In this document: one piece after another, positions 1 to 64,000 of the stretch
Layout of the letters: each line of letters starts with the position of its first letter
Numbering within the stretch: the stretch's first letter is position 1
Notes under the pieces: model-generated
Told to the model about the DNA's origin: nothing
Seen by the model: only the letters and a program-made list of their open reading frames with translations
Databases searched by the model: none
From: Devosia sp. A16
GTDB taxonomy: Bacteria; Pseudomonadota; Alphaproteobacteria; Rhizobiales; Devosiaceae
DNA: 64,000 nt
Assembly: GCF_001402915.1 (NCBI RefSeq)
Contig: NZ_CP012945.1
Span: 1,436,001-1,500,000 of the forward strand
Reading direction: 5' to 3'
Program-made: the position numbers and the translations under genes

Positions 1-1
1 G

Positions 2-925
2 ACCGTGCGCAAGGACCTCGCCGAGCTGATCCAGCACGCCAGCGACCTCGGGCTTTATTCCAACCTCATCACCTCGGCGGTGCTGCTGAGCCGCGAAAAA
101 CTCGCGGCGCTGGCCGATGCCGGGCTCTGCCACATCCAGATCAGCTTTCAGGGGAACGAACCCGAGCTCGCCAATCGCATTGCCGGCTTCAAGGGGCATT
201 CTAGGAAATTGGAAGCCGCCGGCTGGGCCCGCGAACTCGGCCTGCCGCTCACCGTCAACGCGGTGATGCACCGGCAGAACCTCCACCAGCTTCCCGGCAT
301 GATCGACATGGCGGTGGCGCTCGATGCCGACCGCATCGAGGTGGCGAACGTCCAGTATTACGGCTGGGCGCTGAAGAACCGCGCCGCGCTGATGCCCACC
401 ATCGCCCAGATCGACGAGGCCACCCGCATCGTCGAGGCGGCGTCGGAACGCCTCAGGGGCATTCTCGACATCGACTATGTCGTCCCCGACTATTACGCCG
501 ACCGCCCGAAGAAATGCATGGGCGGCTGGGGCCGGCAGTTCTTCAACATCACTCCTGCCGGCAAGGTGCTGCCCTGCCATGCCGCGGAAACCATCACCGA
601 ACTCGATTTCGAGAGCGTCCGCTCCAATCACTCGATCGCCTGGATCTGGCAGAACTCCGACGCCTTCAACCGCTATCGCGGCACCGGCTGGATGCCCGAG
701 CCGTGCCAGAGCTGCACTTTCAAGGAACTCGATCTCGGCGGCTGCCGCTGCCAGGCCTTTGCGCTCACCGGCAGCGCCAGTAACACCGACCCCGCCTGCA
801 GCCTGTCGCCGCACCACCACGAGATCTTCAGGACGGCGGAACAGGAGTCCGCTACCGGAACGAACCGCTATATCTACCGCAATTTTGCGGGTGGCACGCT
901 GGAACCGGCGGGTGAGGGAGAGTAA
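2..925 (+). CDS. pqqE: PqqE, PQQ peptide cyclase (radical SAM), 5' end outside window
   Basis: This is the C-terminal ~300 residues of PqqE, the radical SAM/SPASM enzyme that cross-links Glu and Tyr of the PqqA precursor peptide in pyrroloquinoline quinone synthesis. The reading frame is open from the first bases, so the N-terminal CxxxCxxC cluster motif lies upstream. Visible SPASM landmarks in order are CMGGWGRQF, the PCHAAE cysteine, EPCQSC, GGCRCQA and the terminal ACSLSPHH, all typical of PqqE rather than of other SPASM proteins. The upstream pqq genes are not in view. The next gene is on the same strand but separated by a palindromic repeat, so it is probably a separate unit. Identification is secure; the start cannot be seen. 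Confidence 0.93.
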   Translation, partial: TVRKDLAELIQHASDLGLYSNLITSAVLLSREKLAALADAGLCHIQISFQGNEPELANRIAGFKGHSRKLEAAGWARELGLPLTVNAVMHRQNLHQLPGMIDMAVALDADRIEVANVQYYGWALKNRAALMPTIAQIDEATRIVEAASERLRGILDIDYVVPDYYADRPKKCMGGWGRQFFNITPAGKVLPCHAAETITELDFESVRSNHSIAWIWQNSDAFNRYRGTGWMPEPCQSCTFKELDLGGCRCQAFALTGSASNTDPACSLSPHHHEIFRTAEQESATGTNRYIYRNFAGGTLEPAGEGE

Positions 926-957
926 CTGCGAGGCACGCTGTCGCCTTGCCACCGGCC

Positions 958-1035
958 GTCATCCCGGCGAAAGCTGGGACCATCTCACAGCCCGAGCCAG
1001 CTGATAGCTGGATCCCTGCTTTCGCAGGGATGACA
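958..1035. repeat. Palindromic intergenic repeat, type R1 (copy 1)
   Basis: Two inward-facing hairpins, GTCATCCCGGCGAAAGCTGG and GATCCCTGCTTTCGCAGG, end in GATGAC and make a REP/BIME-like unit of about 80 bp between pqqE and the hydrolase. The same design recurs at 4797, 14629 and 31689. It may act as a weak terminator for pqqE, but no T-run follows. Confidence 0.8.
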
Positions 1036-1070
1036 TCGAGCGTGTATTCGCAGATCGAGGACCATCCTTC

Positions 1071-2009
1071 GTGCCGCTGGACGACACCCAACATAGCGCT
1101 CCCCTAACCTCCCTCCGGCTCCCCGTCGGCGACGGTCACGAGCTCTACGTCGAAATCATCGGCGCGGCAGACGGCATCCCTGCGGTCTACCTGCATGGCG
1201 GCCCCGGCAGCGGCTGCCAGCCGGCGCATCGCCAGCTGTTCGACCCGGGCCGCTTCCGCGCCGTACTGTTCGACCAGCGCGGCGCCGGCCGCTCCACCCC
1301 GGCCCGCTCCCGCGAGGCCAACACCACGGCGCACCTGATCGCCGACATGGAGCGGATCCGCATCCATTTCGGCATCGAGCGCTGGCTCGTCGTCGGCGGC
1401 TCCTGGGGCGCGACGCTTGCGCTCGCCTATGCCGAGGCGCACCCCGATCGCGTGCTCGGCATCGTGCTGCGCGCCACCTTCCTCGGCACCCGCGCCGAGC
1501 TCGAATGGGCGTTCGGCACGGGACTCTCGACCTTCTATCCCCCGCTCTACGAGGACTTTCTAAGTCTGCTCACGCCGGAGGAACGCGTCTCACCGGTCGA
1601 CAGCTATTTCCGCCGCATCCTCGACCCCGATCCGGCCATCCACGGCCCCGCGGCCCGGGCCTATGGCGACACCGAGCGCATCCTCTCGGAAGTGCGTCCG
1701 GCGACGATGCGGCTCGATCTCTCGCCGTCGTCACGCATCCCTGCCACCGCGCTGATGGAAGCCCACTACTTCAGCCATGACAGCTTCATGGCGCCCGATC
1801 AGCTCATGGCCAACGCCCACCGCCTCGCCGGCATCCGCGGCATCATCGTCCAGGGCCGCTACGACCACCTCTGCCCACCGCGCACCGCCCACGCCCTGGC
1901 CGCGATCTGGACCGATGCGGAGGTGCGGGTGGTAGATGGAGCAGGCCACTCGCTCAGCGACCCGGGGATCATCGAAGCGGTGACAGCGGCGATCCGCAGT
2001 TTTGCTTAG
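1071..2009 (+). CDS. pip: Prolyl aminopeptidase (proline iminopeptidase), alpha/beta hydrolase
   Basis: This alpha/beta-hydrolase of peptidase family S33 is expected to release N-terminal proline from peptides in the cytoplasm. The 312 residues match the family length. Key motifs are the oxyanion-hole HGGPGSG (residues 42-48), DQRGAGRS (68-75), the nucleophile elbow GGSWGATLALAY with Ser111, GRYDHLCPP with the acid Asp, and GAGHS with the catalytic His near the C-terminus. The start is GTG at 1071; no better in-frame ATG precedes the conserved region. It stands alone between two repeat elements. Substrate specificity within the family (proline iminopeptidase or a related esterase/peptidase) cannot be proved from sequence. 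Confidence 0.85.
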   Translation: MPLDDTQHSAPLTSLRLPVGDGHELYVEIIGAADGIPAVYLHGGPGSGCQPAHRQLFDPGRFRAVLFDQRGAGRSTPARSREANTTAHLIADMERIRIHFGIERWLVVGGSWGATLALAYAEAHPDRVLGIVLRATFLGTRAELEWAFGTGLSTFYPPLYEDFLSLLTPEERVSPVDSYFRRILDPDPAIHGPAARAYGDTERILSEVRPATMRLDLSPSSRIPATALMEAHYFSHDSFMAPDQLMANAHRLAGIRGIIVQGRYDHLCPPRTAHALAAIWTDAEVRVVDGAGHSLSDPGIIEAVTAAIRSFA

Positions 2010-2029
2010 CTGTGAACCGGCGGCTCAAA

Positions 2030-2225
2030 GTGCGTCCCCTCGCCCCTCTGGGGAGAGGGCCAGGGTGAGGGGCGCCAAGCACGCTTCGGCTTCGGCTAGT
2101 CTGTTTCGTGGTGGTTCAATTTGGCGCTACAGCACCCACCATCACACCGCAGCTCCGGTGTGCTTGGCTACCCCTCACCCTCACCCCCTCCCCAGAGGGG
2201 AGAGGGGACGCGAGACCACCGGCAG
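2030..2225. repeat. GC-rich inverted-repeat element, type R2 (copy 1)
   Basis: The converging gap between the peptidase and the flavin reductase is filled by two arms: CCCTCGCCCCTCTGGGGAGA..GGGTGAGGGGCGCCAAGC at 2037-2079, and GTGTGCTTGGC..CCCTCACCC..CCAGAGGGGAGAGGGG at 2158-2209. The arms are inverted copies about 80 bases apart. The left arm is nearly identical to 56721-56771. It can form strong hairpins on either strand and may serve as a bidirectional terminator. Confidence 0.75.
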
Positions 2226-2245
2226 TGTGCCATACGCACCTGCCC

Positions 2246-3145
2246 CTAAAGCCCGAACTTCTCCATCACCGCTTCGACGTCGTCGCGCACGTCCTGCGCG
2301 TCGCGGCCGGAGCGCCAGAGATCATCGATCTGCTGCTTCACCGCCGGATCGAGCGCCGCCCAGTTGCGTTCGAACTCCGCCAGCTTGTCGGTCCAGTAGC
2401 CGGTGATCGAGTAGCGGGTCGCCGGCCATTTCAGCTCGTGCCGCAGGTACCTGCGGATCGGCCGCACCGCCTTGGCCTCGGACGCCACCCAGACATAGAC
2501 CGAGCGATTGGTCGGGAAGGTCATCGACCTAACGGCATCCTCGAGCTGGCTCGGCGCGACGCCGTTGCCGGCGCCGTAGAGCCAGACGATCTTCACCTCG
2601 GCCCTGCTCTCGAACTGCTGCTCGTGGCTCCCGTCGGGCACCTCGACGATCACCCGCGCCTCGACATGCTCGGGCAGTCCCTCGAGCAATCGCCCCAGGG
2701 CCGGCAGCCCGGTGGCGTCGCAGACGAACAGTTGCCAGTCCGCGTCGGTGGGCGCCTCGTAGATGCCATAGGGCTCACGCAGTACGATCTCCTCGCCGGG
2801 TGTGGCCGCCTGGGCCCACTCGCTTGCCCGGCCACCCTCATGCACGACGAAATCGAGGTCGATCTCGCCGTCACGGAAATACCGGATGGTGTAGCACTCG
2901 CAATGCGCCGGCTTCTTGCCCTCGGGGTATTTCCAGAAGCCCTGAGCGTCGACCTCGGGCAGCACCAGTTCGCCGGTCGCAGGGTCGGGGAAGAACAGCC
3001 GGACATACTCGTCGCCGACGCCGGTCGATTTCAGCGCTTCGATGTCGGGACCGCCCAGCGTCACCCGCACCATGCCCGGCGTCACCATCTGCCGGCCAAC
3101 CACCCTGCCCTTGATCAGCTTCAGCGGCGCCATCGTCAAACCCAT
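2246..3145 (-). CDS. Siderophore-interacting protein (ferric-siderophore reductase, SIP family)
   Basis: This is an NAD(P)H-dependent flavoprotein of the SIP/ViuB family, which releases iron by reducing ferric siderophores in the cytoplasm. The N-terminal FAD-binding barrel carries the YTIRYF motif (about residues 91-96), followed by the REPYGIYE segment. The C-terminal NAD(P)-binding half contains WLYGAGNG and a WVASEAKAVRPIRRYLR stretch, then the SIP-typical GYWTDK. About 50 extra C-terminal residues are predicted helical and charged. There are alternative starts at Met1 and Met5 (MAPLKL); I keep the longer. No siderophore transport or synthesis genes are nearby, so the partner siderophore is unknown. 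Confidence 0.85.
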   Translation of the reverse strand: MGLTMAPLKLIKGRVVGRQMVTPGMVRVTLGGPDIEALKSTGVGDEYVRLFFPDPATGELVLPEVDAQGFWKYPEGKKPAHCECYTIRYFRDGEIDLDFVVHEGGRASEWAQAATPGEEIVLREPYGIYEAPTDADWQLFVCDATGLPALGRLLEGLPEHVEARVIVEVPDGSHEQQFESRAEVKIVWLYGAGNGVAPSQLEDAVRSMTFPTNRSVYVWVASEAKAVRPIRRYLRHELKWPATRYSITGYWTDKLAEFERNWAALDPAVKQQIDDLWRSGRDAQDVRDDVEAVMEKFGL

Positions 3146-3225
3146 CGCTCAAAACAATGGGGACTCCGGTACTAATTATGATGTTTGTAGTCAACTTAAA
3201 GGTCTGGGGAGGACCGCGACGGGCG

Positions 3226-3327
3226 CCACGCCGCCTCCCTCCCCCTTGAGGGGAGGGAATGAGGGAGGGGGGCCATCGGTGATCACCGCACCACCCCCAA
3301 CCTCTCCCCCTCGAGGGGGAGGGGAGC
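3226..3327. repeat. GC-rich inverted repeat downstream of exonuclease III gene
   Basis: CTCCCTCCCCCTTGAGGGGA and CCTCTCCCCCTCGAGGGGGA form an inverted repeat just after the stop of the exonuclease gene, separated by a short spacer containing GGTGATCACC. The arms resemble the other CCCTC/GAGGG intergenic elements of the window. A hairpin terminator role for the minus-strand exonuclease unit is plausible. Confidence 0.65.
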
Positions 3328-4101
3328 TTAGATCTTCAGCTCGATCCACACCGGCGCATGGTCGCTCGCCCCATCTTCGCCGCGCACCTCCCGATCGATC
3401 CCCGCCTCCCCGAGCTTGCGCACCAGTTGCTTGCTCAGCAGCATGTGGTCGAGCCGCAGCCCGGCGTTCCGCGGCCAGCGGTTCCGCATGTAATCCCAGA
3501 AGGTGTAGAGCGTTTCGTCGGGAAACTTCTTCCGCAGCGCGTCGGTCCAGCCCTGCGCCAGCAGCCGTTGGAACTGCTCGCGGCTCTCCGGCTGCACCAG
3601 CGCGTTGTCCCGGTACGAGGTAGTGACATAGATGTCGCGCGGCTCAGGCACGATATTGTAATCCCCCGCCAGCACCACCGGCACGCCGCTGTCGAACAGC
3701 TCTGCGGCATGCGCAATCAGCCGCTCGCCCCAGCTCAGCTTGTAGTCGAACTTCGGGCCCGGCTGAGGATTGCCGTTGGGCGCATAGATCGAGGCGATCA
3801 CCACCCCGTTCACCGCCGCCTCGATATAGCGTGCCTGTCTATCCTCGGGGTCGCCCGGCAGTTCCTCGGCCGTCAGTACCGGTTCGACGCCCCTGGCGAG
3901 GATGGCGACGCCGTTCCAGCTCGCCTCGCCCCGCCACACTGCCCCGTAGCCGGCATTGGCCAGTGCGGTCGCGGGAAACTGGTGATCCCTCGCCTTCAGC
4001 TCCTGCAGGCAAACGACATCGGGCTCGGCCGCGTCGAGCCAGGCCAGCAGGTTATCGAGCCGCCGGTTGACGTTGTTGATGTTGAAGGTGGCGACCTTCA
4101 A
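3328..4101 (-). CDS. xth: Exodeoxyribonuclease III (AP endonuclease family)
   Basis: This is a member of the XthA/ExoA exonuclease-endonuclease-phosphatase fold, which cuts at abasic sites and trims 3' ends in base-excision repair. From the TTG start the protein begins KVATFNINNVNRR, exactly where family members begin. It then shows LQELKA (metal Glu), SIYAPNG, GDYNIVPE (catalytic Asp-Asn), FWDYMRNRWPRNAGLRLDH and the terminal SDHAPVW (catalytic Asp-His). I choose TTG at 4101 rather than ATG at 4122 because TTG overlaps the stop of the upstream hydrolase gene as TTGA, a coupling arrangement common in this window. A possible xthA2-type paralogue cannot be excluded. Confidence 0.9.
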   Translation of the reverse strand: MKVATFNINNVNRRLDNLLAWLDAAEPDVVCLQELKARDHQFPATALANAGYGAVWRGEASWNGVAILARGVEPVLTAEELPGDPEDRQARYIEAAVNGVVIASIYAPNGNPQPGPKFDYKLSWGERLIAHAAELFDSGVPVVLAGDYNIVPEPRDIYVTTSYRDNALVQPESREQFQRLLAQGWTDALRKKFPDETLYTFWDYMRNRWPRNAGLRLDHMLLSKQLVRKLGEAGIDREVRGEDGASDHAPVWIELKI

Positions 4102-4742
4102 GGCGCGATGCGCCCGACCCACGCCGTGACGCTGTCGGCCACCGTCTTCAGGTGATCGGCAGTCGAGAACCCCGATATGGCCTTCCGCGGCTTCAGGTCA
4201 TGATCGCCGTCCTCGAGCCACTTCACCTCGATCTCAGGCGACAGCCCGTAGGTCGCGACCTCGTCCGGCATGCCGAACTCGTCGCGCGTCCCCTGGCAGA
4301 TCAGCGCCGGGGTCTTGAGCCCGATCAGATGCCTGGTCCTGAGTTGCGTCGGCCGCCCCGGCGGATGAAACGGATAGCCGAGGCAGAGCAGCCCGGCGAT
4401 CCGCCCGGCCTCGAACTCGGCATCGGCGATCATGCTGGCGACCCGCCCGCCCATCGACTTGCCGCCGATGATCAGCGGCCCGTTGGTCGGGCCAAGATCG
4501 TCGATCGCCGCAACATATTCCGGCATTACCGTTTCGGCCTTGGGCGGCGGCTTCTTGCCCGCCTCGGTCCGGCGTCCGGCCATGTAGCCGAACTCGAACC
4601 GCGCCACCCGGAAGCCGGCCGCCGCCAGCGCCTTGGTGGTGGCGTTCATCGACGCCGAGTCCATCGGGGCGCCGGCGCCGTGCGCCAGCAAGATCGTCAC
4701 CCGCGCATCTTCCGGGCCGTCGAAGAGAAAACTGGTCGTCAT
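4098..4742 (-). CDS. Small alpha/beta-hydrolase (KANL3/Tex30-like family)
   Basis: This small alpha/beta-hydrolase of ~214 residues carries LLAHGAGAPMDS near the N-terminus, the nucleophile elbow IGGKSMGGRVAS and a late GDHDLKP motif giving the catalytic His. This matches the Tex30/KANL3-like family annotated as dienelactone-hydrolase-like, whose substrates are unknown. I take ATG at 4742 (MTTSFLFDG), because the 17 residues before it are low-complexity and lie in repeat-like DNA. Its stop overlaps the exonuclease III start, so the two genes are translationally coupled. The functional link to DNA repair is not obvious. Confidence 0.75.
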   Translation of the reverse strand: MTTSFLFDGPEDARVTILLAHGAGAPMDSASMNATTKALAAAGFRVARFEFGYMAGRRTEAGKKPPPKAETVMPEYVAAIDDLGPTNGPLIIGGKSMGGRVASMIADAEFEAGRIAGLLCLGYPFHPPGRPTQLRTRHLIGLKTPALICQGTRDEFGMPDEVATYGLSPEIEVKWLEDGDHDLKPRKAISGFSTADHLKTVADSVTAWVGRIAP

Positions 4743-4796
4743 CAGATACCGCGCTCCACTGCCGCAACGACCCTCGATGTCACTCCCGCCCACCGG

Positions 4797-4879
4797 GTCA
4801 TCCCCGCGAAAGCGGGGACCTCAGTTTGCGGCGGTGCGGGTTGCACCAAAACAGAGGTTCCCGCTTTCGCGGGAATGAC
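4797..4879. repeat. Palindromic intergenic repeat, type R1 (copy 2)
   Basis: GTCATCCCCGCGAAAGCGGG opens the unit and GGTTCCCGCTTTCGCGGGAA followed by TGAC closes it, with a 35-base spacer. This is the cleanest copy of the R1 family: each half is itself a hairpin with a GAAA-type loop, and the halves are inverted relative to one another. It lies upstream of the hydrolase-exonuclease unit and downstream of the TPR gene. Confidence 0.8.
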
Positions 4880-4935
4880 TCCGTGGAGGATGGCAACCTC
4901 ACCGAGGTGGAGATTTCCACGCACCCCCGTCGTCA

Positions 4936-6015
4936 TCAGCCCGCCGATTTCCGCATGTGAAGGTCTGCATAGGCGATGCCGCGCGCGGCGGTCTTTGCCC
5001 ACTCCGACTCCGCGTCGAGTTCGAGATAGCGCCCCCACCAGCGCCGCGCTTCACCGAGGTTCCCCGCGTCATACTCGAGCGTTGCGAGGTTGTAGATCGC
5101 ATCGGCATAGTCGGGGTCGATCTCGATTGCCGTCTGGAGATGCCGGCGCGCGATACCGATCTTGCCTTCCTCGCGCAGCAATCCGGCATAGTTGAACCAG
5201 GCTTCGACGAAATCCGGGTCGCGCCGGATCGCCTGCATGTAGGACGCAGCCGCCTCCGAGGTGTCGTTGGCCGCCTTGAGGCAGTTGCCGCGATTATAGG
5301 CCGCCACCGAGTCATTGGGGTCGATCGACAGGCAGTGCCCATAGAGCACCGCCGCCTCGGCAAAAAGCCCAGCCGCCTCCGCCGCCTCGGCCAGCTCGAA
5401 ATACTGCTCGGACTCGTCCTCCACCGGTTCGAGCGGCAACAGGCGCTGGCCGTCGAGTTCGGCCTTGTCGTTGCCGATCAGGGCGTGGATGCGCTTCGGC
5501 CCGCCGGGATGGAGCGACATCGCCGTCAGCGACTGCACCGGTCCGGAGCGATGCACCGAGCGCGCGATGGCGCCCCAGGTCGCGCCACCGGCCAAGAGCC
5601 CGGCATATTTGCGGGACAGGATCAGGTCACGGAACGAGAACGGTTCCGCGTCATGCTCGAACGCATCGAACAGCGCCAGGAGGTCGAAGGCCCGAGCGTC
5701 GAGCTTGCTCTGTTCGAGCAGCGACTGCCGGCTGAGGTTCGATTGCTCGGGGGCGCTCAACAGGCCCAGCCAGCGCAGAAAGCCGTTCTCGCTGATCAGC
5801 GAGGCGTCGGTTTCGCGCAAGGCCGCGACCTTCAATTCGATCTCGGCGTCCGACAGCCTGTCGAGCAATGTCCGCCCCAGCACCAGCGTGCCGGTATGGC
5901 GGGTCAGGCCACGCCGCAACCGGCTGCCCTTGCTCCCCATCGCCCGCGCCGCCAGCCGTCGCGGAAACGCACTGAGCGCTCCCACGATACCGATGGTGCT
6001 GTCCGGTTTCCGCAT
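4936..6015 (-). CDS. Tetratricopeptide-repeat protein with uncharacterised N-terminal domain
   Basis: The protein has 359 residues. The C-terminal half contains at least three clear TPR units, with helices around EAAVLYGHCLSIDPND, AAASYMQAIRRDPDFVEAW and ARRHLQTAIEIDPDYADA, then a partial fourth (ARRWWGRYLELD). Such repeats normally bind other proteins. The N-terminal ~190 residues are charged, include FSFRDLILSRKYAGLLAGG and resemble nothing I can name with confidence; a DNA-binding or sigma-interacting role is only a guess. There is no signal peptide or membrane segment, so it is probably cytoplasmic. Neighbours are unrelated and separated by repeats. Confidence 0.7.
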   Translation of the reverse strand: MRKPDSTIGIVGALSAFPRRLAARAMGSKGSRLRRGLTRHTGTLVLGRTLLDRLSDAEIELKVAALRETDASLISENGFLRWLGLLSAPEQSNLSRQSLLEQSKLDARAFDLLALFDAFEHDAEPFSFRDLILSRKYAGLLAGGATWGAIARSVHRSGPVQSLTAMSLHPGGPKRIHALIGNDKAELDGQRLLPLEPVEDESEQYFELAEAAEAAGLFAEAAVLYGHCLSIDPNDSVAAYNRGNCLKAANDTSEAAASYMQAIRRDPDFVEAWFNYAGLLREEGKIGIARRHLQTAIEIDPDYADAIYNLATLEYDAGNLGEARRWWGRYLELDAESEWAKTAARGIAYADLHMRKSAG

Positions 6016-6054
6016 CAGGTGATTCTACAGCTTTGTATGGGTGATCCGCCAGCC

Positions 6055-6184
6055 CGGTGTGCTTGGCTGCCCCTCACCCTGACCCTCTCCCCAGAGGGGC
6101 GAGGGGACGCTGGGGGCACCAGCCGTGCCACAACGCCCCCTCGCCCCTTTGGGGAGAGGGCTGGGGTGAGGGGCGCCAAGCGCA
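6055..6184. repeat. GC-rich inverted-repeat element, type R2 (copy 2)
   Basis: GTGTGCTTGGCTGCCCCTCA at 6057 and GGGTGAGGGGCGCCAAGCGC near 6165 bound a ~125-bp inverted repeat, with inner arms CTCCCCAGAGGGG and CCCTTTGGGGAG. It sits just after the ku stop codon and has the same organisation as the elements at 2030 and 56672. Confidence 0.75.
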
Positions 6185-6188
6185 CCGA

Positions 6189-7091
6189 TCAGGCCTTCTT
6201 CTTCGCCGCCGGCTTTGCTGCCGCCGCTTTCGACGCCGCCACGGCTTCCTTCAGCGTCGGCTTCTTCGCCGCCGGCTTCTCGGCCGGTTCGGCCTTGGCC
6301 TTGCTCGGGGCGGCGGGCTTTGCCTGCCCGAGACTCGCCTTCAGCGCATCCATCAGGTTGATGACGTTGCCGCGCTCCGGCGCCGCCGCGATGATCGGCT
6401 TGTGCCCCTTGAGCTTCTCGCGGATCATCGCCATCAGCGCGACTTCGTAGCGATCTTCGTAGTCTTTGGGATTGAAGGGCTTGACCTTCTGCTCGATCAG
6501 CTTTTCGGCGAGATCGAGCATTTCCTGATCCGGCTTCACATCCGGAATATTGCCGAAATACTCGGCCGTCCCGCGCACCTCGCTGGGGTTGCGCAGCACG
6601 GTGACGAACATGCCGTTCTCGCGCGCTCCGATGGTGATCACCCGCTCGCGGTTGGTCAGCACCAGCCGCGCGATGGCGAGCTTGCCCGATTGCCGCATCG
6701 CCTCGCGCAGCACCGCGAAGGTCTCTTCCGCCATCGCTCCGTCCGGCGCCAGGTAATAGGGCGCGTCCTGGTAGATGACGTCCACCTCGTCCTCGTCGAC
6801 GAAGGCCTCGATGTTCATGGTGTGGTTGGATTCGATCCGCACCGCTTCGAGATCGCTCTCGTCGATGATGATGTACTGCTTGTCCTCGTACTCGTAGCCC
6901 TTGACGAGGTCGCTGCGCTCCACCAACCCCAACTCGGGGTCGACCGGCTTCATATTGATCCGGTTGTGGGTGTCCTTGTGCAGCTGGTTGAAGGTGATGC
7001 GTTCCGAGGCGCTGGTCGCCGGATACATCTTCACCGGACAGCTGACCAAACTCAGCTTGATATAGCCCTTCCAGCTTGCCCTGGGTGCCAC
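6189..7091 (-). CDS. ku: Ku homodimer protein, non-homologous end joining
   Basis: Bacterial Ku forms a ring homodimer that threads onto double-strand break ends and recruits LigD. The 300-residue protein starts ASWKGYIKLSLVSCPVKMY, the hallmark of bacterial Ku. It continues with the core barrel (KGYEYEDKQYIIIDE, DVIYQDAPYYLAPDG, LRNPSEVRG) and ends in a ~55-residue Lys/Ala/Pro-rich tail (PAAKKPTLKEAVAASKAAAA) of the kind that modulates DNA binding. It lies 9 bases downstream of the ligD stop codon in the same orientation, so it forms a two-gene NHEJ operon. Confidence 0.97.
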   Translation of the reverse strand: MAPRASWKGYIKLSLVSCPVKMYPATSASERITFNQLHKDTHNRINMKPVDPELGLVERSDLVKGYEYEDKQYIIIDESDLEAVRIESNHTMNIEAFVDEDEVDVIYQDAPYYLAPDGAMAEETFAVLREAMRQSGKLAIARLVLTNRERVITIGARENGMFVTVLRNPSEVRGTAEYFGNIPDVKPDQEMLDLAEKLIEQKVKPFNPKDYEDRYEVALMAMIREKLKGHKPIIAAAPERGNVINLMDALKASLGQAKPAAPSKAKAEPAEKPAAKKPTLKEAVAASKAAAAKPAAKKKA

Positions 7092-7100
7092 CGTCGCCTC

Positions 7101-9569
7101 CTACGCGCGCGTACTACGTCCAGCCTTCGATGATGCAGGTAGAGGCCGAGCTGACTCGTTAATCTCGGCCCACGGATCGCCAGACGTGGTTAATAATCCC
7201 GGAAGCGTAGAGTAGTTCAAATCCATCGGAGCGTCGATGCTCTCGAGGTCGCGCCAGTCGAGCGGCGTCGAGGCCGGCATGTTGGTGCGCGCGCGCAGCG
7301 AGTAGGGCGACACCGCCGTCGCACTGCGGGCATTGCGATGGATATCGATCAGGATGCGGCGCTTGCGGTTCTGCGCCCCGATAGTGGTGACGAACGTATC
7401 GGGCGCGGTCTTGGCCATCGTGGCCGCCATCTCGCCGGTCACCGCGTGCACCTGCTTCCAGTTCTGCTTCGGCTCGATCGGCACGACGAGGTGAAGGCCC
7501 TTGCCGCCCGAAGTCTTGACGAACGGCACCAGCCCGAAAGCCTCGAGCTCGCCGCGCAGGTGCACCGCCGCTTCCACCACCTCCCGGAATTCGATCCCCT
7601 CGCCGGGGTCGAGGTCGAAGGTCACCCGGTCGGGCTTTTCCAAGTGCGTCAGGTGGCTGCCCCAGGCATGGAACTCCACCACCCCGAACTGCGCCAGCGC
7701 CAGGTAGCCCTTGGCGTCCTCGATGGTAAGGTAGGTCCTGTCCTCCTCGTCCGAGTTCTGCGTCTCGAACACGTTGATCGAGGGCGGCATGCCCTTGAAA
7801 GCATGGCGCTGGAAGAAGCAATCCTTCGGCAGCCCGGTGGGGCAGCGGAACAGCGAGACCGGCCGGTTGAACAGATGCGGCAGCATGAAATCGCCCACCG
7901 CCGCATAGTAGACCGCGATGTCGAGCTTGGTCGGGCCGCTCCTGCCGAACAGCCGACGCGTCGGGTTAGTGATCGAGATCGAAGCGAGGTCGGCATCGGT
8001 GATCAGCCGCTGCCGTGGTGCCGCCGAGGCGGTGAGCTCGGTCTCGATCAGGCCCTTGAACACCGAGTGACGCAGCAGGTTGTCCGAGGTCCGGTTGGCA
8101 TAGTGCACCTTGCAGCGCAGTACCGGCTGCACCCAGATGATGTCCCTGGGCGCGCCCTCGAGCTTGAGGCTCGGATCCTGCAACCGCTCCAGGCGGTGCT
8201 GCAGCTGCGCCACTATCGCTGCGTCGAACCCGGTGCCGCACTTGCCGCGATATTCGAGCTCGCCATCGACGAATTCGGCCAGCGCCAACGAGGCCAGCCC
8301 TTCGGCGGCCGCTGAAACGGTATAGCCCGCTATGACGAAGTCGCCGACTGGCTTGGCCTTCACCTTCACCCAGGTCGAAGTCCTCCCCGACTGGTAGGTC
8401 GCGTTGGTGCGCTTCGAGACGATGCCCTCGAGCCCCAGCTCCAAGGCCCGCTCGTAGAGCCCCTCGCCATCGCCCTCGACATGGTCGCTCAACTGGATCG
8501 CCGAGCGCCCGCTGATATGCCCGCCCAGCATCTGCGCCAGCAATTGCTTGCGCTCGGTGAGCCCCGCGCCCCTCAGGTCATAGCCGTCGAGATAGAGCAG
8601 GTCGAAGGCGTAGAAGTGCAGCTTGCTCCCGGCGCCTTCGGCCAGCGCATCCTGCAGCGCCGAGAAGCGCGAAATGCCCTTTTCGTCCAGCACCACGATC
8701 TCGCCGTCGACGATCGCCTGCTTGACCGGCAATTTGGCGAACTCCTTGGGCAGGTCGCCATAGCGCTTGGTCCAGTCGATGCCGCTGCGGGTGATCAGCT
8801 TCACCTTGCCGTCGATCACATGAGCGATGGTGCGATAGCCGTCGAACTTGATCTCGTGCAGCCAGTGGCTGGCTTTCGTCTCCTGCGGCGGCTCGGTCGC
8901 CGAGGCGGCGAGTTGCGGCTCCACCTGCTCGGGTGGCAGCGCCTTCACCGCCCCATCGACGCTCGCGGCCTTCAGCAGCTTGACCGGCTTCGGCTTCGCA
9001 GCCTCCAGCAGCTCTTCGGTGGTCAGCCCCGACTTCACGCTTTCCGGTCGCGCGGTGAGGATATCGGTTTCGGTGTCGACCGCCGGATCGTGCTCCTTGA
9101 TCAGCAGCCAGTTTTCCTTGTCGTTGTCGCCGGGGCGGCCCTTGAGCCGGGTCAGCATCCAACCGCCCTTCAGCTTTTCTCCCCACAGCCGGAACTTGAA
9201 GCCGCCCTTGCTGAGCCCGGTATCGACATCCTCCATCGGCGCCCAGTCGCCGGTATCCCAGACGATCATCGGCCCGCCGCCATACTCGCCTTCGGGGATC
9301 ACGCCCTCGAAATCGATATATTCGATCGGATGGTCCTCGGTATGCACCGCCAGCCGCTTGTCGGCCGGGTTGAGCGATGGACCACGCGGCACCGCCCAGC
9401 TCAGCAGCACCCCATCATGCTCGAGCCGCAGGTCATAGTGATCGGCGGTGGCCGAATGCTTGTGCACGACGAAGCGCGTGCTGCCGGCCGCAACAGCGCC
9501 ACCGGCGGGCTCCGAGGTTTTGGAGAAGTCACGTTTCCCGCGGTACTTGCTGAGCTTGGTTTCGGCCAT
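7101..9569 (-). CDS. ligD: DNA ligase D (phosphoesterase-ligase-polymerase)
   Basis: This is the multifunctional NHEJ ligase of 822 residues in the order phosphoesterase, ligase, polymerase. The 3'-phosphoesterase domain (about 30-160) shows the metal site H38/H44/D46 (DHYDLRLE) and H80. The ATP-dependent ligase domain (about 230-510) has the nucleotidyl lysine K241 in EIKFDGYR, VDGEIVVLD and EGIVSKR. The primase-like polymerase domain (about 540-820) has the catalytic FDLDPGEG (D652, D654), the TSGGKGLH loop and ILIDIHRN with the third Asp. No domain is truncated. Ku follows 9 bases downstream. This enzyme repairs breaks in non-replicating cells and can add nucleotides at ends. Confidence 0.97.
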   Translation of the reverse strand: MAETKLSKYRGKRDFSKTSEPAGGAVAAGSTRFVVHKHSATADHYDLRLEHDGVLLSWAVPRGPSLNPADKRLAVHTEDHPIEYIDFEGVIPEGEYGGGPMIVWDTGDWAPMEDVDTGLSKGGFKFRLWGEKLKGGWMLTRLKGRPGDNDKENWLLIKEHDPAVDTETDILTARPESVKSGLTTEELLEAAKPKPVKLLKAASVDGAVKALPPEQVEPQLAASATEPPQETKASHWLHEIKFDGYRTIAHVIDGKVKLITRSGIDWTKRYGDLPKEFAKLPVKQAIVDGEIVVLDEKGISRFSALQDALAEGAGSKLHFYAFDLLYLDGYDLRGAGLTERKQLLAQMLGGHISGRSAIQLSDHVEGDGEGLYERALELGLEGIVSKRTNATYQSGRTSTWVKVKAKPVGDFVIAGYTVSAAAEGLASLALAEFVDGELEYRGKCGTGFDAAIVAQLQHRLERLQDPSLKLEGAPRDIIWVQPVLRCKVHYANRTSDNLLRHSVFKGLIETELTASAAPRQRLITDADLASISITNPTRRLFGRSGPTKLDIAVYYAAVGDFMLPHLFNRPVSLFRCPTGLPKDCFFQRHAFKGMPPSINVFETQNSDEEDRTYLTIEDAKGYLALAQFGVVEFHAWGSHLTHLEKPDRVTFDLDPGEGIEFREVVEAAVHLRGELEAFGLVPFVKTSGGKGLHLVVPIEPKQNWKQVHAVTGEMAATMAKTAPDTFVTTIGAQNRKRRILIDIHRNARSATAVSPYSLRARTNMPASTPLDWRDLESIDAPMDLNYSTLPGLLTTSGDPWAEINESARPLPASSKAGRSTRA

Positions 9570-9599
9570 GCCGCGACGCTAGAGCATTTCGCGGTTGAG

Positions 9600-9752
9600 G
9601 TGCAGTGGTTTGGCCCCCAAAAAAGCCCCCTCACCCGGCCTGCGGCCGACCTCTCCCCCGAAGGGAGAGGTGACGATGTGGCACGATCGCGCCCCTGCAC
9701 CACCTCTCCCTCGGGGGAGAGGTCGCCGCGAAGCGGCGGGTGAGGGGGCCTT
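9600..9752. repeat. GC-rich inverted repeat between lacI-type regulator and ligD
   Basis: CCCCCTCACCCGGCCTGCGG..CCTCTCCCCCGAAGGGAGAGG and CCTCTCCCTCGGGGGAGAGG..GCGGCGGGTGAGGGGG form a ~125-base inverted repeat ending right at the stop codon of the regulator gene. The same CTCTCCC..GGGAGAGG and GGGTGAGGGGGCC modules recur at 43013-43070. Confidence 0.75.
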
Positions 9753-10764
9753 AATCGGTGCCAACCAACCGCCGCGCCGATTGCCGGAAGATCAGCTCGG
9801 GCTTGAGCTGCGTGCTGCGTGGCAGCGGTGCGCCGCGATCGAGATGGTTGATCGCCGCCTCCGCCGCGCTGGCGCCGATATCGGCGATCGGCTGGCGCAC
9901 CGTGGTCAGCGGCGGAAAGAAATGCGCCGCCGACTCGATGTCGTCATAGCCCACCACCGAGATCTCTCCAGGGATGTCGATGCCCGCGTCGTGCAGCCCG
10001 TGCAGCAGTCCGATCGCCATAATGTCGCTGAGCGCAAAGATCACTTCGGGGCGCGGCCCCGGTCGCGAGAGGATGTCACGGGCCGCCGCGAGCCCGCCAT
10101 CCATGGTGAGGTCGGTGCGCACCAGCCAGTCGCCATCGAGCCCGATGCCGTGCGCCGCGAGACCTGCCATCAGGCCGGCAATGCGATCCGCCATGCGCGG
10201 ATGGCTCTCCGGTCCCGAGACACAGACGATCCGCCGGAATCTCGATCTCGCGAGATAGTCGCCCACCAGGCGCCCCCCCTCGACCGAGTCGTCGGAAAAC
10301 ACCGAGGCCACGGTGTCGGCCGGCGCGTCGATCGCCACCACCGGCACGCGCTTGATCTGCCCCAGCCGGCGGAAGAATTCCGGACTGGCATTGGTGGTCA
10401 TCACCACCATGGCGTCGACCCGCTTGGTGAACAGCGTCCGCATATAGGCGACGAGGTTGGTCGCGACATCGTCGGTGTTGCAGATCATCAGCGTATAGCC
10501 ATGCCTGAAGCAGGCCCGCTCCACCCCGCGGATCACCTCGCCGAAGAACGGGTTCGAGGTGGTGGTGACGATCATCCCGATGGTGCGGGTGCGGCTCGAC
10601 TGCAGGGCGCGCGCCACGTCGGAGGGGAAATAGCCGAGATCGGCGATCGCGGCATTGACTCGGCGGGCCGCATCCTCGCTCACCGGCCGGGTCTTGTTGA
10701 TCACATGGGAGACGGTCGTGAACGAGACGTTCGCGCGTTTGGCAACGTCCTTGATGGTGACCAT
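9751..10764 (-). CDS. LacI-family transcriptional regulator (RbsR-like)
   Basis: The N-terminal helix-turn-helix reads MVTIKDVAKRANVSFTTVSH followed by the hinge helix region PSDVARALQSSRTRTIGMI, typical of LacI/RbsR. The remaining ~275 residues are a periplasmic-binding-protein-like sensor with NPFFGEVIRGVE and SDIMAIGLLHGL. It is the last gene of a minus-strand operon, 23 bases after the ABC permease gene, so it very likely controls that importer in response to its sugar. The palindrome CGCAAACGTTTGCG upstream of the binding-protein gene (14520-14533) is the expected operator type for this family. The ligand is not proven; ribose-like pentoses are the default assumption. Confidence 0.88.
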   Translation of the reverse strand: MVTIKDVAKRANVSFTTVSHVINKTRPVSEDAARRVNAAIADLGYFPSDVARALQSSRTRTIGMIVTTTSNPFFGEVIRGVERACFRHGYTLMICNTDDVATNLVAYMRTLFTKRVDAMVVMTTNASPEFFRRLGQIKRVPVVAIDAPADTVASVFSDDSVEGGRLVGDYLARSRFRRIVCVSGPESHPRMADRIAGLMAGLAAHGIGLDGDWLVRTDLTMDGGLAAARDILSRPGPRPEVIFALSDIMAIGLLHGLHDAGIDIPGEISVVGYDDIESAAHFFPPLTTVRQPIADIGASAAEAAINHLDRGAPLPRSTQLKPELIFRQSARRLVGTD

Positions 10765-10787
10765 TGCTGCTCCCGGAGGGCGGTCCT

Positions 10788-11804
10788 CTAGCTGCGCGAC
10801 CTCGACTTGAGCCAGCGGTCGAAGGCCACGGCGACGATCAGGATCAGGCCGATGACGATGGACTGCGTGTAGGACGAGACATTGTTGAACTGCAAGCCGT
10901 TCTGCAGCACGCCGATCAGCGCCGCGCCGACCACGGTGCCGCCGACGCTGCCGATGCCGCCGAACAACGAGGTGCCGCCGATCACCACCGCCGAGATCAC
11001 CGTCAGCTCGTAGCCGATGCCGGCCACCGCCTCGGACGAGTTGAGCCGCGCCGAGAGGACGAAGGCCGCGAGCCCGGCGAAGAACCCGACGATGATGTAG
11101 ACCGAGATCAGGATGCGATCGACGCGCAGGCCCGAGAGCCGAGCCGCCTCGGCATTGCCGCCCACCGCATAGACCGCCCGGCCATAGCGGGTGTAGCGCA
11201 GCACCAGGTGGCAGAGCAGCGCCGCCACCGCGAAGATGATCACCGGCACCGGCACCGGCCCGACCAGCCCCGTGCCGAACCAGCGCATCGAGGCATCGAA
11301 CCCCGAGATCGGCCCGCCATTGGAGAGCGTCAGCGTCAGCCCGCGGAAGATGGTGAGCCCGCCCAGCGTCACGACGAAGGGCGGCACCTTCAGCCGCGTG
11401 ATCGCGAGCCCCTGCACGCCACCCGCCACCGAGCCGACAACCACCGCCGCGAGCAGCGCCGCGAACCAGCCGAACCCCTGCCCGCCTCCGGCCGACAGCG
11501 ACATCGAATTGGCGGTGCCGCCCTTCGCCACCACTGCCGCCACCATGCCGCAGAAGGCAAGGAGCGAGCCGACACTGAGATCGATGCCGGCAGTGAGAAT
11601 GACGAAGGTCATCCCCAGGGCGATCAGCCCGGTGATCGAGATCTGCCTCAGGATGTTGAACACGTTGATCGGGTCGATGAAGCTCGGCTTCAGCGCCGTG
11701 AAGACCACCACCAGCGCCAACAGGAACAGCAGCGGCCCGAAGCGCTTCAGGATACCGAAGGTGTTGGGACCCTTCTTTTCGGCGGGTTCGGTTGTCGTCG
11801 TCAT
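10788..11804 (-). CDS. ABC sugar permease, RbsC family (CUT2)
   Basis: This inner-membrane permease of 338 residues has about eight to ten hydrophobic segments and the BPD_transp_2 signature typical of RbsC/XylH/AraH: NVFNILRQISITGLIALGMT, then ILTAGIDLSVGSLLAFCGM and AVVIGGTSLFGGIGSVGGT. Its ATG overlaps the stop of the ATPase gene by four bases (ATGA). It forms the channel of the ribose-type importer together with the adjacent ATPase and binding protein. Substrate within the CUT2 group (ribose, xylose, galactose, inositol and others) cannot be read from the permease. Confidence 0.92.
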   Translation of the reverse strand: MTTTTEPAEKKGPNTFGILKRFGPLLFLLALVVVFTALKPSFIDPINVFNILRQISITGLIALGMTFVILTAGIDLSVGSLLAFCGMVAAVVAKGGTANSMSLSAGGGQGFGWFAALLAAVVVGSVAGGVQGLAITRLKVPPFVVTLGGLTIFRGLTLTLSNGGPISGFDASMRWFGTGLVGPVPVPVIIFAVAALLCHLVLRYTRYGRAVYAVGGNAEAARLSGLRVDRILISVYIIVGFFAGLAAFVLSARLNSSEAVAGIGYELTVISAVVIGGTSLFGGIGSVGGTVVGAALIGVLQNGLQFNNVSSYTQSIVIGLILIVAVAFDRWLKSRSRS

Positions 11805-13375
11805 CTGGTCTCCCCCTGCCGCTGGTCGAGCGCCATCAGCGCCATGAGTTTTTCTTCGGTTGCGTCCACCGCCGGCATCTCGCCGGTGATCCGCCCCTGC
11901 CGCATGGTGACGATCCGGTCGCTCACCGCCAGCACTTCCGGCAGCTCGGACGAGATCACCATCACCGCGATACCGCGCGCCGCCAGCTGCACCAGGATCT
12001 GGTGTACTTCTGCCTTGGCCCCGACATCGACGCCGCGCGTCGGCTCGTCGACGATCAGCACCTTCGGGTCGCGCGCCAGCCAGCGCGCCAGGATCACCTT
12101 CTGCTGGTTGCCGCCCGACAGCCCGTCGATGGCCTGCTCCGGCGAGGCCATGCGGATCGACAGCGCCTTCTTGTAGTCGGCCAGCGCTGCCCGTTCCCGG
12201 CCCTCGGCCATGATGCCGAGGCCGTTGGAATAGGTTCTGAGCGCCGCCACCGAGAAGTTCTGCAGGATGCCCAGCATGGCGAAGATCGCCTGGTGCTTGC
12301 GATCTTCCGGCACGAGGCCGATGCCCAGTTCGATCGCGTCGGCCGGCGAGGTCGGTGCGATCGGCTGCCCGTCGAGCGTCACGGTACCAGCGGCGATCCG
12401 GTCCGCGCCGAAAATCGCCCGCGCCAGCTCGGTACGGCCGGAGCCGACCAGACCGGCGACGCCGAGGATTTCGCCGGCCTTGAGTTCGAGATCGACACCG
12501 TCGAGTACGGTGGCATGCGGCGCCTCGGGGTCGCGCACCGTGCGCAGCCCCCGGACGCTGAGCCGCACCGCGCCGGCGGCGTTACGCTGCGTCGGCCGTG
12601 CATAGAGTTCCGAAGCCGCCCGCCCCACCATCTTCTCGATGATCTCGGGAATGGCGATCGGCGCCTCGGTGCGGTTGAGATGCCCGGCGAGCCGGCCGTC
12701 GCGCAGCACCGTCATGCGATCGCAGATCGCCGAGGCTTCCTCCAACCGATGCGTCACGAACATGATGGCGACGCCCTCGGCGCGCAGTTGCGACATGATC
12801 CGCAGCAGCTGGCTCACCTCGGTCTCGGTCAGCGCCGAGGTCGGCTCGTCCATGATGATCAGCCGGCTCTCGAGCGACAGGGCGCGTGCGATCTCCACCA
12901 GTTGCTGCTCGGCCACCGACAGCGCCGAGACCGGCGTGTCCGGATCGATCGTCAGCCCCACGCGCGCGATGATGCCGGTGGTCTCGCGCCGCATGCGCCG
13001 CCAGTCGATGATGCCGAAGGCGCCCAACGGCGCGCGGCCGATGAAGATGTTCTCGGCCACCGACAGCGTCGGAATCAGGCTCAGTTCCTGGTAGATGGTG
13101 ACGATGCCGGCGCGCTTGGCGGCATCCGGGCTCTGCGGCCGATACTCGGCGCCATCGAACACGATGCGGCCGCTGCTCGGCGGCTGCGCCCCGGAGAGGA
13201 TTTTCAACAGCGTCGACTTGCCGGCGCCATTCTCCCCGAGCAGCCCGAGGATTTCTCCGCGCCGCACATCGAGCGAGACGTCGTTCAGCGCGGTGACACC
13301 GGCAAAATGCTTGGAAACGCCCACCACTTCGAGAAGCGGCGGCGCAACTTGTTCCGCGACGGCAACAGCAGCCAT
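11801..13375 (-). CDS. ABC sugar importer ATPase, RbsA family (two nucleotide-binding domains)
   Basis: This is a tandem ATPase powering a CUT2 importer. The N-terminal domain has Walker A GENGAGKST, signature LSVAEQQLVEIARAL and Walker B IIMDEPTSAL. The C-terminal domain has a degenerate Walker A (GLVGSGRTE), signature LSGGNQQKVILARWL and Walker B LIVDEPTRGVDVG. The degenerate second site is usual for RbsA. I choose ATG at 13375, preceded by a GGGAGAGGG ribosome-binding site; the Arg-rich extension upstream is not conserved. The gene follows the binding-protein gene and overlaps the permease gene, all on the minus strand. Confidence 0.93.
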   Translation of the reverse strand: MAAVAVAEQVAPPLLEVVGVSKHFAGVTALNDVSLDVRRGEILGLLGENGAGKSTLLKILSGAQPPSSGRIVFDGAEYRPQSPDAAKRAGIVTIYQELSLIPTLSVAENIFIGRAPLGAFGIIDWRRMRRETTGIIARVGLTIDPDTPVSALSVAEQQLVEIARALSLESRLIIMDEPTSALTETEVSQLLRIMSQLRAEGVAIMFVTHRLEEASAICDRMTVLRDGRLAGHLNRTEAPIAIPEIIEKMVGRAASELYARPTQRNAAGAVRLSVRGLRTVRDPEAPHATVLDGVDLELKAGEILGVAGLVGSGRTELARAIFGADRIAAGTVTLDGQPIAPTSPADAIELGIGLVPEDRKHQAIFAMLGILQNFSVAALRTYSNGLGIMAEGRERAALADYKKALSIRMASPEQAIDGLSGGNQQKVILARWLARDPKVLIVDEPTRGVDVGAKAEVHQILVQLAARGIAVMVISSELPEVLAVSDRIVTMRQGRITGEMPAVDATEEKLMALMALDQRQGETR

Positions 13376-13499
13376 CGTGCCCTCTCCCGATGCAGTTGAA
13401 CGGTCGCGCCTGCTCCGACGCGCACCGACGCCCCTGGCGCACCGACGGCGGCGATGCTTGCACATTGGACCGCCGGCGCGCCAGTTGGCGGGAGGAAAC

Positions 13500-14447
13500 T
13501 TACCCGGCTTCGCCGATCCGCTCGGCCTTGTCGAGATTGTCCTTGCCGATGACCACCGGGGTCAGCAGCACCAGCTTCTCGGCCGGCTCGGTCTTGTCCT
13601 TGGCATAGGCCACCGCGATGCGGACCGCGGTGCGCGACTGCTCGCCCGGGAACTGTTCGACCGTGCCGGCGAGCGTGCCGTCACGGACCGCCGCCAGCGC
13701 CTCCGGCAGCGCGTCGAAGCCGTAGATCTTCACATCGGTGAAGCCGCGGGCGGCACAGGCCTCGATGGCCCCGAGCGCCATGTCGTCATTGGCGCAGATG
13801 ATGGCGTCGGGCTTGCCGTTGGCGGCAAGGCCCGCCTCGGTAACCGACAGCGCCTCGGCACGGGCGAAGTTGGCGGTCTGCTCGAAGATGATCTGGTACT
13901 TGTCCTTGATCGGATCGATGACGTTGTGCACGCCCTTGTTGCGATCGATCGCCGGGCCGGCGCCGGGCTGGCCCTGCAGATGGAAGATCTTGGCACCGTT
14001 GGGGAAGGCGTCGACCAGCGCCTGGGCTTCCGCCTCGCCGCCCTTGACGTTGTCGGCGCCGACATGGGCGAGGATGCCCTCGACCCCGTCGACACGGCGG
14101 TCAATGGTCACCACCGGCACGCCGGCCTGCACCGCCTGCTCGATCGCCGGCGCCAGCGCGTTGACGTCGAGCGGCGAGATGACGATGGCGTTGACCTTCT
14201 GAACGATCGCCGCCTCGATATCGGCCGTCTGCTTGGGCGCCGAATTCTGGCCGTCGCTCTCGATGATATTGACGCCCTGCGCCTCGGCCTCGGCTTTGAT
14301 CTGGTTCAGCATATGCACGAAGAACGGGAAGCCGAGACTGGGCACCGAGCCCAGGATGGTCAGCTTGTCCTGCGCGAAGGCATTGGGAGCAGCAACGGCG
14401 AGCGCGCCAAGCGCCACCGAAGACCACAGGAAACTGCGTCTATCCAT
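13500..14447 (-). CDS. Periplasmic sugar-binding protein, RbsB family, Tat-like signal
   Basis: This substrate-binding protein delivers sugar to the CUT2 importer. From ATG at 14447, preceded by GAGGATAG, the leader MDRRSFLWSSVALGALAVAA ends at FAQD; the RR-S-F-L pattern fits a Tat signal. The mature part shows the RbsB pattern GFPFFVHMLNQIKAEAEAQG, DGQNSAPKQTADIEAAI, NAIVISPLDVNAL, GVPVVTIDRRV and ICANDDMALGAIEA. It is first in the operon, as expected. The 124 bases between it and the ATPase gene contain a small CGCCA-GT-TGGCG inverted repeat. Confidence 0.93.
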   Translation of the reverse strand: MDRRSFLWSSVALGALAVAAPNAFAQDKLTILGSVPSLGFPFFVHMLNQIKAEAEAQGVNIIESDGQNSAPKQTADIEAAIVQKVNAIVISPLDVNALAPAIEQAVQAGVPVVTIDRRVDGVEGILAHVGADNVKGGEAEAQALVDAFPNGAKIFHLQGQPGAGPAIDRNKGVHNVIDPIKDKYQIIFEQTANFARAEALSVTEAGLAANGKPDAIICANDDMALGAIEACAARGFTDVKIYGFDALPEALAAVRDGTLAGTVEQFPGEQSRTAVRIAVAYAKDKTEPAEKLVLLTPVVIGKDNLDKAERIGEAG

Positions 14448-14519
14448 GAATCTATCCTCCTCTGAGCGCCCGACGCGGGTTGTTTTCCTCATCCGCGGGC
14501 AACACCAAGGCTACTTGGT

Positions 14520-14533
14520 CGCAAACGTTTGCG
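14520..14533. promoter_or_regulatory. LacI-family operator (perfect 14-bp palindrome)
   Basis: CGCAAACGTTTGCG is a perfect palindrome with the central CG and AAACGTTT core typical of LacI/RbsR/CcpA-type operators. It is 73 bases upstream of the binding-protein ATG and is the only such site I noticed. The regulator at 9751-10764 is the obvious candidate to bind it. Seen directly: the palindrome. Inferred: its binding partner. Confidence 0.8.
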
Positions 14534-14628
14534 CAAGCACTGACATGTTAGTGTTTGTTTCGTCTTTGGTGGAGTTGCTTGGGCACGTACCTCAACACGG
14601 AGGCGAGCAAAACCGCCCCATCCACCGG

Positions 14629-14704
14629 GTCATTCCCGCGAAAGCGGGAACCTCCGTTTTGCGATGCCCGTCAAAAACGGAGATCCCAGCTTTCGCTGGG
14701 ATGA
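14629..14704. repeat. Palindromic intergenic repeat, type R1 (copy 3)
   Basis: GTCATTCCCGCGAAAGCGGG and GATCCCAGCTTTCGCTGGGA, followed by TGACACCGAGTTTGG, form the third R1 unit. The trailing GATGACACCGAGTTTGG is also present after copy 4 (31759-31775), so conservation extends beyond the hairpins. Confidence 0.8.
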
Positions 14705-14752
14705 CACCGAGTTTGGATTGCGATCATGCCCGTTCGGGCCGAACAAAACCCG

Positions 14753-17700
14753 CTAATAATCGCTCTCGTAGAACACCCCGACGCTCGAATCCCCGTTCGT
14801 GCCGGTCGAGACCTTGGCCCGGATGTCCTTGGTGATGTCGAGGTTGACCGTCACCCGCGAGTTGCCGTCAGCGCCGGCCTGCACACCCAGATAGATATTG
14901 TCCTGGAGGTACGCGCCGGCCTGCACCGCGAGGCTGCCGTCTTCGTTGGTGACCACGTCGAGATCGTCCAGCCCGGCCTTGGCGCGCAGCGAGTCGACCA
15001 GCGAACCACCGCCGCCGCCGGCCAGTTCCGCTGCGGCGCCGGCGAGCTTGGCCAGCTGGATCGGCGTCAGCTCGCCCATCGAGCGCTTGAACAACAGCCG
15101 CGACAGCACCTCGTCTTCCGGCAGTTGCGGGTTGGAACTGAAGCCGATGTCCAGTTCGGAGACCCGGCCGGTGACATTGACGAACACCGTGATGCCGTCG
15201 CCTTCGGTGCGCGCGGTGAAATCGAGGAACGGGTCGAGATCGCCGACCAGCGTCACCGAGCCTTCCTCGAAGGTGACCCGCTGCCCGAGGATGGCGAGCC
15301 GCCCGCGATTAAGCTGGAAGCCGCCGACCGGCCGAATGTCGTTGACCGAGCCGGTGAGCCGCACCGAACCGCCGACTTCGGCGTCGAGCCCGCGACCGCG
15401 CACGAAGATCTGGTTCGGCGCGTTGACGGTGACGTCGAGTTGCACCACCGAGGGCCGCCGCTGTGGCATCGGCGCGCCGGACGCGGTGACCGCCGCCCGT
15501 TTCAGCGTCACCAGCACCGGCTTGGACGCGTTGACGTGCTTGGCATCGATGATCGTCCCGGCGCCGCCGAGCGAGTCCGGAATGGTGATGTCGGCCTTCT
15601 CGATCATCACGTTGCCCGACAGGGTCGGGCTGGCGTCGAGCCGGCCCTTGAGCGCCAGGTCGCCCGAGACGGTGGCGACGAACAGGTTGCCATCGGCATA
15701 GCGGGCCGAGTTGAGCCGCAGCGCGATATCGGCCGGGTTGCCCGCGCCGAGCCCCACCGACCCGCCGACCGACAGCGACCCGCCGGTCGCGAGCCCGGCC
15801 GTCAGGCTGTCGATGTTGATGCGGTTGCCGGCGAGGCTGGCGCGGCCGGAAATGTCGACCAGCCTGAGGTTCAGTGCCGGATCGATATAGCCCGAGCCGC
15901 TGGTCGAAACCGTACCGGAGAATTGCGGGGCGGTGAGGCTGCCGGTGACCCGCGCATTGAGGTTGGCGGTGCCGCTGAGCTGGCCGCCACGATCGGCGAC
16001 GAAGCGGTTGCCGAGTGCCAGTGGCGCCGAGCCCTGCACCTCCACAGCAAGCCCGCGCCCATTGAACGGCACGCGACCGCTGGCGCTGAGCTGCAGCCCG
16101 CCGGCACCCTGCGCCGAGGCGGTCTCCAGCACCAGGGTCTGCTTGGCGAAACTGCCCCGCCCGGCGAACTGCATCGGTGTGATGCCGAATTCGCTGATGG
16201 CCGCCGCCGAGACCCCGGAGCCGGCAATGGTGAAGCTGGCGTTGGGGTCGTTGGCAGAGCCGGTGATCCGGCCGCTGCCGTTGAGCGTGCCGGCAAGCCC
16301 GAGATCGGGAGCGATGGCGTTGGCGATCGACAGCGGCAAGGCTTTGACATCGAGTGCGATGTCGAGCTTCGAGCCGGCACTGCCGGTGGCCGAGATGCGC
16401 CCGCCGCCGACATCGAATTGCACGGCATCAAGGCTGACGGTGTCGCCTGATATCGCCAGCGCCGTCGGCTGCGCCAGACGAGCCCGCAACTGCCCCTGGG
16501 TCAGCTCGGCCCGATCGAGCACCAACCGATAGCCCTTGTCGAGCGGCGCGAGGTTGCCGGCCAGCGCCACATTGGTGCGGTTGGCCAGCGCCGCCGTCGC
16601 GTCGAACGCGGTGGCGTCGCCGGTGCGCGAGGCGCGGGCCGCCAGCGTGTCGATGGTGATGCCGCCCGCCGCGATGGCGCGGCCATTCACCGTGCCGTCG
16701 ATAGCCGGCACGCCGAACAGGTCGGAGATCGAGGCCTGGATGGAGGCAGCGCCCACCGACACATCCTTGACGGCGAGCTTTTCGACCGAACCTGAAATCT
16801 CGGCGCTCTGCTTGCCGGCACTGGGGACCAGCGCGATTGTCGCATCGGCGCTGCCGGTGGCATCGAGCAGCAGCAGCGCCGCGGCTGTGGTGACGTTGGG
16901 CGAGGCGAGCTTGAGCGTGCCGGTCAGCAACCCCTGAGCATCCTGCACCACGTCGCCGCTCACCAGCGTCGGCCCGGCCTCGAAGCGCAGCCCGCTGAGC
17001 CGCCTGGTGGTCGCGTTCACCGCCACATCGCCGCCCAGCGCCACACGGAACCGCTCGAGGAACGCATCGCCCTTGAGCTGCCCGGTCAGACTGCCGTCCT
17101 CGGCCAGTTGGCCGGTAAAGCCGAACGCCGCGTCCGAGAGCCTCTTGCCGGCCAGCGTGCCGCTCGGCACCTTGGCCGCAACGTCGAGCGCGATGGCGCC
17201 CTTGCCCTTGGCGGTGCCGGTGAGCGTCAGCGCCCCTTTGGCCTGGTCCGAGACCAGCGCCAGGTCGGCAAGGGCAGCGCTAAAGGTGAAGTCCGCGGCG
17301 CCGGTGGCGAAGCTGCCGTCGGCGGCGATCTGCACGTTGTCGTTGGCGATGCGGAATCCCTCCGCTTCGAGACCCTGCTCCGTGCGCGCCACCCGGCCGC
17401 TGAGCTTGACCGTGCCTTCCAGCACCTGGTCGAGCGCCGGCTCGCTCAATGCGAGGTTATCCGCCGTACCGTCGAGCTTCAGGTTGAAGCCGCCGATCAG
17501 CGGGCTGACCGTGCCGGTAGCCGTGAGGTGCATGGCGCCATCGAGGTCGCGCCCGGCGACGCCCGAGAACGGCGCGATCGAACTCGTCTCGATCGCCACC
17601 TGCCCGTCGAATACGTTATCGTCGATCTTGCCGGCAGCCCCCAGGCTCAGCGCCTTGCCGACGAGGCGGAACTGCGCCAGCTGCAGCGGCTCGCCCGCGT

Positions 17701-19066
17701 TCCACAAGCCGGCGAGCCCGAGGCCGGCGCTGTCGCCCAGCGCCGCCTGGATGTCGGCATCGTCGGACGCGATGCCCTGGACCATGCCGTCGGCGTTGAA
17801 GGTCAGGCGGCGGCCGGCGGGATTATCGAGGTTGCTGGCGATGCCGTTCCCACGCAGCGTCACCTCGTTCGCCCTGAGCCCGCCATTGGTGAAACCGCTG
17901 GCGACGAGGTCGGCCGACCAGTCGTCGCTGCCGGCGCCGCCGAAATCCACCTTCAGCGTGGCGCGATCGATGCTGGTCGCCGCACCCGGCACCGGCAGGA
18001 TGACGCGATCGCCGGTGGGGTCGGCAATGGTCGCCGCGAGGTCGAGCCGGCTCAGGAAGCCGTCTGCCGTCGTCGCTGCTGAACCCTCGAGCCCCAGTTG
18101 CCCGCCGCTGAGTTTCAGCCCGGAGATTTCGACACCGCCCGCCGAGCGGACCAGTGCCGAAGCCTTGAGCGAAGTCTCTGGCCCGAAGAATGCTCGATAG
18201 GTCGGCGCCACCAGCACGCCGATCGGCCCGCCGAGGTCGGCATCGACCGCCATGCCCTCCGGCTTCTGCACGATCGTCGCCAATCCTTCCAGCGCGCGGG
18301 TGCCGCCGGCGTCGAGCGTCATTGTGGTCCTGAGATCGGCGACCGGACCCGAACCGTTGACCGCCAGCGCCATCTCGGGCTTGCCCTCGATGTTGAGCAG
18401 GTTCGCGAGGATGCCGTTGGGCGGTTCGGTCAGCGTCACCCCGACATCGATGCTGTTGTCGGCCTTCTTGTAGGCGATATCGAGGTCGAGCTTGCCGCCC
18501 GGCCCGTCGAGCCGGACGATGTCGAGCCCGGTATCGAGCGAGCCGCCTTCCAGCCGGAAACTGCCGTCGACCGAAATCTCCGAGCCGAGCCCGAACACGC
18601 TCTCGCCGAACGTCACCTTGGGCACGCTCAGCTTGTCGAGCTGGATCGCCACCGGAAAATCCGGGATCGCCAGCGGCGCCGCTTCCGGCGCCGGCAGGTT
18701 GGGATCGCCGCTCGGGATGGCGTTGCGCAGGTACTCGATGCTGTCGGCGGTGAGCGCCCTGACCAGCAGCCGCCCGGTGAACAGCGCGCCCTGATCCCAG
18801 TCGATCGCCGCATTGTTGACCCGCAGCCACACCCCCTGCTTGTCGGAAATGGTGACCTCGCGGATCGAGGCGGTCGAAGACAGCGCGCCATCGATATTGG
18901 AGATGCGGATCTGCCGGTCCGGCGTCGACAGCTGCCCTTCGACAAAGCCGACGAACCAGTCCTTCTGCTGCTCGGCGGTCATCTGCCCGTTGTCTTGCGC
19001 GACGAGCGGCATCGCGGCCACGAGGCCGAAGCCAAGCATCATGCCGGTGGCGAGAACCCGTTTCAA
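14753..19066 (-). CDS. tamB: TamB, translocation and assembly module inner-membrane-anchored protein
   Basis: The protein has 1437 residues, in the usual alphaproteobacterial TamB range. A signal or anchor segment (RVLATGMMLGFGLVAAMPLV) is followed by a long repetitive beta-rich stretch expected to form a hydrophobic-groove filament across the periplasm. It ends with the diagnostic DUF490 domain: RLAILGQRVTFEEGSVTLVG, FLDFTARTEG, SNPQLPEDEVLSRLLF and LDITKDIRAKVST. TamB works with the Omp85 protein TamA in envelope assembly and, as known from other TamB and AsmA-like proteins, in phospholipid transport. Its ATG overlaps the tamA stop by four bases. Confidence 0.93.
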   Translation of the reverse strand: MKRVLATGMMLGFGLVAAMPLVAQDNGQMTAEQQKDWFVGFVEGQLSTPDRQIRISNIDGALSSTASIREVTISDKQGVWLRVNNAAIDWDQGALFTGRLLVRALTADSIEYLRNAIPSGDPNLPAPEAAPLAIPDFPVAIQLDKLSVPKVTFGESVFGLGSEISVDGSFRLEGGSLDTGLDIVRLDGPGGKLDLDIAYKKADNSIDVGVTLTEPPNGILANLLNIEGKPEMALAVNGSGPVADLRTTMTLDAGGTRALEGLATIVQKPEGMAVDADLGGPIGVLVAPTYRAFFGPETSLKASALVRSAGGVEISGLKLSGGQLGLEGSAATTADGFLSRLDLAATIADPTGDRVILPVPGAATSIDRATLKVDFGGAGSDDWSADLVASGFTNGGLRANEVTLRGNGIASNLDNPAGRRLTFNADGMVQGIASDDADIQAALGDSAGLGLAGLWNAGEPLQLAQFRLVGKALSLGAAGKIDDNVFDGQVAIETSSIAPFSGVAGRDLDGAMHLTATGTVSPLIGGFNLKLDGTADNLALSEPALDQVLEGTVKLSGRVARTEQGLEAEGFRIANDNVQIAADGSFATGAADFTFSAALADLALVSDQAKGALTLTGTAKGKGAIALDVAAKVPSGTLAGKRLSDAAFGFTGQLAEDGSLTGQLKGDAFLERFRVALGGDVAVNATTRRLSGLRFEAGPTLVSGDVVQDAQGLLTGTLKLASPNVTTAAALLLLDATGSADATIALVPSAGKQSAEISGSVEKLAVKDVSVGAASIQASISDLFGVPAIDGTVNGRAIAAGGITIDTLAARASRTGDATAFDATAALANRTNVALAGNLAPLDKGYRLVLDRAELTQGQLRARLAQPTALAISGDTVSLDAVQFDVGGGRISATGSAGSKLDIALDVKALPLSIANAIAPDLGLAGTLNGSGRITGSANDPNASFTIAGSGVSAAAISEFGITPMQFAGRGSFAKQTLVLETASAQGAGGLQLSASGRVPFNGRGLAVEVQGSAPLALGNRFVADRGGQLSGTANLNARVTGSLTAPQFSGTVSTSGSGYIDPALNLRLVDISGRASLAGNRINIDSLTAGLATGGSLSVGGSVGLGAGNPADIALRLNSARYADGNLFVATVSGDLALKGRLDASPTLSGNVMIEKADITIPDSLGGAGTIIDAKHVNASKPVLVTLKRAAVTASGAPMPQRRPSVVQLDVTVNAPNQIFVRGRGLDAEVGGSVRLTGSVNDIRPVGGFQLNRGRLAILGQRVTFEEGSVTLVGDLDPFLDFTARTEGDGITVFVNVTGRVSELDIGFSSNPQLPEDEVLSRLLFKRSMGELTPIQLAKLAGAAAELAGGGGGSLVDSLRAKAGLDDLDVVTNEDGSLAVQAGAYLQDNIYLGVQAGADGNSRVTVNLDITKDIRAKVSTGTNGDSSVGVFYESDY

Positions 19067-20934
19067 AACGCCTGTCCTATGCCGACATAGAGCGCGTAGT
19101 CGGGGTCGCCGGGCCGCTTGTTGAGCGGCACCGCCAGGTCGAGCCGCAAGGGCCCGAGCCCGGTATAGTAGCGCACACCGGCGCCGACGCCGATGCGCAG
19201 CTGGTCGAGCCCCGGAAACTCCTCGGCGGCGACATAGCCGCCATCGACGAAGGCGACGACGCCGATATCGTTGGTGACCTTGTAGCGGGCTTCGAGCGAG
19301 CCCTCGACCAGGTATTTGCCGCCGGTCACCGTATCGCCCGGCCCAGGCACCCCGATGCTCTTGAAACCATAGCCGCGCACCGAGCCACCCCCGCCGGCGA
19401 AGAACAGCCGATCCGGCGGGATTTCGTCGATAGCGGGCCCGACCAGCGCACCGACCTTGGCGCGGCCGGCCAGCACCAACTGCTTGTCGCCCAGGACGTT
19501 GAGATAGCCGCGCACCTCGGCGGTCGTCCGGAACGCCGGGTTGCCGTAGTAGAACTCGTAGAACGGCTCCGCCGTCACGTTGACGTAGAACCCCTCGCTG
19601 GCATCGGCGGAATCGTCGCGTGCATCCCAGATCAGCCCGCCGCTGAGCCCCGCGAGCGAGAAGTTACGGGTGCCGAAATCGTCCTCGAACAGCGAACGCT
19701 CGTAGAAAACCGAACCGTCGAGCGTCAGTTGGTCGAACAGGTACTGCGTCAGCCCCACCCGCGCCGAAGCCGAGGTCTCGGTATAGGCCGGCAGCACGCT
19801 GCGCTCGGCCGAGACCGCGGCGACCAGGTCGTTGTCGGGGTTGAGGAAGCCTGGCTTGGTGAAGGTGCCGCCGAAGGCGTAGTCGAACTCTTCGGTGGCG
19901 ATCGGCCAGTTGATGCCGGCGACCTTGGCGTCGAGCCGCAGCCGTTCCGCCCGCCCGAACAGGTTGCGCCACAGATGGAAGCCTTCGATGCCCAGCCCAT
20001 CGACGGTCGAGTAGGTGGCACCGACGCCGAACCGCCGCTCCGCCTGCTCCTCGACGATGACATTGAACGGCAGCACGCCGTCATTGCCGATGGCGCCGGC
20101 CGCCTCGACCCGCATGGCGCGAAACACGTCGAGCCGCGCCAGTCGCTTCTCGGCCCGTGCGATATCGTCGGGATCATAATCCGCACCGGCAATCAGTCCG
20201 GTCTGCTGCGCCACGAACTGCGGGTCCATGCGCGTCGTCCCGCTGACCCCCAGCGGCCCGACCGTCGCATGCCGCCCCGGCGCCACCGTGATGGTGACGT
20301 CGACGGTGTTGCTGGCATGGTCGGCAACCACCTGCCGGTCGGCGACCTTCGCCTCGGCATAACCCTGCTGCCGCCAGGCATCGACCGCCAGTTGCTCGGC
20401 CCGTCCGACCACTGTGGCCTTGGCCACGAGACCCGCCCCGAACCCGGCAACCTCCGGCTGTTCGACCTCGTCGCCCGGCTCGCTCGCGAGCGGCGCCCGG
20501 TTGGCGATCCTGACCGCCCCGAAGCGGAACAGCGGGCCGGAATCAACCTTCAGCACCACCGCTACGGGATCGGGCAGGTCGGTATCGGGCGGCAGGTTCG
20601 CCGCTTCCTTGCCGCCGACCAGGATGCTGATCGCTCCGCCGTAATAGCCCTGGTTGTAGAGCGCCGCCAGAATCCGCCGATAATCGCTGCGCGCCTTGGC
20701 CAGCAGCCCCGCCGCGCCGGAGGCGGGGGCGCCCTGGTCGGCGAGCAGTGCGGAAGCGCCGCGAATGGCGTTCGCCACATCGCCGGTCGCCGTGGTCTCG
20801 AGCGTTGCCGTATAGGTCTGTGGATCGCCGATCACCGCATCGGCGTCGATCTCGCTCTGATCCTCGAACAGCTTGATGCCCAGGAACTCGAATGCCGATG
20901 CCCCCGACGCCAGCAATGGCGCCAGGGCCAGCAT
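19063..20934 (-). CDS. tamA: TamA, Omp85-family outer membrane assembly protein
   Basis: This protein of 623 residues has periplasmic POTRA domains (about residues 30-290; VVLKVDSGPLFRFGAVRI and VDVTITVAPGRHATVGPLG mark POTRA-type strands) and a C-terminal 16-strand barrel with the Omp85 landmark GGGGSVRGYGFKS and a terminal aromatic (GIGQAF). It inserts in the outer membrane and pairs with TamB. The annotated ATG gives a leader, MLALAPLLASGASAFEF, that lacks the usual basic n-region. The in-frame codons just upstream encode QRRVRIGLA but contain no ATG, GTG or TTG, so initiation may be non-canonical. The four-base overlap with tamB shows translational coupling. Confidence 0.92.
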   Translation of the reverse strand: MLALAPLLASGASAFEFLGIKLFEDQSEIDADAVIGDPQTYTATLETTATGDVANAIRGASALLADQGAPASGAAGLLAKARSDYRRILAALYNQGYYGGAISILVGGKEAANLPPDTDLPDPVAVVLKVDSGPLFRFGAVRIANRAPLASEPGDEVEQPEVAGFGAGLVAKATVVGRAEQLAVDAWRQQGYAEAKVADRQVVADHASNTVDVTITVAPGRHATVGPLGVSGTTRMDPQFVAQQTGLIAGADYDPDDIARAEKRLARLDVFRAMRVEAAGAIGNDGVLPFNVIVEEQAERRFGVGATYSTVDGLGIEGFHLWRNLFGRAERLRLDAKVAGINWPIATEEFDYAFGGTFTKPGFLNPDNDLVAAVSAERSVLPAYTETSASARVGLTQYLFDQLTLDGSVFYERSLFEDDFGTRNFSLAGLSGGLIWDARDDSADASEGFYVNVTAEPFYEFYYGNPAFRTTAEVRGYLNVLGDKQLVLAGRAKVGALVGPAIDEIPPDRLFFAGGGGSVRGYGFKSIGVPGPGDTVTGGKYLVEGSLEARYKVTNDIGVVAFVDGGYVAAEEFPGLDQLRIGVGAGVRYYTGLGPLRLDLAVPLNKRPGDPDYALYVGIGQAF

Positions 20935-21237
20935 GGCCAGACCGATTCTTACCCGCCGCTGTAACAGTCCCGACTACCCCTGCCCTCGGCTGCGCCGAAC
21001 TCACCCCGTCCATGGCCGGACGGCTGCTGTGGTGAGCTCCGGCCGACCCGCCGTGCCCGATGGGACAATTCCCATTGAATGTCGCAGGCCCAAGCAACCG
21101 TCAAACGGCGGCGACTATGAGGCGACAATGCGGCATCCACGATCACGACACGCGCCTAACTGGCTGTCGACGAACGCGTAATAGCCGCTTCTGCGGCCTC
21201 CTATTATCGTCGGAGAAGAGTAAATGGGAGGTCAAGC
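20935..21237. other. Divergent intergenic region between tamA and the lactonase-like operon
   Basis: About 300 bases lie between two divergent starts. Short open frames exist but none has a family signature or ribosome-binding site. On the plus side a GGGAGG ribosome-binding site lies seven bases before the ATG at 21238, and TATTAT at 21202-21207 is a possible -10 element with no clear -35. No copy of the TGATATATCA motif is present here, so the amidohydrolase gene may be under separate control from the genes after 22070. Confidence 0.5.
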
Positions 21238-22062
21238 ATGCGCATTATCGATACCCATCTGCACCTGGTGCACATGGATCGCTTCACCTACCCTTGGCTC
21301 GAGGGCGGCGGGGCACTGAACAGAGCATGGCCAGCCGAAGCCTATGCGGCTGAAGCCCGGGAGCTCGGCATCGAGGCGGCGTTGCACATGGAGGTGGACG
21401 TCGCCGAACCTGACATGGAGGCCGAAACCCGCCACGCGCTCGATGTGCATCCACTGGTGGTCGGCGCCATCGCCGCCTGTCGTCCCGAGAGCCCGGATTT
21501 CCCGGCCTATCTCGATCGCCTCGCGGCATTGAAGGGCGTCAGGGGCTTCCGCCGCATCCTTCACACCTCGCCGGACGAATTGAGCCGGGGCGAGTTGTTC
21601 CGTTCCAACCTCCGCCGCCTCGCCGACAAGCACCTGCCCTTCGACCTCTGCGTGCTCGGTAAGCAACTGCCGGTCGGCCGCGAACTGGTCGAAAGCTGCC
21701 CCGAGGTGCAGTTCGTGCTCGATCATTGCGGCATCCCGGACGTGGCGGCCAAGGCGCTCGACCCATGGCGACGCGAGATCGCGGCGTTGGCGGCTTTGCC
21801 CAATGTAGCCGCCAAGATTTCCGGCATCGTCGCCTATGCCGGCCCCGACTGGACCGCCGCCGACCTCCGCCCCTTCGTCGACCACATCATCGAGTGCTTC
21901 GGCTGGGATCGCGTCGTCTGGGGGTCGGACTATCCGGTGCTGACGCTGACCGCCGATCTCACGCGCTGGGTCAATGCCTCCCGGGAGATCGTCGCCGGCG
22001 CCAGCCCCGACGAGCAGGCGAAACTGTTCCACCGCAACGCCGAGCGCATCTACCGCATCTGA
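21238..22062 (+). CDS. Amidohydrolase-superfamily hydrolase, probable sugar-acid lactonase
   Basis: This TIM-barrel metal hydrolase of the COG3618 group (L-fuconolactonase, L-rhamnono-lactonase and pyrone-dicarboxylate lactonase relatives) has 274 residues. It starts MRIIDTHLHLVHM with the metal-binding HxH (THLHL). It continues with FVLDHCGIPD (His on strand 6) and WGSDYPVLTL (the Asp on strand 8), all typical of the group. Opening an aldonolactone to the acid is the likely reaction. Its TGA stop lies inside a CTGATATATCAG palindrome at 22059-22070. It is followed by the oxidoreductase gene after 81 bases. No specific sugar can be assigned; context suggests a 6-deoxy-sugar. Confidence 0.78.
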   Translation: MRIIDTHLHLVHMDRFTYPWLEGGGALNRAWPAEAYAAEARELGIEAALHMEVDVAEPDMEAETRHALDVHPLVVGAIAACRPESPDFPAYLDRLAALKGVRGFRRILHTSPDELSRGELFRSNLRRLADKHLPFDLCVLGKQLPVGRELVESCPEVQFVLDHCGIPDVAAKALDPWRREIAALAALPNVAAKISGIVAYAGPDWTAADLRPFVDHIIECFGWDRVVWGSDYPVLTLTADLTRWVNASREIVAGASPDEQAKLFHRNAERIYRI

Positions 22063-22070
22063 TATATCAG
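22059..22070. promoter_or_regulatory. GntR-type operator CTGATATATCAG (site A)
   Basis: This perfect 12-bp palindrome lies 74 bases before the GTG start of the oxidoreductase gene. The same 12 bases occur at 33144 and 40496, always at the head of a transport or catabolic unit. Here the motif overlaps and supplies the TGA stop of the amidohydrolase. Probable site for one of the FCD-type GntR regulators at 38.9-40.5 kb. Confidence 0.78.
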
Positions 22071-22085
22071 CGTTGCTCCAGCGGC

Positions 22086-22124
22086 CCACATGTGAAATAC
22101 CCATTCACATAAGAATGGATGTGG
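22086..22124 (+). promoter_or_regulatory. Nested leader hairpin upstream of the CoA operon
   Basis: CCACAT (22086-22091) pairs with ATGTGG (22119-22124), and the inner CCATTC (22101-22106) pairs with GAATGG (22113-22118) around ACATAA. Together they give a 12-bp stem with a nine-base bulge. It lies between operator site A and the ribosome-binding site GAGGAG at 22136, so it would be in the 5' leader of the transcript. Function unknown. Confidence 0.5.
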
Positions 22125-22143
22125 CACAGCGGGCGAGGAGCAG

Positions 22144-23208
22144 GTGAGCATCGACGTCGGAGCGCTCAGGCAAAGTTGGCCCCGGCCAAGCACCCCCAGG
22201 CCGATCGTCATCATCGGCGCCGGCGGCATCGTCACCGATGCGCATCTGCCGGCCTACCAGCTCGCCGGCTTGCCGGTGGCTGGCGTGTTCGACCTTGATG
22301 CCGCGCGCGCCGGGGCAGCCGCCGAGACGTGGGGAACCCGCGCCTTTGCCTCGCTGGACGAGGCGGTCGCCATGCCCGGTGCCGTCTACGATCTCGCTTT
22401 ACCGCCGGCCGCCCATCTCGACGTGCTGCCAGAACTGCCGGAAGGCGCCGCCGTGCTGCTGCAGAAACCGATGGGCCGCGACCTCGCCGAGGCCACAGCG
22501 ATCCTGCAGCTCTGCCGGGCCAAGTCGCTCAAGGCCGCGGTCAACTTCCAGCTTCGCTTCTCGCCCATGATGCTGGCCGTTGCGGATGCGGTTGAGCGTG
22601 GCTGGTTCGGCCGCCTGGTCGATGTCGAGGTGCATCTCAACCTCGTCACCCCCTGGCACCTGTTCCCGTTCCTCAACGGCATGCCCAGGGTCGAGATCGC
22701 GGTGCACTCGATCCACTATCTCGATACGCTCCGCGCCCTGCTCGGCAACCCCAGCGGCGTTCATGCCCGCACGATGGGACACCCGTCGACGGCGCTGGCC
22801 CAGACCCGCACGTCGGCGCTGTTCGATTTCGCGCCCGACCAGCGCGTCACCTTCTCGATCAACCACAACCACGATTTCGGCCGGCGCTTTCAGGATGCGA
22901 GCTTCCGTTTCGAGGGCACCGAGGGTGCAGCCATGGTCAAGCTCGGCCTGTTGCTCAACTATCCCGAGGGTGAGCCGGATGAACTGTGGATCACCCGTCG
23001 GGGAAGCGAGTGGACCCAGGTGCCACTCGAGGGAAAGTGGTTCCCGCATGCCTTCATCGGCACGATGAGCAACCTGCAGCGATTTGCCGCCGGCGAAGAT
23101 GACCGCCTCGTCACCGGCGTCGAAGACGCCTGGCACACCATGGCCCTGGTCGAAGCCGCTTTCGAGTCCGCCGCCAAACCGGCCACCCCCGTGAGGTCAG
23201 CACCATGA
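22144..23208 (+). CDS. Gfo/Idh/MocA-family NAD(P)-dependent oxidoreductase
   Basis: This is a sugar or inositol dehydrogenase-like protein of 354 residues. A Rossmann fold near the N-terminus has [18 protein letters not shown] (GxGxxx at 25-30) and an acidic residue after strand 2 (VAGVFDLD), suggesting NAD(H). The usual EKP motif appears as QKP (LLQKPMG, 107-109), keeping the important lysine. The C-terminal domain starts NFQLRFSP. The start is GTG at 22144 after a GAGGAGCAG ribosome-binding site. Its stop overlaps the next gene's ATG (ATGA), so it is coupled to the MaoC-like gene. A role oxidising a sugar or sugar-acid hydroxyl is likely. Confidence 0.85.
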
Positions 23209-23750
23209 GCACGCCGACTGTCGGAGTTCACTCCACCAACCCGACCACCATGCCGATCGAGCATGCCCGATTGCCGGTGTGGAACGCCGAAAACTGGTTC
23301 TACGAGGATTTCGAGGTCGGCCACAAAATCCGCTCGCTCCGCCGCACCATCTCGGAGGGCGAGAGCATGCAGTTCAACGCCCTGGTCACCGACATGCATC
23401 CCTATGTGGCCGACGAGATCTTCGCCAGCACCGAAGGCCAGTTCGGTCGCCGCCTCGTCGCTGGCGCCTTCGTCTTCTCGGCCGGGCTCGGGCTTGTCGC
23501 CACCAACTGCATCAACGCCTTCAGCTACGGCTACGACAAGCTGAGGTTCATCAAGCCGACCTTCATCGGCGACACCATCTACGCCATCCGCACCAACATG
23601 GAAAAACGCCCAAAGTACAGGGAGCTCGGCCTGATCCGCGCCAGCTACGAAGTGTTCAAGGGTGAGGGCGAACTGGTGCTCTACTGCGAGCATCTGCAGA
23701 CCGTGAAGTACCGCAACGCAGCCGACTTCGAAGGCAAAACTGAGAAATGA
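23205..23750 (+). CDS. MaoC-like hot-dog protein, catalytic residues altered
   Basis: This protein of 181 residues has the MaoC/hydratase-2 hot-dog pattern: [44 protein letters not shown] and [20 protein letters not shown]. Active R-hydratases carry D-x-N-P-x-H and a VAHG turn. Here the first motif is DMHPYV (63-68) and the second is VAGA, so the Asn and His of the known active site are absent. It may be a non-catalytic partner of the second MaoC protein at 26007, or have changed chemistry. It overlaps both neighbours by four bases in the operon. Confidence 0.78.
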
Positions 23751-24898
23751 CCAGCCTCCCTCTCGATGGCGTGCTCGTCATCGATCTCTGCCAGTTCCTC
23801 TCCGGCCCCTACGCCTCGCTGCGCCTGCAGGACCTCGGTGCCCGCGTCATCAAGATCGAACGCCCCGAAGGCGGCGACCTGAGCCGCCGGCTCTATCTCA
23901 GTGACACCGAGATCGGCGGCGACTCGACGATCTTTCACGCTATCAACCGCAGTAAGGAAAGCCTGGCGCTCGACCTCAAGAACCCCGACGACATCGCGGC
24001 GCTCCGGAAGCTGCTCGGCCAGGCCGACGTGATGCTGCAGAATTTCCGCCCCGGCGTCATCGAGCGGCTCGGCCTCGACTACGACAGCGTCAAGGCGATC
24101 AACCCGGGCATCGTCTACGCTTCCATAACAGGTTATGGCGAGGCGGGTCCGTGGGTACAGCGCCCTGGCCAGGACCTCCTGGCGCAGGCTCGTTCCGGCG
24201 TCATGTGGCTCAATGGCGACCACGACCAGGGCCCGGTGCCCTTCGGCCTCGCCATTGCCGACATGCTGGCCGGCGCTGCCGTGGCCCAGGGCATCCTCGC
24301 CTCGCTGGTGAAGAAGGGGCGCACCGGGACAGGCGCGCATGTCGAAACCAGCCTCCTCGAGGCGCTGGTCGATTTCCAGTTCGAGGTGCTGACCACCCAC
24401 CTGAACGATGGGCGTCGCACCCCGAAGCGCTCCGGCTTCCGCTCGGCCCACGCGTACCTCTCGGCGCCTTACGGTGTCTATCCCACGGCCGACGGCTGGC
24501 TGGCGCTCGCCATGACGCCGCTCGGCAAGATCCGCGACCTGCTCGGGCTGCCTGAACTCGACCGCTTCGCCACCGATCCCAAGAGCTGGTTCAGCGCCCG
24601 CGACGAGATCAAGCGCATCATCGCCGAACGCCTCGCCACCCGTACCACCGCCGAATGGCTCGCCGTACTCGAGCCCGCCGATATCTGGTGCGCCAAGGTG
24701 CTCGAGTGGCCCGAGCTGCTCGAAAGCGAAGGCTTCAAGGCGCTCGACATGCTGCAGACCGTGACACGCGATGACGGCGTTTCCATCCTCACCACCCGCT
24801 CGCCGCTCCGCATCGACGGCCAGCGCACCCAGACGCGACGCGCCGCCCCGCTGATCGGCGAGCAGAGCGCAGAAATCCGCAAGGAGTTCGGACTGTGA
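23747..24898 (+). CDS. Family III CoA-transferase (CaiB/BaiF), Glu at the usual catalytic Asp
   Basis: This family III CoA-transferase of 383 residues would move CoA between acids in the cytoplasm. Family marks are [64 protein letters not shown] and [11 protein letters not shown]. In formyl-CoA transferase the nucleophile is the Asp in the '(L/M)xDA' turn after GxGxxV. Here that turn reads ETSLLEAL, giving Glu205. Glu occurs in some homologues, and activity cannot be judged. The gene overlaps the MaoC-like gene before it and the binding-protein-like gene after it, so all are one operon. Confidence 0.88.
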
Positions 24899-26007
24899 CC
24901 ACCCTCAGGGGCATGACCTGGAGCCACCCCCGCGGCTATGACCCGATGGTGGCCACCGCGACCGCCTGGGCGGCGAAGACCGGCGTCACCATCGAGTGGG
25001 ACAAGCGGAGCCTTCAGGATTTCGAGTCCTTCCCGGTCGAGGAACTGGCGCGCCAGTATGACATGATCGTCATCGACCACCCGCATGTCGGCCAGGTGGT
25101 CGAGGAAGGCTGCCTCGCGCCGCTCGACGTGCCGGCTCGCGAGGCCGAACGCACGGCACTGGCCGAAGGCTCGGTCGGCCGGTCCTACCCGAGCTATGCC
25201 TATGCCGGGCACCAGTGGGCCTTCCCCATCGATGCGGCGACGCAGGTCATGGCCTATCGCGCCGACCTGATCGAGCCACCGCAGAGCTGGGATGAGGTGG
25301 TGGCGCTGGCCAGGGCCGGCCGCGTCGTCTTCCCGCTGCTGCCGCCGCACTCGATGATGAGCTTTTTCACCCTCACCGCCAATCTCGGCCATCCCTGCGC
25401 GGTCGAGAACGGTCCGCTGGTCGACACTGCCGCCGGCATCCGCGCCATCGCGATGCTGGCCGAGGTCGCGGCGCATCTCGACCCCGCCGATTTCACCATG
25501 GACCCCATTGCCGCTTCCGAGGCGATGGCGCGCCCGGACGCCAGGGTAGCGCTGATGCCGCTCGGCTACGGCTATGTCAGCTATGCCGTGCCGGGCTTCC
25601 GCCCGCACCAGCTCACCTTCGCCGATATCCCGTTGCCCGGCGCCAAGGGCTCGGCCCTCGGCGGCACCGGCATCGCCGTCTCCGCCTTCTCTCAGAACAA
25701 GACAGCCGCCATCGACTACGCCTACTGGGTCGCCTCGTCTGAAGTGCAGCGCACCCTTTATGCCAGTTCCGGCGGCCAGCCCGGCCATGCCGACGCCTGG
25801 GAAGACGAGGCGGTGAATGCCGCCGCCGGAAACTTCTATCGCGGCACCCGCAGGACGCTGGAGGGGGCCTATGTGCGGCCGCGCCACAATGGCTACATGG
25901 CGTTCCAGGATGCCGCTTCGAAGCGCCTGACCATCGGGCTGATGGGGCACGAAGCGCCCGCGACCATTCTTGCCGATCTCGATCGCCTGTTCCGGGAGAG
26001 CTTCTGA
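24895..26007 (+). CDS. Cytoplasmic protein of the ABC solute-binding-protein fold (no signal peptide)
   Basis: The 370-residue protein begins [20 protein letters not shown], which is how mature family 1 solute-binding proteins begin after their signal peptide. It continues with typical features ([46 protein letters not shown] and [18 protein letters not shown]). There is no export signal. The GTG start overlaps the previous stop (GTGA), and the frame upstream is occupied by the CoA-transferase, so a leader has no room. It is therefore probably cytoplasmic, and no permease is adjacent. It may bind or sense a pathway intermediate, or be an enzyme built on this fold. Function unknown. Confidence 0.8.
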
Positions 26008-26450
26008 TGGAGCGGCCGCGCCACTTCGAGGACTATGTCGTCGGCGAAGTCCGCAAGACCAGCGGCCGCACCATCACCGAGACCGACTTCGTCGTCCACG
26101 CCGGCCACACCGGCGACTTCTTCCCGCACCACATGGACGCCGAGTTCATGAAGGCCTCCGAGTTCGGCCAGCGCATCGCCCACGGCACCATGACCTTCGC
26201 CATCGGCATCGGGCTGACCGCCACCGAAATCAACCCGCTCGCCTTCACCTACGGCTACGAACGCCTGCGCTTTCCCAAACCGGTGTTCATCGGCGACACC
26301 ATCCACACCGAACTGACCATCACCGGGCTCGACGACGACCCTAAGCGCCCGAACTACGGGCGCGTGACCGAGCAGGTGCGGGTGCTCAACCAGCGCGGCG
26401 AGACGGTGCTGGCGTGCGACCACATCTATCTGGCGCAGCGACGGGGGTAG
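26007..26450 (+). CDS. MaoC-like (R)-specific hydratase, hot-dog fold
   Basis: This 147-residue hot-dog protein retains more of the hydratase-2 site than its operon mate. D37 and H42 sit in DFFPHHMD, which replaces the standard D-x-N-P-x-H, and H59 sits in QRIAHGTM. Adding or removing water on a CoA thioester is the expected chemistry, although Phe in place of the motif Asn is unusual. It shares [21 protein letters not shown] with the 181-residue paralogue, so the two are related duplicates. Its ATG overlaps the previous stop (TGATG). Last gene of the operon, followed by a repeat region. Confidence 0.82.
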
Positions 26451-26834
26451 ACCGGAGCGCTTGGCTCCACCCCACCCAGCTTCGCTAGGCGGCAAGCCGC
26501 CAAGCTCCGCTGCCCTCTCCATCAAGGGGAGGGAGACGATAGAACCGAGAGCCGGCAGTCAGGTTTCCCTCCCCCTTGTGGGGAGGGTAGCGCAGCTGCG
26601 CGCGCAGCGAGTTAGCGGAGCTGGGTGGGGGTGGGCCCCACCCACGGTGCCTCCGCACACCCCCTCCGAGCTACGCTAGGTCGCTCTCGCTCCCAAGCTT
26701 CGCTTGCCTCCCCGTCAACGGGGAGGTGGGCATCGAGGTTGTGGCTGGATGTAGCCACGAGCACCGGCGGGCACCCTCCCCTTGACCGGGAGGGATGGGG
26801 TGGGGTGTGCAGCGCGCTCGACGCTCGCGGCGAC
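26451..26834. repeat. Complex inverted-repeat region between convergent operons; no gene
   Basis: These 384 bases contain several interleaved inverted repeats: CCACCCAGCTTCGCTAGG..GCGGAGCTGGGTGG, CCCTCTCC..GGGGAGGG, CCTCCCCG-TCAA-CGGGGAGG (26710-26727) and CCCTCCCCTTGACCGGGAGGG. The module CAGCTTCGCTAGGCGG..AAGCCGCCAAGC also occurs at 43089-43122. Open frames crossing the region have the composition of the repeats, not of genes. Both flanking operons converge here, so it may terminate both. Confidence 0.7.
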
Positions 26835-28730
26835 CTACCCCTCCCGCCCCAACAACGGTGTCGGCCCATCCGCCGCACGCACCCAGGGCGTGTCATAACT
26901 CGGCGCATGGGCGAAGCGCCGCATCCCCAGCGTCAGCCGCGCCGTCGCGCCCGCCCCAAGCTTCACCGTAACCCACCGCCCGCCGACCGCCACCGGCGCG
27001 GCATCGCTCAGTTGCACGGACGTGATGTCGTGCTCCCCGAACACCCCGCCCTGGATCACCACTTCCGCCGCATGCACCGCGTCGGTGTTCACCAGCGTCA
27101 GCGTCGCGCCATCGTGCGTGAGGCCATCGACCAGCGCCGCGACGCCCTGCGGCAGCCCCGGGCGTTTGCCGGCCGCATCGAAATAGCGGAACCGCGCCAC
27201 CTGCAACCCGCCATGATAGACATGCATCGGGCCGCCCAGCGTCAGCTGGGTCAGCGCCTCCACGACCATCGGCGTCAACTGCTGCCACATGTGGATGGTC
27301 ATCGACTCCCGATAGTGATCCATCGTCTCCGGATCGTTCTCGGCCTTGCGATAACTGGCGATCTGCTCGGTGATGGTCTTGAGGTCGGCCCTCAGCACCT
27401 CTTCCGGATAGGTCGGATATTTGCCGCGCATGAACTTGAACCACTGCGCGGTGTTGCCGTTGAAGCCCATATGGCCGCCATTGGTCTTGCCGTAGCCGTG
27501 ATAGTCAGGGTTCACTTTGTCGAACAGCTCGCCGGCCCAGCCGCGTTCGGCCCGCTCCGCGTCCTCCTCGGCCGTCGAGACGTTCCACAGGTACACCCCG
27601 TACATCGGATGGCAGCGGCGATAGTCGCGCCAGCCTTCGTCATAGTGCCGGTTCGGCACCAGTTGCTGGCCGCCCTCCTCGCGCCTGAGCCCCCACAGCA
27701 TGTCGAGCTGCGAACGCGCCAGCTTGAGATGCGCCATATCGCCGGTAAGGACCGCCGCATTGACTCCGGAAACGCAGAGCGGTTCGAGCAGCGAGAACGA
27801 GCCGTGCGGCCAGCGCCAGCCGTAGTAACCGCCCCACCACTTGCCCTCGTTGTATTCGCCGATCTCGCCTGAGAGACCGATGTTGTCGGGCGTGATCCCG
27901 CCATTCCTTGCGGTGCGCTCCTCCCAGGCCGCGAGATAGTCGAGCACCCAGGCCCGGTATTTCTCCTCGCCGGTATAGGCGAAGGCGTGGGTCATCAACG
28001 AGGTGGCGCCGAGGTTGAGCGGCACGTCGCCGCGCGACTGCCGCTGGTTGATGCGGCTCAGGATTTCCGCATAGGTCGCATTGTCCGACCACGGCGTCTT
28101 CATGCCGTATCGGTCGATCCCCGGCAGGTCTTCGAAAGGCGGCAGATAGTCGTCGAGGATTTCGCGATGCGTCGACCAATCCTCCGCCGTCTGGGTGAAG
28201 CGCGGGCCCCGGCTGCCGGTGATGGGCGAGCGGATCAGCCGCTTCTCGGCATCCCAGTTCTGCGCCTCGGCGTCCTCGCCATTGTAGAAGCCGGCAAAGC
28301 GCCGGGTCCGCTGGCGGTCCTTGGGCACGGCGGGGTCGGCGAGCCCGAAGAAGTAGAAGAACAGGTTGCTCTCGCCGTGGTGCATCCAGTCGTAATAGGC
28401 GTCGTACTCGCGGTGGATCTGCCCGTATTCGGTCCACTGCCAGGTGATGCCGTCCCAGATGGTGCGCGAACGTTTGTAGACTTCCTCGGAGCCGCCCAGC
28501 GCGTAGAACAGCGGCATGTTCATGAACCCCTCATAGGGGTCGTCCGAACCATCCATGCCCGGCCAGCGATCGCGCCAGATCAGCGTGCCGTCGGCCCGCG
28601 TGTAGCGGTCGGCGAACTCGATCGCCGCCGCATCCAGCACCGCGAAGATCTGTCGCTGCAGCAGCGCCCATTCGGGCAAGGGGAGGATATCGCCCGCCGC
28701 GATGGACGGCAGGATTGGGGCGCTGCTCAT
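26835..28730 (-). CDS. Uncharacterised 631-residue protein, possible carbohydrate-active enzyme
   Basis: I do not recognise the family with certainty. The sequence is rich in aromatic residues and His (WQWTEYGQIHREYDAYYDWMHH, EYNEGKWWGGYYGWRWPHG, YHGYGKTNGGHMGFNG), in long helical stretches of the kind seen in (alpha/alpha)-barrel glycoside hydrolases and lyases, and ends in a ~100-residue beta-rich domain. There is no signal peptide, so it should act in the cytoplasm, perhaps on imported oligosaccharides. It is the last gene of a CUT1 importer operon, five bases after the ATPase stop. The glycan-processing role is inference from fold impression and context only. Confidence 0.5.
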   Translation of the reverse strand: MSSAPILPSIAAGDILPLPEWALLQRQIFAVLDAAAIEFADRYTRADGTLIWRDRWPGMDGSDDPYEGFMNMPLFYALGGSEEVYKRSRTIWDGITWQWTEYGQIHREYDAYYDWMHHGESNLFFYFFGLADPAVPKDRQRTRRFAGFYNGEDAEAQNWDAEKRLIRSPITGSRGPRFTQTAEDWSTHREILDDYLPPFEDLPGIDRYGMKTPWSDNATYAEILSRINQRQSRGDVPLNLGATSLMTHAFAYTGEEKYRAWVLDYLAAWEERTARNGGITPDNIGLSGEIGEYNEGKWWGGYYGWRWPHGSFSLLEPLCVSGVNAAVLTGDMAHLKLARSQLDMLWGLRREEGGQQLVPNRHYDEGWRDYRRCHPMYGVYLWNVSTAEEDAERAERGWAGELFDKVNPDYHGYGKTNGGHMGFNGNTAQWFKFMRGKYPTYPEEVLRADLKTITEQIASYRKAENDPETMDHYRESMTIHMWQQLTPMVVEALTQLTLGGPMHVYHGGLQVARFRYFDAAGKRPGLPQGVAALVDGLTHDGATLTLVNTDAVHAAEVVIQGGVFGEHDITSVQLSDAAPVAVGGRWVTVKLGAGATARLTLGMRRFAHAPSYDTPWVRAADGPTPLLGREG

Positions 28731-28735
28731 GCTGG

Positions 28736-29812
28736 CTAGATCCGGTTGCCCGTCGTGGGGTCGAAGAGATTGATGGCGGCGGTATCGACGCTGAGATTGA
28801 GCGTATCGCCTGGTTTCGGCCGCGCCTTGGGCCCGAGCCGCGCCGTGATCAGCTGGCCGCCGACACTGACGATCACCATGGTGTCCGGGCCGGTCGGCTC
28901 GACCACGTCGACAACGCCGGCAAGCCCCGCCGCGCCTTGGCCGACATCGAGCGTTTCCGGCCGGATGCCGGCGGTCACTTCACGCCCGACGAACGCGCCG
29001 ACATCCTGCTGCAACCCGCCGAGCGCCAGCGCGCCGGCACTGTGCCGCAGCACCAATCCGCCATCGCCCTGCTCCAGCATGCCGCTGAGGAAGTTCATCG
29101 TCGGCGAGCCGATGAAGCCGGCAACGAACATGTTGGCCGGCCGGTCGTAGATGGTTTCGGGGTCGGCGAGCTGCTGGATCACCCCGCCTTTCATCACCGC
29201 CACCTTGGTGCCGAGCGTCAGCGCCTCGACCTGGTCGTGCGTGACATAGACCGTGGTGGTGCCGAGCCGGTCGTGCAGCCGCTTGATCTCGGTGCGCATC
29301 TCGACGCGCAGCTTGGCGTCGAGATTGCTCAGCGGCTCGTCGAACAGGAACAGGTCGGGGTTGCGGACGATCGCCCGCCCCATGGCGACGCGCTGTCGCT
29401 GCCCGCCCGACAGTTGCCCCGGCTTGCGGTCGAGCAGGTGCTCGATCTGCAGGAGCTCCGCCGCGCGCTGCACCGCCGCCTCGCGCTCCCTGGCGTCCAC
29501 CTTCCGCATCTCGAGTCCGAAACCGATATTCCGGCGCACCGGCATGGTCGGGTAGAGCGCGTAGGACTGGAACACCATGGCGATGTTGCGGTCCTTGGGA
29601 TGCACGTCGTTGACGTTCCGGTCGCCGATCAGGATGTCGCCGCCCGAGCTGTTCTCGAGCCCGGCAATGATCGACAAGAGCGTGGACTTGCCGCAGCCCG
29701 AGGGCCCGAGCAGCACCAGGAAGCCGCCATCCTCGACTTCGATATCGATGTTGTTCAGCACCTCGACGGTGCCAAAACTCTTGCGGATGGAGTTGATCGA
29801 CAGGGTCGCCAT
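28736..29812 (-). CDS. ABC sugar importer ATPase (UgpC/MalK family), importer 1
   Basis: This is the ATPase of a CUT1 importer, 358 residues. It has Walker A GPSGCGKST, Q-loop VFQSYALYPTM, signature LSGGQRQRVAMGRAIVR, Walker B LFLFDEPLSNLD and H-loop VYVTHDQVEA. The C-terminal regulatory OB-like domain includes AGIRPETLDVG. It lies four bases from the permease gene upstream and five bases before the 631-residue gene. UgpC-type ATPases often serve several importers, which matters because two other CUT1 systems in this window have no ATPase gene of their own. Confidence 0.94.
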   Translation of the reverse strand: MATLSINSIRKSFGTVEVLNNIDIEVEDGGFLVLLGPSGCGKSTLLSIIAGLENSSGGDILIGDRNVNDVHPKDRNIAMVFQSYALYPTMPVRRNIGFGLEMRKVDAREREAAVQRAAELLQIEHLLDRKPGQLSGGQRQRVAMGRAIVRNPDLFLFDEPLSNLDAKLRVEMRTEIKRLHDRLGTTTVYVTHDQVEALTLGTKVAVMKGGVIQQLADPETIYDRPANMFVAGFIGSPTMNFLSGMLEQGDGGLVLRHSAGALALGGLQQDVGAFVGREVTAGIRPETLDVGQGAAGLAGVVDVVEPTGPDTMVIVSVGGQLITARLGPKARPKPGDTLNLSVDTAAINLFDPTTGNRI

Positions 29813-29816
29813 TGGA

Positions 29817-30662
29817 TCAGCCTTTCACTGCGCCGGCGGTGAGGCCGGCGACCATCGCCCGCTGCACGATGGCGAACAGCACGATGACGGGGAGGATGGA
29901 AATCATGCCACCGGCGGCCAGCATGCCCCAGGGCAGCTGGAATTCGCCGACCATCAGCTGAAGCCCGACCGGCCAGGTGCGCGAGCCCTGGCTGGTGGTC
30001 AGCATCAGCGCGAACAGGAACTCGTTCCAGGCGGCGATGGCGACGAACACGCAGGTGGCGAGCAGCCCGTTGCGGGCGAGCGGGATCACCACCATGAACA
30101 TGGCGCCCAGCCGCGTGGTGCCGTCGATGCGCGCGGCGCTCTCGAGCTCCTTGGGAGCGGCGTCGAAGAAGCCCTTCAGCATCCAGACGAACAGCGGCAG
30201 CAGGAAGCTGGTATAGGCCACCGCCAGGCCGACCGTGCTGTCGAGCAGGCCCACCTGCCGCATGATGATGAACAGCGGAATGATCATCAGCACCGCCGGG
30301 AACATCCGGACCACCAGGTAGCCCAGCATCAGCTGGGTGCGGCCCTTGAACTGGAAGCGGCTGAACGCATAGGCGGCGACCGTGCCGGTGAGCAGGCACA
30401 GCAGCACCGTGGTCGAGGTGACGATCAGGCTGTTGATCACCAGCACCGGATAGCCCGACTGGTTCCAGAGCTTGACGTAGTTCTCGAGGGTGATGCGCGA
30501 CGGGATATACTGCATCGTCCGGGTGACGATGTCCTCTTCGAACTTCAGCGAGGTGAGGAAGGTCCAGAGGATCGGCGCGATGGCGATGAAGGCAAGGCCG
30601 ATCAGGACGACGTAACTGACGACGTCCCAGATGAGTTTCGAACGTGAGCGGGTGGCAGCCAT
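29817..30662 (-). CDS. ABC sugar permease, MalG type, importer 1
   Basis: This 281-residue inner-membrane protein has six predicted helices and the permease-ATPase contact (EAA) loop ELESAARIDGTTRLGAMFMV, which docks on the UgpC-type ATPase. It ends AGLTAGAVKG, the usual C-terminal tail of MalG-type subunits. It sits four bases after the MalF-type gene stop region and just before the ATPase gene. Together they form the heterodimeric channel of importer 1. Confidence 0.93.
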   Translation of the reverse strand: MAATRSRSKLIWDVVSYVVLIGLAFIAIAPILWTFLTSLKFEEDIVTRTMQYIPSRITLENYVKLWNQSGYPVLVINSLIVTSTTVLLCLLTGTVAAYAFSRFQFKGRTQLMLGYLVVRMFPAVLMIIPLFIIMRQVGLLDSTVGLAVAYTSFLLPLFVWMLKGFFDAAPKELESAARIDGTTRLGAMFMVVIPLARNGLLATCVFVAIAAWNEFLFALMLTTSQGSRTWPVGLQLMVGEFQLPWGMLAAGGMISILPVIVLFAIVQRAMVAGLTAGAVKG

Positions 30663-30666
30663 GGCG

Positions 30667-31620
30667 TCAGTCCTCGTTCACTTTGGAGAGCCGGACATAG
30701 GCCCAGGCAAAGCCCATCAGGAGGATGAACATGATCACCGAGAGGGCGCCGGCATAGCCGAAGTTGAAATCCTTGTAGGCGGTCTGGAAGGCATAGAGGC
30801 TCAGCACCTGGGTCGAGCGCCCCGGCCCGCCGCTGGTCAGGATCAGCAACAGGTCCGGCGAGTTCACCAACCCGATGACGCGCAGGATCACCGCCGCGGC
30901 GATGATGGTCTTCAGCATCGGCAGGGTGATCAGCCGGAGCTGCGAGAACGGCCCTGCCCCGTCGATATCGGCGGCCTTGTAGAGGTCGGACGGGATGCCC
31001 TTGAGGCCGGCCAGCAGCAGCAGCGTGAAGAACGGGAAACTGTGCCAGGCTTCGACCACGATCGCCGCCGCCATGGCGGTCGAGGGGTCGGCGAACCAGG
31101 CCTTGTAGCCATCGAGCCAGCCGAGCTTGACCAGAATGTCGTTGATCACCCCGAGGCGCGGATCGAGCATCAGCGCCCACATGTGGCCGGCGACCACGTT
31201 GGGCAGGAAATAGGGGAGCAGGATCAGTACCGCCAGCACTTTCGAACCGGGCAGGTTCCGGTTCAGCGCCAGTGCGGCGATCAGCCCGATGAGGAATTCG
31301 AGCGCGATGGCCGAGGTCACCCACACCGCCGTGTTACGCAGCGACACCCAGAAGATCGGGTCGGAGAACATCCGCACATAGTGCTTGAACCCGACCCAGT
31401 CGGTGCCGAGATCCGGCCGGTTGAGCCGCATCTCGCGAAAGCTCATCTGCATGCCGTAGAGCGTGGGATAGATCACCACGGCGGTGATCAACAGCGCGCT
31501 CGGGATCAGCAGCAGGTACATCCAGTACCGCGTCTCCGAGAGCTCGCCGATCATCCGGACCGGATTGATGCGATCCCAGGTGGTGCGGGGTGGCGGGTAG
31601 CTGATCCTCGCCTCGGCCAT
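30667..31620 (-). CDS. ABC sugar permease, MalF type, importer 1
   Basis: From ATG at 31620 (MAEARISYPPP) the protein is ~317 residues with six membrane segments and the EAA loop LYKAADIDGAGPFSQLRLIT. The upstream frame extension runs through an R1 repeat and is rejected. It follows the binding-protein gene after a 232-base gap holding a hairpin and an R1 repeat, which may lower permease expression relative to the binding protein. Pairs with the MalG-type subunit next to it. Confidence 0.92.
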   Translation of the reverse strand: MAEARISYPPPRTTWDRINPVRMIGELSETRYWMYLLLIPSALLITAVVIYPTLYGMQMSFREMRLNRPDLGTDWVGFKHYVRMFSDPIFWVSLRNTAVWVTSAIALEFLIGLIAALALNRNLPGSKVLAVLILLPYFLPNVVAGHMWALMLDPRLGVINDILVKLGWLDGYKAWFADPSTAMAAAIVVEAWHSFPFFTLLLLAGLKGIPSDLYKAADIDGAGPFSQLRLITLPMLKTIIAAAVILRVIGLVNSPDLLLILTSGGPGRSTQVLSLYAFQTAYKDFNFGYAGALSVIMFILLMGFAWAYVRLSKVNED

Positions 31621-31688
31621 GCGGTACTCCTGGATTGTCTTCACGGACGAACGTATCGGGCAGCCCGCCTGTGGCCACTTCCACCGGC

Positions 31689-31768
31689 TGTCATCCCAGC
31701 GAAAGCTGGGATCCAAGCTTCCGCAAGCGCGGACTGTGAGATGGGTCCCTGCTTCCGCAGGGATGACA
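31689..31768. repeat. Palindromic intergenic repeat, type R1 (copy 4), inside importer operon
   Basis: GTCATCCCAGCGAAAGCTGG and GGTCCCTGCTTCCGCAGGGA, then TGACACCGAGTTTGG, form the fourth R1 unit. It lies between the binding-protein and permease genes of importer 1, unlike the other copies, which separate unrelated genes. Confidence 0.8.
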
Positions 31769-31817
31769 CCGAGTTTGGGCGACGTTCAGCGCTTTGCCTT
31801 GCCACCTCAAGCAAGTC

Positions 31818-31841
31818 GGCGGCCGGCGCTGACCGGCCGCC
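31818..31841 (-). promoter_or_regulatory. Hairpin 12 bases after the binding-protein gene of importer 1
   Basis: GGCGGCCGG-CGCTGA-CCGGCCGCC is a perfect nine-bp stem with a six-base loop directly after the stop at 31853 on the minus strand. No T-run follows, so 3'-end protection or processing of the binding-protein mRNA is more likely than termination. Confidence 0.65.
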
Positions 31842-31852
31842 ATCGTGCAAAC

Positions 31853-33106
31853 TCAGGCGATGGCCTGGGCCAGCCCGTCGATCATCTCGTCGACCGCCTG
31901 TTCTGGCGTCGCTTCCTTGATCAGGACGCGCTGGAAGGCGGGCAGCACCACGCTCTCGGACCAGCCGGCAAAACCGGCAAAGCTCGGCGCCGGAATGCCG
32001 AAACCGAGCGTATCGGCAGCGGGCTTGTAGAGCGGGTTGCCCGCGATGCGTTCGTCCTGCGCCGCCACCGTCGAGGCCGGGAAGTAGCCGGTCTTTTCGA
32101 GGAAGGCGACGGCCGCGTCGGGCTCGCCCCAGAACTTGATCCACTCCCAGCTGGCGTCGATCGTCTCGGGCTTGGTCACCGTGTTGTAGGCATAGCCGAG
32201 GCGCGACACCCGGTTGACCGGGCCGGCGGGGATCGCCGCGGTGGCGAACTCGACGCCGGCCTTGAGGAGCTTGGAATTGTCCTGGAACGAGCCGGTATGA
32301 TGCCACAGCATCGCCGTCTGACCGGTCTGGAACGCTTCCATGATCTGGCGGAAGCCGTCGTTCGGGGCGCTGGGCGGCACCACGCCGTCCTTGACCAGGA
32401 GGCCCGACCACCAGTCGACCGCCTCGATCGCCTTGTCGCGGTCGAGGCTGATCGAGCCATCCTCGTGCATCAGCTTGGCGCCGAAACCTTCCATGACGTT
32501 GATCACGTAGGCTTGCCCGCCGGCACCGCCGCGCATGCCGAAGCCGAAGCGGCCCTTGGCCGGATCGGTCAGCTTGATCGCCGCGTCCCGGAACTCGGCA
32601 TAGGTGGTCGGCGGCGCGAGGCCGGCTTCGTCGAACCAGTCCTTGCGGTAGTACATCCAGTCGACGAAGGTGAAGGCGGGAATGCCGTAGACCTTGCCTT
32701 CCTTGGTGATCGAGGCAAAGCGCGAGTCGTCGAAATCGCCGCGCCGCTCCCACGCCGCGATCCGATCGGTGAGGTCGGTGAGCCCACCCATGGCGACGAG
32801 GTCGGCAACGCGCTCCGACGACACCATGGTCGAATCCGGACGGCTGCCCGAGACCACCGCAGCGGTGATCTTGGCCATGAACTCGGGGTTGGGGATGTTC
32901 TCCTGCGTCACCGCGATATCGGGGTGTGCCGCGGCGAACAGCTTCATCACCTCTTCGAGCCCGGCGAACTCGGACTGGCTGGTGAAGGTGTGCCAATAGT
33001 TGATCGCCGTCTGCTGGGCGAATGCCTGGTGCGGCAGCAGCGCCGACGCCGCCAGCATGCCTCCGCCCAGCTTCAGGACCGAACGTCTGTCGAACTTGGC
33101 CGTCAT
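31853..33106 (-). CDS. ABC sugar solute-binding protein (family 1), Tat-like signal, importer 1
   Basis: This periplasmic binding protein has 417 residues. The leader MTAKFDRRSVLKLGGGMLAA contains the twin-arginine pattern RRSVLK and ends near AFAQQ. The mature part has the CUT1 pattern INYWHTFTSQSEFAGLEEV, YYRKDWFDEAGLAPPTTYAEF and FGMRGGAGGQAYV. A strong GGGAGGAGAG ribosome-binding site precedes the ATG, and operator site B (33144-33155) lies 38 bases upstream. First gene of the five-gene importer 1 operon. Substrate not assignable; carbohydrate likely. Confidence 0.92.
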   Translation of the reverse strand: MTAKFDRRSVLKLGGGMLAASALLPHQAFAQQTAINYWHTFTSQSEFAGLEEVMKLFAAAHPDIAVTQENIPNPEFMAKITAAVVSGSRPDSTMVSSERVADLVAMGGLTDLTDRIAAWERRGDFDDSRFASITKEGKVYGIPAFTFVDWMYYRKDWFDEAGLAPPTTYAEFRDAAIKLTDPAKGRFGFGMRGGAGGQAYVINVMEGFGAKLMHEDGSISLDRDKAIEAVDWWSGLLVKDGVVPPSAPNDGFRQIMEAFQTGQTAMLWHHTGSFQDNSKLLKAGVEFATAAIPAGPVNRVSRLGYAYNTVTKPETIDASWEWIKFWGEPDAAVAFLEKTGYFPASTVAAQDERIAGNPLYKPAADTLGFGIPAPSFAGFAGWSESVVLPAFQRVLIKEATPEQAVDEMIDGLAQAIA

Positions 33107-33143
33107 GTGTCTCTCCTCCCTGATGATAGCTCAGTCATACAAT

Positions 33144-33155
33144 CTGATATATCAG
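33144..33155. promoter_or_regulatory. GntR-type operator CTGATATATCAG (site B)
   Basis: Identical to sites A and C over all 12 bases. It lies 38 bases upstream of the importer 1 binding-protein ATG and overlaps the TGA stop (33152-33154) of the enolase-superfamily gene before it, the same stop-codon overlap as site A. This position lets it control importer 1 independently of the upstream importer 2 operon. Confidence 0.8.
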
Positions 33156-34306
33156 TGCCATGGTACCTCAGCCCCGCGCGGCGTCAACCGCTCCGTGACT
33201 GCGACCTTCGTCAGGGCCGTCTCATCGAGTTTCTTGAAGTCGAACTCGTAGCCGATGCCCGGCGCGTCGCTGACCGTCAGGTTGCCGTCGACGATCGAGA
33301 GCGGCCCGAGCTTGTCGAGGCCTTTGATCTGGTCCTCGTTCATCACCAACTGCTCGTAATAGTCGTTGTTCGAGATGGCGGCGCAGATCTGCGCATTCTC
33401 GAGCCCCATGCCGTGCACCTGGGCCCGCATGCCGTGGCTTTCCGAGAGGTGCGCCACCTTCATCGAGCCGGTGAAGCCGCCCTTGTAGAAGGTCGAGACG
33501 CGCGTCATGTCGAGCGCCTTGTTCTCGATCCAGGTCGCCATGTTGCCATGCACGCCATCCGAGGTTTCGGCGGCGAGGATCGGAATATCGAGCTTCTCGC
33601 AGAGCTTGGTGTAGCTGCCGAGGTGGAACTCACGCATCGGCTCCTCGTACCAGAGGAAGCCGAGATCCTGGATCGCCTTGCCGAACTCCAGCGCGTTCAC
33701 ATAGTCCCAGCCGGCCGAACCGTCGAACATCAGGTCCGCGTCGGGACCCACCCACTTGCGTAGGTTCTTGCAGAGCTCGATGTCGCGCTTCACCGGGCCG
33801 CCCCAGGCATGCAGCTTGAACGCCTTGAAGCCGACGTCGCGGCTCATCTTGATGTAGCGCTCGTACTCTTCCATCGTCGGCCAGGTGACCGTCGAGGCAT
33901 AGGCCGGCACCACCCGGTCGTCGCCGCCCAGCATCTGGTAGATCGGCATCTTGGCGTGCTGGGATTTCACGTCCCAGCACAGCATGTCGAGCATGCCGAG
34001 CGAGCGCATATGGAACTCTTCGATGCGATCGAGCTCCCAGATCAGCCGCCACATCCGCTCGGTCAACAGCGGGTTCTCGCCGATGAATTCGTGGTAACGC
34101 CGGCGCACCAGGTCGATAACCGCCTCGCCGCGCCCCATCTCGATGACGCCGTTGATGCCGGCGTCGGTCTCCATGCGGATCACCGCCTTGTGCGGCTTCG
34201 AGCCGCGCGGGATGTCACCATGCGAGCCGGGAATGCCGTCGCGCCAGATGAATTTCGGCCCCGGCTCGTGCTCGACCAGCCATGCCGTGAATCCCGTGAT
34301 CTGCAT
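33152..34306 (-). CDS. Enolase-superfamily sugar-acid dehydratase (mandelate racemase type) 1
   Basis: This is a mandelate-racemase-like enzyme of 384 residues that would abstract the proton alpha to a carboxylate, most often dehydrating an aldonic acid. The N-terminal capping domain is followed by the barrel with K164-x-H166 (FKLHAWGG). Metal ligands are D195 (LMFDGSAGW), E221/E222 (LWYEEPM) and E247 (ILAAETSDG), and the D267/H298 pair is near LDMTRVS and QVHGMG. The retained His-Asp pair marks the MR subgroup. It is the last gene of the importer 2 operon. Exact substrate unknown; rhamnonate, galactonate and gluconate are candidates. Confidence 0.85.
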   Translation of the reverse strand: MQITGFTAWLVEHEPGPKFIWRDGIPGSHGDIPRGSKPHKAVIRMETDAGINGVIEMGRGEAVIDLVRRRYHEFIGENPLLTERMWRLIWELDRIEEFHMRSLGMLDMLCWDVKSQHAKMPIYQMLGGDDRVVPAYASTVTWPTMEEYERYIKMSRDVGFKAFKLHAWGGPVKRDIELCKNLRKWVGPDADLMFDGSAGWDYVNALEFGKAIQDLGFLWYEEPMREFHLGSYTKLCEKLDIPILAAETSDGVHGNMATWIENKALDMTRVSTFYKGGFTGSMKVAHLSESHGMRAQVHGMGLENAQICAAISNNDYYEQLVMNEDQIKGLDKLGPLSIVDGNLTVSDAPGIGYEFDFKKLDETALTKVAVTERLTPRGAEVPWH

Positions 34307-34347
34307 TCAAATCCTCCTAAACAAATCCCTGGCGGCCATCGCAGGCA

Positions 34348-34368
34348 GGACCTGGCTCCACCAGGTCC
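34348..34368 (-). promoter_or_regulatory. Hairpin between permease and dehydratase genes
   Basis: GGACCTGG-CTCCA-CCAGGTCC is a perfect eight-bp stem ten bases after the MalG-type permease stop at 34378. It is in the importer 2 transcript before the dehydratase gene. No T-run follows; it could attenuate or protect. Confidence 0.55.
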
Positions 34369-34377
34369 CCGCGGCCG

Positions 34378-35265
34378 CTAACCCTTTTCCGCGCCCGACA
34401 GCATGCCGGAGCGTACGAACCGCTGCGCGGCCATGAAGATCAGCAGCACCGGCAGCACCACGAGAATGGCGGCGAGCACCACCTCGGGCTTCTTGATCGG
34501 CACATCGTTGGACGGCAGGTTGCTGAGCGCACCCGAGCCACTCACCAGCGCCGTCAGCCCCACCGGTAGGTTGTAGAGCTTGTCGTCGCTGAGCAGCACG
34601 AAGGCGAGGAAGTAGTTCGACCAGATGCCGAGGAAACTGAAGAAGGCCACCAGCGCGATGATCGGCCGGGCCAGCGGCAGCGCAATGCGGCTGAACAACT
34701 GGAAGCGGTTGGCGCCGTCGACCCGGGCGGAATCCATCACCCCCTTGGGCAGCGAGGTCGAGAAGTAGACATAGGTGAGGTAGACGCCGAAGGGAAAAAA
34801 CCCCGAAGCGAGGATCAACCCGGCATAGGTATTGTTGAGACCCAGGAGGTTCATCTCGAGAAAGATCGGCAGCACCACCGCCGTCGAGGGAGTGATCATC
34901 GCGATCAGCGTGAAGATGAGCACCAGCCTGCGCCCGGGAAACTCCGAGGCGGCCAGCGCATAGCCCGCCGGAATGCAGGCGATGAGCGACAGCAGCACCC
35001 CGCCCACCACGTAGATCAGCGAGTTTACCGTCCAGCTGAGGATCTGGAAGTTGTTGTAGGTGGTGAGGTTGTTCCAAGTGCGGACGAACGAATCCCAGTC
35101 GCCCAGCGCGAACGGCGACTGCGTCAGCAGCGAGGATTCCGAGCGCGTGCCGGCGATGAACAGCCACAGCAGCGGAATGCCGTAGAAGCAGACCGCGAAA
35201 GCCAGCGTCGCGAAGACGACGAAGCGGCCGGGGTTGAGGCGCAGCGGGGCCTGTCTGGTGCTCAT
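34378..35265 (-). CDS. ABC sugar permease, MalG type, importer 2
   Basis: This 295-residue inner-membrane protein has six predicted helices. It shows STAVVLPIFLEMNLLGLNN, the EAA loop VMDSARVDGANRFQLFSRIA and the C-terminal RSGMLSGAEKG. The gene follows the MalF-type gene after seven bases. It closely resembles the MalG-type subunit at 44125 (shared ALGDWxS/ALGDMGT, IACIPAGYALA and PFGVYLTY segments), which suggests that importers 2 and 3 are paralogues with related substrates. Confidence 0.93.
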   Translation of the reverse strand: MSTRQAPLRLNPGRFVVFATLAFAVCFYGIPLLWLFIAGTRSESSLLTQSPFALGDWDSFVRTWNNLTTYNNFQILSWTVNSLIYVVGGVLLSLIACIPAGYALAASEFPGRRLVLIFTLIAMITPSTAVVLPIFLEMNLLGLNNTYAGLILASGFFPFGVYLTYVYFSTSLPKGVMDSARVDGANRFQLFSRIALPLARPIIALVAFFSFLGIWSNYFLAFVLLSDDKLYNLPVGLTALVSGSGALSNLPSNDVPIKKPEVVLAAILVVLPVLLIFMAAQRFVRSGMLSGAEKG

Positions 35266-35272
35266 CGGCCCC

Positions 35273-36211
35273 TCAATCGATCTTGTAGAACTTGGTGGCG
35301 AAGACGATCACCAGTGCGATGATGATCGAGGCGCCGACCAGCAGCGTACTGAGCGCCGCCGAGGCGCCGAAATCGCCCATCCGGAAGGCGTATTGGAACG
35401 CCATCTGGTTCAGCGACCAGTCGTTCTGCGCGAATTGCGGCCCGGCGAGGCCCATCAGCTGCGGCTCGACGAAGAGCTGCAACCCGCCGGCAAAGCTCAG
35501 GATTCCCATCAGCACCAGGGAACGCCAGATCATCGGCAGCTTGATCCGCGTGGCGAGCTGGAAACGGTTGGCGCCGTCGATGCGCGCCGCCTCCATCACC
35601 TCGGTGGGAAGGCTCGAAAGCGCCCCGCCGAACACCACGATCCAGCCGCCCGAAGCCGAGAAATACGCCATGATGGCGAACACCCCGGCGAGCCCGATGC
35701 CCGAGATCACATCGGCGCGCGTGCCCCAGCCGAGCGTGTGCAGCACCGGCTGGAACGGGCTGACCGAAGGGTCGAGCACGAACAGCCACAACACCACGAT
35801 GGCCGACGAGGTAACGGCGCCGGGGAGGAAGTAGATGGTCCTCAGCGTGTTGGCAGTCTTGCGATTGATGCTGTCGAGCATCAGCGACAGCACCGCCACG
35901 CCGATCATCGTCAGCGTCACCCAGATGGCGACGAAGGTCAGAACGTTGACGACGCTCGCCGGCACACGGAAGTCGTCGAAAACGAACTGGTAGTTGGTGA
36001 CCCCCCAGAACACCATTTCGATGGTGTCGAAGAAGCTGAGCCCGAAGGCATAGGCGATCGGGAACAGCCCGAACATCAGCAGCAGCACCAGATACGGCGC
36101 CAGCAGCAGGTACGACATGCGCGTGTCGCGCCGTCCCTTCTGCTTCGCCTTGCGGGCACGGTCGCTCGCCGCCGCCCTCACATCGGTTGCCATTGCCGTC
36201 GCGCTCATCAT
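35273..36211 (-). CDS. ABC sugar permease, MalF type, importer 2
   Basis: A 312-residue permease with six membrane segments and the EAA loop VMEAARIDGANRFQLATRIK. LFVEPQLMGLAG, NDWSLNQMAFQYAF and WLFVLDPSVSPFQP are strikingly similar to the importer 3 permease at 43212 (LFVEPRVLAQAS, QDYSLNQLAFLYAF and WLFVLDPTVSPVSW), again linking the two systems. It follows the binding-protein gene across a 51-base gap containing a 13-bp hairpin. Confidence 0.93.
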   Translation of the reverse strand: MMSATAMATDVRAAASDRARKAKQKGRRDTRMSYLLLAPYLVLLLMFGLFPIAYAFGLSFFDTIEMVFWGVTNYQFVFDDFRVPASVVNVLTFVAIWVTLTMIGVAVLSLMLDSINRKTANTLRTIYFLPGAVTSSAIVVLWLFVLDPSVSPFQPVLHTLGWGTRADVISGIGLAGVFAIMAYFSASGGWIVVFGGALSSLPTEVMEAARIDGANRFQLATRIKLPMIWRSLVLMGILSFAGGLQLFVEPQLMGLAGPQFAQNDWSLNQMAFQYAFRMGDFGASAALSTLLVGASIIIALVIVFATKFYKID

Positions 36212-36225
36212 TGCCCCTGAACTGG

Positions 36226-36256
36226 TCGGCCGGACGCACCAGCTGCGTCCGGCCGA
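36226..36256 (-). promoter_or_regulatory. Strong 13-bp hairpin after the binding-protein gene of importer 2
   Basis: TCGGCCGGACGCA-CCAGC-TGCGTCCGGCCGA is a perfect 13-bp stem with a five-base loop, six bases after the stop at 36263 on the minus strand. It has the position of the malE-malF type intercistronic structures that keep binding-protein mRNA more abundant than permease mRNA. No T-run follows, so full termination is unlikely. Confidence 0.75.
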
Positions 36257-36262
36257 TGTCGC

Positions 36263-37540
36263 TTACTCGACCTGGTAGCCGTTGAGCTTGGCGAGGTTGG
36301 TGAGTTCGGTCTGCAGCGCCGGGAGCGCGCCTTCGACCGTGCCGCCGCTGGCCAGCGGCTGCACCACCACCTTGGCGATCGCATCGCTGACCGAGAAGCG
36401 CAGGCTCACATAGCCGGGATGGCTGAACGCCGCCGCATCGGCTTCCACCTTGAAGACGTTCGGATCGGCATAATAGGCGTCGCTGGCGAGGCGCGCGCCC
36501 CAGGCTTCGGCCGACGGCCGGTGCCCCGGCAGCGTCACGGCCGCGGTCTGGTTGGCGACGTCCGTCGACATCCAGGTCACGAGATCGACCGCCTCGGCCG
36601 GGTGCGCAGTGTCCTTCCAGGCGCCATAGGTGCCGCCACCCCAGCTCCAGGTCAGCGGCTGGCTCTGGTCGTCCCACTTCAGCGGCAGCGCCGCGGCAAG
36701 CTTGCCGGCCGGCCATTCATAGGTCGGCTTGATCACATATTCGCCGAACCAGGTCGGCCCGATCATCAGAGGGATCTTGCCGGCCTTGGCGAGCGCCACG
36801 AAATCCGGCTCGAACGGCCCCACCTTGGTGAGGCTGCCATTCTTCAGCATGGCATCGACCATGCGCGCCGGCTTCAGGCACTTCTCGGTGGTGAGGTCGA
36901 TCTTGACCGTATCTTCCTTGCCTTCCACCGGCATCACCATGTCGCAGCCGTCGGAGACCAGCATCGCATAGAGCGGGAACGCCTCGACGCCGGTGCCGAG
37001 GCTGAGACCCTGCGGCGCCAGCTCTTCGCCGAGCTTCTGGAACTCTTCCCAGGTGGTCGGCACGGCCTTGCCGAGCGCTTCCATCGCCGGCTTGTCGTAC
37101 CAGACGATCATGTGCGCGAGGTCGTTGCGCATGCACAGCAGCTTGCCGTTCACATGGCAGGGCGAATTGCCGTTGGGGTAGAACTCGTCCTGCAGCGCCT
37201 GCGGCACCTTGTCGGTCAGGTCCATCAGGTAGTTGGAGCGACGGGTCGAGAGCTGCGCCGTGTAGCCGATATCCGACATGAAAATCACGTCGGGAATCTC
37301 GCTCTTGGCCTGCAGGGCCAACTGGATCTTGGCGATCAGGTCTGCCGGCGCCACCGTGGTGACGTTGAGCGTCACGTTGTCATGGGTCTTGTCGTAGAGA
37401 TCGAACATGCTGAGGCGCGGCGTGTCCGACCAGACGTTCAGCGTCACGGCATCCTGCGCCATTGCAGCGCCGGCCATCAGGCCGAGGGCGATAGTTGTTG
37501 CCATGCCGCCGGCGCGTGCGGCGGTCCTTGTACGAAACAT
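36263..37540 (-). CDS. ABC sugar solute-binding protein (family 1), importer 2
   Basis: From ATG at 37540 (MFRTRTAARAGGMATTIAL) the leader ends near AMAQDAV; the longer frame start is rejected because GAGGAGAGAC precedes this ATG. The mature protein (~400 residues) has VTLNVWSDTPRLSMFDLYDK, VIFMSDIGYTAQL, VWYDKPAMEALGKAVPTTWEEF and LTWSWGGGTYGAW. It resembles the binding protein of importer 3 in its ITVWAD/LNVWSD opening and its TTWEE(F/Y)QxLG segment. Periplasmic receptor; substrate unknown. Confidence 0.92.
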   Translation of the reverse strand: MFRTRTAARAGGMATTIALGLMAGAAMAQDAVTLNVWSDTPRLSMFDLYDKTHDNVTLNVTTVAPADLIAKIQLALQAKSEIPDVIFMSDIGYTAQLSTRRSNYLMDLTDKVPQALQDEFYPNGNSPCHVNGKLLCMRNDLAHMIVWYDKPAMEALGKAVPTTWEEFQKLGEELAPQGLSLGTGVEAFPLYAMLVSDGCDMVMPVEGKEDTVKIDLTTEKCLKPARMVDAMLKNGSLTKVGPFEPDFVALAKAGKIPLMIGPTWFGEYVIKPTYEWPAGKLAAALPLKWDDQSQPLTWSWGGGTYGAWKDTAHPAEAVDLVTWMSTDVANQTAAVTLPGHRPSAEAWGARLASDAYYADPNVFKVEADAAAFSHPGYVSLRFSVSDAIAKVVVQPLASGGTVEGALPALQTELTNLAKLNGYQVE

Positions 37541-37574
37541 AGTCTCTCCTCCTCTGTGTCCGGCTGAGCCGGTT

Positions 37575-38690
37575 CTATCTGCCGACGGCCGATGCCATGA
37601 CGGCGCCCGCTGCGTCGAAGACATGCACCCGGTCGGCCCTGAGCCCGACCTGGACCTCCTGCCCCGGCTCGAGGTCGGAATGGCCCATCACCTGCACGGT
37701 GATGACCTCCGGCGTCCCCCCATCGAGATAGGCGTAAGTGATATTGCCGAGCCGCTCGACCGACTCGACCCTGGCCGGCAGCGCGGTCAGCCCGGCGGGC
37801 ACTGCGGCGCCCCTGGCGACCACCTCCAGCGTTTCCGGCCGCACCCCGAGCGTCACGGCGTCGCCGACGCTGGCGCCGCGCGCCGCGAGGTCGACTTTCG
37901 TTCCGCTGCCGGTTTCGAGGCCCATGGTCGCCTTGCCGTCGGCGGTGCTCAGCACCTTGGCCGGCAGCAGGTTCATCTTGGGCGAGCCGATGAAGCCGGC
38001 GACGAACAGGTTGTTGGGGCGCGCATAGAGATCGAGCGGTGGCCCGACCTGCTGGATACGGCCGTTATCGAGCGCCACGATGCGGTCGGCGAGCGTCATC
38101 GCTTCGACCTGGTCGTGCGTCACATAGATCATCGTGGTGCCGAGCTCACGGTGGAGGCGCTCGATCTCGAGCCGCATCTGCACCCGCAGCGCCGCATCGA
38201 GATTCGATAGCGGCTCGTCGAACAGGAATACTTTCGGGTTGCGCACGATGGCGCGACCGATGGCGACGCGCTGACGCTGCCCGCCCGACAGCTGCGCCGG
38301 GGATCGGCCGAGCAGCTCGTTGAGCCTGAGGATTCGCGCCGCTTCCTTGACCCGCTTGTCGATCTCGTCCCGACTGAGGCGCGCCAGCTTCAGGTTGAAG
38401 GCGATGTTGTCGTAGACGTTCATGTGTGGGTAGAGCGCGTAGGACTGGAACACCATGGCGATGCCCCGCTCCGACGGCTCGGCGAAGGTCACGTCCTCGC
38501 CGTCGATCAGGATATCGCCATCGCTCACCGTCTCGAGGCCGGCGATCATCCGCAGAAGCGTCGACTTGCCCGAACCCGAGGCGCCGACGAACACCACGAA
38601 CTCGCCCTTGTCGATGCTCAGATCGACGCCCTTGATGACGTCGACCGTGCCGAACGACTTGCGCACATTCCTGAGCTCGACCGCGGCCAC
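37575..38690 (-). CDS. ABC sugar importer ATPase (UgpC/MalK family), importer 2
   Basis: A 371-residue ATPase with Walker A GASGSGKST, VFQSYALYPHMNVYDNIAF, signature LSGGQRQRVAIGRAIVR, Walker B VFLFDEPLSNLD, H-loop YVTHDQVEA and a regulatory C-terminal domain (LGVRPETLE). Unusually for these operons it is the first gene, followed by the binding protein, the two permeases and the dehydratase. The upstream region carries two GntR-like half-palindromes 21 bases apart (38748 and 38769). It may also energise importers 3 and 4, which lack an ATPase gene. Confidence 0.94.
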   Translation of the reverse strand: MAAVELRNVRKSFGTVDVIKGVDLSIDKGEFVVFVGASGSGKSTLLRMIAGLETVSDGDILIDGEDVTFAEPSERGIAMVFQSYALYPHMNVYDNIAFNLKLARLSRDEIDKRVKEAARILRLNELLGRSPAQLSGGQRQRVAIGRAIVRNPKVFLFDEPLSNLDAALRVQMRLEIERLHRELGTTMIYVTHDQVEAMTLADRIVALDNGRIQQVGPPLDLYARPNNLFVAGFIGSPKMNLLPAKVLSTADGKATMGLETGSGTKVDLAARGASVGDAVTLGVRPETLEVVARGAAVPAGLTALPARVESVERLGNITYAYLDGGTPEVITVQVMGHSDLEPGQEVQVGLRADRVHVFDAAGAVMASAVGR

Positions 38691-38746
38691 TAGCAGCCCC
38701 TGCCCGTCGACCGCGACGTCATCACCAGCTTCATGCTACCCCTCCG

Positions 38747-38779
38747 TTGAGATATTATTGAGCGACGATGATATCTCAA
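38747..38779. promoter_or_regulatory. Paired GntR-like operator sites upstream of importer 2
   Basis: TTGAGATATTAT (38747-38758) and ATGATATCTCAA (38768-38779) form a 12-base inverted repeat with one mismatch. Each half contains a version of TGATATATCA: TGAGATATTA (8 of 10) and TGATATCTCA (9 of 10). The centres are 21 bases apart, two helical turns, placing two dimers on one face. They precede the ATPase gene start (38690) by about 60 bases and may serve both it and the divergent GntR gene. Confidence 0.65.
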
Positions 38780-38900
38780 GTCAAGGCGTCAACTCGGCCT
38801 TCCAGCGCCCAAACCCGGCCACATCGCGTGATCTGGTAGCTCGCGAGCTGCACAGAAACCTGTGTTCTCTGCAGTTTTGCTGAGATTTCCAAAGCGCCAG

Positions 38901-38912
38901 TTGATATACTAA
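38901..38912. promoter_or_regulatory. GntR-like operator upstream of the first GntR gene
   Basis: TTGATATACTAA contains TGATATACTA, 8 of 10 matches to the TGATATATCA core. It lies about 32-48 bases before the start of the GntR gene at 38944/38950, suggesting autoregulation. Weaker than sites A-C. Confidence 0.5.
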
Positions 38913-38943
38913 AGTCCGAACACGCAGCTCGATCTATTCACCG

Positions 38944-39603
38944 GTGAAAATGTCTGACGTCCGCAACGACAACGAAGGGTACCGCCGCTTCCGCAAGGCG
39001 ATGAATGACGGCACGCTGGAGGCTGGCATGGTGGTGACCCAGTCGGAGCTCTGCGACCTGCTTGGATTGTCGCTGTCGCCGCTGCGCGAGACGCTGGTGC
39101 TGCTCGAGGAATTCGGCCTGGTCGAGATCAAGCCGCGCGCCGGCATCAAGATCGTCTACCCGGAGGTGGCGTTCATCCGCGAGAACTACCAGTTCCGCAT
39201 CATGATCGAGATCTTCGCACTGAAGAGCTTCGGTGACACCGTGTCGGACGCCTGGCTGGCCGACATGCGCTCGAGCCACGAACAATGCCGCATCAGCCTC
39301 ACCGACGGCAGCCCGTTCGAGGCGGCGCACATCCCGTTCCTCGAGCTCGATGGCCGGATGCACCGCGAGATCGTCGCCTCGCTCGGCAATCGCGCCATCC
39401 TCGATACGCACGAGCGCCTGCAGGAGAACATCCGCATGGCGCAGCGCGTCCACCGCCGCCCCGGCTTCCGCGGCTATCTGGTCGACACCGTGGACGAGCA
39501 CATGCGCGTCATCGCGGCGCTGGAACAGCGGGATGTGGCTGGAGCGATTGCGGCGATGGAAGGCCACTTCCGCGCCTCGACGCATCGGACGTTCGCGGCC
39601 TGA
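38944..39603 (+). CDS. GntR-family regulator, FCD (FadR-type) ligand domain, number 1
   Basis: A 219-residue regulator. The N-terminal winged helix (about 10-70) shows GTLEAGMVVTQSELCDLLGL and SPLRETLVLLEEFGLVEIK. The FCD domain has the metal-site pattern LDGRMHREI, VDEHMRVIAALEQRD and MEGHFRAS (Asp plus three His). FCD proteins sense small acids such as sugar acids. The start is GTG at 38944 or ATG at 38950; both are possible, and I show the longer. It is divergent from the importer 2 operon and separated from GntR number 2 (opposite strand) by a repeat. Confidence 0.9.
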   Translation: MKMSDVRNDNEGYRRFRKAMNDGTLEAGMVVTQSELCDLLGLSLSPLRETLVLLEEFGLVEIKPRAGIKIVYPEVAFIRENYQFRIMIEIFALKSFGDTVSDAWLADMRSSHEQCRISLTDGSPFEAAHIPFLELDGRMHREIVASLGNRAILDTHERLQENIRMAQRVHRRPGFRGYLVDTVDEHMRVIAALEQRDVAGAIAAMEGHFRASTHRTFAA

Positions 39604-39619
39604 TTCCCGACTGCGAGAG

Positions 39620-39761
39620 AGGACCCCCTCCCGGCCTCCCCCATGAAGGGGGAGGTGAAGATTCGAGGCTCTGTCTTCGATCGTGCCAAACGCACCGGCG
39701 GGGCACCTCCCCCTTCATGGGGGAGGATGGGAGGGGGCCGTCTGTCTCGGCTGACTCACCC
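39620..39761. repeat. GC-rich inverted repeat between two convergent GntR genes
   Basis: GGACCCCCTCCCGGCCTCCC..CATGAAGGGGGAGGT and ACCTCCCCCTTCATGGGGGAGG..GGGAGGGGGCC are inverted arms around a ~55-base spacer. The element lies exactly between two convergent stops and is a likely bidirectional terminator. Confidence 0.7.
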
Positions 39762-40475
39762 CTACACAAACATCCCCAGATGCCGCTGCAGCGCTGCGTT
39801 GAAATGCGCCACCAGGGCCGCCTCGGCCCGGTCGGGGTCGCGCGCTTCGCACGCCTCGATGATTTCGAGGTGTTCACGGATCGAGCGTTGCGCCAGCGGG
39901 GCTGTGAGCTTGCGGTCGAGCCGGACCAGGCGCAGGTAGGTGTGCATGCGCCGGTAACTGGTCTCGATCAGGGCGTTCCTCAGGATCGCGATGATCGAGT
40001 TGTGCAGCAGGCTCTCCAGCGCCTCGAGCTCTTCCATCGTCGCCATGGTGAGCCCCGACGTCTCGATCTGCTTTGATACGGCGCGGTGCCGGTCGCCCAG
40101 CTCGCCGATCAGGTCTTCGTCGCCCAGTTCGGCAAAAGTGCGCACGGCCGCCCGCTCGATGATGGTGCGGAACTGGTAGGTCGATTTGGTGAGCTCGAGT
40201 CCCGGCTTGACGAACTGGATGCCGGAGCGCGGATGGATGGTGAGGATGCCCTCGACTTCCAGCGTCCGCAGCGCATCGCGCAACGGCGCCACCGGAATGC
40301 CGAGCAGCTTCACCAGATCGTTCTGCGACACGAAAGCGCCGGCCGGCAGCCGTCGGTCGAACAGGTTTTCCAGGATCCGTGTGTAGGCCAGATCGCTCAA
40401 CCGCCCGGCCGGTTGAGACTCGCTCGGGCCGGTCACGGCGTCCTCATTCACAGCCACTTGTGCGTCCGCTTTCAT
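39762..40475 (-). CDS. GntR-family regulator, FCD (FadR-type) ligand domain, number 2
   Basis: A 237-residue regulator with a winged helix (about 25-95: LPAGAFVSQNDLVKLLGIPV, APLRDALRTLEVEGILTI) and an FCD domain with His at LLHNSIIAIL, IREHLEIIEACEARD and LVAHFNAAL. The perfect palindrome CTGATATATCAG lies 21 bases upstream of its start, in the divergent promoter shared with the 40.5-49.5 kb operon. It is therefore the best candidate for the regulator of all three perfect sites, with autoregulation. The ligand is unknown; a sugar-acid intermediate is plausible. Confidence 0.9.
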   Translation of the reverse strand: MKADAQVAVNEDAVTGPSESQPAGRLSDLAYTRILENLFDRRLPAGAFVSQNDLVKLLGIPVAPLRDALRTLEVEGILTIHPRSGIQFVKPGLELTKSTYQFRTIIERAAVRTFAELGDEDLIGELGDRHRAVSKQIETSGLTMATMEELEALESLLHNSIIAILRNALIETSYRRMHTYLRLVRLDRKLTAPLAQRSIREHLEIIEACEARDPDRAEAALVAHFNAALQRHLGMFV

Positions 40476-40494
40476 TGCTCTATTAGCATCACCG

Positions 40495-40508
40495 TCTGAT
40501 ATATCAGA
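40495..40508. promoter_or_regulatory. GntR-type operator TCTGATATATCAGA (site C)
   Basis: A perfect 14-bp palindrome containing the 12-base core of sites A and B. It lies in the 66-base divergent gap, 21 bases from the GntR start (40475) and 34 bases from the dehydratase start (40542), ideal for dual control. Confidence 0.85.
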
Positions 40509-40541
40509 TGTTCATGTTAGTCGATCAGAGATCGCCAGCCT

Positions 40542-41693
40542 ATGCGCATTTCGGAATTCCGCATCACCCGTTTCCAGTTTGCCCGCGACCGCGTGATCGG
40601 CGACAGCCAGGTCCGCGCCGACGACGTGAACATAGCGGCGCTCGAACTGATTGCCGATACCGGCGCGGTCGGGTTGGGGTTTATCCAGACCTTGTTTTTC
40701 CCGCTGCCCGATCAGGCCGAGATCGAGCGGGTCTTCCGCTCGGAAGTCTGGCCCGGCCTCGAAGGCCAGCCACCCGCCGGGCTGGTGCATCGCGTCGGCC
40801 GGCCGCGCGGCGGCAACCAGCGCGCCACCACCCTCCCCTTCCATGAAGCGCTGCAGGTCGCGCTCTGGGATCTCGCCGCCAAGCAGGTGAACCTGCCGCT
40901 GCACCGGCTGCTGGGCAGCCGTCGCGACAAGGTCGAGGCCTATGCCTCGGGCCTCGATTTCCACCTTTCGGACGATGACTTCGCGAAATTCTTCGGCCAT
41001 GCCGACGCGATCGGCTACCGCGCCTTCAAGATCAAGGTCGGCAGCCCGGATTTCGACTGGGACCTCAACCGCCTGAACATTCTCAAAGAGGTGGTCCGCA
41101 AGGACGCCCTGGTGATGATCGACGCCAACGAGGCCTGGGGCGCCAAGGAGGCGCTGGTGAAGCTCACCGCCATCCGCGATGCCGGCCACGAACTGCTCTG
41201 GGTCGAAGACCCGATCCTGCGCACCGACTATGCCGGGCTCAGGATGCTGAAGGACGCGGCCAACTGGACGCTGATCAACTCCGGCGAATATCTCGACGCC
41301 CACGGCAAGCGCCTGCTGATGGAACAGGACGCGACCGATATCCTCAACGTCCATGGCCAGGTCACCGACGTGATGCGCATCGGCTGGCTCGCCGCCGATC
41401 GCGGCATTCCGGTCAGCCTCGGCAACACCTTCCTCGAGGTGGGCATCCACATGGCCTGTGCGCTCCCCGAAGTGCAGTGGCTCGAATACTCGTTTCAGAA
41501 CTTCGACCACCTGGTCGACCAGCCGGTCGAGATCCGTGACGGCTGGGCCTATGCCCCCGATCGCCCCGGCCACGGCCTGGTGCTGAACGAAACCGCCCGC
41601 CGCGAGTGGGCCCGCCCCAACCTCTTGCCGCGCTCCGAGCTCGGCGAAGCCCCGTTCAATCCGCGCGTCGCCCAGGCGCTGCGCGCGGCCTGA
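40542..41693 (+). CDS. Enolase-superfamily sugar-acid dehydratase 2
   Basis: A 383-residue mandelate-racemase/muconate-cycloisomerase-like protein. The barrel shows K163-x-K165 (AFKIKVG), D194 (VMIDANEAW), E222 (WVEDPIL) and E249 (INSGEYL). On the late strands LGNTFLEVGIHM has Asn where racemases place the catalytic His, so the KxK lysine is probably the main base. Dehydration of an aldonic or uronic acid is likely. It is only distantly similar to the dehydratase at 33152 and so probably acts on another isomer. First gene of a long plus-strand operon under site C. Confidence 0.85.
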   Translation: MRISEFRITRFQFARDRVIGDSQVRADDVNIAALELIADTGAVGLGFIQTLFFPLPDQAEIERVFRSEVWPGLEGQPPAGLVHRVGRPRGGNQRATTLPFHEALQVALWDLAAKQVNLPLHRLLGSRRDKVEAYASGLDFHLSDDDFAKFFGHADAIGYRAFKIKVGSPDFDWDLNRLNILKEVVRKDALVMIDANEAWGAKEALVKLTAIRDAGHELLWVEDPILRTDYAGLRMLKDAANWTLINSGEYLDAHGKRLLMEQDATDILNVHGQVTDVMRIGWLAADRGIPVSLGNTFLEVGIHMACALPEVQWLEYSFQNFDHLVDQPVEIRDGWAYAPDRPGHGLVLNETARREWARPNLLPRSELGEAPFNPRVAQALRAA

Positions 41694-41733
41694 AGTCCAA
41701 GCGAGTTCTGTCATCCAGGGAGGAGACATCCAA

Positions 41734-43005
41734 ATGAATCTTCTGCGCACCACCGTGGCGCTCTCGGCGATCCTCGTCGCCGGCGCCGCTCTTGCCCAGG
41801 ACGGTGCCATCACCGTCTGGGCCGACGCCACCCGCCAGCCGGCGGTCGAAGCGTTCATCGCCGCCCATCCGGAAGTGCCGGTCAACTTGGTGCTCGACGA
41901 TGGCTCGTCGGGCGCCTCGGGCACCTTCCAGACCAAGATCAGCCTCGCCGACCAGGCCAATGAAGGCTGGCCGGACGTGGTGTTCTCCACCCAGAACAAC
42001 GACGCCGCCTGGGCCGCCCGCGAGAACAACGGCGCCCAGGCCTTCGCCCAGGTGCTGAACGAGGGCTTCCTCGACCAGGCCTTCCTCGATGGCTTCACCC
42101 CGGGCGCACTCGACCCGGTAACCGTCGACGGCAAGGTCTACGGCCTACGCAACGACCTCGCGCCGGTGCTGTTCTGGTACAACAAGACCCTGCTCGATCA
42201 GTTCGGCTACGCCGCCCCGACCACCTGGGAAGAGTACCAAGCGCTGGGCGACAAACTCGCCGCCGAGCACCCCGGCTACTTCCTCGGCGCCATCGGCGAC
42301 GCCTTCCAGGGCCCGTACATCTATTACTGGAGCGGCGAAGCGCCGATCTTCCAGCTCGAAGGCGAAACCTTCAAGTCCGACACTTCGGCGCCGAACGCGG
42401 TGAAGGTCTCCAACCTCATCGACCACATGGTCGCCAACAAGACGCTGACGCTCGACAGCGTGTTCGGCGCCAATTTCGTCGCCAGCGCGGCCAATCTCGT
42501 CGCCATCCCCGGTCCCGCCTGGTACTCGGGCGCACTGTTCCAGAACCCCGGTGGCGTCAATGCCAAGGCCGGCGACTGGGTCGCCGCGCCGCCACTGAAA
42601 TGGGCCGATGGCGCTGCGGTCACCGGTAATGTCGGCGGCGGCGTCTGGTACGCGTCGAGCCACACGAAAAACCCCGAGGCGGTGAAGACCTTCCTCAAGT
42701 TCGTCATCAGCGACACCAAGGTCGCGGGCACCGGCGGCCTGCCGGCCTATCAGGCGGCGGCCGATGCCTGGCTCGACGCGCAGGCGGCGAGCGGCTTCTA
42801 CGCCGGCGACTTCAAGGCTGCGATCCAGACGGCCGCTTCGAGCGTCTGGAACGGCTGGGGCTACCCCAACTTCTCGCCCGAAACCGCCTGGGCCAAGGTC
42901 GTCACCCCCGGCCTCGCCGCCGGCAAGACCATGACCGACCTCGCCGCCGACTGGCAGCAGGAAATGAAGAACGAAGCCCAGGTCGTCGGCTACACGGTCG
43001 AGTGA
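41734..43005 (+). CDS. ABC sugar solute-binding protein (family 1), importer 3
   Basis: A 423-residue periplasmic receptor. The leader MNLLRTTVALSAILVAGAAL ends at AQDGAI. The mature protein opens ITVWADATRQPAVEAFIAAH and has VVFSTQNNDAAWAAREN, LFWYNKTLLDQFGYAAPTTW and GNVGGGVWYASSHTKNPEAV. A GGGAGGAG ribosome-binding site precedes the ATG. It resembles the importer 2 receptor. A repeat with strong hairpins separates it from its permeases. Confidence 0.92.
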   Translation: MNLLRTTVALSAILVAGAALAQDGAITVWADATRQPAVEAFIAAHPEVPVNLVLDDGSSGASGTFQTKISLADQANEGWPDVVFSTQNNDAAWAARENNGAQAFAQVLNEGFLDQAFLDGFTPGALDPVTVDGKVYGLRNDLAPVLFWYNKTLLDQFGYAAPTTWEEYQALGDKLAAEHPGYFLGAIGDAFQGPYIYYWSGEAPIFQLEGETFKSDTSAPNAVKVSNLIDHMVANKTLTLDSVFGANFVASAANLVAIPGPAWYSGALFQNPGGVNAKAGDWVAAPPLKWADGAAVTGNVGGGVWYASSHTKNPEAVKTFLKFVISDTKVAGTGGLPAYQAAADAWLDAQAASGFYAGDFKAAIQTAASSVWNGWGYPNFSPETAWAKVVTPGLAAGKTMTDLAADWQQEMKNEAQVVGYTVE

Positions 43006-43012
43006 TCCCTTC

Positions 43013-43146
43013 ACCTCTCCCTTGGGGGAGAGGTCGACGCGAAGCGTCGGGTGAGGGGGCCTTGCGGAACGCGCAGTAAGGCCCCCTCACCTCAGCTTCG
43101 CTAGGCGGCCAAGCCGCCAAGCTTCGCTATCCTCTCCCCCAAGGGC
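43013..43146. repeat. Inverted-repeat element between receptor and permease genes of importer 3
   Basis: CACCTCTCCCTTGGGGGAGA, CGACGCGAAGCGTCG, the arms GGTGAGGGGGCCTTGC..AAGGCCCCCTCACC and CTCTCCCCCAAGGGCGAG make a nested structure. The module GCTTCGCTAGGCGGCCAAGC is shared with 26451-26834, and GGGTGAGGGGGCC with 9600-9752. Here the element is inside an operon, so it probably reduces read-through into the permease genes. Confidence 0.75.
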
Positions 43147-43211
43147 GAGGAGGCGTTTCGGGCGACGCGCGTTGCCCAAGGATGAACGTCTAGTGCCTGG
43201 AGCCGCCTGAA

Positions 43212-44138
43212 GTGAGCACGATCGAACATAGCGCTGCCACTGTCGCCCTCGAACGCCCCAGGAAGGGCATGAGCGTCGAGCGCGCCCAGGGCCGCATCGG
43301 CGTGCTGTTCGCCACCCCCTACACGCTGTTCCTCATCGCCTTCGGCATCCTCCCGGCGCTCTACGCCATTTATCTCGCCTTCACCAGGAAGGGCGCGTTT
43401 GTCGGCTTCGACAATTTCCTCAAGGTGTTCAAGGACTACCGTTTCTGGCCCGCCGTCGAGCATGTCGGCATCTTCATCGTCGTCTGGCTGGTGCTGCTGG
43501 TCGTGCTGGTGGTGACCCTCGCCATCCTCGTTCACTCGATCGGCTTGCGCTGGTTCTCGGGCGCCATGCGCTTCATCTACTATATCCCCGGCGCGCTGGC
43601 CGGCGCCTCGAGCGTCATGCTCTGGCTGTTCGTTCTAGATCCCACCGTCAGCCCGGTGTCGTGGCTGCTGCAGGCATTGGGGATCGAGAGCTTCGTTGGC
43701 GCCGTTGACGCCAGCCGCCTGCCGATCGTCCTCGCGGTGATCGCCTTCTGGACCGGCGCCGGCGGCTGGATCGTCATCATGTACGGGGCGCTCAACAACA
43801 TCAGTAAGGACGTGATCGAAGCCGCCCGCGTCGATGGCGCCGGCCCGGTGCGTATCGCCTGGTCGATCCAGATCCCGCTGATGCGCAAGTGGATCGCCTA
43901 CATGGTGATCATGAGCTTTGCCGGCGGCACCCAGCTCTTCGTCGAGCCCCGCGTCTTGGCGCAGGCCAGCCGCGGCGTAGTGGGGCAGGACTATTCACTG
44001 AACCAGCTCGCCTTCCTCTACGCCTTCAAGCAGAACGATTTCAATGGCTCGGCGGCGATCTCGCTGGTGCTGCTGGCCGTCGCTGTCGCCCTTTCCATCT
44101 ACTTCGTCTTCAAGGGTGGCCTGTTTGAGCGCGCCTAA
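43212..44138 (+). CDS. ABC sugar permease, MalF type, importer 3
   Basis: A 308-residue permease with six membrane segments, EAA loop VIEAARVDGAGPVRIAWSIQ and the LFVEPRVLAQASRG region shared with importer 2. The start is GTG at 43212 (MSTIEHSAATV). The next gene begins inside its 3' end. No ATPase gene is present in this operon, so an ATPase encoded elsewhere, probably at 37575 or 28736, must energise it. Confidence 0.92.
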   Translation: MSTIEHSAATVALERPRKGMSVERAQGRIGVLFATPYTLFLIAFGILPALYAIYLAFTRKGAFVGFDNFLKVFKDYRFWPAVEHVGIFIVVWLVLLVVLVVTLAILVHSIGLRWFSGAMRFIYYIPGALAGASSVMLWLFVLDPTVSPVSWLLQALGIESFVGAVDASRLPIVLAVIAFWTGAGGWIVIMYGALNNISKDVIEAARVDGAGPVRIAWSIQIPLMRKWIAYMVIMSFAGGTQLFVEPRVLAQASRGVVGQDYSLNQLAFLYAFKQNDFNGSAAISLVLLAVAVALSIYFVFKGGLFERA

Positions 44139-45039
44139 CTCGGAAATCGTCGGCACCCGCTTCAAGGACCTGACACCGGCTGCCTGGCTGGGTCGCGCCT
44201 TCGCCGTGCTGGTCCTCATCGTCTTTGCGCTGTTCTTCGTCGTGCCGCTCGTCTGGCTGCTGATCGCGCCGACGAAGACCGATCGCCAGCTGCTGCTCGA
44301 GGCGCCGTTCGCGCTGGGCGACATGGGCACGCTGCTTGCCAACTGGCAGAGTCTGATGACCTTCCAGGGCGGGCTGATCTGGACCTGGATCGGCAATTCG
44401 GTGTTCTATTGCGTCGCCGCCCTGGTGATCACTCTCGCGATCTCGATTCCCGCCGGCTACGCCCTGGCGATGACCGAGTTCCGTGGCCGCAGGCTGCTGC
44501 TGGTGGTGACGCTGATCGTCATGCTGATCCCCTCCACCGCCCTGGTGCTGCCGATCTTTCTCGAGCTGAGCGCGGTGCGGCTGATCGGCAATCCGCTCTC
44601 GGCCATCCTGCCCTTCTCGTTCTACCCGTTCGGCGTCTACCTCACCTACATCTACTTCTCGACGGCGGTGTCGCGCGACCTGCTCTCGGCGGCGCGCCTC
44701 GACGGGGCAAGCGAGTGGCAGGTGTTCATGAAGATCGCCATGCCGCTGAGCACGCCGGTGATCGCGCTGGTCGGCTTCTTCAGCTTCACCGGCAACTGGA
44801 ACAACTATTTCCTGCCCTATGTGACGCTGCCCGGCCGCAAGGCGCCGATCCAGGTCGGCCTCGCCGAGCTGCTGTCGAACGTGCCGGCCTTCAATCCCAC
44901 CAACGCCGCTTCGACCACCATCACGCTGTCGGCGCTGGCGCTCGCGACGCTGCTCGCCATCGCCCCGGTGCTGCTCGTCTTCCTGTTCGCGCAGCGCTAC
45001 CTCGTATCCGGCATGACTGCCGGCGGCACCAAGGAGTAA
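44125..45039 (+). CDS. ABC sugar permease, MalG type, importer 3 (TTG start)
   Basis: A ~304-residue permease with six membrane segments, PSTALVLPIFLELSAVRLIG, FYPFGVYLTYIYFSTAVSRD, EAA loop LLSAARLDGASEWQVFMKIA and tail VSGMTAGGTKE. I choose TTG at 44125, which follows AAGGGTGG at a suitable spacing and overlaps the previous gene's last codons; GTG at 44116 is the alternative. The longer frame upstream lies in the previous gene and is a shadow. Closely similar to the MalG-type subunit of importer 2. Confidence 0.88.
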   Translation: MSAPNSEIVGTRFKDLTPAAWLGRAFAVLVLIVFALFFVVPLVWLLIAPTKTDRQLLLEAPFALGDMGTLLANWQSLMTFQGGLIWTWIGNSVFYCVAALVITLAISIPAGYALAMTEFRGRRLLLVVTLIVMLIPSTALVLPIFLELSAVRLIGNPLSAILPFSFYPFGVYLTYIYFSTAVSRDLLSAARLDGASEWQVFMKIAMPLSTPVIALVGFFSFTGNWNNYFLPYVTLPGRKAPIQVGLAELLSNVPAFNPTNAASTTITLSALALATLLAIAPVLLVFLFAQRYLVSGMTAGGTKE

Positions 45040-45042
45040 GTC

Positions 45043-45375
45043 ATGGTCCAGCGCATGGGCATGGTGATCGGCGTGAAGCCGGAAAAGCTGGCCGAGTACA
45101 AGCGGCTGCACGCCGAACCGTGGGCGGAGATGGATGCGGCGCTGAGCGCGGCGAACATCCGCAACTATTCGATCTACCTGCGCGAGCCCGAAATGCTGCT
45201 GTTCGGCTACTGGGAATATACCGGTTCCGACTACGAGGCCGACATGCGGGTGCTGGGCGACAAGGCGATCACCAAAGAGTGGCTGGCGCTCACCGACCCG
45301 TGCCAGGCGCCGCTGAAGACCGCCGCCGCAGGCGAGTGGTGGAGCATGATGCCCGAAATCTACCATCTCGACTGA
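45043..45375 (+). CDS. L-rhamnose mutarotase family protein (RhaM/RhaU-like)
   Basis: A 110-residue dimeric ferredoxin-like protein expected to interconvert the alpha and beta anomers of L-rhamnose or a similar 6-deoxy-hexose. MVIGVKPEKLAEYKRLHAEP with H23 (the catalytic His position), NIRNYSIYLREPEMLLFGYW, and the terminal GEWWSMMPEIYHLD with the paired Trp are the family marks. Length matches RhaM (~104). It lies three bases after the permease stop and is the strongest hint that the imported sugar is L-rhamnose-like. Related proteins may serve other deoxy-sugars. Confidence 0.87.
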   Translation: MVQRMGMVIGVKPEKLAEYKRLHAEPWAEMDAALSAANIRNYSIYLREPEMLLFGYWEYTGSDYEADMRVLGDKAITKEWLALTDPCQAPLKTAAAGEWWSMMPEIYHLD

Positions 45376-45385
45376 GGACAAGCTC

Positions 45386-46564
45386 ATGGTTGAACTGAAC
45401 GGCCGGACCTACACCCGGCGCGAAATCGCCGAGCGCGCCGGCATGCTGAGCCAGTTCGCCAGCGTGCGGCTGATGGAACTCGGCGACGGCGTCGAGCGCG
45501 GCATCCGCATGCTCGAGTTCCGCACCGGCTCGGGCCTCCGCTTCACCGTTTTGGTCGACCGGGCGCTCGACATCGCCGACTGCGAGTTCAAGGGCCAGGC
45601 GATCGGCTGGAACTCGCCGGCCGGCTTCCGCCACCCGGGCCTGCATGAATATGAAGGCGAAGGCGGTCTCGCCTGGGCCCGCTCATTCTCAGGTCTCTTG
45701 GTTACCTGCGGGCTCGACCACATCCTGTTCATGAACGAGGTGCCGGCCGACACCTATGTCTATGGCCCCAAGCCGACGGTCAGCCACTCGCTGCATGGCC
45801 GCATCGGCACCATCCCGGCAAAGCTCACCGGCTATGGCGAAGAGTGGCGCGGCGACGAGTGCGTGCTGTGGGCCGAGGGCATCGTGCAGCAGTCGGCGGT
45901 GTTCGGCGAAGACCTGCACCTCATCCGCCGCATCGAGGCAGATGTCGGCGGCAATGACATCCGGATCAGCGATCGGGTCGTCAACCATGGCTTCTACAAG
46001 ACGCCGCACATGTACTGCTACCACATCAATGTCGGCCACCCGGTCCTCGACGAAGGCTCGCGCTACCTCGCGCCGATCAAGGACGTGGTCTGGGCCGCCC
46101 ATGCCGGCGAGGCCTATCGCAAGCAGGGCGTCGGCTACCGCACGCTGAGTGCCCCAAAGCTCGATTTCCACGAGCAGGTCTGGCAACACGAACTCGGCGC
46201 CGATGACCAAGGCCAGCAGTTCGTTGCCTTGGTCAACGATCGCCTCGGGCTCGGCTTCGAGGTTGCCACCGCCAAGGCGCAGTTCCCCTGCCTCTACGAA
46301 TGGCAGAACCTGCAGGCCGGACAGTATGCGCTCGGCATCGAGCCCTCCACCAACCACGTGCTCGGCAACAACGCCGCGCGCCAGCGCGGCGAGATGATCT
46401 GGCTGCAGCATGGCGAGGAGAAGCGCTACGACAGCACCTTCCGGGTGCTCGACGGCGCCGACGACATCGCCGCCAGCGAAGCGCGCATCCGCGCCATCTC
46501 CGGCCAGCCCGAGGACGAGTATCCGGCCCCCTCAGGCAACCACCTGAAGATCGGGGGCCGCTGA
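45386..46564 (+). CDS. DUF4432 family protein, aldose-1-epimerase-like fold
   Basis: A 392-residue protein of the DUF4432 family, related to galactose mutarotases. Features are IRMLEFRTGSGLRFTVLVDR, ALDIADCEFKGQAIGWNSPA, LVTCGLDH, HSLHGRIGTIPAKL, MYCYHINVGHPVLDEGSRYL and the late LGIEPSTNHVLGN. It presumably binds a sugar in its beta-sandwich. Two mutarotase-like genes side by side (this and RhaM-like) is unusual. It may act on a different intermediate, such as a ketose or sugar acid. Its stop overlaps the SDR start (TGATG). Confidence 0.82.
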   Translation: MVELNGRTYTRREIAERAGMLSQFASVRLMELGDGVERGIRMLEFRTGSGLRFTVLVDRALDIADCEFKGQAIGWNSPAGFRHPGLHEYEGEGGLAWARSFSGLLVTCGLDHILFMNEVPADTYVYGPKPTVSHSLHGRIGTIPAKLTGYGEEWRGDECVLWAEGIVQQSAVFGEDLHLIRRIEADVGGNDIRISDRVVNHGFYKTPHMYCYHINVGHPVLDEGSRYLAPIKDVVWAAHAGEAYRKQGVGYRTLSAPKLDFHEQVWQHELGADDQGQQFVALVNDRLGLGFEVATAKAQFPCLYEWQNLQAGQYALGIEPSTNHVLGNNAARQRGEMIWLQHGEEKRYDSTFRVLDGADDIAASEARIRAISGQPEDEYPAPSGNHLKIGGR

Positions 46565-47328
46565 TGGGTGCTGATCGCTTCGGCTCGCTCGAGGGCAAGG
46601 CCATCCTCTATACCGGCGCCGCCGGCGGCCTGGGGCTGGAGACGACGCTCGAACTGCTGCGCTCGGGTGCAAAGGTTGTCGCCATCGACAATGATGCGAG
46701 AAAGGTTGCAGCGCTGCTCGATGCGGCCGGCGGCCTTGCGGGCCTGACCGTAGAGAGGCTCGATCTCGCCGATCTCACCGGACTGCGCGCTGGACTCGAG
46801 AACCTTTCGGCCGAGCTCGGCGGCTTCGACATCGTCATCAACAACGCCGCGATCTATCCCTCGAAACCCTTCGAGGACTACAGCATCGAAGAGATGCAGC
46901 TGGTACAGCGCATCAATGTCGATGCCGGCATTGTCTGCGTCCAGGTGGCCCTGCCCCATATGAAGGCGGCAAAGCGCGGCCGCATCATCAACATCTCCTC
47001 GGTGACCATTTCGGGCGGCTGGTCGGACCTCACCCCCTATGTGCAATCGAAGATGGCGCTGGTCGGTCTCACCCGCTCCTGGGCGCGTGAGTTCGGCAGG
47101 CATGGCATCACCGTCAATGCGGTGGCGCCAGGCGCCTTCCCCACCGACGCCGAAAAGATCCATCCCGACCTCGCAGCCTATGAGAAGCGCATCTACGAGG
47201 CGCAGGCGCTGCAACGGCGCGGCGCCCCTGCCGACATCGCCAACATCCTGATGTTCCTCGCCTCGGACGCAGCGTCGTTCATTACCGGCCAGACCATCCA
47301 CGTGGATGGCGGCTGGTACATGCATTGA
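46564..47328 (+). CDS. Short-chain dehydrogenase/reductase, probable NAD-dependent sugar dehydrogenase
   Basis: A 254-residue classical SDR. The cofactor motif TGAAGGLG (17-24) is followed by an acidic D42 after strand 2 (VVAIDND), which favours NAD(H). NNAA (93-96), S145, Y159 and K163 (YVQSK) complete the active site. In context it probably oxidises L-rhamnose, L-fucose or a similar sugar at C1 to the lactone, or a 2-keto-3-deoxy acid later in the route. I choose ATG at 46564 because it overlaps the DUF4432 stop; longer frames run through that gene. Confidence 0.88.
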   Translation: MGADRFGSLEGKAILYTGAAGGLGLETTLELLRSGAKVVAIDNDARKVAALLDAAGGLAGLTVERLDLADLTGLRAGLENLSAELGGFDIVINNAAIYPSKPFEDYSIEEMQLVQRINVDAGIVCVQVALPHMKAAKRGRIINISSVTISGGWSDLTPYVQSKMALVGLTRSWAREFGRHGITVNAVAPGAFPTDAEKIHPDLAAYEKRIYEAQALQRRGAPADIANILMFLASDAASFITGQTIHVDGGWYMH

Positions 47329-47405
47329 TGCAAACGATGACTGATAGAGACGGCCCCGTCTGCTTCAGTTTCCCACCACCTGTCATCTCCTCGGAATCCT
47401 GACCC

Positions 47406-48599
47406 ATGGGCATCCTCTCCGGCTACCGCGTCCTCGATTGCTCCATTGCCATGGCCGGCCCGTTCGCGGCGCAGCGGCTGGGCGATCTCGGCGCCGATGT
47501 GGTGAAGGTCGAGCCGGTGACCGGCGAGTGGCAGCGCCATACCGCCGCCGGCGGGGCGCGCGGCAACAAGGTCAACGTCTCCTTCCTGTCGCTCAACCGC
47601 AACAAGCGCTCGCTCGCCGTCGACCTCAAGGACCCGGACGGCAAGGCCGTGCTGCTCGAACTGGTGAAGACCGCCGACGTGTTCCTGCAGAACTATCGGC
47701 CGGGCGTCGCGAAGCGCCTCGGGGTGGACTACGAGACCCTGTCGAAGATCAATCCGCGCCTCGTCTACGTCTCGATCTCCGGCTACGGCGAGGATGGCCC
47801 CTACCTCAACCGCCCCGGCCAGGACCTGGTGCTACAGGGCATGTCGGGCGCCATGCTGTCGGCCGGCCGCGCCGGCGAGCCGCCCAACGCGGCGGGGCAG
47901 TACCTGGTCGACGGCATCACCGCCTACACTGCGTTCGAGGGGGCGCTGGCGGCGCTGCTGCATCGCGAGCGCACCGGCGAGGGCCAACTGGTGCAGGTGA
48001 ACATGCTCGACGCCATCACCACCATCCAGATGCAGGAACTCTCGGTGTTCACCGTCGGTCACAAGCCGCAGGTGCGCTCGGCCGAGCCGCATGCCCATGT
48101 CTACATCCGCGCGCCCTACGGCGCCTTCGCGACGTCCGACGGCTTCATCATCGTCGCCTTTCCCAAGCTCGCCAATCTCGGCCAGACCATCGGCGAGCCG
48201 AGCTTCCTCGACATGGACGACGAGGTCGACACCTGGACCCGGCGCGACGAGATCTTTGCCAAGACCCGTGACCGGCTGAAGACCAAGACCACCGCCGAGT
48301 GGCTGGAGCTGTTGCGCGCCGCCGACATCTGGTGCGGCCCGGTCTATGGCTATGCCGACCTCGTCGAGGACGAGCAGATCAAGCACAACGGCACCTTCGT
48401 CGAGTACGTGCACCCGACCGAGGGCCACGTGAAGACCCCAGGCTTCCCGATCAGGTTTTCGAAGACTCCTTCGACCGTCGAACGCGGCGCGCCCGTCGTC
48501 GGCCAGCACAGCCGCGACGTGCTGCGCGAAGCCGGTTTCGACGATACGGCGATCGAACAATTGCTGGCCAAGGGCGCAGTGGCGGAGAACGGCATATGA
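47406..48599 (+). CDS. Family III CoA-transferase (CaiB/BaiF), canonical Asp present
   Basis: A 397-residue CoA-transferase paralogous to the one at 23747. It shows LDCSIAMAGPFAAQRLGDLG, VVKVEPVTGEWQR, LNRNKRSLAVDLKDPDG, FLQNYRPGVAKRLGVDYE and SISGYGEDGPY. The catalytic turn is VQVNMLDAI with D202, unlike Glu205 of the other copy. A 77-base gap without obvious motifs separates it from the SDR gene. Its presence in a sugar importer operon suggests that a sugar-derived acid is activated to a CoA thioester. Donor and acceptor are unknown. Confidence 0.9.
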   Translation: MGILSGYRVLDCSIAMAGPFAAQRLGDLGADVVKVEPVTGEWQRHTAAGGARGNKVNVSFLSLNRNKRSLAVDLKDPDGKAVLLELVKTADVFLQNYRPGVAKRLGVDYETLSKINPRLVYVSISGYGEDGPYLNRPGQDLVLQGMSGAMLSAGRAGEPPNAAGQYLVDGITAYTAFEGALAALLHRERTGEGQLVQVNMLDAITTIQMQELSVFTVGHKPQVRSAEPHAHVYIRAPYGAFATSDGFIIVAFPKLANLGQTIGEPSFLDMDDEVDTWTRRDEIFAKTRDRLKTKTTAEWLELLRAADIWCGPVYGYADLVEDEQIKHNGTFVEYVHPTEGHVKTPGFPIRFSKTPSTVERGAPVVGQHSRDVLREAGFDDTAIEQLLAKGAVAENGI

Positions 48600-48664
48600 C
48601 CTCTCCGTGATCCTCCCCCGCGGGGCGGGGGAGGGGGACCGGCGAAGCCGGTGGAGGGGGCGGT
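48600..48664. repeat. Short GC-rich inverted repeat between CoA genes
   Basis: ATCCTCCCCCGCGGGGCGGG and GGACCGGCGAAGCCGGTGGA are two adjacent hairpins in the 89-base gap before the enoyl-CoA hydratase gene. They could moderate read-through. Confidence 0.6.
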
Positions 48665-48688
48665 CAGTCTTTCAGTCAGGAATAGGCC

Positions 48689-49459
48689 ATGTCTGAGAAC
48701 ATCCTCGTCGAGCGCGACGGCTTCGTCGGCATCATAACCTTCAATCGGCCGGAAAAGCTCAACGCCATGACGCCGGAAATGGCGGCGGCGCTGGTGGCGG
48801 CGGTCACCGAGTTCAACACCGACGATGCCATCCGGGCGGTGATCCTGACCGGCGCCGGCGAGAAGGCCTTCTCCGCCGGCTCCGATATCAGGACGCTCGA
48901 CGACTACGACAGCGCCTGGAACTTCCGGAACCGGCCCGATTATTGCGACGCCATTCGCGCCCTGCTGAAGCCGTCCATCGCTGCGGTAAACGGCTACGCC
49001 TTCGGCGGCGGACTCGAGACTGCCATGGCCTGTGACATCCGCATCGCCTCGGACAATGCCAGCTTCGCCGCGCCGGAAATCAAGCTCGGCTGGATCGGCG
49101 GCGGCGGCATGGCGGTGAACCTCGCCCATGCCGTCGGCCCCTCCAACGCCGCGCTGATGATCATGACCGGCGATCCCGTTGACGCCGTGACAGCCGAACG
49201 CTGGGGCCTCGTCTCCCGCATCGTAGCGCGCACCGATTTGCTGGCTGAAGCCAAGCGGCTCGCAGCGACCATCGCCTCACGCGCCCCGATTGCCGCCGAG
49301 ACCGCCAAGCTGAACCTCCGCGCCGCCTGGGAACTCTCGATCGCCAACGCCATCAGCTACGAGCGCGACCTGCAGGCGATCTGCTTTGCGACGGAAGATG
49401 CGCGGGAGGGGCGCGCGGCGTTCAAGGCGAAGCGGTCGCCGGTGTTCAAGCGGCGGTAG
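48689..49459 (+). CDS. Enoyl-CoA hydratase/isomerase (crotonase family)
   Basis: A 256-residue crotonase-fold protein. The oxyanion hole is formed by FSAGSDIRTL (about 61-70) and GYAFGGGLE (102-110), with E110 in the first catalytic Glu position and E130 in APEIKLGWIGGG as a candidate second acid/base. The usual Pro after this loop is replaced by Gly. It acts on CoA thioesters in the cytoplasm by hydration, isomerisation or related chemistry. Last gene of the long operon headed by dehydratase 2, and probably acts after the CoA-transferase next to it. Confidence 0.9.
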   Translation: MSENILVERDGFVGIITFNRPEKLNAMTPEMAAALVAAVTEFNTDDAIRAVILTGAGEKAFSAGSDIRTLDDYDSAWNFRNRPDYCDAIRALLKPSIAAVNGYAFGGGLETAMACDIRIASDNASFAAPEIKLGWIGGGGMAVNLAHAVGPSNAALMIMTGDPVDAVTAERWGLVSRIVARTDLLAEAKRLAATIASRAPIAAETAKLNLRAAWELSIANAISYERDLQAICFATEDAREGRAAFKAKRSPVFKRR

Positions 49460-49533
49460 GTCAAACCTTCGGGCCTTTTTGGGCACTCATTCGCCATCCC
49501 ACCGGCCATCGAGTGGGTGGAAAGGCCGGAGAC
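49460..49533. terminator. Possible bidirectional terminator between crotonase and kinase genes
   Basis: The 74-base gap between convergent stops holds CCGGCC (49502-49507) and GGCCGG (49524-49529) as a six-bp inverted repeat with an inner CCCAC/GTGGG pair, and a GGGCCTTTTT run near 49480. A weak terminator structure; no gene. Confidence 0.4.
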
Positions 49534-50448
49534 CTAAGCCGCGCCCGAGGCAGTCCCAAACGCCGCCAACCCAGCCCCGATCAGACACGCCGTCGGCCCG
49601 AACTTCGCGGGCACGATCTCGACCGCTTTGCTCAGCCCCAGCGCCTCGCGCCTCGCTGCGGCGCGGGCCGGCTCGAGCAGCCGGTCGCCCAGCGCCAGCA
49701 CGCCGCCGGCCACCACGATGATCTCGGCATCGACCACGTTGTTGGCGCTGCCCAGCACCGCACCCAGCACCTCGGCGGCTTCGGCGATCACCGACTGCGC
49801 CTCGGCGTCGCCTGTCTCGGCCAGCGCCGCAATCTCACGCAGGCTGCGCTGCTGCCCGGTGCGCCGGGCGTACTCGATCTCCATCGCCGTGCCGCTGGCA
49901 TAGGCCTCGAGATGGTCGGTGCCGCCGCACGGGCACGCCCGCCCCTGCCGCAGCGGCGACAGGTGATGGCCGACGCTGCCGGCAATGCCGTAGGCGCCGC
50001 GCTCGACCTTGCCGTTGCGCACCAGCGAGCCGCCCACCCCTGTGCCGAGCGCCACGATCAGCGCCGAATGCTTGCCGCCGGCAGCGCCGAGCACCCCTTC
50101 GCAGAGCCCCGACGCCTGCACGTCGTTGAGCACCGTCACCGGCATGCCGAGCTCTTCGATCAGCCGCTGCTGCAGCTGCGTCCCGGCCCAGCCGCTCAGG
50201 TGGTCGGTCGCCGAAGTGATCTCGCCCTGTTCGCCGACCACCCCGGCGGTGCCGACGCCGCAGCGGCTGACCGAGGCGCCGGCCAGCACCTCTTTCGCCA
50301 GCTTGGCGACGGCGGCAATGATCGCCTCCGCGCCCTCGCGCGCCGGCGTTGCGACCTGCCGGCTGGTAACGATCGTGCCGGCAGCATCCACCAGCCCGAC
50401 GAGGATCTTGGTGCCGCCGATATCGACGGCGAGGGCCAGTTCACTCAC
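49534..50448 (-). CDS. ROK-family sugar kinase, altered zinc motif (ManNAc/glucokinase-like)
   Basis: A ~304-residue ROK kinase that would phosphorylate a hexose or N-acyl-hexosamine. It begins SELALAVDIGGTKILVGLVD (phosphate loop DIGGTK), has ND at 108-109 with catalytic D109, GTGVGGSLV, and H161/H162. The zinc loop reads CPCGGTDHLE: C172, C174 and H179 replace the standard C-x-C-G-x-x-G-C. The usual GExGH is GSVGH. GTG at 50448 overlaps the stop of the permease gene (GTGA). NanE-like and NanA-like genes nearby make N-acetylmannosamine a candidate substrate. Confidence 0.87.
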   Translation of the reverse strand: MSELALAVDIGGTKILVGLVDAAGTIVTSRQVATPAREGAEAIIAAVAKLAKEVLAGASVSRCGVGTAGVVGEQGEITSATDHLSGWAGTQLQQRLIEELGMPVTVLNDVQASGLCEGVLGAAGGKHSALIVALGTGVGGSLVRNGKVERGAYGIAGSVGHHLSPLRQGRACPCGGTDHLEAYASGTAMEIEYARRTGQQRSLREIAALAETGDAEAQSVIAEAAEVLGAVLGSANNVVDAEIIVVAGGVLALGDRLLEPARAAARREALGLSKAVEIVPAKFGPTACLIGAGLAAFGTASGAA

Positions 50449-51323
50449 TTCAGTGCACCGGTGGCGATGCCGCCGATGAAGTAGCGCTGGAACACCAGGA
50501 AGATCAGGAACGCCGGCAGCGTGAACAGCACGCACGAGGCCATCAGGGGCCCCCACTGCACGCCGTGCTCGCCGAGGAACGAATAGAGCCCGATCGACAG
50601 CGTGTAGCTCTCCTCCTCGTTGAGGTAGATCAGCGGATAGAGGAAATCCGTCCACGCCCAGACGAACTGGAACACCGCCGAGGTGATCAGCGCCGGGCGG
50701 GCGATCGGCAGGACGATCGACCAGTAGATGCGGAACTCCGACGCGCCATCGACCTTGGCCGCCTCGATCAGTTCATCGGGCACGCTCAAGAGGAACTGCC
50801 GGATCAGGAAGATGAAGAACGGCGTGCCTAGGAAGGCCGGGATCACCAGCGGCAGGATGGTGCCGGTGGCCCCCACCTTGTTCCACATCATGTAGATGGG
50901 AATGAGCGTCACCTGCGGCGGCAGCATCATGGTGGCGAGCACCATGATGAAGAGCAGGTTCCGGCCCTTCCAGCGCAGCTTCGACAACGAGTAGGCGACG
51001 AGCGGCGACACCAGCACGGTCCCCAGCACGCTGAGGCCGGCGATCACCACCGTATTGAGCAGGAACCGGAAGAACGGAATCTGGGTCAGCGCGCCGACGA
51101 AATGGTCGAGCGTCCAGGTTCGCGGCAGCAGCTCCGGCGGCGCCATGAAGATCTCGTCCGAGACCTTGAACGCCGTCGTCAGCATGACGACGAACGGAAA
51201 GACGAACACCCCGGCGAGGAGGATCACCAGCGCATAGCGATAGATGGTCATCAGCCAGCCGAAGCGGCCGCCCACCGGTACGCGCTCCGAAATCCCGGTG
51301 CCCTGCATTTCAGCGGTTGTCAT
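50445..51323 (-). CDS. ABC sugar permease, MalG type, importer 4
   Basis: A 292-residue permease with six membrane segments, LATMMLPPQVTLIPIYMMWN, EAA loop LIEAAKVDGASEFRIYWSIV and a C-terminal IGGIATGALK. It overlaps the MalF-type gene before it by 14 bases and the kinase gene after it by four. This operon (receptor, two permeases, kinase) has no ATPase gene. Confidence 0.93.
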   Translation of the reverse strand: MTTAEMQGTGISERVPVGGRFGWLMTIYRYALVILLAGVFVFPFVVMLTTAFKVSDEIFMAPPELLPRTWTLDHFVGALTQIPFFRFLLNTVVIAGLSVLGTVLVSPLVAYSLSKLRWKGRNLLFIMVLATMMLPPQVTLIPIYMMWNKVGATGTILPLVIPAFLGTPFFIFLIRQFLLSVPDELIEAAKVDGASEFRIYWSIVLPIARPALITSAVFQFVWAWTDFLYPLIYLNEEESYTLSIGLYSFLGEHGVQWGPLMASCVLFTLPAFLIFLVFQRYFIGGIATGALK

Positions 51324-52239
51324 AGAACACCCACTTCTTGGCCGACCACAGGATCAGCAATGTGATGGCCAGCGTCACGAACAGCAGCACCCAGGCCATC
51401 GCCGAAGCGTAGCCCATCTTCAGGAAGGTGAAGCCGTTCTGGAACAGGTAGATCGAGTAGCTCAGCATCGAGTCGCCCGGCCCGGTCGCCGTCTGCGTGC
51501 CGAGCCCCGGGTCCTTCGAGAGGACGAACGGCTGGGTGAACACCTGCAGGAACGCGATGATCAGGACGATCACCTGGAACAGCGTCACCGGCGAGATCAT
51601 CGGCCAGGTGATGTGCCAGAAGCGGCGCAGCGGCCCGGCGCCATCGAGTTCGGCGGCCTCATAGAGCTCCTGCGGCACGTTCTTCAGCGCTGCGAGGTAG
51701 ATCAGCATGGTGCCGCCCACCGTCCACAGCATGAGGACGATGACCGAGATGCCGCCCCAGCTGGCGTCGAGCAGCCAGTTCGGTTGCGGAATGCGGAACC
51801 AGCGCAGGATCTCGTTGACGAAGCCGTATTGCGCGTTGAGCAACCAGCGCCACAGGAAGCCCGCCGCCACTGCCGGAACGATCGAGGGCAGGTAGACCAG
51901 CGCCCGCCACAGCGGCTGGCCCTTGAGTTTCTGATTGAGGATGTGAGCGCCGGCGATCGAGATGGCGATATCCACCGGCACGCCGACAAAGGTGAAGAAC
52001 AGCGTGTTGTAGAGGCTCTTCCAGAACTTGGCGTCCGAGATCATCCGCTCGTAATTGGCGAGCCCGACCCATTTGGGCGCCTTGAACAGGCTGAAATCGG
52101 TGAGGCTGTAATAGCCGGAAGCGAGGATCGGCCACAGGTAGAGCACCAGGAAGCCGATGATGAACGGCGAGGCGAAGGCCAGGCCCTTGAGAAGGGCCCG
52201 GCCGGTCGGTTCGCTCTGTCTGGGACGCGCGCTCTGCAA
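51310..52239 (-). CDS. ABC sugar permease, MalF type, importer 4 (TTG start proposed)
   Basis: A ~309-residue permease with six membrane segments, the EAA loop LYEAAELDGAGPLRRFWHIT, and SLTDFSLFKAPKWVGLANYE typical of MalF-type N-termini. The longer frame would run into the receptor gene and encode an Arg-rich extension. I propose TTG at 52239, four bases after the receptor's TAA stop, although no good ribosome-binding site is visible and the start is uncertain. Directly coupled to the receptor and MalG-type genes. Confidence 0.85.
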   Translation of the reverse strand: MQSARPRQSEPTGRALLKGLAFASPFIIGFLVLYLWPILASGYYSLTDFSLFKAPKWVGLANYERMISDAKFWKSLYNTLFFTFVGVPVDIAISIAGAHILNQKLKGQPLWRALVYLPSIVPAVAAGFLWRWLLNAQYGFVNEILRWFRIPQPNWLLDASWGGISVIVLMLWTVGGTMLIYLAALKNVPQELYEAAELDGAGPLRRFWHITWPMISPVTLFQVIVLIIAFLQVFTQPFVLSKDPGLGTQTATGPGDSMLSYSIYLFQNGFTFLKMGYASAMAWVLLFVTLAITLLILWSAKKWVFYDNR

Positions 52240-52243
52240 CAGC

Positions 52244-53503
52244 TTACTGCGAGTACGAGCCGGTACGGTCGGCAACGGCCTGCAGCGCCGCTTCCGGAGT
52301 CTGGGCGCCCTGCAGCACCGAGTCGAATGCGGACGCGAGGTCGGCATTGTATTCGGCCATGTACAGCGCCGGCGGCAGGCCGTGCGTGTTGGGGTTCTTC
52401 AACGCGTCGAGCCAGACCTTGAAGTTCGGCAGGTCGTCATAGGTGGCGCTGTCGACCAGCGACAGGCGGCCCGGCAGGTTGGCCAGCACGTGGCTGAACT
52501 TTTCCATCGCCGGCGGGCTGATCAGGTATTTGACGAACTCAGCCGCCGCTTCCTTGTTGCCGGTATTGGTCGGAATGAAGATGGTCGACACGTCCGCCCA
52601 GGTCGAGCCGTTCAGTTCCGGGGTCTTGCCCGGCACCTGCACCACGCCCCAGTCCATCCCGGCTTCGGTGTTGAACTTGGCGCGCCATTCACCCTCGAAC
52701 ACCATGGCAATCTTGCCCTGCTTGAACGAGTCCTGGTCCGACATGTAGGGGCCGAAGCCAGCGACGAACTTGTTGTAGGCCGCGGGGGTCACCGGCGCCA
52801 CCACGTTGTCGTAGTAGAACTTCACGCCCTCGACGAACCCCGGATCGGTCGGGGTGGGCTTGCCGTCGCGGTTCCAGTCGCCGCCATGCGCATAGCCCAG
52901 CGTCTTCAAACCAGCCGAGATGTCGGTGAGCCCGAGGCCCAGCTGGGTGACATTGCCCTCGGCATCCACCTTGGTGAGCTTCTTGATGGCGTCGGCGAGC
53001 TCGGCCATCGAGGTCGGCGGGGTGACGCCGGCTTCGTCGAGCAGCTTCTTGTTGTAGACCAGCTGGAAGTTGTGGGTCGCGATCGGCACCGAATAGAGCA
53101 CGCCGTCGACCACCAGCTGCTTCATGATGCTCTCGGGGAAATCCGAGGTATCGAGCGCGAATTCGTCGAGCGGCAGCAGGATGCCCTGGTTCGCCCACGA
53201 CGCGATGTTGGAGGCGAAGTTGTCGGAGACGTCGAAGGCGCCCTTGGCGCTCGACATCGACGCCAGCTGCTTGGTCATGTCGGGGCTCGACACGCCCTTG
53301 ACCACGATCTTGTCCTGGCTGGCGTTGAAATCGGTGATGATCTGCTCGAGCGCCGCGCCCTCGGCGCCGCCCCACAGATACGAGAAGGTGATCTCGGTCT
53401 TGTCCTGCGCCTGGGCGCCCAGCGCCCCACCCAGCAGCATGACCGCGCCCAGCGCGGTCGACATCGCGGCATGCGCCGCACGAGCTTGAGCTTTCCGCTC
53501 CAT
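52244..53503 (-). CDS. ABC sugar solute-binding protein (family 1), importer 4
   Basis: A 419-residue receptor with leader RAAHAAMSTALGAVMLLGGA ending at AQAQDKT. The mature part opens ITFSYLWGGAEGAALEQIIT and has NFASNIASWANQGILLPLDE, QLVYNKKLLDEAGVTPPTSM and MSDQDSFKQGKIAMVFEGEW. It is the first gene of the minus-strand operon and divergent from the HutC-type regulator, which probably controls it. Ligand not assignable, but the neighbouring NanE/ROK/NanA-like genes suggest an amino sugar. Confidence 0.92.
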   Translation of the reverse strand: MERKAQARAAHAAMSTALGAVMLLGGALGAQAQDKTEITFSYLWGGAEGAALEQIITDFNASQDKIVVKGVSSPDMTKQLASMSSAKGAFDVSDNFASNIASWANQGILLPLDEFALDTSDFPESIMKQLVVDGVLYSVPIATHNFQLVYNKKLLDEAGVTPPTSMAELADAIKKLTKVDAEGNVTQLGLGLTDISAGLKTLGYAHGGDWNRDGKPTPTDPGFVEGVKFYYDNVVAPVTPAAYNKFVAGFGPYMSDQDSFKQGKIAMVFEGEWRAKFNTEAGMDWGVVQVPGKTPELNGSTWADVSTIFIPTNTGNKEAAAEFVKYLISPPAMEKFSHVLANLPGRLSLVDSATYDDLPNFKVWLDALKNPNTHGLPPALYMAEYNADLASAFDSVLQGAQTPEAALQAVADRTGSYSQ

Positions 53504-53535
53504 CCTGAAGTCTCCCTTGGCTATATGCCGCTAAA

Positions 53536-53547
53536 TGGTGTAGCCCA
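53536..53547. promoter_or_regulatory. Candidate HutC/NagR-type operator TGGTGTAGCCCA
   Basis: Matches the TGG-N6-CCA spacing known for HutC-subfamily GntR proteins (NagR/DasR). It lies 33 bases upstream of the receptor gene of importer 4, in the divergent gap with the regulator gene. Short and degenerate, so only a candidate. Confidence 0.4.
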
Positions 53548-53610
53548 ATTTTTCGAAGCCCGTCAACATGGCGTCACATTCGCGCTGAAATGAGCAGACA
53601 AGCGTGCAAT

Positions 53611-53622
53611 TGGAGTATACCA
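53611..53622. promoter_or_regulatory. Candidate HutC/NagR-type operator TGGAGTATACCA
   Basis: A second TGG-N6-CCA site in the same gap, with the central GTATAC palindrome common in GntR operators. It lies about 62 bases before the regulator start at 53684 and 75 bases from the other site. Confidence 0.45.
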
Positions 53623-53683
53623 CTCTCTTGCCGGTCGACGAGAAGCCGTGCTTTCATGCGCGCGAGTGGGAGGACCCCGATTC

Positions 53684-54430
53684 ATGGCTGAGACCGCTGG
53701 AAACGGCCGAGCGGGCACCAAGGGCGCCCAGTTGCGGAGCTATCTGCTCGGCCTGATCGAGGGCGAGCTGAAGCCGCACGAAAAGCTCCCCACCGAGCGC
53801 GACCTCGCCGAGACCTTCGGTGTCACCCGGCTGACGGTGCGCCGCGCCCTCGATCAGCTCGGCTATGAGGGACGCGTCTACCGTACCCAGGGTGCGGGCA
53901 CTTTCGTCTCCGAACCGCGTATCGCCAAATCGGTGGAGCTGACCTCGTTCACCCAGGACATGCGCTCGCGCGGGCTCGTCCCCGGTTCGCTCGATACGGT
54001 GGTCGAGGAAATCGCCGCCGGCGCCGAGATCGGCGCCCGGCTCGCGCTCAGCCCGCGCGATCTGGTTGCCCATATCTCGCGCGTCCGCACCGCCGACGGC
54101 GAGCCGATGTGCATCGAGAACACCTATGTGCCGGCCAAGCTCGCGCCCGGTCTCGCGGCGCGCGGCATCACCGGCTCGCTCTACCAGATGCTCACCGAGA
54201 CCTATCACCTGAAGATCGAGAAGGCCGAACAGTCGATCCACGCCACGGTGCTCGATCCACCCTTGGCAAAACTCCTCGGCGTCCCGGAATTCTCGCCGGC
54301 CTTCAAAGTGCTGCGCGTCGCCTATGACGCGAGGAACCAGCGCATCGAATACGCCGAGAGCGTCTACCGCGCCGACCGCTACTCCTACGATTTCGTCATT
54401 TTCCGCACGAGCCGAGACCATACGAATTGA
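53684..54430 (+). CDS. GntR-family regulator, HutC subfamily (UTRA domain)
   Basis: A 248-residue regulator. The winged helix (about 15-80) contains KLPTERDLAETFGVTRLTVR and RALDQLGYEGRVYRTQGAGT. The UTRA sensor follows (FTQDMRSRGLVPGS, IENTYVPAKLAPGL and the ending YAESVYRADRYSYDF). UTRA domains usually bind phosphosugars or small metabolites. I choose ATG at 53684, preceded by GGGAGGACC. Its stop overlaps the TTG of the DUF4127 gene, so regulator, DUF4127 and NanE-like genes form one operon divergent from importer 4. Confidence 0.92.
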   Translation: MAETAGNGRAGTKGAQLRSYLLGLIEGELKPHEKLPTERDLAETFGVTRLTVRRALDQLGYEGRVYRTQGAGTFVSEPRIAKSVELTSFTQDMRSRGLVPGSLDTVVEEIAAGAEIGARLALSPRDLVAHISRVRTADGEPMCIENTYVPAKLAPGLAARGITGSLYQMLTETYHLKIEKAEQSIHATVLDPPLAKLLGVPEFSPAFKVLRVAYDARNQRIEYAESVYRADRYSYDFVIFRTSRDHTN

Positions 54431-55971
54431 CGTCCACACGTGCCCTTTCGCTCGCTTTCCTTCCCCTCGATGAGCGCCCGGTCAATATCGGCCTGCCTGC
54501 CGGTGTCGCCGCCATTGCCGGCGCCACGCTGGTGCTGCCGCCGGCGGAACTGCTGCCCCGGCTGCGCCAGCCCGGCGATGCCGACTGCCTCGGCCGCTGG
54601 CTCGAGAGCACGGCGCCGACGACCGATGCGGTGATCGCCTCGCTCGACATGCTCTGCTATGGCGGCCTGATCGCCGCACGCACCACCGCCGATACGACGC
54701 TCAGCGCCCTCAACCGGCTCGATGTGCTGCGCCGCCTCCACGCTGCGCATCCGGCGCTGCCGCTCTGCGCCGTGTCGCTGGTGATGCGCGCCTCCAACTC
54801 CTACAACCCGCAGGAAGAGCCCGATTACTGGGCCCGGCACGGCATGGAGCTGCATAAGCTCGGCGCGCTGCACCATCGCGACCTGCTCGAAACCCTTGGC
54901 GCCAGCCATGCCGGCAATGCCGAGGCGCTCGCCGCGCTGCGCGCTGCGCTGCCCGGCGCGATCGTCGCCGATTTCGAGCGCCGGCGGCTGCGCAACCATC
55001 ACGTCAATCTCGAAGCCATCGCGCTCGCGTCCGAAGGCGCCATCGACCCGCTGCTGATCACCGCCGACGATACCGCCGAACACTCGGCCGGCTCGGTCGA
55101 GCAGGTCTGGCTACAGCACTGGAGCCACGTGCTGCCGATATCAGGCGAGGTGCTGATGTATCCCGGCGCCGACGAGGTGGCCGCGGTGCTGGTCGCGCGT
55201 CAGCTCGGCGCCCACTTCGGCGTCACCCCCCGCTTTACCGTCGAATGCGCCGATCCACCGGGCATGCAGCGTATCGCCAAATACGAGAACAGCCCCATGC
55301 ATGAGGCGGTCGACCGCCAGCTCCGCGCCTCGGGGTCGGTGACCGTCACCGCCCCCGAGGCCATGGCCCTCGTCGTCCATGCGCCGGATCCGAGGCGTCG
55401 CGACCATTGCGGCATGGTGGTCGAGAAGTCCGACGCCCAGTCGATCTTCGATGCTGACGATGCCATCGCGGCTAACAAGAGCGCCGACCTCATCGCCCGC
55501 CTGCTGGCCGCCGGCCGCGAGGTGGCGCTCGCTGATCTCCGCTATTCCAACGGCGCCGATCCGCTCTTGATCGAGGAATTGCACCGCCGCGGCATTCTGC
55601 TTGAGCTCGTCGCCTATGGCGGCTGGAACACCGCCGGCAATGCGCTGGGCTCGGTGGTCGCCGCCGCCGCGGCGATCCAGATCGGCCGGGCCGCCGGCAC
55701 CTTCGACGCGCCTGCCGCGCGGCGGGTGCTGCTGCACCGGTTGATCGAGGACTTCGCCTATATGACCGATGCCCGCCGGCCGCTGAACGCCGGCGTCTAC
55801 ACCTTCGCCGACCGCGCTGAAGAAGCGGCGGCCGAAGCCTCCATCGGCGCCACCCTCGACGCCAGCCTGAAGCGCCTGACCGGGCGGAACGAGCTCGGCA
55901 TCACCGCCGTCCGCTTCCCCTGGCACCGCAGCTTCGAAGTCGACTTCACCATCGCCGGGGACCTCTCGTGA
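54427..55971 (+). CDS. DUF4127 family protein (uncharacterised)
   Basis: A 514-residue protein of the DUF4127 family, function unknown. It begins with the family's PLDERPVN motif (LAFLPLDERPVNIGLPAG). It continues with SLDMLCYGGLIAARTT, VMRASNSYNPQEEPDYWAR, TADDTAEHSAG, MYPGADEVA, and VAYGGWNTAGNALGSVVAAA near residue 400. No signal peptide or membrane segment is evident. The start is TTG at 54427, overlapping the regulator stop (TTGA). The GTG of the NanE-like gene overlaps its stop, so both proteins are made together, which suggests a role in the same amino-sugar pathway. Confidence 0.83.
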   Translation: MTSTRALSLAFLPLDERPVNIGLPAGVAAIAGATLVLPPAELLPRLRQPGDADCLGRWLESTAPTTDAVIASLDMLCYGGLIAARTTADTTLSALNRLDVLRRLHAAHPALPLCAVSLVMRASNSYNPQEEPDYWARHGMELHKLGALHHRDLLETLGASHAGNAEALAALRAALPGAIVADFERRRLRNHHVNLEAIALASEGAIDPLLITADDTAEHSAGSVEQVWLQHWSHVLPISGEVLMYPGADEVAAVLVARQLGAHFGVTPRFTVECADPPGMQRIAKYENSPMHEAVDRQLRASGSVTVTAPEAMALVVHAPDPRRRDHCGMVVEKSDAQSIFDADDAIAANKSADLIARLLAAGREVALADLRYSNGADPLLIEELHRRGILLELVAYGGWNTAGNALGSVVAAAAAIQIGRAAGTFDAPAARRVLLHRLIEDFAYMTDARRPLNAGVYTFADRAEEAAAEASIGATLDASLKRLTGRNELGITAVRFPWHRSFEVDFTIAGDLS

Positions 55972-56654
55972 CCACTGCCCTGCTCCAGCGCCTCGAGCGC
56001 CAGCTGATCGTTTCCTCGCAGGCGATGAACCCGCTCAGCCCGTTGCGCCAGCGCCCCGATATCCTGGCGCTGCTCGCCGAGGCGGCCGAGCTCGGCGGCG
56101 CCGGCGGCTTTCGCCTCAACGGCGCCGAGGTCGTCGGCCTGCTGCGCCCGCGCACCGGCCTGCCGATCATCGGCATCGTCAAGGACACCCGCGAGGGTTT
56201 TGACAACTACATCACCACCTCGAGCGCCGACGCGGAGGCGCTCGCCGCCGCCGGCGCCGACATCATCGCCATCCAGGCGACCTCCGGCACCCGGCCGGGC
56301 GAGAGCTTTGCCGAAATCGCCGCCACAACTCATCGGCTCGGCAAGCTGGTGATGGCAGATATCGCCACGCTCGACGAAGCGCGGCGGGCCGCCGCCGAGG
56401 GCGCCGACCTCGTCGCCACCACCATGGTCGGCCATACGACGCAGACTGAGGGGCAGGCCCGCCCGCCTTTCGACCTGGTGTCCGAGATCGTCGCCGCCCT
56501 CGATGTTCCACTGGTGGTCGAAGGCGGCATCTGGACCCCCGAACACGTCGCCGCCTCGTTCGAGCGCGGCGCCTTCGCCGTCGTCTGCGGCTCTGCCATC
56601 ACCGCGCCCGACATCATCACCGAACGGCTGGTGGCGGCGATTCCGGATCGCTGA
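55968..56654 (+). CDS. nanE: N-acylmannosamine-6-phosphate 2-epimerase family (NanE-like)
   Basis: A 228-residue TIM barrel of the NanE family, which converts N-acetylmannosamine-6-phosphate to N-acetylglucosamine-6-phosphate. LIVSSQAM corresponds to the family's LIVSCQAL start. K72 in IIGIVKDT and E185 in VVEGGIWTP fit the catalytic Lys and Glu positions; ADIATLDEA and CGSAIT match the family. GTG at 55968 overlaps the DUF4127 stop. With the ROK kinase and NanA-like lyase it would complete a sialic-acid-type route, though nagA and nagB are not in view. Confidence 0.85.
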   Translation: MTTALLQRLERQLIVSSQAMNPLSPLRQRPDILALLAEAAELGGAGGFRLNGAEVVGLLRPRTGLPIIGIVKDTREGFDNYITTSSADAEALAAAGADIIAIQATSGTRPGESFAEIAATTHRLGKLVMADIATLDEARRAAAEGADLVATTMVGHTTQTEGQARPPFDLVSEIVAALDVPLVVEGGIWTPEHVAASFERGAFAVVCGSAITAPDIITERLVAAIPDR

Positions 56655-56671
56655 CTGGCCTCATGCCATAG

Positions 56672-56775
56672 AGCGCTTGGCGCCCCTCACCCCGCGGTGT
56701 GGCACGGCCCGCGCAAAGTGCGTCCCCTCGCCCCTCTGGGGAGAGGGTTAGGGTGAGGGGCGCCAAGCACACCGG
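56672..56775. repeat. GC-rich inverted-repeat element, type R2 (copy 3)
   Basis: GCGCTTGGCGCCCCTCACCC at 56672 and GGTTAGGGTGAGGGGCGCCA ending in AGCACACCGG are inverted arms. The inner segment AAAGTGCGTCCCCTCGCCCC TCTGGGGAGAGGG (written in two parts) is the same as in copy 1 at 2029-2059. Lies between convergent operons. Confidence 0.78.
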
Positions 56776-56792
56776 CTGCAGACAAGGCGGAA

Positions 56793-57887
56793 CTACACCG
56801 AGAACAGCGTCGCTCCGATGAAGCGGTCGGTATCCGCCCCGTAATTGTAGTAATACGCCGTCAAGAGCTTCCCATCCGCGCGCAGCACCGTGCGCGGGTA
56901 ACCGAGATCCGCCACCCCGCCATCGTCGCGCAGCACGATGTCCTCGCTCCAGCTCATCCCCTCGTCGCTGCTGACCCGGGCGCGCATGCCATAGGGCGCA
57001 TCGCGATAGCCGTAGACCAGCACCAGCCGCCCGTCGGCGAGCCGGTTGATGGTCGGTGGATTGCCGTTATGGCCGACCTGCGGCACGGGCGTGCCGACAT
57101 GCCGCCAGCTCCGGCCTTCGTCGCTCGAGCGATAGAGGTCGATCCACGCCCTCCGCTCGGGACCGCGCGGCGCCGCGCAGCGCACGAACGTGAGGATATC
57201 GCCGCCTGGCAGCCGCAGCGAGGCCGGCATGATGGCGAAGCCTTCCGGCTCCTCGCCAACGAAGCTCTCGAAGCTGAAGCTCTTGCCGCCGTCACGGGTC
57301 CGCGCCGCAAAGATCCGGCCCTCGTCGCCATTGGCCTTCACTGCCGTGAGCAGGAACAGCGCATCATGCCGGCCGAGCGGCACGATATCGGTGCGGGCCG
57401 AAACCCCCGGCAGGCCGAAATCGCCGAGCCGGTACGGCCCCTGCCAGCTCTTCGCCCGATCGCGGCTGACGTAGAACCAGCTGATCGAACCGCGATCGAG
57501 CCCGGTGCGGGCGCACATCACGATGGTTTCGGGATCGGTGAAATCTATCGGCTGGTCGAGCACCGGGATATCGCGTTCGACCACGATATTGGGTTGGCTC
57601 TGCAGGGCCTCGACCACGTGCTCGTCGCCCGACAGCGAGCTGCCGCCGGGGATGGTGCCGGTGAACAACTCGTCCTGCCAGGTCAGCCCGCCATCGAAGC
57701 TGCGCGCCTGCCGGCCGATGAACGGCCGGGTCTTGTCGCGGGCATGCAGGCTCTCCTGTTCTCCGCGAAACCCTTGCGAGAACACGACCACCACTTCGTC
57801 GCCCCAGATCCACATGCCGTAATTGGCCGGCCAGGCGACGAATTCGCCCTCCCTGCGGTGGATTTCGAGGTGCTGGGTCATGGTCAA
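56793..57887 (-). CDS. Asp-box beta-propeller protein of the sialidase superfamily, cytoplasmic
   Basis: A 364-residue six-bladed propeller candidate with five Asp boxes: SFDGGLTW (63-70), SRDRAKSW (141-148), TRDGGKSF (197-204), SSDEGRSW (254-261) and SSDEGMSW (306-313). This is the GH33/BNR fold. The FRIP motif of classical sialidases is not visible and the arginine triad is unclear, so true sialidase activity is uncertain. There is no signal peptide, so it would act on material already imported. It is the last gene of the minus-strand importer 5 operon. With NanE-, ROK- and NanA-like genes near, a glycosidic nonulosonate or amino sugar is plausible. Confidence 0.75.
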   Translation of the reverse strand: MTMTQHLEIHRREGEFVAWPANYGMWIWGDEVVVVFSQGFRGEQESLHARDKTRPFIGRQARSFDGGLTWQDELFTGTIPGGSSLSGDEHVVEALQSQPNIVVERDIPVLDQPIDFTDPETIVMCARTGLDRGSISWFYVSRDRAKSWQGPYRLGDFGLPGVSARTDIVPLGRHDALFLLTAVKANGDEGRIFAARTRDGGKSFSFESFVGEEPEGFAIMPASLRLPGGDILTFVRCAAPRGPERRAWIDLYRSSDEGRSWRHVGTPVPQVGHNGNPPTINRLADGRLVLVYGYRDAPYGMRARVSSDEGMSWSEDIVLRDDGGVADLGYPRTVLRADGKLLTAYYYNYGADTDRFIGATLFSV

Positions 57888-57937
57888 TCTCCGTCAGGCC
57901 CCTGAGGGGTCGGGTCGCAACAATCGGGTGGGACGCG

Positions 57938-58861
57938 TCAGCCCTTGACGCCGCTGGTGACCGCGCCGTCGATGACGTAGCGCTGCGCGAACAGGAACAC
58001 GATGATGATGGGCAGGGTGATGAGCGTCGCCATCGCCATCACCACGTTCCAGCGCGCATCGGGCCCGCTCTGCAGCAGTTGCAGGCCGATCTGCAGCGTC
58101 GCCATCTCGCGCTGCGAGGTGAGGATCAACGGCCAGATGAAATCGTTCCAGGCGCTCTGGAAGCTCAGTACCCCGAGCACTGCCATGGCCGGGCGCGCCA
58201 GCGGCAGCAGGATGCGCCAGAAGATGGTGAAGGTCTTGGCGCCATCGAGCCGCGCCGATTCCTCGTACTCGACCGGGATGCGCGAGAAGAACTGGCGCAT
58301 CATGAAGATGCCGAACGGCGTCGCCGCCGTGGGCAGGATCATTCCCCAATAGGTGTTGAGCAGCCCCGTGCCGCCATTGCCCAGCCAGTCATTGCCGCCG
58401 GCGAACGGGATGCGCTGCACGATCAGGAACACTGGCACGATCTGGCTCTGCGCCGGCACCATCAACAGGCCGACCACCAGCGCGAAGATCAGGTTCTTGC
58501 CCTTGAACTGCATGCGCGCCAGCGCGTAGCCGGCCAGCGCGCAGAACACCATGTTGGAGGCGGTCGAGCCGAGCGCGAAGATCAGGCTGTTGATCAGCTG
58601 CCGCCCGGTATCGGGCCCGGCAATGGCGTCGATATAGTTCTGCCAGACGAGGCTGTTGGGGATGAAGTTGGGCGGGAACTGGAAGGTCTCGGCATCGGTC
58701 TTGAACGAGGTCGACACCATCCACAGGAACGGCGTGATCGTCGCCAGCGCCGCAAAGATCAGGAGGCCATAGCCGATCGCCCGCTCGGCCAGCGGCCACC
58801 AGCGTTGCCGGAACGACACGGCCGGAACGGCCGGAGCGGAAGCCTGTGCGATATCGCTCAT
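57938..58861 (-). CDS. ABC sugar permease, MalG type, importer 5
   Basis: A ~307-residue permease from ATG at 58861 (MSDIAQASAPA), with six membrane segments, VVGLLMVPAQSQIVPVFLIV, EAA loop YEESARLDGAKTFTIFWRIL and C-terminal IDGAVTSGVKG. Its ATG overlaps the stop of the MalF-type gene by four bases. The longer frame lies inside that gene and is rejected. The propeller-protein gene follows 50 bases downstream. Confidence 0.93.
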   Translation of the reverse strand: MSDIAQASAPAVPAVSFRQRWWPLAERAIGYGLLIFAALATITPFLWMVSTSFKTDAETFQFPPNFIPNSLVWQNYIDAIAGPDTGRQLINSLIFALGSTASNMVFCALAGYALARMQFKGKNLIFALVVGLLMVPAQSQIVPVFLIVQRIPFAGGNDWLGNGGTGLLNTYWGMILPTAATPFGIFMMRQFFSRIPVEYEESARLDGAKTFTIFWRILLPLARPAMAVLGVLSFQSAWNDFIWPLILTSQREMATLQIGLQLLQSGPDARWNVVMAMATLITLPIIIVFLFAQRYVIDGAVTSGVKG

Positions 58862-59760
58862 GACTCCCCCCGGCGCATGAGCTTGGTGCCGATGAGCGAG
58901 AACAGCAGGATGGCGAGGAACAGCACGGTCGACATCGCCGCCGCATAGCCGAACTCGGTATAGCCGAAGGCGGTCTGGTACATCTGGAACACGATGGTTT
59001 CGGTGGAGCCGAGCGGCCCGCCATTGGTCATCACATAGATCGCGCCGAACACCTGGAAGGTCTGCACGATCAGGATGATCATCAGGTAGAAGGTGACGTT
59101 GCTGAGCATCGGCACGGTGATGCGGAAAAAGATGTCCTTGGTCTTGGCCCCGTCGAGCCGCGCCGCCTCGTAGATATCCTTGGGGATATCCTGCAGGCCG
59201 GCGAGGTAGATGATCATCGCGGTGCCGAAATCGCGCCAGATCGCCATGACGATCAGCGAGGTCATGGCGAGGTTGGGGCTCTGCAGCCAGGGCTGCGGCG
59301 GCAGCCCAAGCTGCGCCAGCGTGCCGTTGATCGGCCCCGAATAGGGCTCGTAGACATACATCCACACCACCGCCGCGGCGATCAGGGAGGTGAGCACCGG
59401 CAGGTAGAAGATGGTGCGGAAGACGATCCGGCCGCGCAGCTTGCCGTTGAGCGCCACCGCCGCCAGCAGCCCCAGCGCCATGGTCGGCAGCGTCACGCCG
59501 ACGGTGTAGTAGGCGGTGTTGCCCACCGCCTGCCGGAAGCGGCTGTCCGACACCAGTTTGATGTAATTGTCGAACCAGACGAAACTGGTCGGCCTCAAAA
59601 ACGAGATGTCGGTGAGGCTCATCACCACTGTCGCTGCTGCCGGCAGCAGCAGCGACAGGAACAGGATGATCAGGGCCGGCGTCAGGAAGGCATAGGCGCT
59701 CCAGTTCTGCGTGAAGCTTTGCGGCCGTCGTGCCGGAGCTGTGCTTGATTGGAGCGCCAT
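58858..59760 (-). CDS. ABC sugar permease, MalF type, importer 5
   Basis: A 300-residue permease with six membrane segments, SLTDISFLRPTSFVWFDNYI near the N-terminus and the EAA loop IYEAARLDGAKTKDIFFRIT. It starts four bases after the receptor stop codon and overlaps the MalG-type gene. Forms the importer 5 channel with that subunit. Confidence 0.93.
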   Translation of the reverse strand: MALQSSTAPARRPQSFTQNWSAYAFLTPALIILFLSLLLPAAATVVMSLTDISFLRPTSFVWFDNYIKLVSDSRFRQAVGNTAYYTVGVTLPTMALGLLAAVALNGKLRGRIVFRTIFYLPVLTSLIAAAVVWMYVYEPYSGPINGTLAQLGLPPQPWLQSPNLAMTSLIVMAIWRDFGTAMIIYLAGLQDIPKDIYEAARLDGAKTKDIFFRITVPMLSNVTFYLMIILIVQTFQVFGAIYVMTNGGPLGSTETIVFQMYQTAFGYTEFGYAAAMSTVLFLAILLFSLIGTKLMRRGES

Positions 59761-59764
59761 GGGC

Positions 59765-61042
59765 TTAGCGGCCCAGCACCGCGACGACCTCGGCCTCGGC
59801 GGCCTTCAGCGCTTCCTCCGCGGTGACGCGCTTGAACAGCGTCTCCTGCACGGCGCGGGCGATGATCGTCACCATGCGCGAGAAGGCCGGAATGGCAGCC
59901 GCCTTGGCCGGGGCATAGCTCGCCGTCTTGACGAATTTGGCGAGGAACGGATCGGCCTGCACCGCCGGATCCTGCTGCGCCGCCTTGAGCACCGGCACGT
60001 TCTTGGAAGCGAGCGCGAAGGCCACCTGCTGTTCCTGCGTCAGCGCGAATTCGACGAAGCTCAGCGCGGCAGCCTGGTTCGGCGACGCCTTGGTCACCGC
60101 GAAGCTGAACGGGTCGACCAGCGAGGTGAAACCGCCCTTCTCGGTCGGGATCGGCAGCACGTCGAACTCGATGCCGGCTTTGAGCGCATTATTGGTCGAG
60201 TAGTTGCCGGCAATGATCATCGCCGCCCGGCCCTGGTTGAACGGGCTGGCCGAGCCGCCAGGCCCGAGGCCGAAGCCGAGATCGGTGACCTTGTCGGTGT
60301 GCAGCAGCTCGAACATGAAGTTGAGCGCGGCGAGCCCTTCGGCGCCGCCGAAGGCCGGCGCCGTCAGGTCGTCGTTGAACAGCGTGCCGCCGGCCCCCTG
60401 CAGCACAAGGGTGAAGATTTCCCAGGTTTCGAGATCGTTGTGGAACAGGCTGAGACCCGCGACTTCCAGCAGGCCGCTCTCCTGCCGTCTGGTCAGCGCC
60501 TTGGCCCATTCCCGCAGCTCGGCCCAGTTCTGCGGTCCCTTGTCCGCATCGAGCCCGGCTTCGGTGACGTATTTGCGGTTGACGCCGAGGCCGCGCGAGG
60601 TGCCGTAAAGCGGCACCGACACCTGCTGCCCGCCGATATTGCCATAGGCGAGGAGCGAGCCGTCGAGCGCCCCGAAGTCCACATTGGCGAGGCCGGTCTT
60701 CAGATCGGCCAGCTTGTCGCCGGTCGAATAGGTGAGCGTGTAGTCCCAGTGCTGGATGAACAGGTCCGGTGCGGTATTGCCGTTGATCGCCGTGAGGATC
60801 TTCTCGTTGAGCTGGCTCGGCTCGGCGAACAGGCTCGAGTTGAGCGCGATCTCCGGGTGCGCCGCCTTGAAGGCCGCCTCGAGCGCTTCGCCCGCTGCCT
60901 TCTTGCTGCCCGCCAGTTGCGACCAGAACACCAGCTGCTGCTCTTGGGCGAAGGCCTGGCCGATGCCGCCGGCGGCGGCGATGGCGAGGCTGCTGGCGGC
61001 GGCGCCGAACAGGAACTGCCGGCGGTTGGAGGTGAAATTCAT
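59765..61042 (-). CDS. ABC sugar solute-binding protein (family 1), Tat signal, importer 5
   Basis: From ATG at 61042 the leader MNFTSNRRQFLFGAAASSLA carries a clear twin-arginine motif (NRRQFLFG) and ends at AFAQEQQ. The mature ~395 residues have LVFWSQLAGSKKAAGEALEA, DLFIQHWDYTLTYSTGDKLA and FGLGPGGSASPFNQGRAAMI. The longer frame start is rejected because the Tat leader should be N-terminal. It follows the ATPase gene by 68 bases. Tat export suggests folding or metal binding before secretion. Confidence 0.92.
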   Translation of the reverse strand: MNFTSNRRQFLFGAAASSLAIAAAGGIGQAFAQEQQLVFWSQLAGSKKAAGEALEAAFKAAHPEIALNSSLFAEPSQLNEKILTAINGNTAPDLFIQHWDYTLTYSTGDKLADLKTGLANVDFGALDGSLLAYGNIGGQQVSVPLYGTSRGLGVNRKYVTEAGLDADKGPQNWAELREWAKALTRRQESGLLEVAGLSLFHNDLETWEIFTLVLQGAGGTLFNDDLTAPAFGGAEGLAALNFMFELLHTDKVTDLGFGLGPGGSASPFNQGRAAMIIAGNYSTNNALKAGIEFDVLPIPTEKGGFTSLVDPFSFAVTKASPNQAAALSFVEFALTQEQQVAFALASKNVPVLKAAQQDPAVQADPFLAKFVKTASYAPAKAAAIPAFSRMVTIIARAVQETLFKRVTAEEALKAAEAEVVAVLGR

Positions 61043-61110
61043 CTCGTTACTCCCTGATGAGCCCACAACCGGAGGCATGGTCCCCTCCTCCGGCGCGGGC
61101 GATGAAAACG

Positions 61111-62205
61111 TCAGTCGTGGCGGCTCCGGGCCTCGCCCGCGGCATCGAACAGATGGATCTGGCTGAGCGGCACGTGCGCGCCGAGCGGTGCGTCGGCTGC
61201 TATCGCCGGATCGCCATTGAACAAAGCGGTCAGCCGCCGCCCCCCGAGTTCGCCGTGCACGATGGTGTGGAGCCCCAGCCGCTCCACGGAACGCGGCGCG
61301 ACCCTGAGCGCCAGTGCCGGCTGGGCCGGCGCCGCCGTGGTGATCGCTTCGGGACGGATGCCGATCGTCGCCGCACCTCCGATGGTGAAGGCCGACACCT
61401 CGCCGCGCAGCGCCACCTGCCCGACCTCGGGCACATCGAGCAGCACCTCGTTGCCCTCCAGTCCCGCAACCTTGGCCGCGAGGAAATTCATCGGCGGGCT
61501 GCCGATAAAGCCGGCGACGAACAGGTTGGCCGGCCGGTGATAGAGCTCCATCGGCCTGCCGACCTGCTCGACCCTGCCGGCGTTCAGCACCACGATGCGG
61601 TCGGCCATGGTCATGGCCTCGAGCTGGTCATGCGTCACGTAGACCATGGTGGAGCCGAGCCGCTTGTGCAGCTGGGTCAGCTCCGAGCGCATCTCCATCC
61701 GCAGCGCCGCATCGAGGTTCGACAGCGGCTCGTCCATGAGGAAGATTTCGGGTTTGCGCACGATGGCGCGGGCGATGGCGACGCGCTGCCGCTGCCCGCC
61801 CGAGAGCTTGGCCGGCTTGTCCTGCAGCCGGCTCGTCAACTGCACCGTCGCCGCGGCCCTGGCCACCTCATCGCGGATCTCGGCCTTGGAGCGCTTCTCC
61901 ATCTGCAGTGGAAAGGCGATATTCTCGAACACGCTCATGTGCGGGTAGAGCGCGTAGGACTGGAACACCATGGCGACCGGCCGCTCGCCGGCCTGCCGCG
62001 CCGTCATGTCGGCGCTACCGATGGCGATCGTGCCGGCGCTGACCGGGTCGAGCCCGGCGATCAGCCGGAGCAGGGTCGACTTGCCGCAGCCCGATGGGCC
62101 GACGAACACCGCGAACTCGCCGTCCCCGATCGCCAGCGACACATCCTTTACCGCCTCGAACGTTCCATAGGTCCTGGAAACGTTCTGAAGTTGCAGTTCG
62201 GCCAA
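61111..62205 (-). CDS. ABC sugar importer ATPase (UgpC/MalK family), importer 5
   Basis: A ~364-residue ATPase: Walker A GPSGCGKST, VFQSYALYPHMSVFENIAF, signature LSGGQRQRVAIARAIVR, Walker B IFLMDEPLSNLD, H-loop YVTHDQLEA and a regulatory domain with IGIRPEAIT. I choose TTG at 62205 because GGGAGGG lies five bases before it; GTG at 62226 would start inside that ribosome-binding region. First gene of the minus-strand importer 5 operon and divergent from the NanA-like gene. Confidence 0.92.
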   Translation of the reverse strand: MAELQLQNVSRTYGTFEAVKDVSLAIGDGEFAVFVGPSGCGKSTLLRLIAGLDPVSAGTIAIGSADMTARQAGERPVAMVFQSYALYPHMSVFENIAFPLQMEKRSKAEIRDEVARAAATVQLTSRLQDKPAKLSGGQRQRVAIARAIVRKPEIFLMDEPLSNLDAALRMEMRSELTQLHKRLGSTMVYVTHDQLEAMTMADRIVVLNAGRVEQVGRPMELYHRPANLFVAGFIGSPPMNFLAAKVAGLEGNEVLLDVPEVGQVALRGEVSAFTIGGAATIGIRPEAITTAAPAQPALALRVAPRSVERLGLHTIVHGELGGRRLTALFNGDPAIAADAPLGAHVPLSQIHLFDAAGEARSRHD

Positions 62206-62226
62206 CGGCGCCCTCCCAGCCTGCAC

Positions 62227-62379
62227 GTCTTAGTCGCCGGGGCGACGGCGTTTGCCCGCCGTGACGCCCCGCCGACGGATTGACCTTGCAACAGAATCCG
62301 GCACGTGTAAACACATAGATTGAACGACTACTCCATCTGGTGATTGTATCAGTGACACAAGAACTCGACACCGCCTCTG
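62227..62379. other. Divergent promoter region between importer 5 and the lyase gene
   Basis: This gap contains no gene. GTGT-AA-ACAC (62305-62314) is a short inverted repeat. No copy of the TGATATATCA core or of TGG-N6-CCA is evident, so this unit may be controlled by the GntR regulator that starts at 63342 through a different site. Confidence 0.45.
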
Positions 62380-63304
62380 ATGCCGGCATTTCCAGGGCTC
62401 TTGGGGGATCGTCGCCGCCTCCTTGACCCCGGTTTCCGACACTGGAAGCATCGACGTTGCGCGACTTAAGTCGCATCTCGACTGGCTGTTCGCCGCCGGC
62501 TGCAGCTTCGTTTCGCCGTTCGGCTCGACCGGCGAGGGCGCGTCGTTTTCGGTGCGCGAGAAGCGGGCGGCGCTGGCGGCGCTGCAGCAGGCGGGTGCTC
62601 CGATGGACCGGCTGATTCCGGCCTCGATGAGCCCGGCGCTCGACGATGCGGTGGCCACCATCGCCGCGGCGGCCGATCTGGGTTGCCGCGCCGTGCTGAT
62701 CGCGCCGCCCTTCTACTATGGCGCCGCCAGCCAGGACGGCATCGCGGCTTTCTTCGAGGCCTCCGCCAATCGCTTCGGCGGGACGTTCCCGCTCGATGTC
62801 GTGCTTTACCACATCCCCGCCATGACCAAGGTCGGTTACGGCGTCGAGCTGGTGCAACGGCTCATCGCCCGCCATGGCCGGCGCCTCGTCGGCATCAAGG
62901 ATTCGACCGGCGATCGCGCCCATACGCTGATGCTGGCGCAGACCTTCCCCGAGCTCAGGATCTTCACCGGCGACGACCGCGTGCTGCCGGACCTGCTGGC
63001 CGCCGGCGGCGCCGGCATGATCGGCGGCCTGCCCAACGTCAACGCCGTCGAGCTCTGCCGCTTCTTTGCCGACCCCACCGGCCCCGAGGCCCAGGGTCTG
63101 CGTGACCGCGCCGCCCAGCGTATCGTGGCCGTCGACGAGCATGGCGGCATCATTGCCTTGAAGGCGGTGAAAGCGCAGATCAGCGGCGACGCGGCCTGGT
63201 TGCGGCCGCTCGAGCCGCTGCTGCCGCTGCCGGCAGCCGGCATCGCCGCGCTGCTCGACAGTTTCCGCCGCAGCCAATTCCATTTCCCAGGCGAAGAGGT
63301 TTGA
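62380..63304 (+). CDS. DapA/NanA-superfamily lyase or aldolase, N-terminus apparently out of frame
   Basis: A TIM-barrel Schiff-base aldolase family member (N-acetylneuraminate lyase, dihydrodipicolinate synthase and 2-keto-3-deoxy-acid aldolases). GSTGEG, YHIPAMTK with the catalytic Tyr, and VGIKDSTGD with the Schiff-base Lys are clear. The open frame has only a TTG at 62423, which would delete the first beta strand. In-frame codons upstream encode GSWGIVAAS, the expected family start, but lack a start codon. An ATG at 62380 reads MPAF in another frame and joins if one C near 62392 is skipped. A frameshift, sequencing error or odd start is likely. Pyruvate-forming cleavage of a keto-acid is expected. 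Confidence 0.75.
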
Positions 63305-63341
63305 GTTAACCCTCAGGCAAGCGTGAAGGAGGCAAGCGCGT

Positions 63342-64000
63342 ATGTCGACCAAGGCCCTGACCGCCCCGACCCGGCGCCCGGCGCGCCGACCGCGGACCAC
63401 GGCCGGCGCCGACAACACGCTCAACCGCCAGACTGCCTACCAGCGCTTCCAGCGGCTGCTGCTGGCCGGCCAGATCCAGCCCGGCCAGAACCTGTCGCAG
63501 CGCGATCTGGTTTCCAAGCTCGGCATCTCGCTGGGCGCCCTGCGCGAACTGCTGCCGCGGCTCGAGGCGGAGAGCCTGCTGGCGGTGCTGCCGCAGCGCG
63601 GCATCCAGATCACCACCGTCGATCTGAGGATGATCCGCGAATCCTACCAGATGCGCCTGGCCTACGAGCGTGAGGCCACCATCTACGCCATCGAGCACGT
63701 GAGCGACGCGGCATTGCAGCAGCAGCGCGCCCTGCACGCCTCGATCCTCGAACGCGCCAGCAGCGGCGGCATCAGCGGCGCCCTGCTCGACGAGGCGCAG
63801 AAGATCGATTCCGACTTCCACGACTTCCTGATCGGCGCCACCGGCAACGAGATCCTGATCCAGGCCTATTCGATCAACGCCATCCGCGTGCGGATGATCC
63901 AGCTCGACCGCATCCGGCTCAACCCGGTGGTGCTCGCCCCGGCGCTGGCCGACCACCTCGACATCATCGATGCGCTGCTGGCGCGCGACCGCGCCCGGGC
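63342..64000 (+). CDS. GntR-family regulator, FCD domain, number 3 (3' end outside window)
   Basis: At least 219 residues are visible; the frame is open to the last base. An Arg/Ala-rich leader (TRRPARRPRTTAG) precedes the winged helix (LLAGQIQPGQNLSQRDLVSK, SLGALRELLPRLEAESLLAV). The FCD domain shows IDSDFHDFLIGATGNEI and LADHLDIIDALLARD, giving the Asp and two of the His ligands before the sequence ends. ATG at 63342 follows GGAGGCAAGC. It lies 37 bases after the lyase stop on the same strand and probably regulates the lyase and importer 5 units. Confidence 0.88.
   Translation, partial: MSTKALTAPTRRPARRPRTTAGADNTLNRQTAYQRFQRLLLAGQIQPGQNLSQRDLVSKLGISLGALRELLPRLEAESLLAVLPQRGIQITTVDLRMIRESYQMRLAYEREATIYAIEHVSDAALQQQRALHASILERASSGGISGALLDEAQKIDSDFHDFLIGATGNEILIQAYSINAIRVRMIQLDRIRLNPVVLAPALADHLDIIDALLARDRAR

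Follow-up and report, generated by a model that had tools for sequence, protein, structure and literature searches.

Sugar acids are normally dehydrated by metal-dependent enzymes that act on the free acid. Described systems that serve as precedents for the locus analysed here include the FucM-A-B-C-F-G pathway (PMC11199699), CoA cycling by CaiB and CaiD (PMC2131755) and the Mct/Mch pair (PMC5592240). The locus lies within a 64,000-nucleotide stretch of the Devosia sp. A16 genome (hereafter the window; NZ_CP012945.1, positions 1,436,001 to 1,500,000) and combines genes of sugar oxidation with genes for CoA-thioester enzymes and for a predicted cytosolic solute-binding protein (SBP), a combination that was undescribed in the papers searched (open-licence literature only).

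Gene set and layout in Devosia

The operon was found to comprise six genes on the forward strand, located at the same positions as in the original prediction, and the family assignment of each was backed by Pfam. The first gene encodes AmH, an Amidohydrolase_2 or COG3618-type sugar lactonase (21238..22062; PF04909 Amidohydro_2, 7e-52). It is followed, after an 81 bp gap without overlap that contains an operator-like palindrome identified by sequence match (ATGTGAA-N7-TTCACAT, 22090..22110), by genes for a Gfo/Idh/MocA oxidoreductase (Gfo; GTG start, 22144..23208; GFO_IDH_MocA, 3e-12), the hot-dog protein MaoC1 (23205..23750; MaoC, 4e-11), a class III (CaiB/BaiF) CoA-transferase (CaiB; 23747..24898; CoA_transf_3, 3e-102), the CUT1-type SBP (GTG start, 24895..26007; SBP_bac_8, 5e-18) and MaoC2, of the (R)-specific enoyl-CoA hydratase type (26007..26450; MaoC, 4e-25). 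Overlaps measured 4 bp for Gfo/MaoC1 and for MaoC1/CaiB (ATGA in both), 4 bp for CaiB/SBP (GTGA) and 1 bp for SBP/MaoC2 (TGATG), bearing out the original description of five genes that overlap by 1-4 bases and are preceded by a lactonase-like gene. The operon region yielded no sigma70-like promoter, and its single terminator-like match, on the opposite strand, was fewer than expected by chance; both results say little in a GC-rich genome.

AmH combines an Amidohydro_2 domain with the metal-ligand motifs of COG3618 sugar lactonases, HxH (DTHLH), HCG and GSD, all retained in the alignment; its best NCBIfam model, L-fucono-1,5-lactonase, scored 96 bits, under the equivalog cut-off of 400. The Gfo motifs QKPMG and HSIHYLD were conserved in 48 sequences, and the protein is a probable aldose 1-dehydrogenase. 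In CaiB, the CoA_transf_3 domain spans the full length of the protein (residues 6-373), and a catalytic-type Asp172 (IADML) and a loop His235 (within a ten-residue stretch), matched to CaiB Asp169 and the active-site loop His by sequence position without structure superposition, were conserved in 71 sequences. By domain and catalytic residues the Devosia protein fits a class III CoA-transferase and is predicted to transfer CoA. MaoC1 departs from the D-x(4)-H catalytic pair of (R)-specific enoyl-CoA hydratases: its catalytic His is replaced by an invariant Val68, Asp63 is retained and a new invariant His65 is present, within a motif (V-x-D-x-H-P-Y-V) that was invariant in 55 sequences. The hot-dog domain of MaoC2 has the pair intact (D37/H42), together with a conserved G-D-F-F-P-H-H motif (47 sequences), and matched PDB entry 4ffu (4e-65). 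Candidate gene fusions were also checked; long open frames suggestive of a CaiB-SBP fusion (G477, G374) proved to be out of frame, and a Gfo-MaoC2 fusion at a single locus (L040), whose joint reads like a frameshift, was not used.

The SBP carries an SBP_bac_1/8 domain and, in an AF2 model with pLDDT 95, the two-lobed fold of CUT1 solute-binding proteins, with SmoF, LpqY and MalE types as nearest PDB folds (Foldseek TM about 0.75-0.85) and conserved residues likewise located where strands end around the cleft. Unlike these proteins, it has an N-terminal family motif, G-x-T-W-x-H-x-R, is encoded beside CaiB instead of its own transporter and lacks a signal peptide in every lineage examined; an export signal or lipobox was absent from all 73 loci fetched with the SBP and from 16 distant loci. 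The intracellular location that had been proposed is well supported, and members of a family that databases label extracellular appear to be cytosolic. A recent origin by duplication of the periplasmic c8 SBP was rejected, as the two showed no significant match; phage records yielded no homologues. The AF2 model of a 631-aa neighbour was of poor quality.

Conservation of the module and its palindromic site

Co-occurrence was surveyed in 249 Hyphomicrobiales genomes, 21 of which carry the cytosolic SBP. All 21 also carry MaoC2, with every pair within 14.6 kb (Fisher p about 1e-28 across the 249 genomes, uncorrected for relatedness), and 19 carry Gfo. The same six families recurred among the 73 fetched loci, and across 95 loci the SBP had CaiB within 12 kb in 92 and a MaoC or crotonase within 12 kb in 89. 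Adjacency of the set recurs in rearranged gene orders, and the arrangement is far beyond chance. Homologues were found in Sinorhizobium, Mesorhizobium, Roseibium and Streptomyces, so that laboratory strains amenable to study are at hand. The Microvirga SBP gene lies among mannonate dehydratase genes, without CaiB. In distant bacteria the SBP is still accompanied by CaiB and a crotonase that retains both catalytic Glu stands in place of MaoC, an exchange that occurred in at least four switches on the SBP tree. Crotonase-type clusters have one hydratase each; many others have two MaoC paralogues. The window itself holds a second cluster, of crotonase type, with an enolase gene and without a cytosolic SBP.

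The palindrome at 22090-22110 was the window's only match at up to two mismatches, with 0.03 expected. At other loci the same site precedes Gfo, MaoC1 or CaiB units, and 42 of 43 exact sites lie upstream of genes of this set. Since it is common to sugar-dehydrogenase units and to stand-alone MaoC1-CaiB-SBP operons of other genera, including Phyllobacterium, this putative operator places the sugar and CoA genes in one regulon. Both the module and its linkage of sugar and CoA genes are well supported: co-conservation in relatives came out strongly in favour of a single pathway shared by the six families, as originally proposed, and co-conservation with Gfo and the common site upheld the coupling of CoA-thioester enzymes to sugar oxidation. 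The pathway nevertheless reaches well past six genes, with an IclR regulator, mutarotase, KduD-like SDR, FAH hydrolase, enolase-type dehydratase and ABC transporter as further members, and the supposed rarity of pairing a sugar dehydrogenase and lactonase with a CoA-transferase and hydratase did not hold, the combination being widespread in alphaproteobacteria and also found in another phylum (Streptomyces).

Several minimal clusters contain a full non-phosphorylating deoxysugar pathway from which the dehydratase alone is missing. One (L108) encodes mutarotase, Gfo, MaoC2, SBP, SDR and FAH with AmH, CaiB and IclR, and the closest MR_MLE or IlvD protein on its contig is about 290 kb or more away; another (L103) encodes a DHDPS-type aldolase, a RhaT-like transporter, Gfo, AmH, mutarotase, CaiB, MaoC2 and SBP. 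L092, L111 and L116 are further clusters of this kind, and L108, L103 and L111 have one MaoC each. The mutarotase, dehydrogenase, lactonase, SDR and FAH genes occur together in relatives (L076, L095, L108) and are split over two loci in the Devosia genome (L121). Among the 21 SBP-positive genomes, 15, including Devosia, encode a c11-type member of the enolase superfamily, often inside the cluster. L-fuconate dehydratase adjoins the genes in S. meliloti, Nitratireductor and Roseibium; it was not tied to the module overall (10/21 module genomes versus 2/8 others), and a strict L-fucose reading was rejected on this ground. The enzymes further down the pathway point to a 6-deoxyhexose (L-fucose/L-rhamnose type) as substrate class. 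Beta-oxidation and carnitine breakdown were also rejected, as no thiolase, acyl-CoA dehydrogenase, CoA ligase or lyase was present among the recurrent locus families identified.

A proposed CoA-thioester route and its alternatives

We put at about 0.4 the probability that the operon belongs to a non-phosphorylating pathway of sugar oxidation in which CaiB, a hydratase and the cytosolic SBP dehydrate or hydrate a sugar acid as its CoA thioester, with recycling of the CoA. The sugar would most likely be a 6-deoxyhexose of the L-fucose/L-rhamnose kind. Judged by family and neighbours, Gfo would oxidise it at C1 to the lactone, which AmH would open to the aldonic acid. CaiB would then activate the acid with CoA, after which the two MaoC proteins would remove or add water at C2-C3 of the thioester, with MaoC2 as the catalytic member and MaoC1 as a partner lacking the catalytic His. 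CaiB would finally recycle the CoA by handing it to a further acid molecule, just as CoA is cycled when CaiB/CaiD dehydrate carnitine. This should yield a 2-keto-3-deoxy acid, to be split by the SDR and FAH hydrolase or by an aldolase. Free aldonyl-CoA would be prone to lactonise, which counts against a CoA ester; the SBP may keep the sugar acid, free or as the thioester, ready for CaiB and the hydratase, and might guard the ester against lactonisation. The substrate, the CoA ester, the direction of reaction and the role of the SBP are inferred. With an enolase-type dehydratase also encoded in 15 of the 21 genomes and L-fuconate dehydratase in 10 of 21, the CoA route is not the sole possible dehydratase. 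More tentatively still, the SBP, as a cytosolic relative of the binding proteins of ABC transporters, may form a CoA-recycling sugar-acid dehydratase with the class III CoA-transferase and a hydratase that can be either MaoC or crotonase, replacing the metal-dependent dehydratases of non-phosphorylating sugar pathways. If so, dehydration by way of a CoA thioester would add a new chemical strategy to sugar catabolism, and a function would be assigned to a binding-protein family that databases call extracellular.

It is rather unlikely, and still to be taken seriously, that the pathway is a conventional non-phosphorylating route for deoxysugars, with a dehydratase of the enolase type, in which the SBP senses or buffers the sugar acid and CaiB and MaoC handle a side or end product. 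The c11 enolase, frequent within clusters, and the L-fuconate dehydratase genes that adjoin the set speak for such an accessory or regulatory role; against it, Gfo (19/21 genomes) is bound more tightly to CaiB, MaoC2 and SBP than to c11 or FucD, and minimal clusters without c11 and FucD still have CaiB, a hydratase and the SBP. Coexistence of the module with c11 or FucD dehydratases, and the two MaoC paralogues of many clusters, would also suit an epimerase, in which two hydratases dehydrate and rehydrate the CoA ester and invert C3 (or C2, by proton exchange) for a standard dehydratase to act; the loss of the catalytic His from MaoC1 and the single hydratase of L108, L103, L111 and the crotonase-type clusters make this improbable.

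A weaker candidate is the breakdown by the CoA enzymes of an acyl substituent freed from an acylated glycoside, independent of the sugar carbon chain. Class III transferases and MaoC or crotonase hydratases are common in acyl-acid metabolism, but thiolase, 3-hydroxyacyl-CoA dehydrogenase, acyl-CoA dehydrogenase, lyase and esterase were all absent among the recurrent locus families identified. Phyllobacterium, where MaoC1-CaiB-SBP is kept without sugar genes nearby, might suggest that the genes are neighbours by chance or hitch-hiking and functionally unrelated; that explanation is contradicted by the genome survey, with its near-perfect co-occurrence, by recurrent adjacency in rearranged orders and by the operator-like site, present in Phyllobacterium too, and can be set aside almost entirely.

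Comparison with described systems

The module resembles the CaiB/CaiD system of carnitine dehydration in that a class III CoA-transferase is encoded together with an enoyl-CoA hydratase (a crotonase in the distant versions); it differs in its sugar context, in its mostly MaoC-type hydratase and in its added cytosolic SBP, and CaiC ligase, CaiA and CaiT were not among the recurrent locus families identified. The pairing of a CoA-transferase with a MaoC hydratase is shared with succinyl-CoA:mesaconate CoA-transferase/mesaconyl-CoA hydratase and with RipA/RipB of itaconate degradation, whereas no CitE/Mcl-type C-C lyase was seen at the loci and sugar genes stand in its place. With the non-phosphorylating L-fucose (FucM-FucA-FucB-FucC-FucF-FucG or FucH) and L-rhamnose pathways, the clusters share mutarotase, C1 dehydrogenase, COG3618 lactonase, SDR and FAH hydrolase or DHDPS-type aldolase, and the L108 FAH is closest to 2,4-didehydro-3-deoxy-L-rhamnonate hydrolase (431 bits, cut-off 500). 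In contrast to these pathways, the dehydrogenase is of the Gfo/Idh family, some clusters are without FucC, and CaiB, MaoC and the cytosolic SBP are constant extra members.

Operon architecture and co-conservation

In Devosia sp. A16 (single contig of 5.03 Mb; window at C1:1436001-1500000), the operon encodes, all on the plus strand, a COG3618-type lactonase (AmH, 21238-22062), a Gfo/Idh/MocA dehydrogenase (Gfo, 22144-23208), a hot-dog protein (MaoC1, 23205-23750), a class III CoA-transferase (CaiB, 23747-24898), a CUT1-type solute-binding protein (SBP, 24895-26007) and a second hot-dog protein (MaoC2, 26007-26450). The five genes from Gfo to MaoC2 overlap successively by 4, 4, 4 and 1 bases, as originally noted, and the family names proposed with them agreed with Pfam. 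NCBIfam equivalogs were matched only far under their cut-offs, so none of the operon's products closely matches an enzyme characterised in that collection. A 631-aa protein (26835-28730, minus strand), which adjoins the operon in Devosia relatives and lies beside a sugar ABC transporter, had no match in Pfam or NCBIfam and a poor AF2 model (pLDDT 52). A LigD-type multidomain DNA ligase (LigD_N, ligase, primase-polymerase) lies at 7101-9569 (minus strand).

The proposed synteny of the six families was borne out by tblastn, which found all six together in several gene orders. One search of genome contigs with SBP as sole query gave 73 loci, spread over Devosia, Phyllobacterium, Mesorhizobium, Rhizobium, Kaistia, Martelella, Tabrizicola, Skermanella, Thalassospira, Bordetella and further taxa. 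When all ORFs were clustered de novo, the recurrent neighbours were an IclR regulator (45 loci), a separate periplasmic SBP (37), two permeases, a UgpC-type ATPase and an FAH protein, with an enolase-type protein in 28 loci, an L-rhamnose-mutarotase family in 24 and a KduD-like SDR in 17. Of 95 loci, 92 had CaiB and 89 had a hydratase within 12 kb of SBP. Among 249 Hyphomicrobiales genomes, SBP occurred in 21 (15 of 112 genera), MaoC2 in 23 and Gfo in 21; co-conservation in relatives held, with MaoC2 in 21/21 SBP genomes (start distance ≤14.6 kb in all 21) and Gfo in 19/21 (Fisher p = 1.5e-28 and 3e-24, relatedness ignored). The periplasmic SBP (16/21 vs 0/8 others) and the IclR regulator (15/21 vs 0/8) were tied to the module, and L-fuconate dehydratase was not (10/21 vs 2/8). 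The operon genes almost certainly form one conserved functional module. In Rhizobium sp. G21 (L040, 13543-15063), Gfo and MaoC2 share one 506-aa ORF, either a fusion or a frameshift.

A shared operator

A palindrome, ATGTGAA-N7-TTCACAT, lies directly upstream of Gfo (22090-22110); 0.03 operator-type sites (≤2 mismatches) were expected by chance in the window. In 2.17 Mb of sequence (116 loci and the window), TRTGAA-N7-TTCAYA had 43 exact matches, and no such site was found in a triplet-shuffled control. All but one (42/43) lay ≤260 bp upstream of Gfo (19), MaoC1 (16), a lactonase of cluster c34 (4), CaiB (2) or the IclR gene (1), some sites between divergent genes being assignable to either neighbour. 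Phyllobacterium carries a MaoC1-CaiB-SBP operon without sugar genes nearby, and it has the same operator site. At about 2.56 Mb in the A16 genome (L121, 7812-10303), the enolase-type and IclR genes diverge around a degenerate operator copy (TATGTGAAAAGACTATTCGTGA); this locus also holds a mutarotase, SDRs and an FAH-like gene, and is probably the rest of the pathway. The sugar and CoA genes are one regulon, with the IclR protein as putative binder of the site. With about 28 matches to the enolase superfamily (MR_MLE_C), the genome is richly equipped for sugar-acid metabolism.

Binding protein and CoA enzymes

In most relatives the start codon of SBP coincides with the end of CaiB or follows it closely, and a signal peptide is impossible in several loci because an in-frame stop precedes the SBP start by a few codons. 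Distant versions (Streptomyces, Azospirillum and others) start directly at a G-x-T-W-x-H-x-R motif, which varies in L102 and L115. The intracellular location first proposed for this protein is thus hardly in doubt. Its AF2 model (mean pLDDT 95.1, pTM 0.92) was closest to the solved folds of SmoF, LpqY and maltose-type proteins, and the invariant residues (W9, R13, W35, D61-P63, G66, D113, Y227, Y230, G256-G259, R328-P329, G333) occupy, as read from secondary structure, the ends of strands, which form the cleft lining in such proteins. With this confident fold and these residues, SBP appears to be a functional, cytosolic ligand-binding protein. On a Microvirga ossetica plasmid (L094, 9931-13164), the gene for a distant SBP lacking a signal peptide overlaps one of mannonate-dehydratase type, and there is no CaiB nearby; the role of this SBP family may therefore extend to sugar-acid dehydration generally.

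CaiB keeps both the catalytic-type Asp and the loop His. MaoC2 retains its Asp/His pair; MaoC1 retains the Asp and has an invariant Val at the His position. The two are paralogues (37%), and in phmmer comparisons with double hot-dog hydratases MaoC1 matched best on the C-terminal half and MaoC2 on the N-terminal half; this suggests that the two may form a heterodimer that has a single active site. Distant clades have a crotonase as the partner (Streptomyces L092, Sinorhizobium L093, L097, L098, L116), and both catalytic Glu positions are intact in the three of these that were inspected (L092, L093, L098). The SBP tree requires at least four MaoC/crotonase partner changes, some placements being on long branches. 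In S. meliloti 1021 (pSymB; L074, 9313-10457), the CaiB homologue is split between two reading frames that meet near residue 298, which may reflect a frameshift; strain ABS7 has one full-length CoA-transferase gene annotated.

A second cluster in the window (40542-49459, plus strand) encodes an MR_MLE enolase, a signal-peptide SBP, two permeases, an L-rhamnose mutarotase, an SDR, a DUF4432 aldose-epimerase-like protein (76% to its L093 counterpart), a CoA-transferase of CaiB type and a crotonase in which both catalytic Glu are present. Two instances of the theme of sugar genes, CaiB and hydratase thus fall within 64 kb and, as the second cluster contains no cytosolic SBP, that protein is not needed for the theme in every setting.

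Substrate and place of the CoA step

The FAH protein of L108 best matched 2,4-didehydro-3-deoxy-L-rhamnonate hydrolase (431 bits, cut-off 500), and L-fuconate dehydratases adjoin module genes in S. meliloti, Nitratireductor and Roseibium, which favours a 6-deoxyhexose as the likely substrate. The pSymB cluster of S. meliloti is possibly the SM_b21103-21113 locus, for which public transposon fitness data reportedly give an L-fucose phenotype.

The known non-phosphorylating route proceeds through mutarotase, 1-dehydrogenase, lactonase and dehydratase, then SDR and FAH hydrolase or an aldolase (PMC11199699). L108 encodes mutarotase, Gfo, MaoC2, SBP, SDR and FAH, while IclR, AmH and CaiB are divergently oriented; the cluster lacks a dehydratase, and no MR_MLE or IlvD protein is encoded within about 290 kb on its contig. 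L103 combines a DHDPS-type aldolase, IclR, a RhaT-like transporter, Gfo, AmH, mutarotase, CaiB, MaoC2 and SBP, with an enolase-type gene about 50 kb off, and no classical dehydratase was found near L092, L111 or L116. It is mainly on account of these clusters that CaiB, hydratase and SBP are placed at the dehydration step. The enolase-type protein is, however, also present in many module genomes, A16 among them, so the CoA enzymes may possibly act at another step (epimerisation, or on a second acid), or they and SBP may be accessory to the pathway.

That a CoA thioester is hydrated or dehydrated within a sugar-acid pathway is probable. The fuller reading, that CaiB and hydratase with the cytosolic SBP form a CoA-recycling sugar-acid dehydratase, is tentative (probability roughly 0.4). 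CaiB, hydratase and SBP would then carry out the dehydration step, CoA being cycled meanwhile as in the model for this proposal, the CoA cycling of CaiB/CaiD (PMC2131755).

Follow-up and report, generated by a model that had tools for sequence, protein, structure and literature searches.

The family III CoA-transferase (CoA-T) and the crotonase-type enoyl-CoA hydratase (ECH) encoded in a sugar operon of Devosia sp. A16 almost certainly belong to the sugar regulon, and we consider it quite possible, if somewhat short of probable, that the two enzymes function as a CoA-cycling dehydratase of a sugar acid, similar to CaiB and CaiD. The presence of this pair together with L-fucose-type genes, under the same switch, in unrelated bacteria points to a so far undescribed CoA-dependent step in sugar-acid breakdown. 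The operon occupies positions 40542-49459, on the plus strand, of the window (the whole 64,000-nucleotide stretch of DNA analyzed here), and all nine genes are confirmed where the preliminary description had placed them:

40542-41693, plus strand: enolase-superfamily protein of the 2OZ8 (Mll7089) type, MR_MLE_C domain (632 bits to 2oz8)
41734-43005, plus strand: ABC sugar solute-binding protein (sub-threshold NCBIfam matches to sugar solute-binding proteins)
43212-44138, plus strand: ABC sugar permease 1 (open reading frame and clustering with other ABC permeases)
about 44116-45039, plus strand: ABC sugar permease 2, start uncertain (open reading frame and clustering with other ABC permeases)
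45043-45375, plus strand: RhaM-type mutarotase, rhaM (PF05336, 97 bits)
45386-46564, plus strand: DUF4432, aldose-1-epimerase-like protein (PF14486, 331 bits; 129 bits to 3TY1)
46564-47328, plus strand: NAD-type SDR dehydrogenase, SDR10 (PF13561, 188 bits; adjoins DUF4432 in most loci)
47406-48599, plus strand: family III (CaiB/BaiF) CoA-transferase, CoA-T, CoA_transf_3 domain (PF02515, 360 bits; active-site Asp conserved)
48689-49459, plus strand: crotonase-type enoyl-CoA hydratase, ECH, ECH_1 domain (PF00378, 206 bits; both catalytic Glu conserved)

The intergenic gaps within the operon are short (3-206 nt, with some overlaps), and scans for terminator-like sites and for promoters yielded nothing above the chance level. 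No ABC ATPase is encoded in the plus-strand operon, the nearest one being divergent. The dN/dS ratios of all genes tested are far below 1, with CoA-T being the most constrained gene (dN of 0.006 and dS of 0.24 in comparison with the nearest relative).

A conserved palindrome, ATCTGATATATCAGAT, is located between the GntR and enolase genes, and we propose that the palindrome GTCTGATATATCAGAT is the GntR binding site. The regulatory and flanking features are the following:

40494-40509: palindromic operator GTCTGATATATCAGAT, proposed GntR site (exact 14-mer core in the window)
22057-22072: second operator copy, 72 bp before the Gfo/Idh gene of module A (core with one mismatch)
33142-33157: third copy of the operator, upstream of the SBP5 ABC operon (core with one mismatch; conserved in Devosia relatives)
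39762-40475, minus strand: GntR/FCD regulator, divergent from the operon (PF00392 and PF07729; adjoins the enolase gene in most of the 81 related loci)
37575-38690, minus strand: ABC ATPase, possible partner of the operon permeases (clusters with sugar ABC ATPases of other loci)

In 67 of the 81 loci, compared to 1 of the 505 control stretches, a 16-mer with at most four mismatches to the operator consensus was detected; in most of these loci, it is located 45-48 bp upstream of the enolase start. Across the 5.03 Mb genome, the operator occurs only three times with no more than one mismatch, compared to about 0.07 occurrences expected from the base composition. All three lie within the window, where they precede the operon, a second CoA-transferase module (module A) and an ABC importer.

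The linkage between the two CoA genes is strongly conserved: in 31 of the 32 related loci that encode CoA-T, ECH follows on the same strand, either directly or after one PBP-like gene, and these 32 loci include 26 with DUF4432 and 25 with SDR10. The DUF4432-bearing CoA-T loci range from Devosia, Sphingomonas and Variovorax to a Streptomyces plasmid, and the linkage holds across classes and reaches Actinomycetota. Among 385 spread alphaproteobacterial genomes, a CoA-T orthologue was detected at an E-value of 1e-130 in only one, namely the source genome itself; yet of the 81 loci anchored on the enolase gene, 18 have CoA-T no more than 10 kb away. Against the linkage, four Rhizobium genomes encode DUF4432 and lack CoA-T. 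The cross-class linkage and the GntR operator shared with fucose-type oxidative genes bear out the earlier suggestion that CoA-T and the crotonase are part of the sugar pathway. Both enzymes appear catalytically intact: the active-site Asp of CoA-T aligns with that of SUGCT and YfdW and is retained in the homologues, and the two conserved catalytic Glu residues of ECH are those typical of hydratases. Furthermore, the orthologous CoA-T of the Streptomyces plasmid is accompanied by MaoC, with no ECH nearby, which points to hydratase chemistry.

The preliminary description placed the CoA genes at the end of the pathway. In Azospirillum, however, the genes for CoA-T, ECH, a KdaD/XylX-like dehydratase and an aldehyde dehydrogenase follow in a row, and the CoA-T module of the Streptomyces plasmid is likewise found with the latter two genes, suggesting that the CoA step may lie upstream instead.

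The label 'rhamnose-type' fared no better: rhamnose as the specific sugar draws support solely from RhaM, which scores 45.8 bits against the cut-off of 99.6 bits for the NCBIfam L-rhamnose mutarotase equivalog (TIGR02625); the PF05336 match identifies a sugar mutarotase specific for neither fucose nor rhamnose. In sphingomonads, the operator motif precedes the DUF4432-SDR-CoA-T-ECH genes as well as genes for an AKR (aldose dehydrogenase), FAH56 (diketo-acid hydrolase), GH141 and GH95, which indicates an L-fucose-type context. Given these neighbors and the fuconolactonase-like ones, an L-fucose-type sugar appears more likely than rhamnose.

The candidates for aldose dehydrogenase in Devosia are SDR10 and the co-regulated Gfo/Idh protein; the AKRs of the genome closest in sequence share only about 40% identity and lack the operator. 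As the preliminary description states, no aldolase or FAH gene is present among the open reading frames of the operon. This does not extend to the genome, which encodes an FAH hydrolase 60% identical to FAH56 (genome positions 1392402-1393253) and an FAH65-like protein, the gene for which is adjacent to one for a 2-oxoglutarate-semialdehyde-type dehydrogenase. The operon lacks the combination of a KdaD/XylX-like dehydratase and a 2-oxoglutarate semialdehyde dehydrogenase; a pair of this kind is encoded at 187.7-190.4 kb of the genome, without the operator.

The first gene of the operon had been described as encoding a dehydratase. Its membership in the enolase superfamily stands, with the KxK motif and the metal ligands invariant in all 83 aligned orthologues, but the canonical catalytic His-Asp pair is absent from all 83: the columns that hold Asp and His in L-talarate/galactarate dehydratase are occupied by Asn/His and Asn. 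Judging by the gene context, the protein is nevertheless probably a sugar-acid dehydratase; in loci L066 and L084, it is encoded with a complete fucose-type route without the CoA genes. This weighs against the dehydratase role favored below for CoA-T and ECH: the enolase-type protein could already carry out dehydration, so that a second dehydratase would seem superfluous, except if the cells process a second sugar.

The two other arms under the operator are module A and the SBP5 importer:

21238-22062, plus strand: amidohydrolase, probable sugar lactonase, module A (PF04909, 177 bits)
22144-23208, plus strand: Gfo/Idh/MocA dehydrogenase, module A (PF01408)
23205-23750, plus strand: MaoC-like hydratase 1, module A (PF01575)
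23747-24898, plus strand: second family III CoA-transferase, module A (PF02515, 343 bits)
24895-26007, plus strand: solute-binding-like protein without an evident signal peptide, module A (PF13416)
26007-26450, plus strand: MaoC-like hydratase 2, module A (PF01575, 88 bits)
28736-33106, minus strand: SBP5 ABC importer comprising a solute-binding protein, two permeases and an ATPase (gene calls and clustering; third operator upstream)

The module A CoA-transferase, one of only three family III members in the genome, is 37% identical to CoA-T of the operon, and the solute-binding-like protein is the only PBP17 homologue in the genome. The relatives of the amidohydrolase in other loci score below the NCBIfam fuconolactonase cut-off.

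Under the scenario that we favor, the operon would be one arm of a regulon that GntR controls and that serves an L-fucose-type sugar, be it L-fucose itself, a close relative or a derivative. The sugar would be taken up via ABC transporters with the operon solute-binding protein and SBP5, its anomeric form would be set by RhaM and DUF4432, and it would be oxidized by SDR and/or the Gfo/Idh enzyme, after which the amidohydrolase would open the lactone. CoA-T would next load the sugar acid with CoA, and the crotonase would dehydrate (or hydrate) the resulting thioester across C2 and C3. CoA-T would then hand the CoA on to another acid molecule, in the manner of CaiB and CaiD with carnitine, and the CoA-T/ECH pair would thus amount to a sugar-acid dehydratase that cycles CoA. 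For the keto-deoxy acid, we envisage an exit via hydrolase or dehydratase enzymes encoded elsewhere. Module A, equipped with MaoC-fold hydratases, would perform the same step on an isomer of the other C3 configuration. We infer the substrate, the direction, the order of steps and the recycling of CoA; ECH could equally act as a hydratase instead of a dehydratase. The known sugar-acid dehydratases include metal-dependent enolase-type and Fe-S (IlvD/EDD) enzymes. More tentatively, the regulon might embody a third sugar-acid dehydration chemistry, whereby the aldonate is charged by CoA-T and its thioester is then dehydrated by a hydratase of either the crotonase or the MaoC fold, these being interchangeable, with the two folds serving opposite C3 configurations within one GntR regulon.

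The oxidative (non-phosphorylative) L-fucose pathway consists of a mutarotase, a dehydrogenase, fuconolactonase, fuconate dehydratase, KDF dehydrogenase and an FAH hydrolase. Devosia shares with it RhaM, a probable lactonase, the enolase-superfamily protein, SDR and a sugar ABC importer, and the related loci add AKR, SDR22, FAH56, GH95 and GH141, several of these under the same operator; unlike that pathway, the system described here includes DUF4432, a CoA-transferase and a crotonase or MaoC, whereas the operon lacks FAH and the usual His-Asp pair of the enolase-type protein. The Weimberg-type pentose pathways employ a XylX/KdaD dehydratase and 2-oxoglutarate semialdehyde dehydrogenase, to which the genes accompanying the CoA module in Azospirillum and on the Streptomyces plasmid correspond; to our knowledge, however, Weimberg-type routes involve IlvD/EDD or enolase-type aldonate dehydratases and no CoA, in contrast to the CoA module here. 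With the CaiB/CaiD carnitine system, the operon shares a family III CoA-transferase gene that adjoins the gene for a crotonase retaining the two catalytic Glu residues, along with the lack of a dedicated thiolase, which suits CoA recycling; the genes around the pair are those of sugar rather than carnitine metabolism, and the equivalog scores are far below the cut-offs (142.9 against 413 bits for CaiB and 161 against 500 bits for CaiD).

We consider unlikely a route resembling beta-oxidation, in which CoA-T would activate the sugar acid, ECH would hydrate or dehydrate it, SDR10 would oxidize the CoA ester at its beta-hydroxyl, and cleavage would fall to a lyase or thiolase encoded elsewhere. 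Such a route is in line with the location of SDR10 next to CoA-T in most loci, with the kinase and the glyoxylate/hydroxypyruvate-reductase-like gene found in sphingomonad loci, and with the CoA-bound deoxyribonate route proposed for Klebsiella michiganensis, which comprises a CoA-synthetase, a beta-hydroxyacyl-CoA dehydrogenase and a thiolase, together with a CoA-transferase and glycerate kinase (PMC6365646). In both cases, the sugar acid is proposed to be metabolized as a CoA thioester, and kinase and CoA-transferase genes are nearby, but the Klebsiella enzymes (PMC6365646) contrast with a CoA-transferase and a hydratase here: among the 32 CoA-T loci, tblastn with two thiolase queries detected a homologue in only one, where it lies at 5 kb from the core, and none was detected in the window. 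Furthermore, the SDR10-DUF4432 pair stands apart from CoA-T in loci L020 and L021.

Still less probably, CoA-T and ECH might act on a side product or a substituent, such as an acid set free from a decorated sugar or formed after cleavage, rather than on the sugar-acid backbone. In some rhizobia, a CoA-T-PBP-ECH unit is encoded separately, with its own LacI gene, so that a single operon is not the rule; one genome carries a second copy of this unit beside a TRAP acid importer, and classical fucose-type genes coexist with the CoA pair in sphingomonads. However, the tight linkage to DUF4432-SDR10 and, in Shinella, where CoA-T and ECH are paired, to SDR and an SMP-30 lactonase argues against such a role, and genes for an esterase or another acid-releasing enzyme do not recur consistently in the loci.

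It is quite improbable that the pair replaces FAH, such that the crotonase would cleave the 2,4-diketo acid in the form of its CoA ester. The Devosia operon has SDR10 and the CoA pair, and no FAH, where SDR22 and FAH56 stand elsewhere; but SDR22 and, in some cases, FAH56 are encoded beside the CoA genes in sphingomonads, with FAH56 and the CoA pair coexisting in L077 and L081 (in L081 under the shared operator), the crotonase keeps both hydratase-typical Glu residues, and the Devosia genome itself holds the FAH56-like gene. Finally, the gaps of 77 and 89 nt preceding the two CoA genes, one with a GC-rich palindrome, could suggest an accidental read-through tail serving unrelated acids, but we reject this extremely improbable explanation given the linkage conserved across phyla and the operator common to the second CoA-transferase module.

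Our literature search on DUF4432, 2OZ8/Mll7089, 9KKT, and CoA-transferase combined with fuconate, Weimberg or aldonate found no paper on this system. Of the claim that a CoA-dependent ending would be new, what survives is the proposed step itself, of which this search turned up no description. A CoA-bound sugar acid has a precedent in deoxyribonate (PMC6365646), the only relevant one found, which makes deoxyribonyl-CoA the forerunner of a variant here rather than of a new category. If the CoA-cycling dehydratase exists as proposed, an overlooked CoA-dependent branch of fucose-type catabolism would be present in many plant- and alga-associated bacteria, namely Rhizobiales, sphingomonads, Variovorax, Azospirillum and Streptomyces, and functions would be assigned to DUF4432, to the crotonase and MaoC pair, and to the solute-binding-like protein. 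With a defined operator and an operon of nine genes, the proposal lends itself to direct testing. Solved structures close to the key enzymes are available.

The nine operon genes were confirmed in the places assigned to them by the preliminary description, and the reported absence of aldolase and FAH genes holds for this operon (40542-49459), within which there is no ABC ATPase gene either.

Features of the operon, its regulator and the second CoA-transferase module
40542-49459, + strand: operon encoding, in order, enolase-superfamily protein, solute-binding protein, two permeases, RhaM, DUF4432 protein, SDR, family-III CoA-transferase (CoA-T), enoyl-CoA hydratase (ECH)
39762-40475, divergent from the operon: GntR/FCD regulator
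21238-26450: module A, the second CoA-T module (lactonase, Gfo/Idh, MaoC, CoA-T, solute-binding-like protein, MaoC)
40495: putative operator core, copy 1, ahead of the operon
22058: copy 2, ahead of Gfo/Idh-MaoC-CoA-T-PBP-MaoC of module A (operator 72 bp 5' of Gfo/Idh)
33143: copy 3, ahead of the SBP5 ABC importer

All genes tested evolve under purifying selection, with the strongest constraint on CoA-T. Between the CoA-T and ECH genes lies a GC-rich palindromic stretch (48611-48665), possibly a repeated intergenic element.

A palindrome (consensus ATCTGATATATCAGAT) located between the GntR and enolase genes, mostly 45-48 bp 5' of the enolase start, was found with at most 4 mismatches in 67 of 81 loci versus 1 of 505 control stretches; its position and conservation suggest that it is bound by GntR. 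The 14-bp core, with at most one mismatch, occurs only three times in the 5.03-Mb genome (~0.07 expected), always inside the window, and the operon, module A and the SBP5 importer are predicted to form one regulon. The search of the genome detected just three family-III CoA-transferases, and the operon and module A account for two of them. In sphingomonads, the motif precedes a DUF4432-SDR-CoA-T-ECH operon and genes for AKR (aldose dehydrogenase), FAH56 (FAH-type diketo-acid hydrolase), GH141 and a GH95 protein. The importer operon ends with a 631-aa ORF (26835-28730, - strand) that matches no Pfam family.

The comparison covered 80 loci from named genomes, anchored on the enolase gene, to which plasmid and further genome loci were added. 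A CoA-T orthologue with 60% identity or more is encoded in 32 loci, a number that overcounts independent events because some of them, among them a group of Devosia, are closely related. In 31 of these loci the ECH gene lies downstream of CoA-T in the same orientation, adjoining or separated by a single gene for PBP17, a solute-binding-like protein; DUF4432 is present in 26 and SDR10 in 25. The hosts include Devosia, Rhizobium, Sinorhizobium, Martelella, Pararobbsia, Peristeroidobacter, Sphingomonas, Sphingopyxis, Croceibacterium, Variovorax, Pseudosulfitobacter and a Streptomyces plasmid; of 385 alphaproteobacterial genomes drawn evenly, a single one gave a CoA-T orthologue at the E 1e-130 cut-off. 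Judging by this gene context, the CoA-T and ECH genes are part of the sugar gene set.

Against the background of the CaiB/CaiD and Weimberg schemes, the most economical reading is a CoA cycle of the CaiB/CaiD kind, run by CoA-T and ECH, that would dehydrate a sugar acid; its substrate, direction and order are inferred. The catalytic residues, the family-III Asp of CoA-T and both Glu of true hydratases in ECH, are retained. With two thiolase queries, the window gave no hit, nor did 31 of the 32 CoA-T loci. A Streptomyces plasmid combines an orthologous CoA-T with MaoC, ECH being absent nearby, which points to (de)hydration of a CoA ester, the one reaction common to both folds. Two uninterrupted gene rows were seen elsewhere: importer, ECH, SDR, lactonase, PBP and CoA-T in Shinella, and CoA-T, PBP, ECH, a KdaD/XylX-like dehydratase and an aldehyde dehydrogenase in Azospirillum, with CoA-T and ECH of the latter occupying the position of the aldonate dehydratase.

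The case for the CoA cycle is weakened by the possibility that dehydration of the acid is already carried out by the enolase protein. This 2OZ8-type subfamily (40542-41693 and 83 orthologues) retains the lysine of the KxK motif and the metal ligands; the columns that hold Asp and His in acid-sugar dehydratases are occupied by invariant Asn/His and Asn, and the His-Asp pair is absent from 83/83 orthologues. The cycle is further weakened by rhizobia, where CoA-T-PBP-ECH can stand away from DUF4432-SDR, with a LacI gene, and by four Rhizobium genomes with DUF4432 but without CoA-T. In the Rhizobiales loci L096-L099, DUF4432 is accompanied by Gfo/Idh, a TIM-barrel isomerase and a sugar ABC importer, with no CoA-T orthologue genome-wide, so that DUF4432 has a role outside the CoA module.

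The sugar is probably of the L-fucose type (L-fucose, L-galactose or a derivative). Loci L066 and L084 share the enolase gene, lack CoA genes and carry AKR, lactonase, SDR22 and FAH56, which make up the classical oxidative route for fucose-type sugars. In Sphingomonas, Streptomyces and Croceibacterium, loci with the CoA module have GH95, GH141 and genes annotated as alpha-L-fucosidase in their vicinity, and in Labrenzia and Nitratireductor the module A counterpart belongs to an L-fucose operon whose annotation includes L-fuconate dehydratase. Several genomes contain both classical fucose genes and CoA genes, which makes a related second sugar, or a decorated fucose, likely. The Devosia genome itself has classical-type genes at ~2.56 Mb (enolase-superfamily dehydratase with SDR22-like and RhaM genes) and a FAH56-like gene at 1.392 Mb.

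By the preliminary description, a CoA-dependent ending would be new. The use of CoA to break down sugar acids has a precedent, however: for Klebsiella michiganensis, Price and colleagues put forward a route through CoA-bound deoxyribonate (PMC6365646). That proposed route employs a synthetase, dehydrogenase and thiolase, whereas the Devosia system has a transferase and hydratase in a fucose-type regulon, a version with no match in the literature searched.

At L113, where a Rhizobiales genome has its second copy of CoA-T, the row CoA-T-ECH-PBP-FAH65 adjoins a TRAP acid importer and MaoC, which suggests that an imported acid can also feed the CoA module. In two phyla, solute-binding-like proteins that show no evident signal peptide (24895-26007; PBP17 of loci L021, L077, L080 and others) adjoin family-III CoA-transferases and are possibly sugar- or sugar-acyl-CoA-binding subunits.
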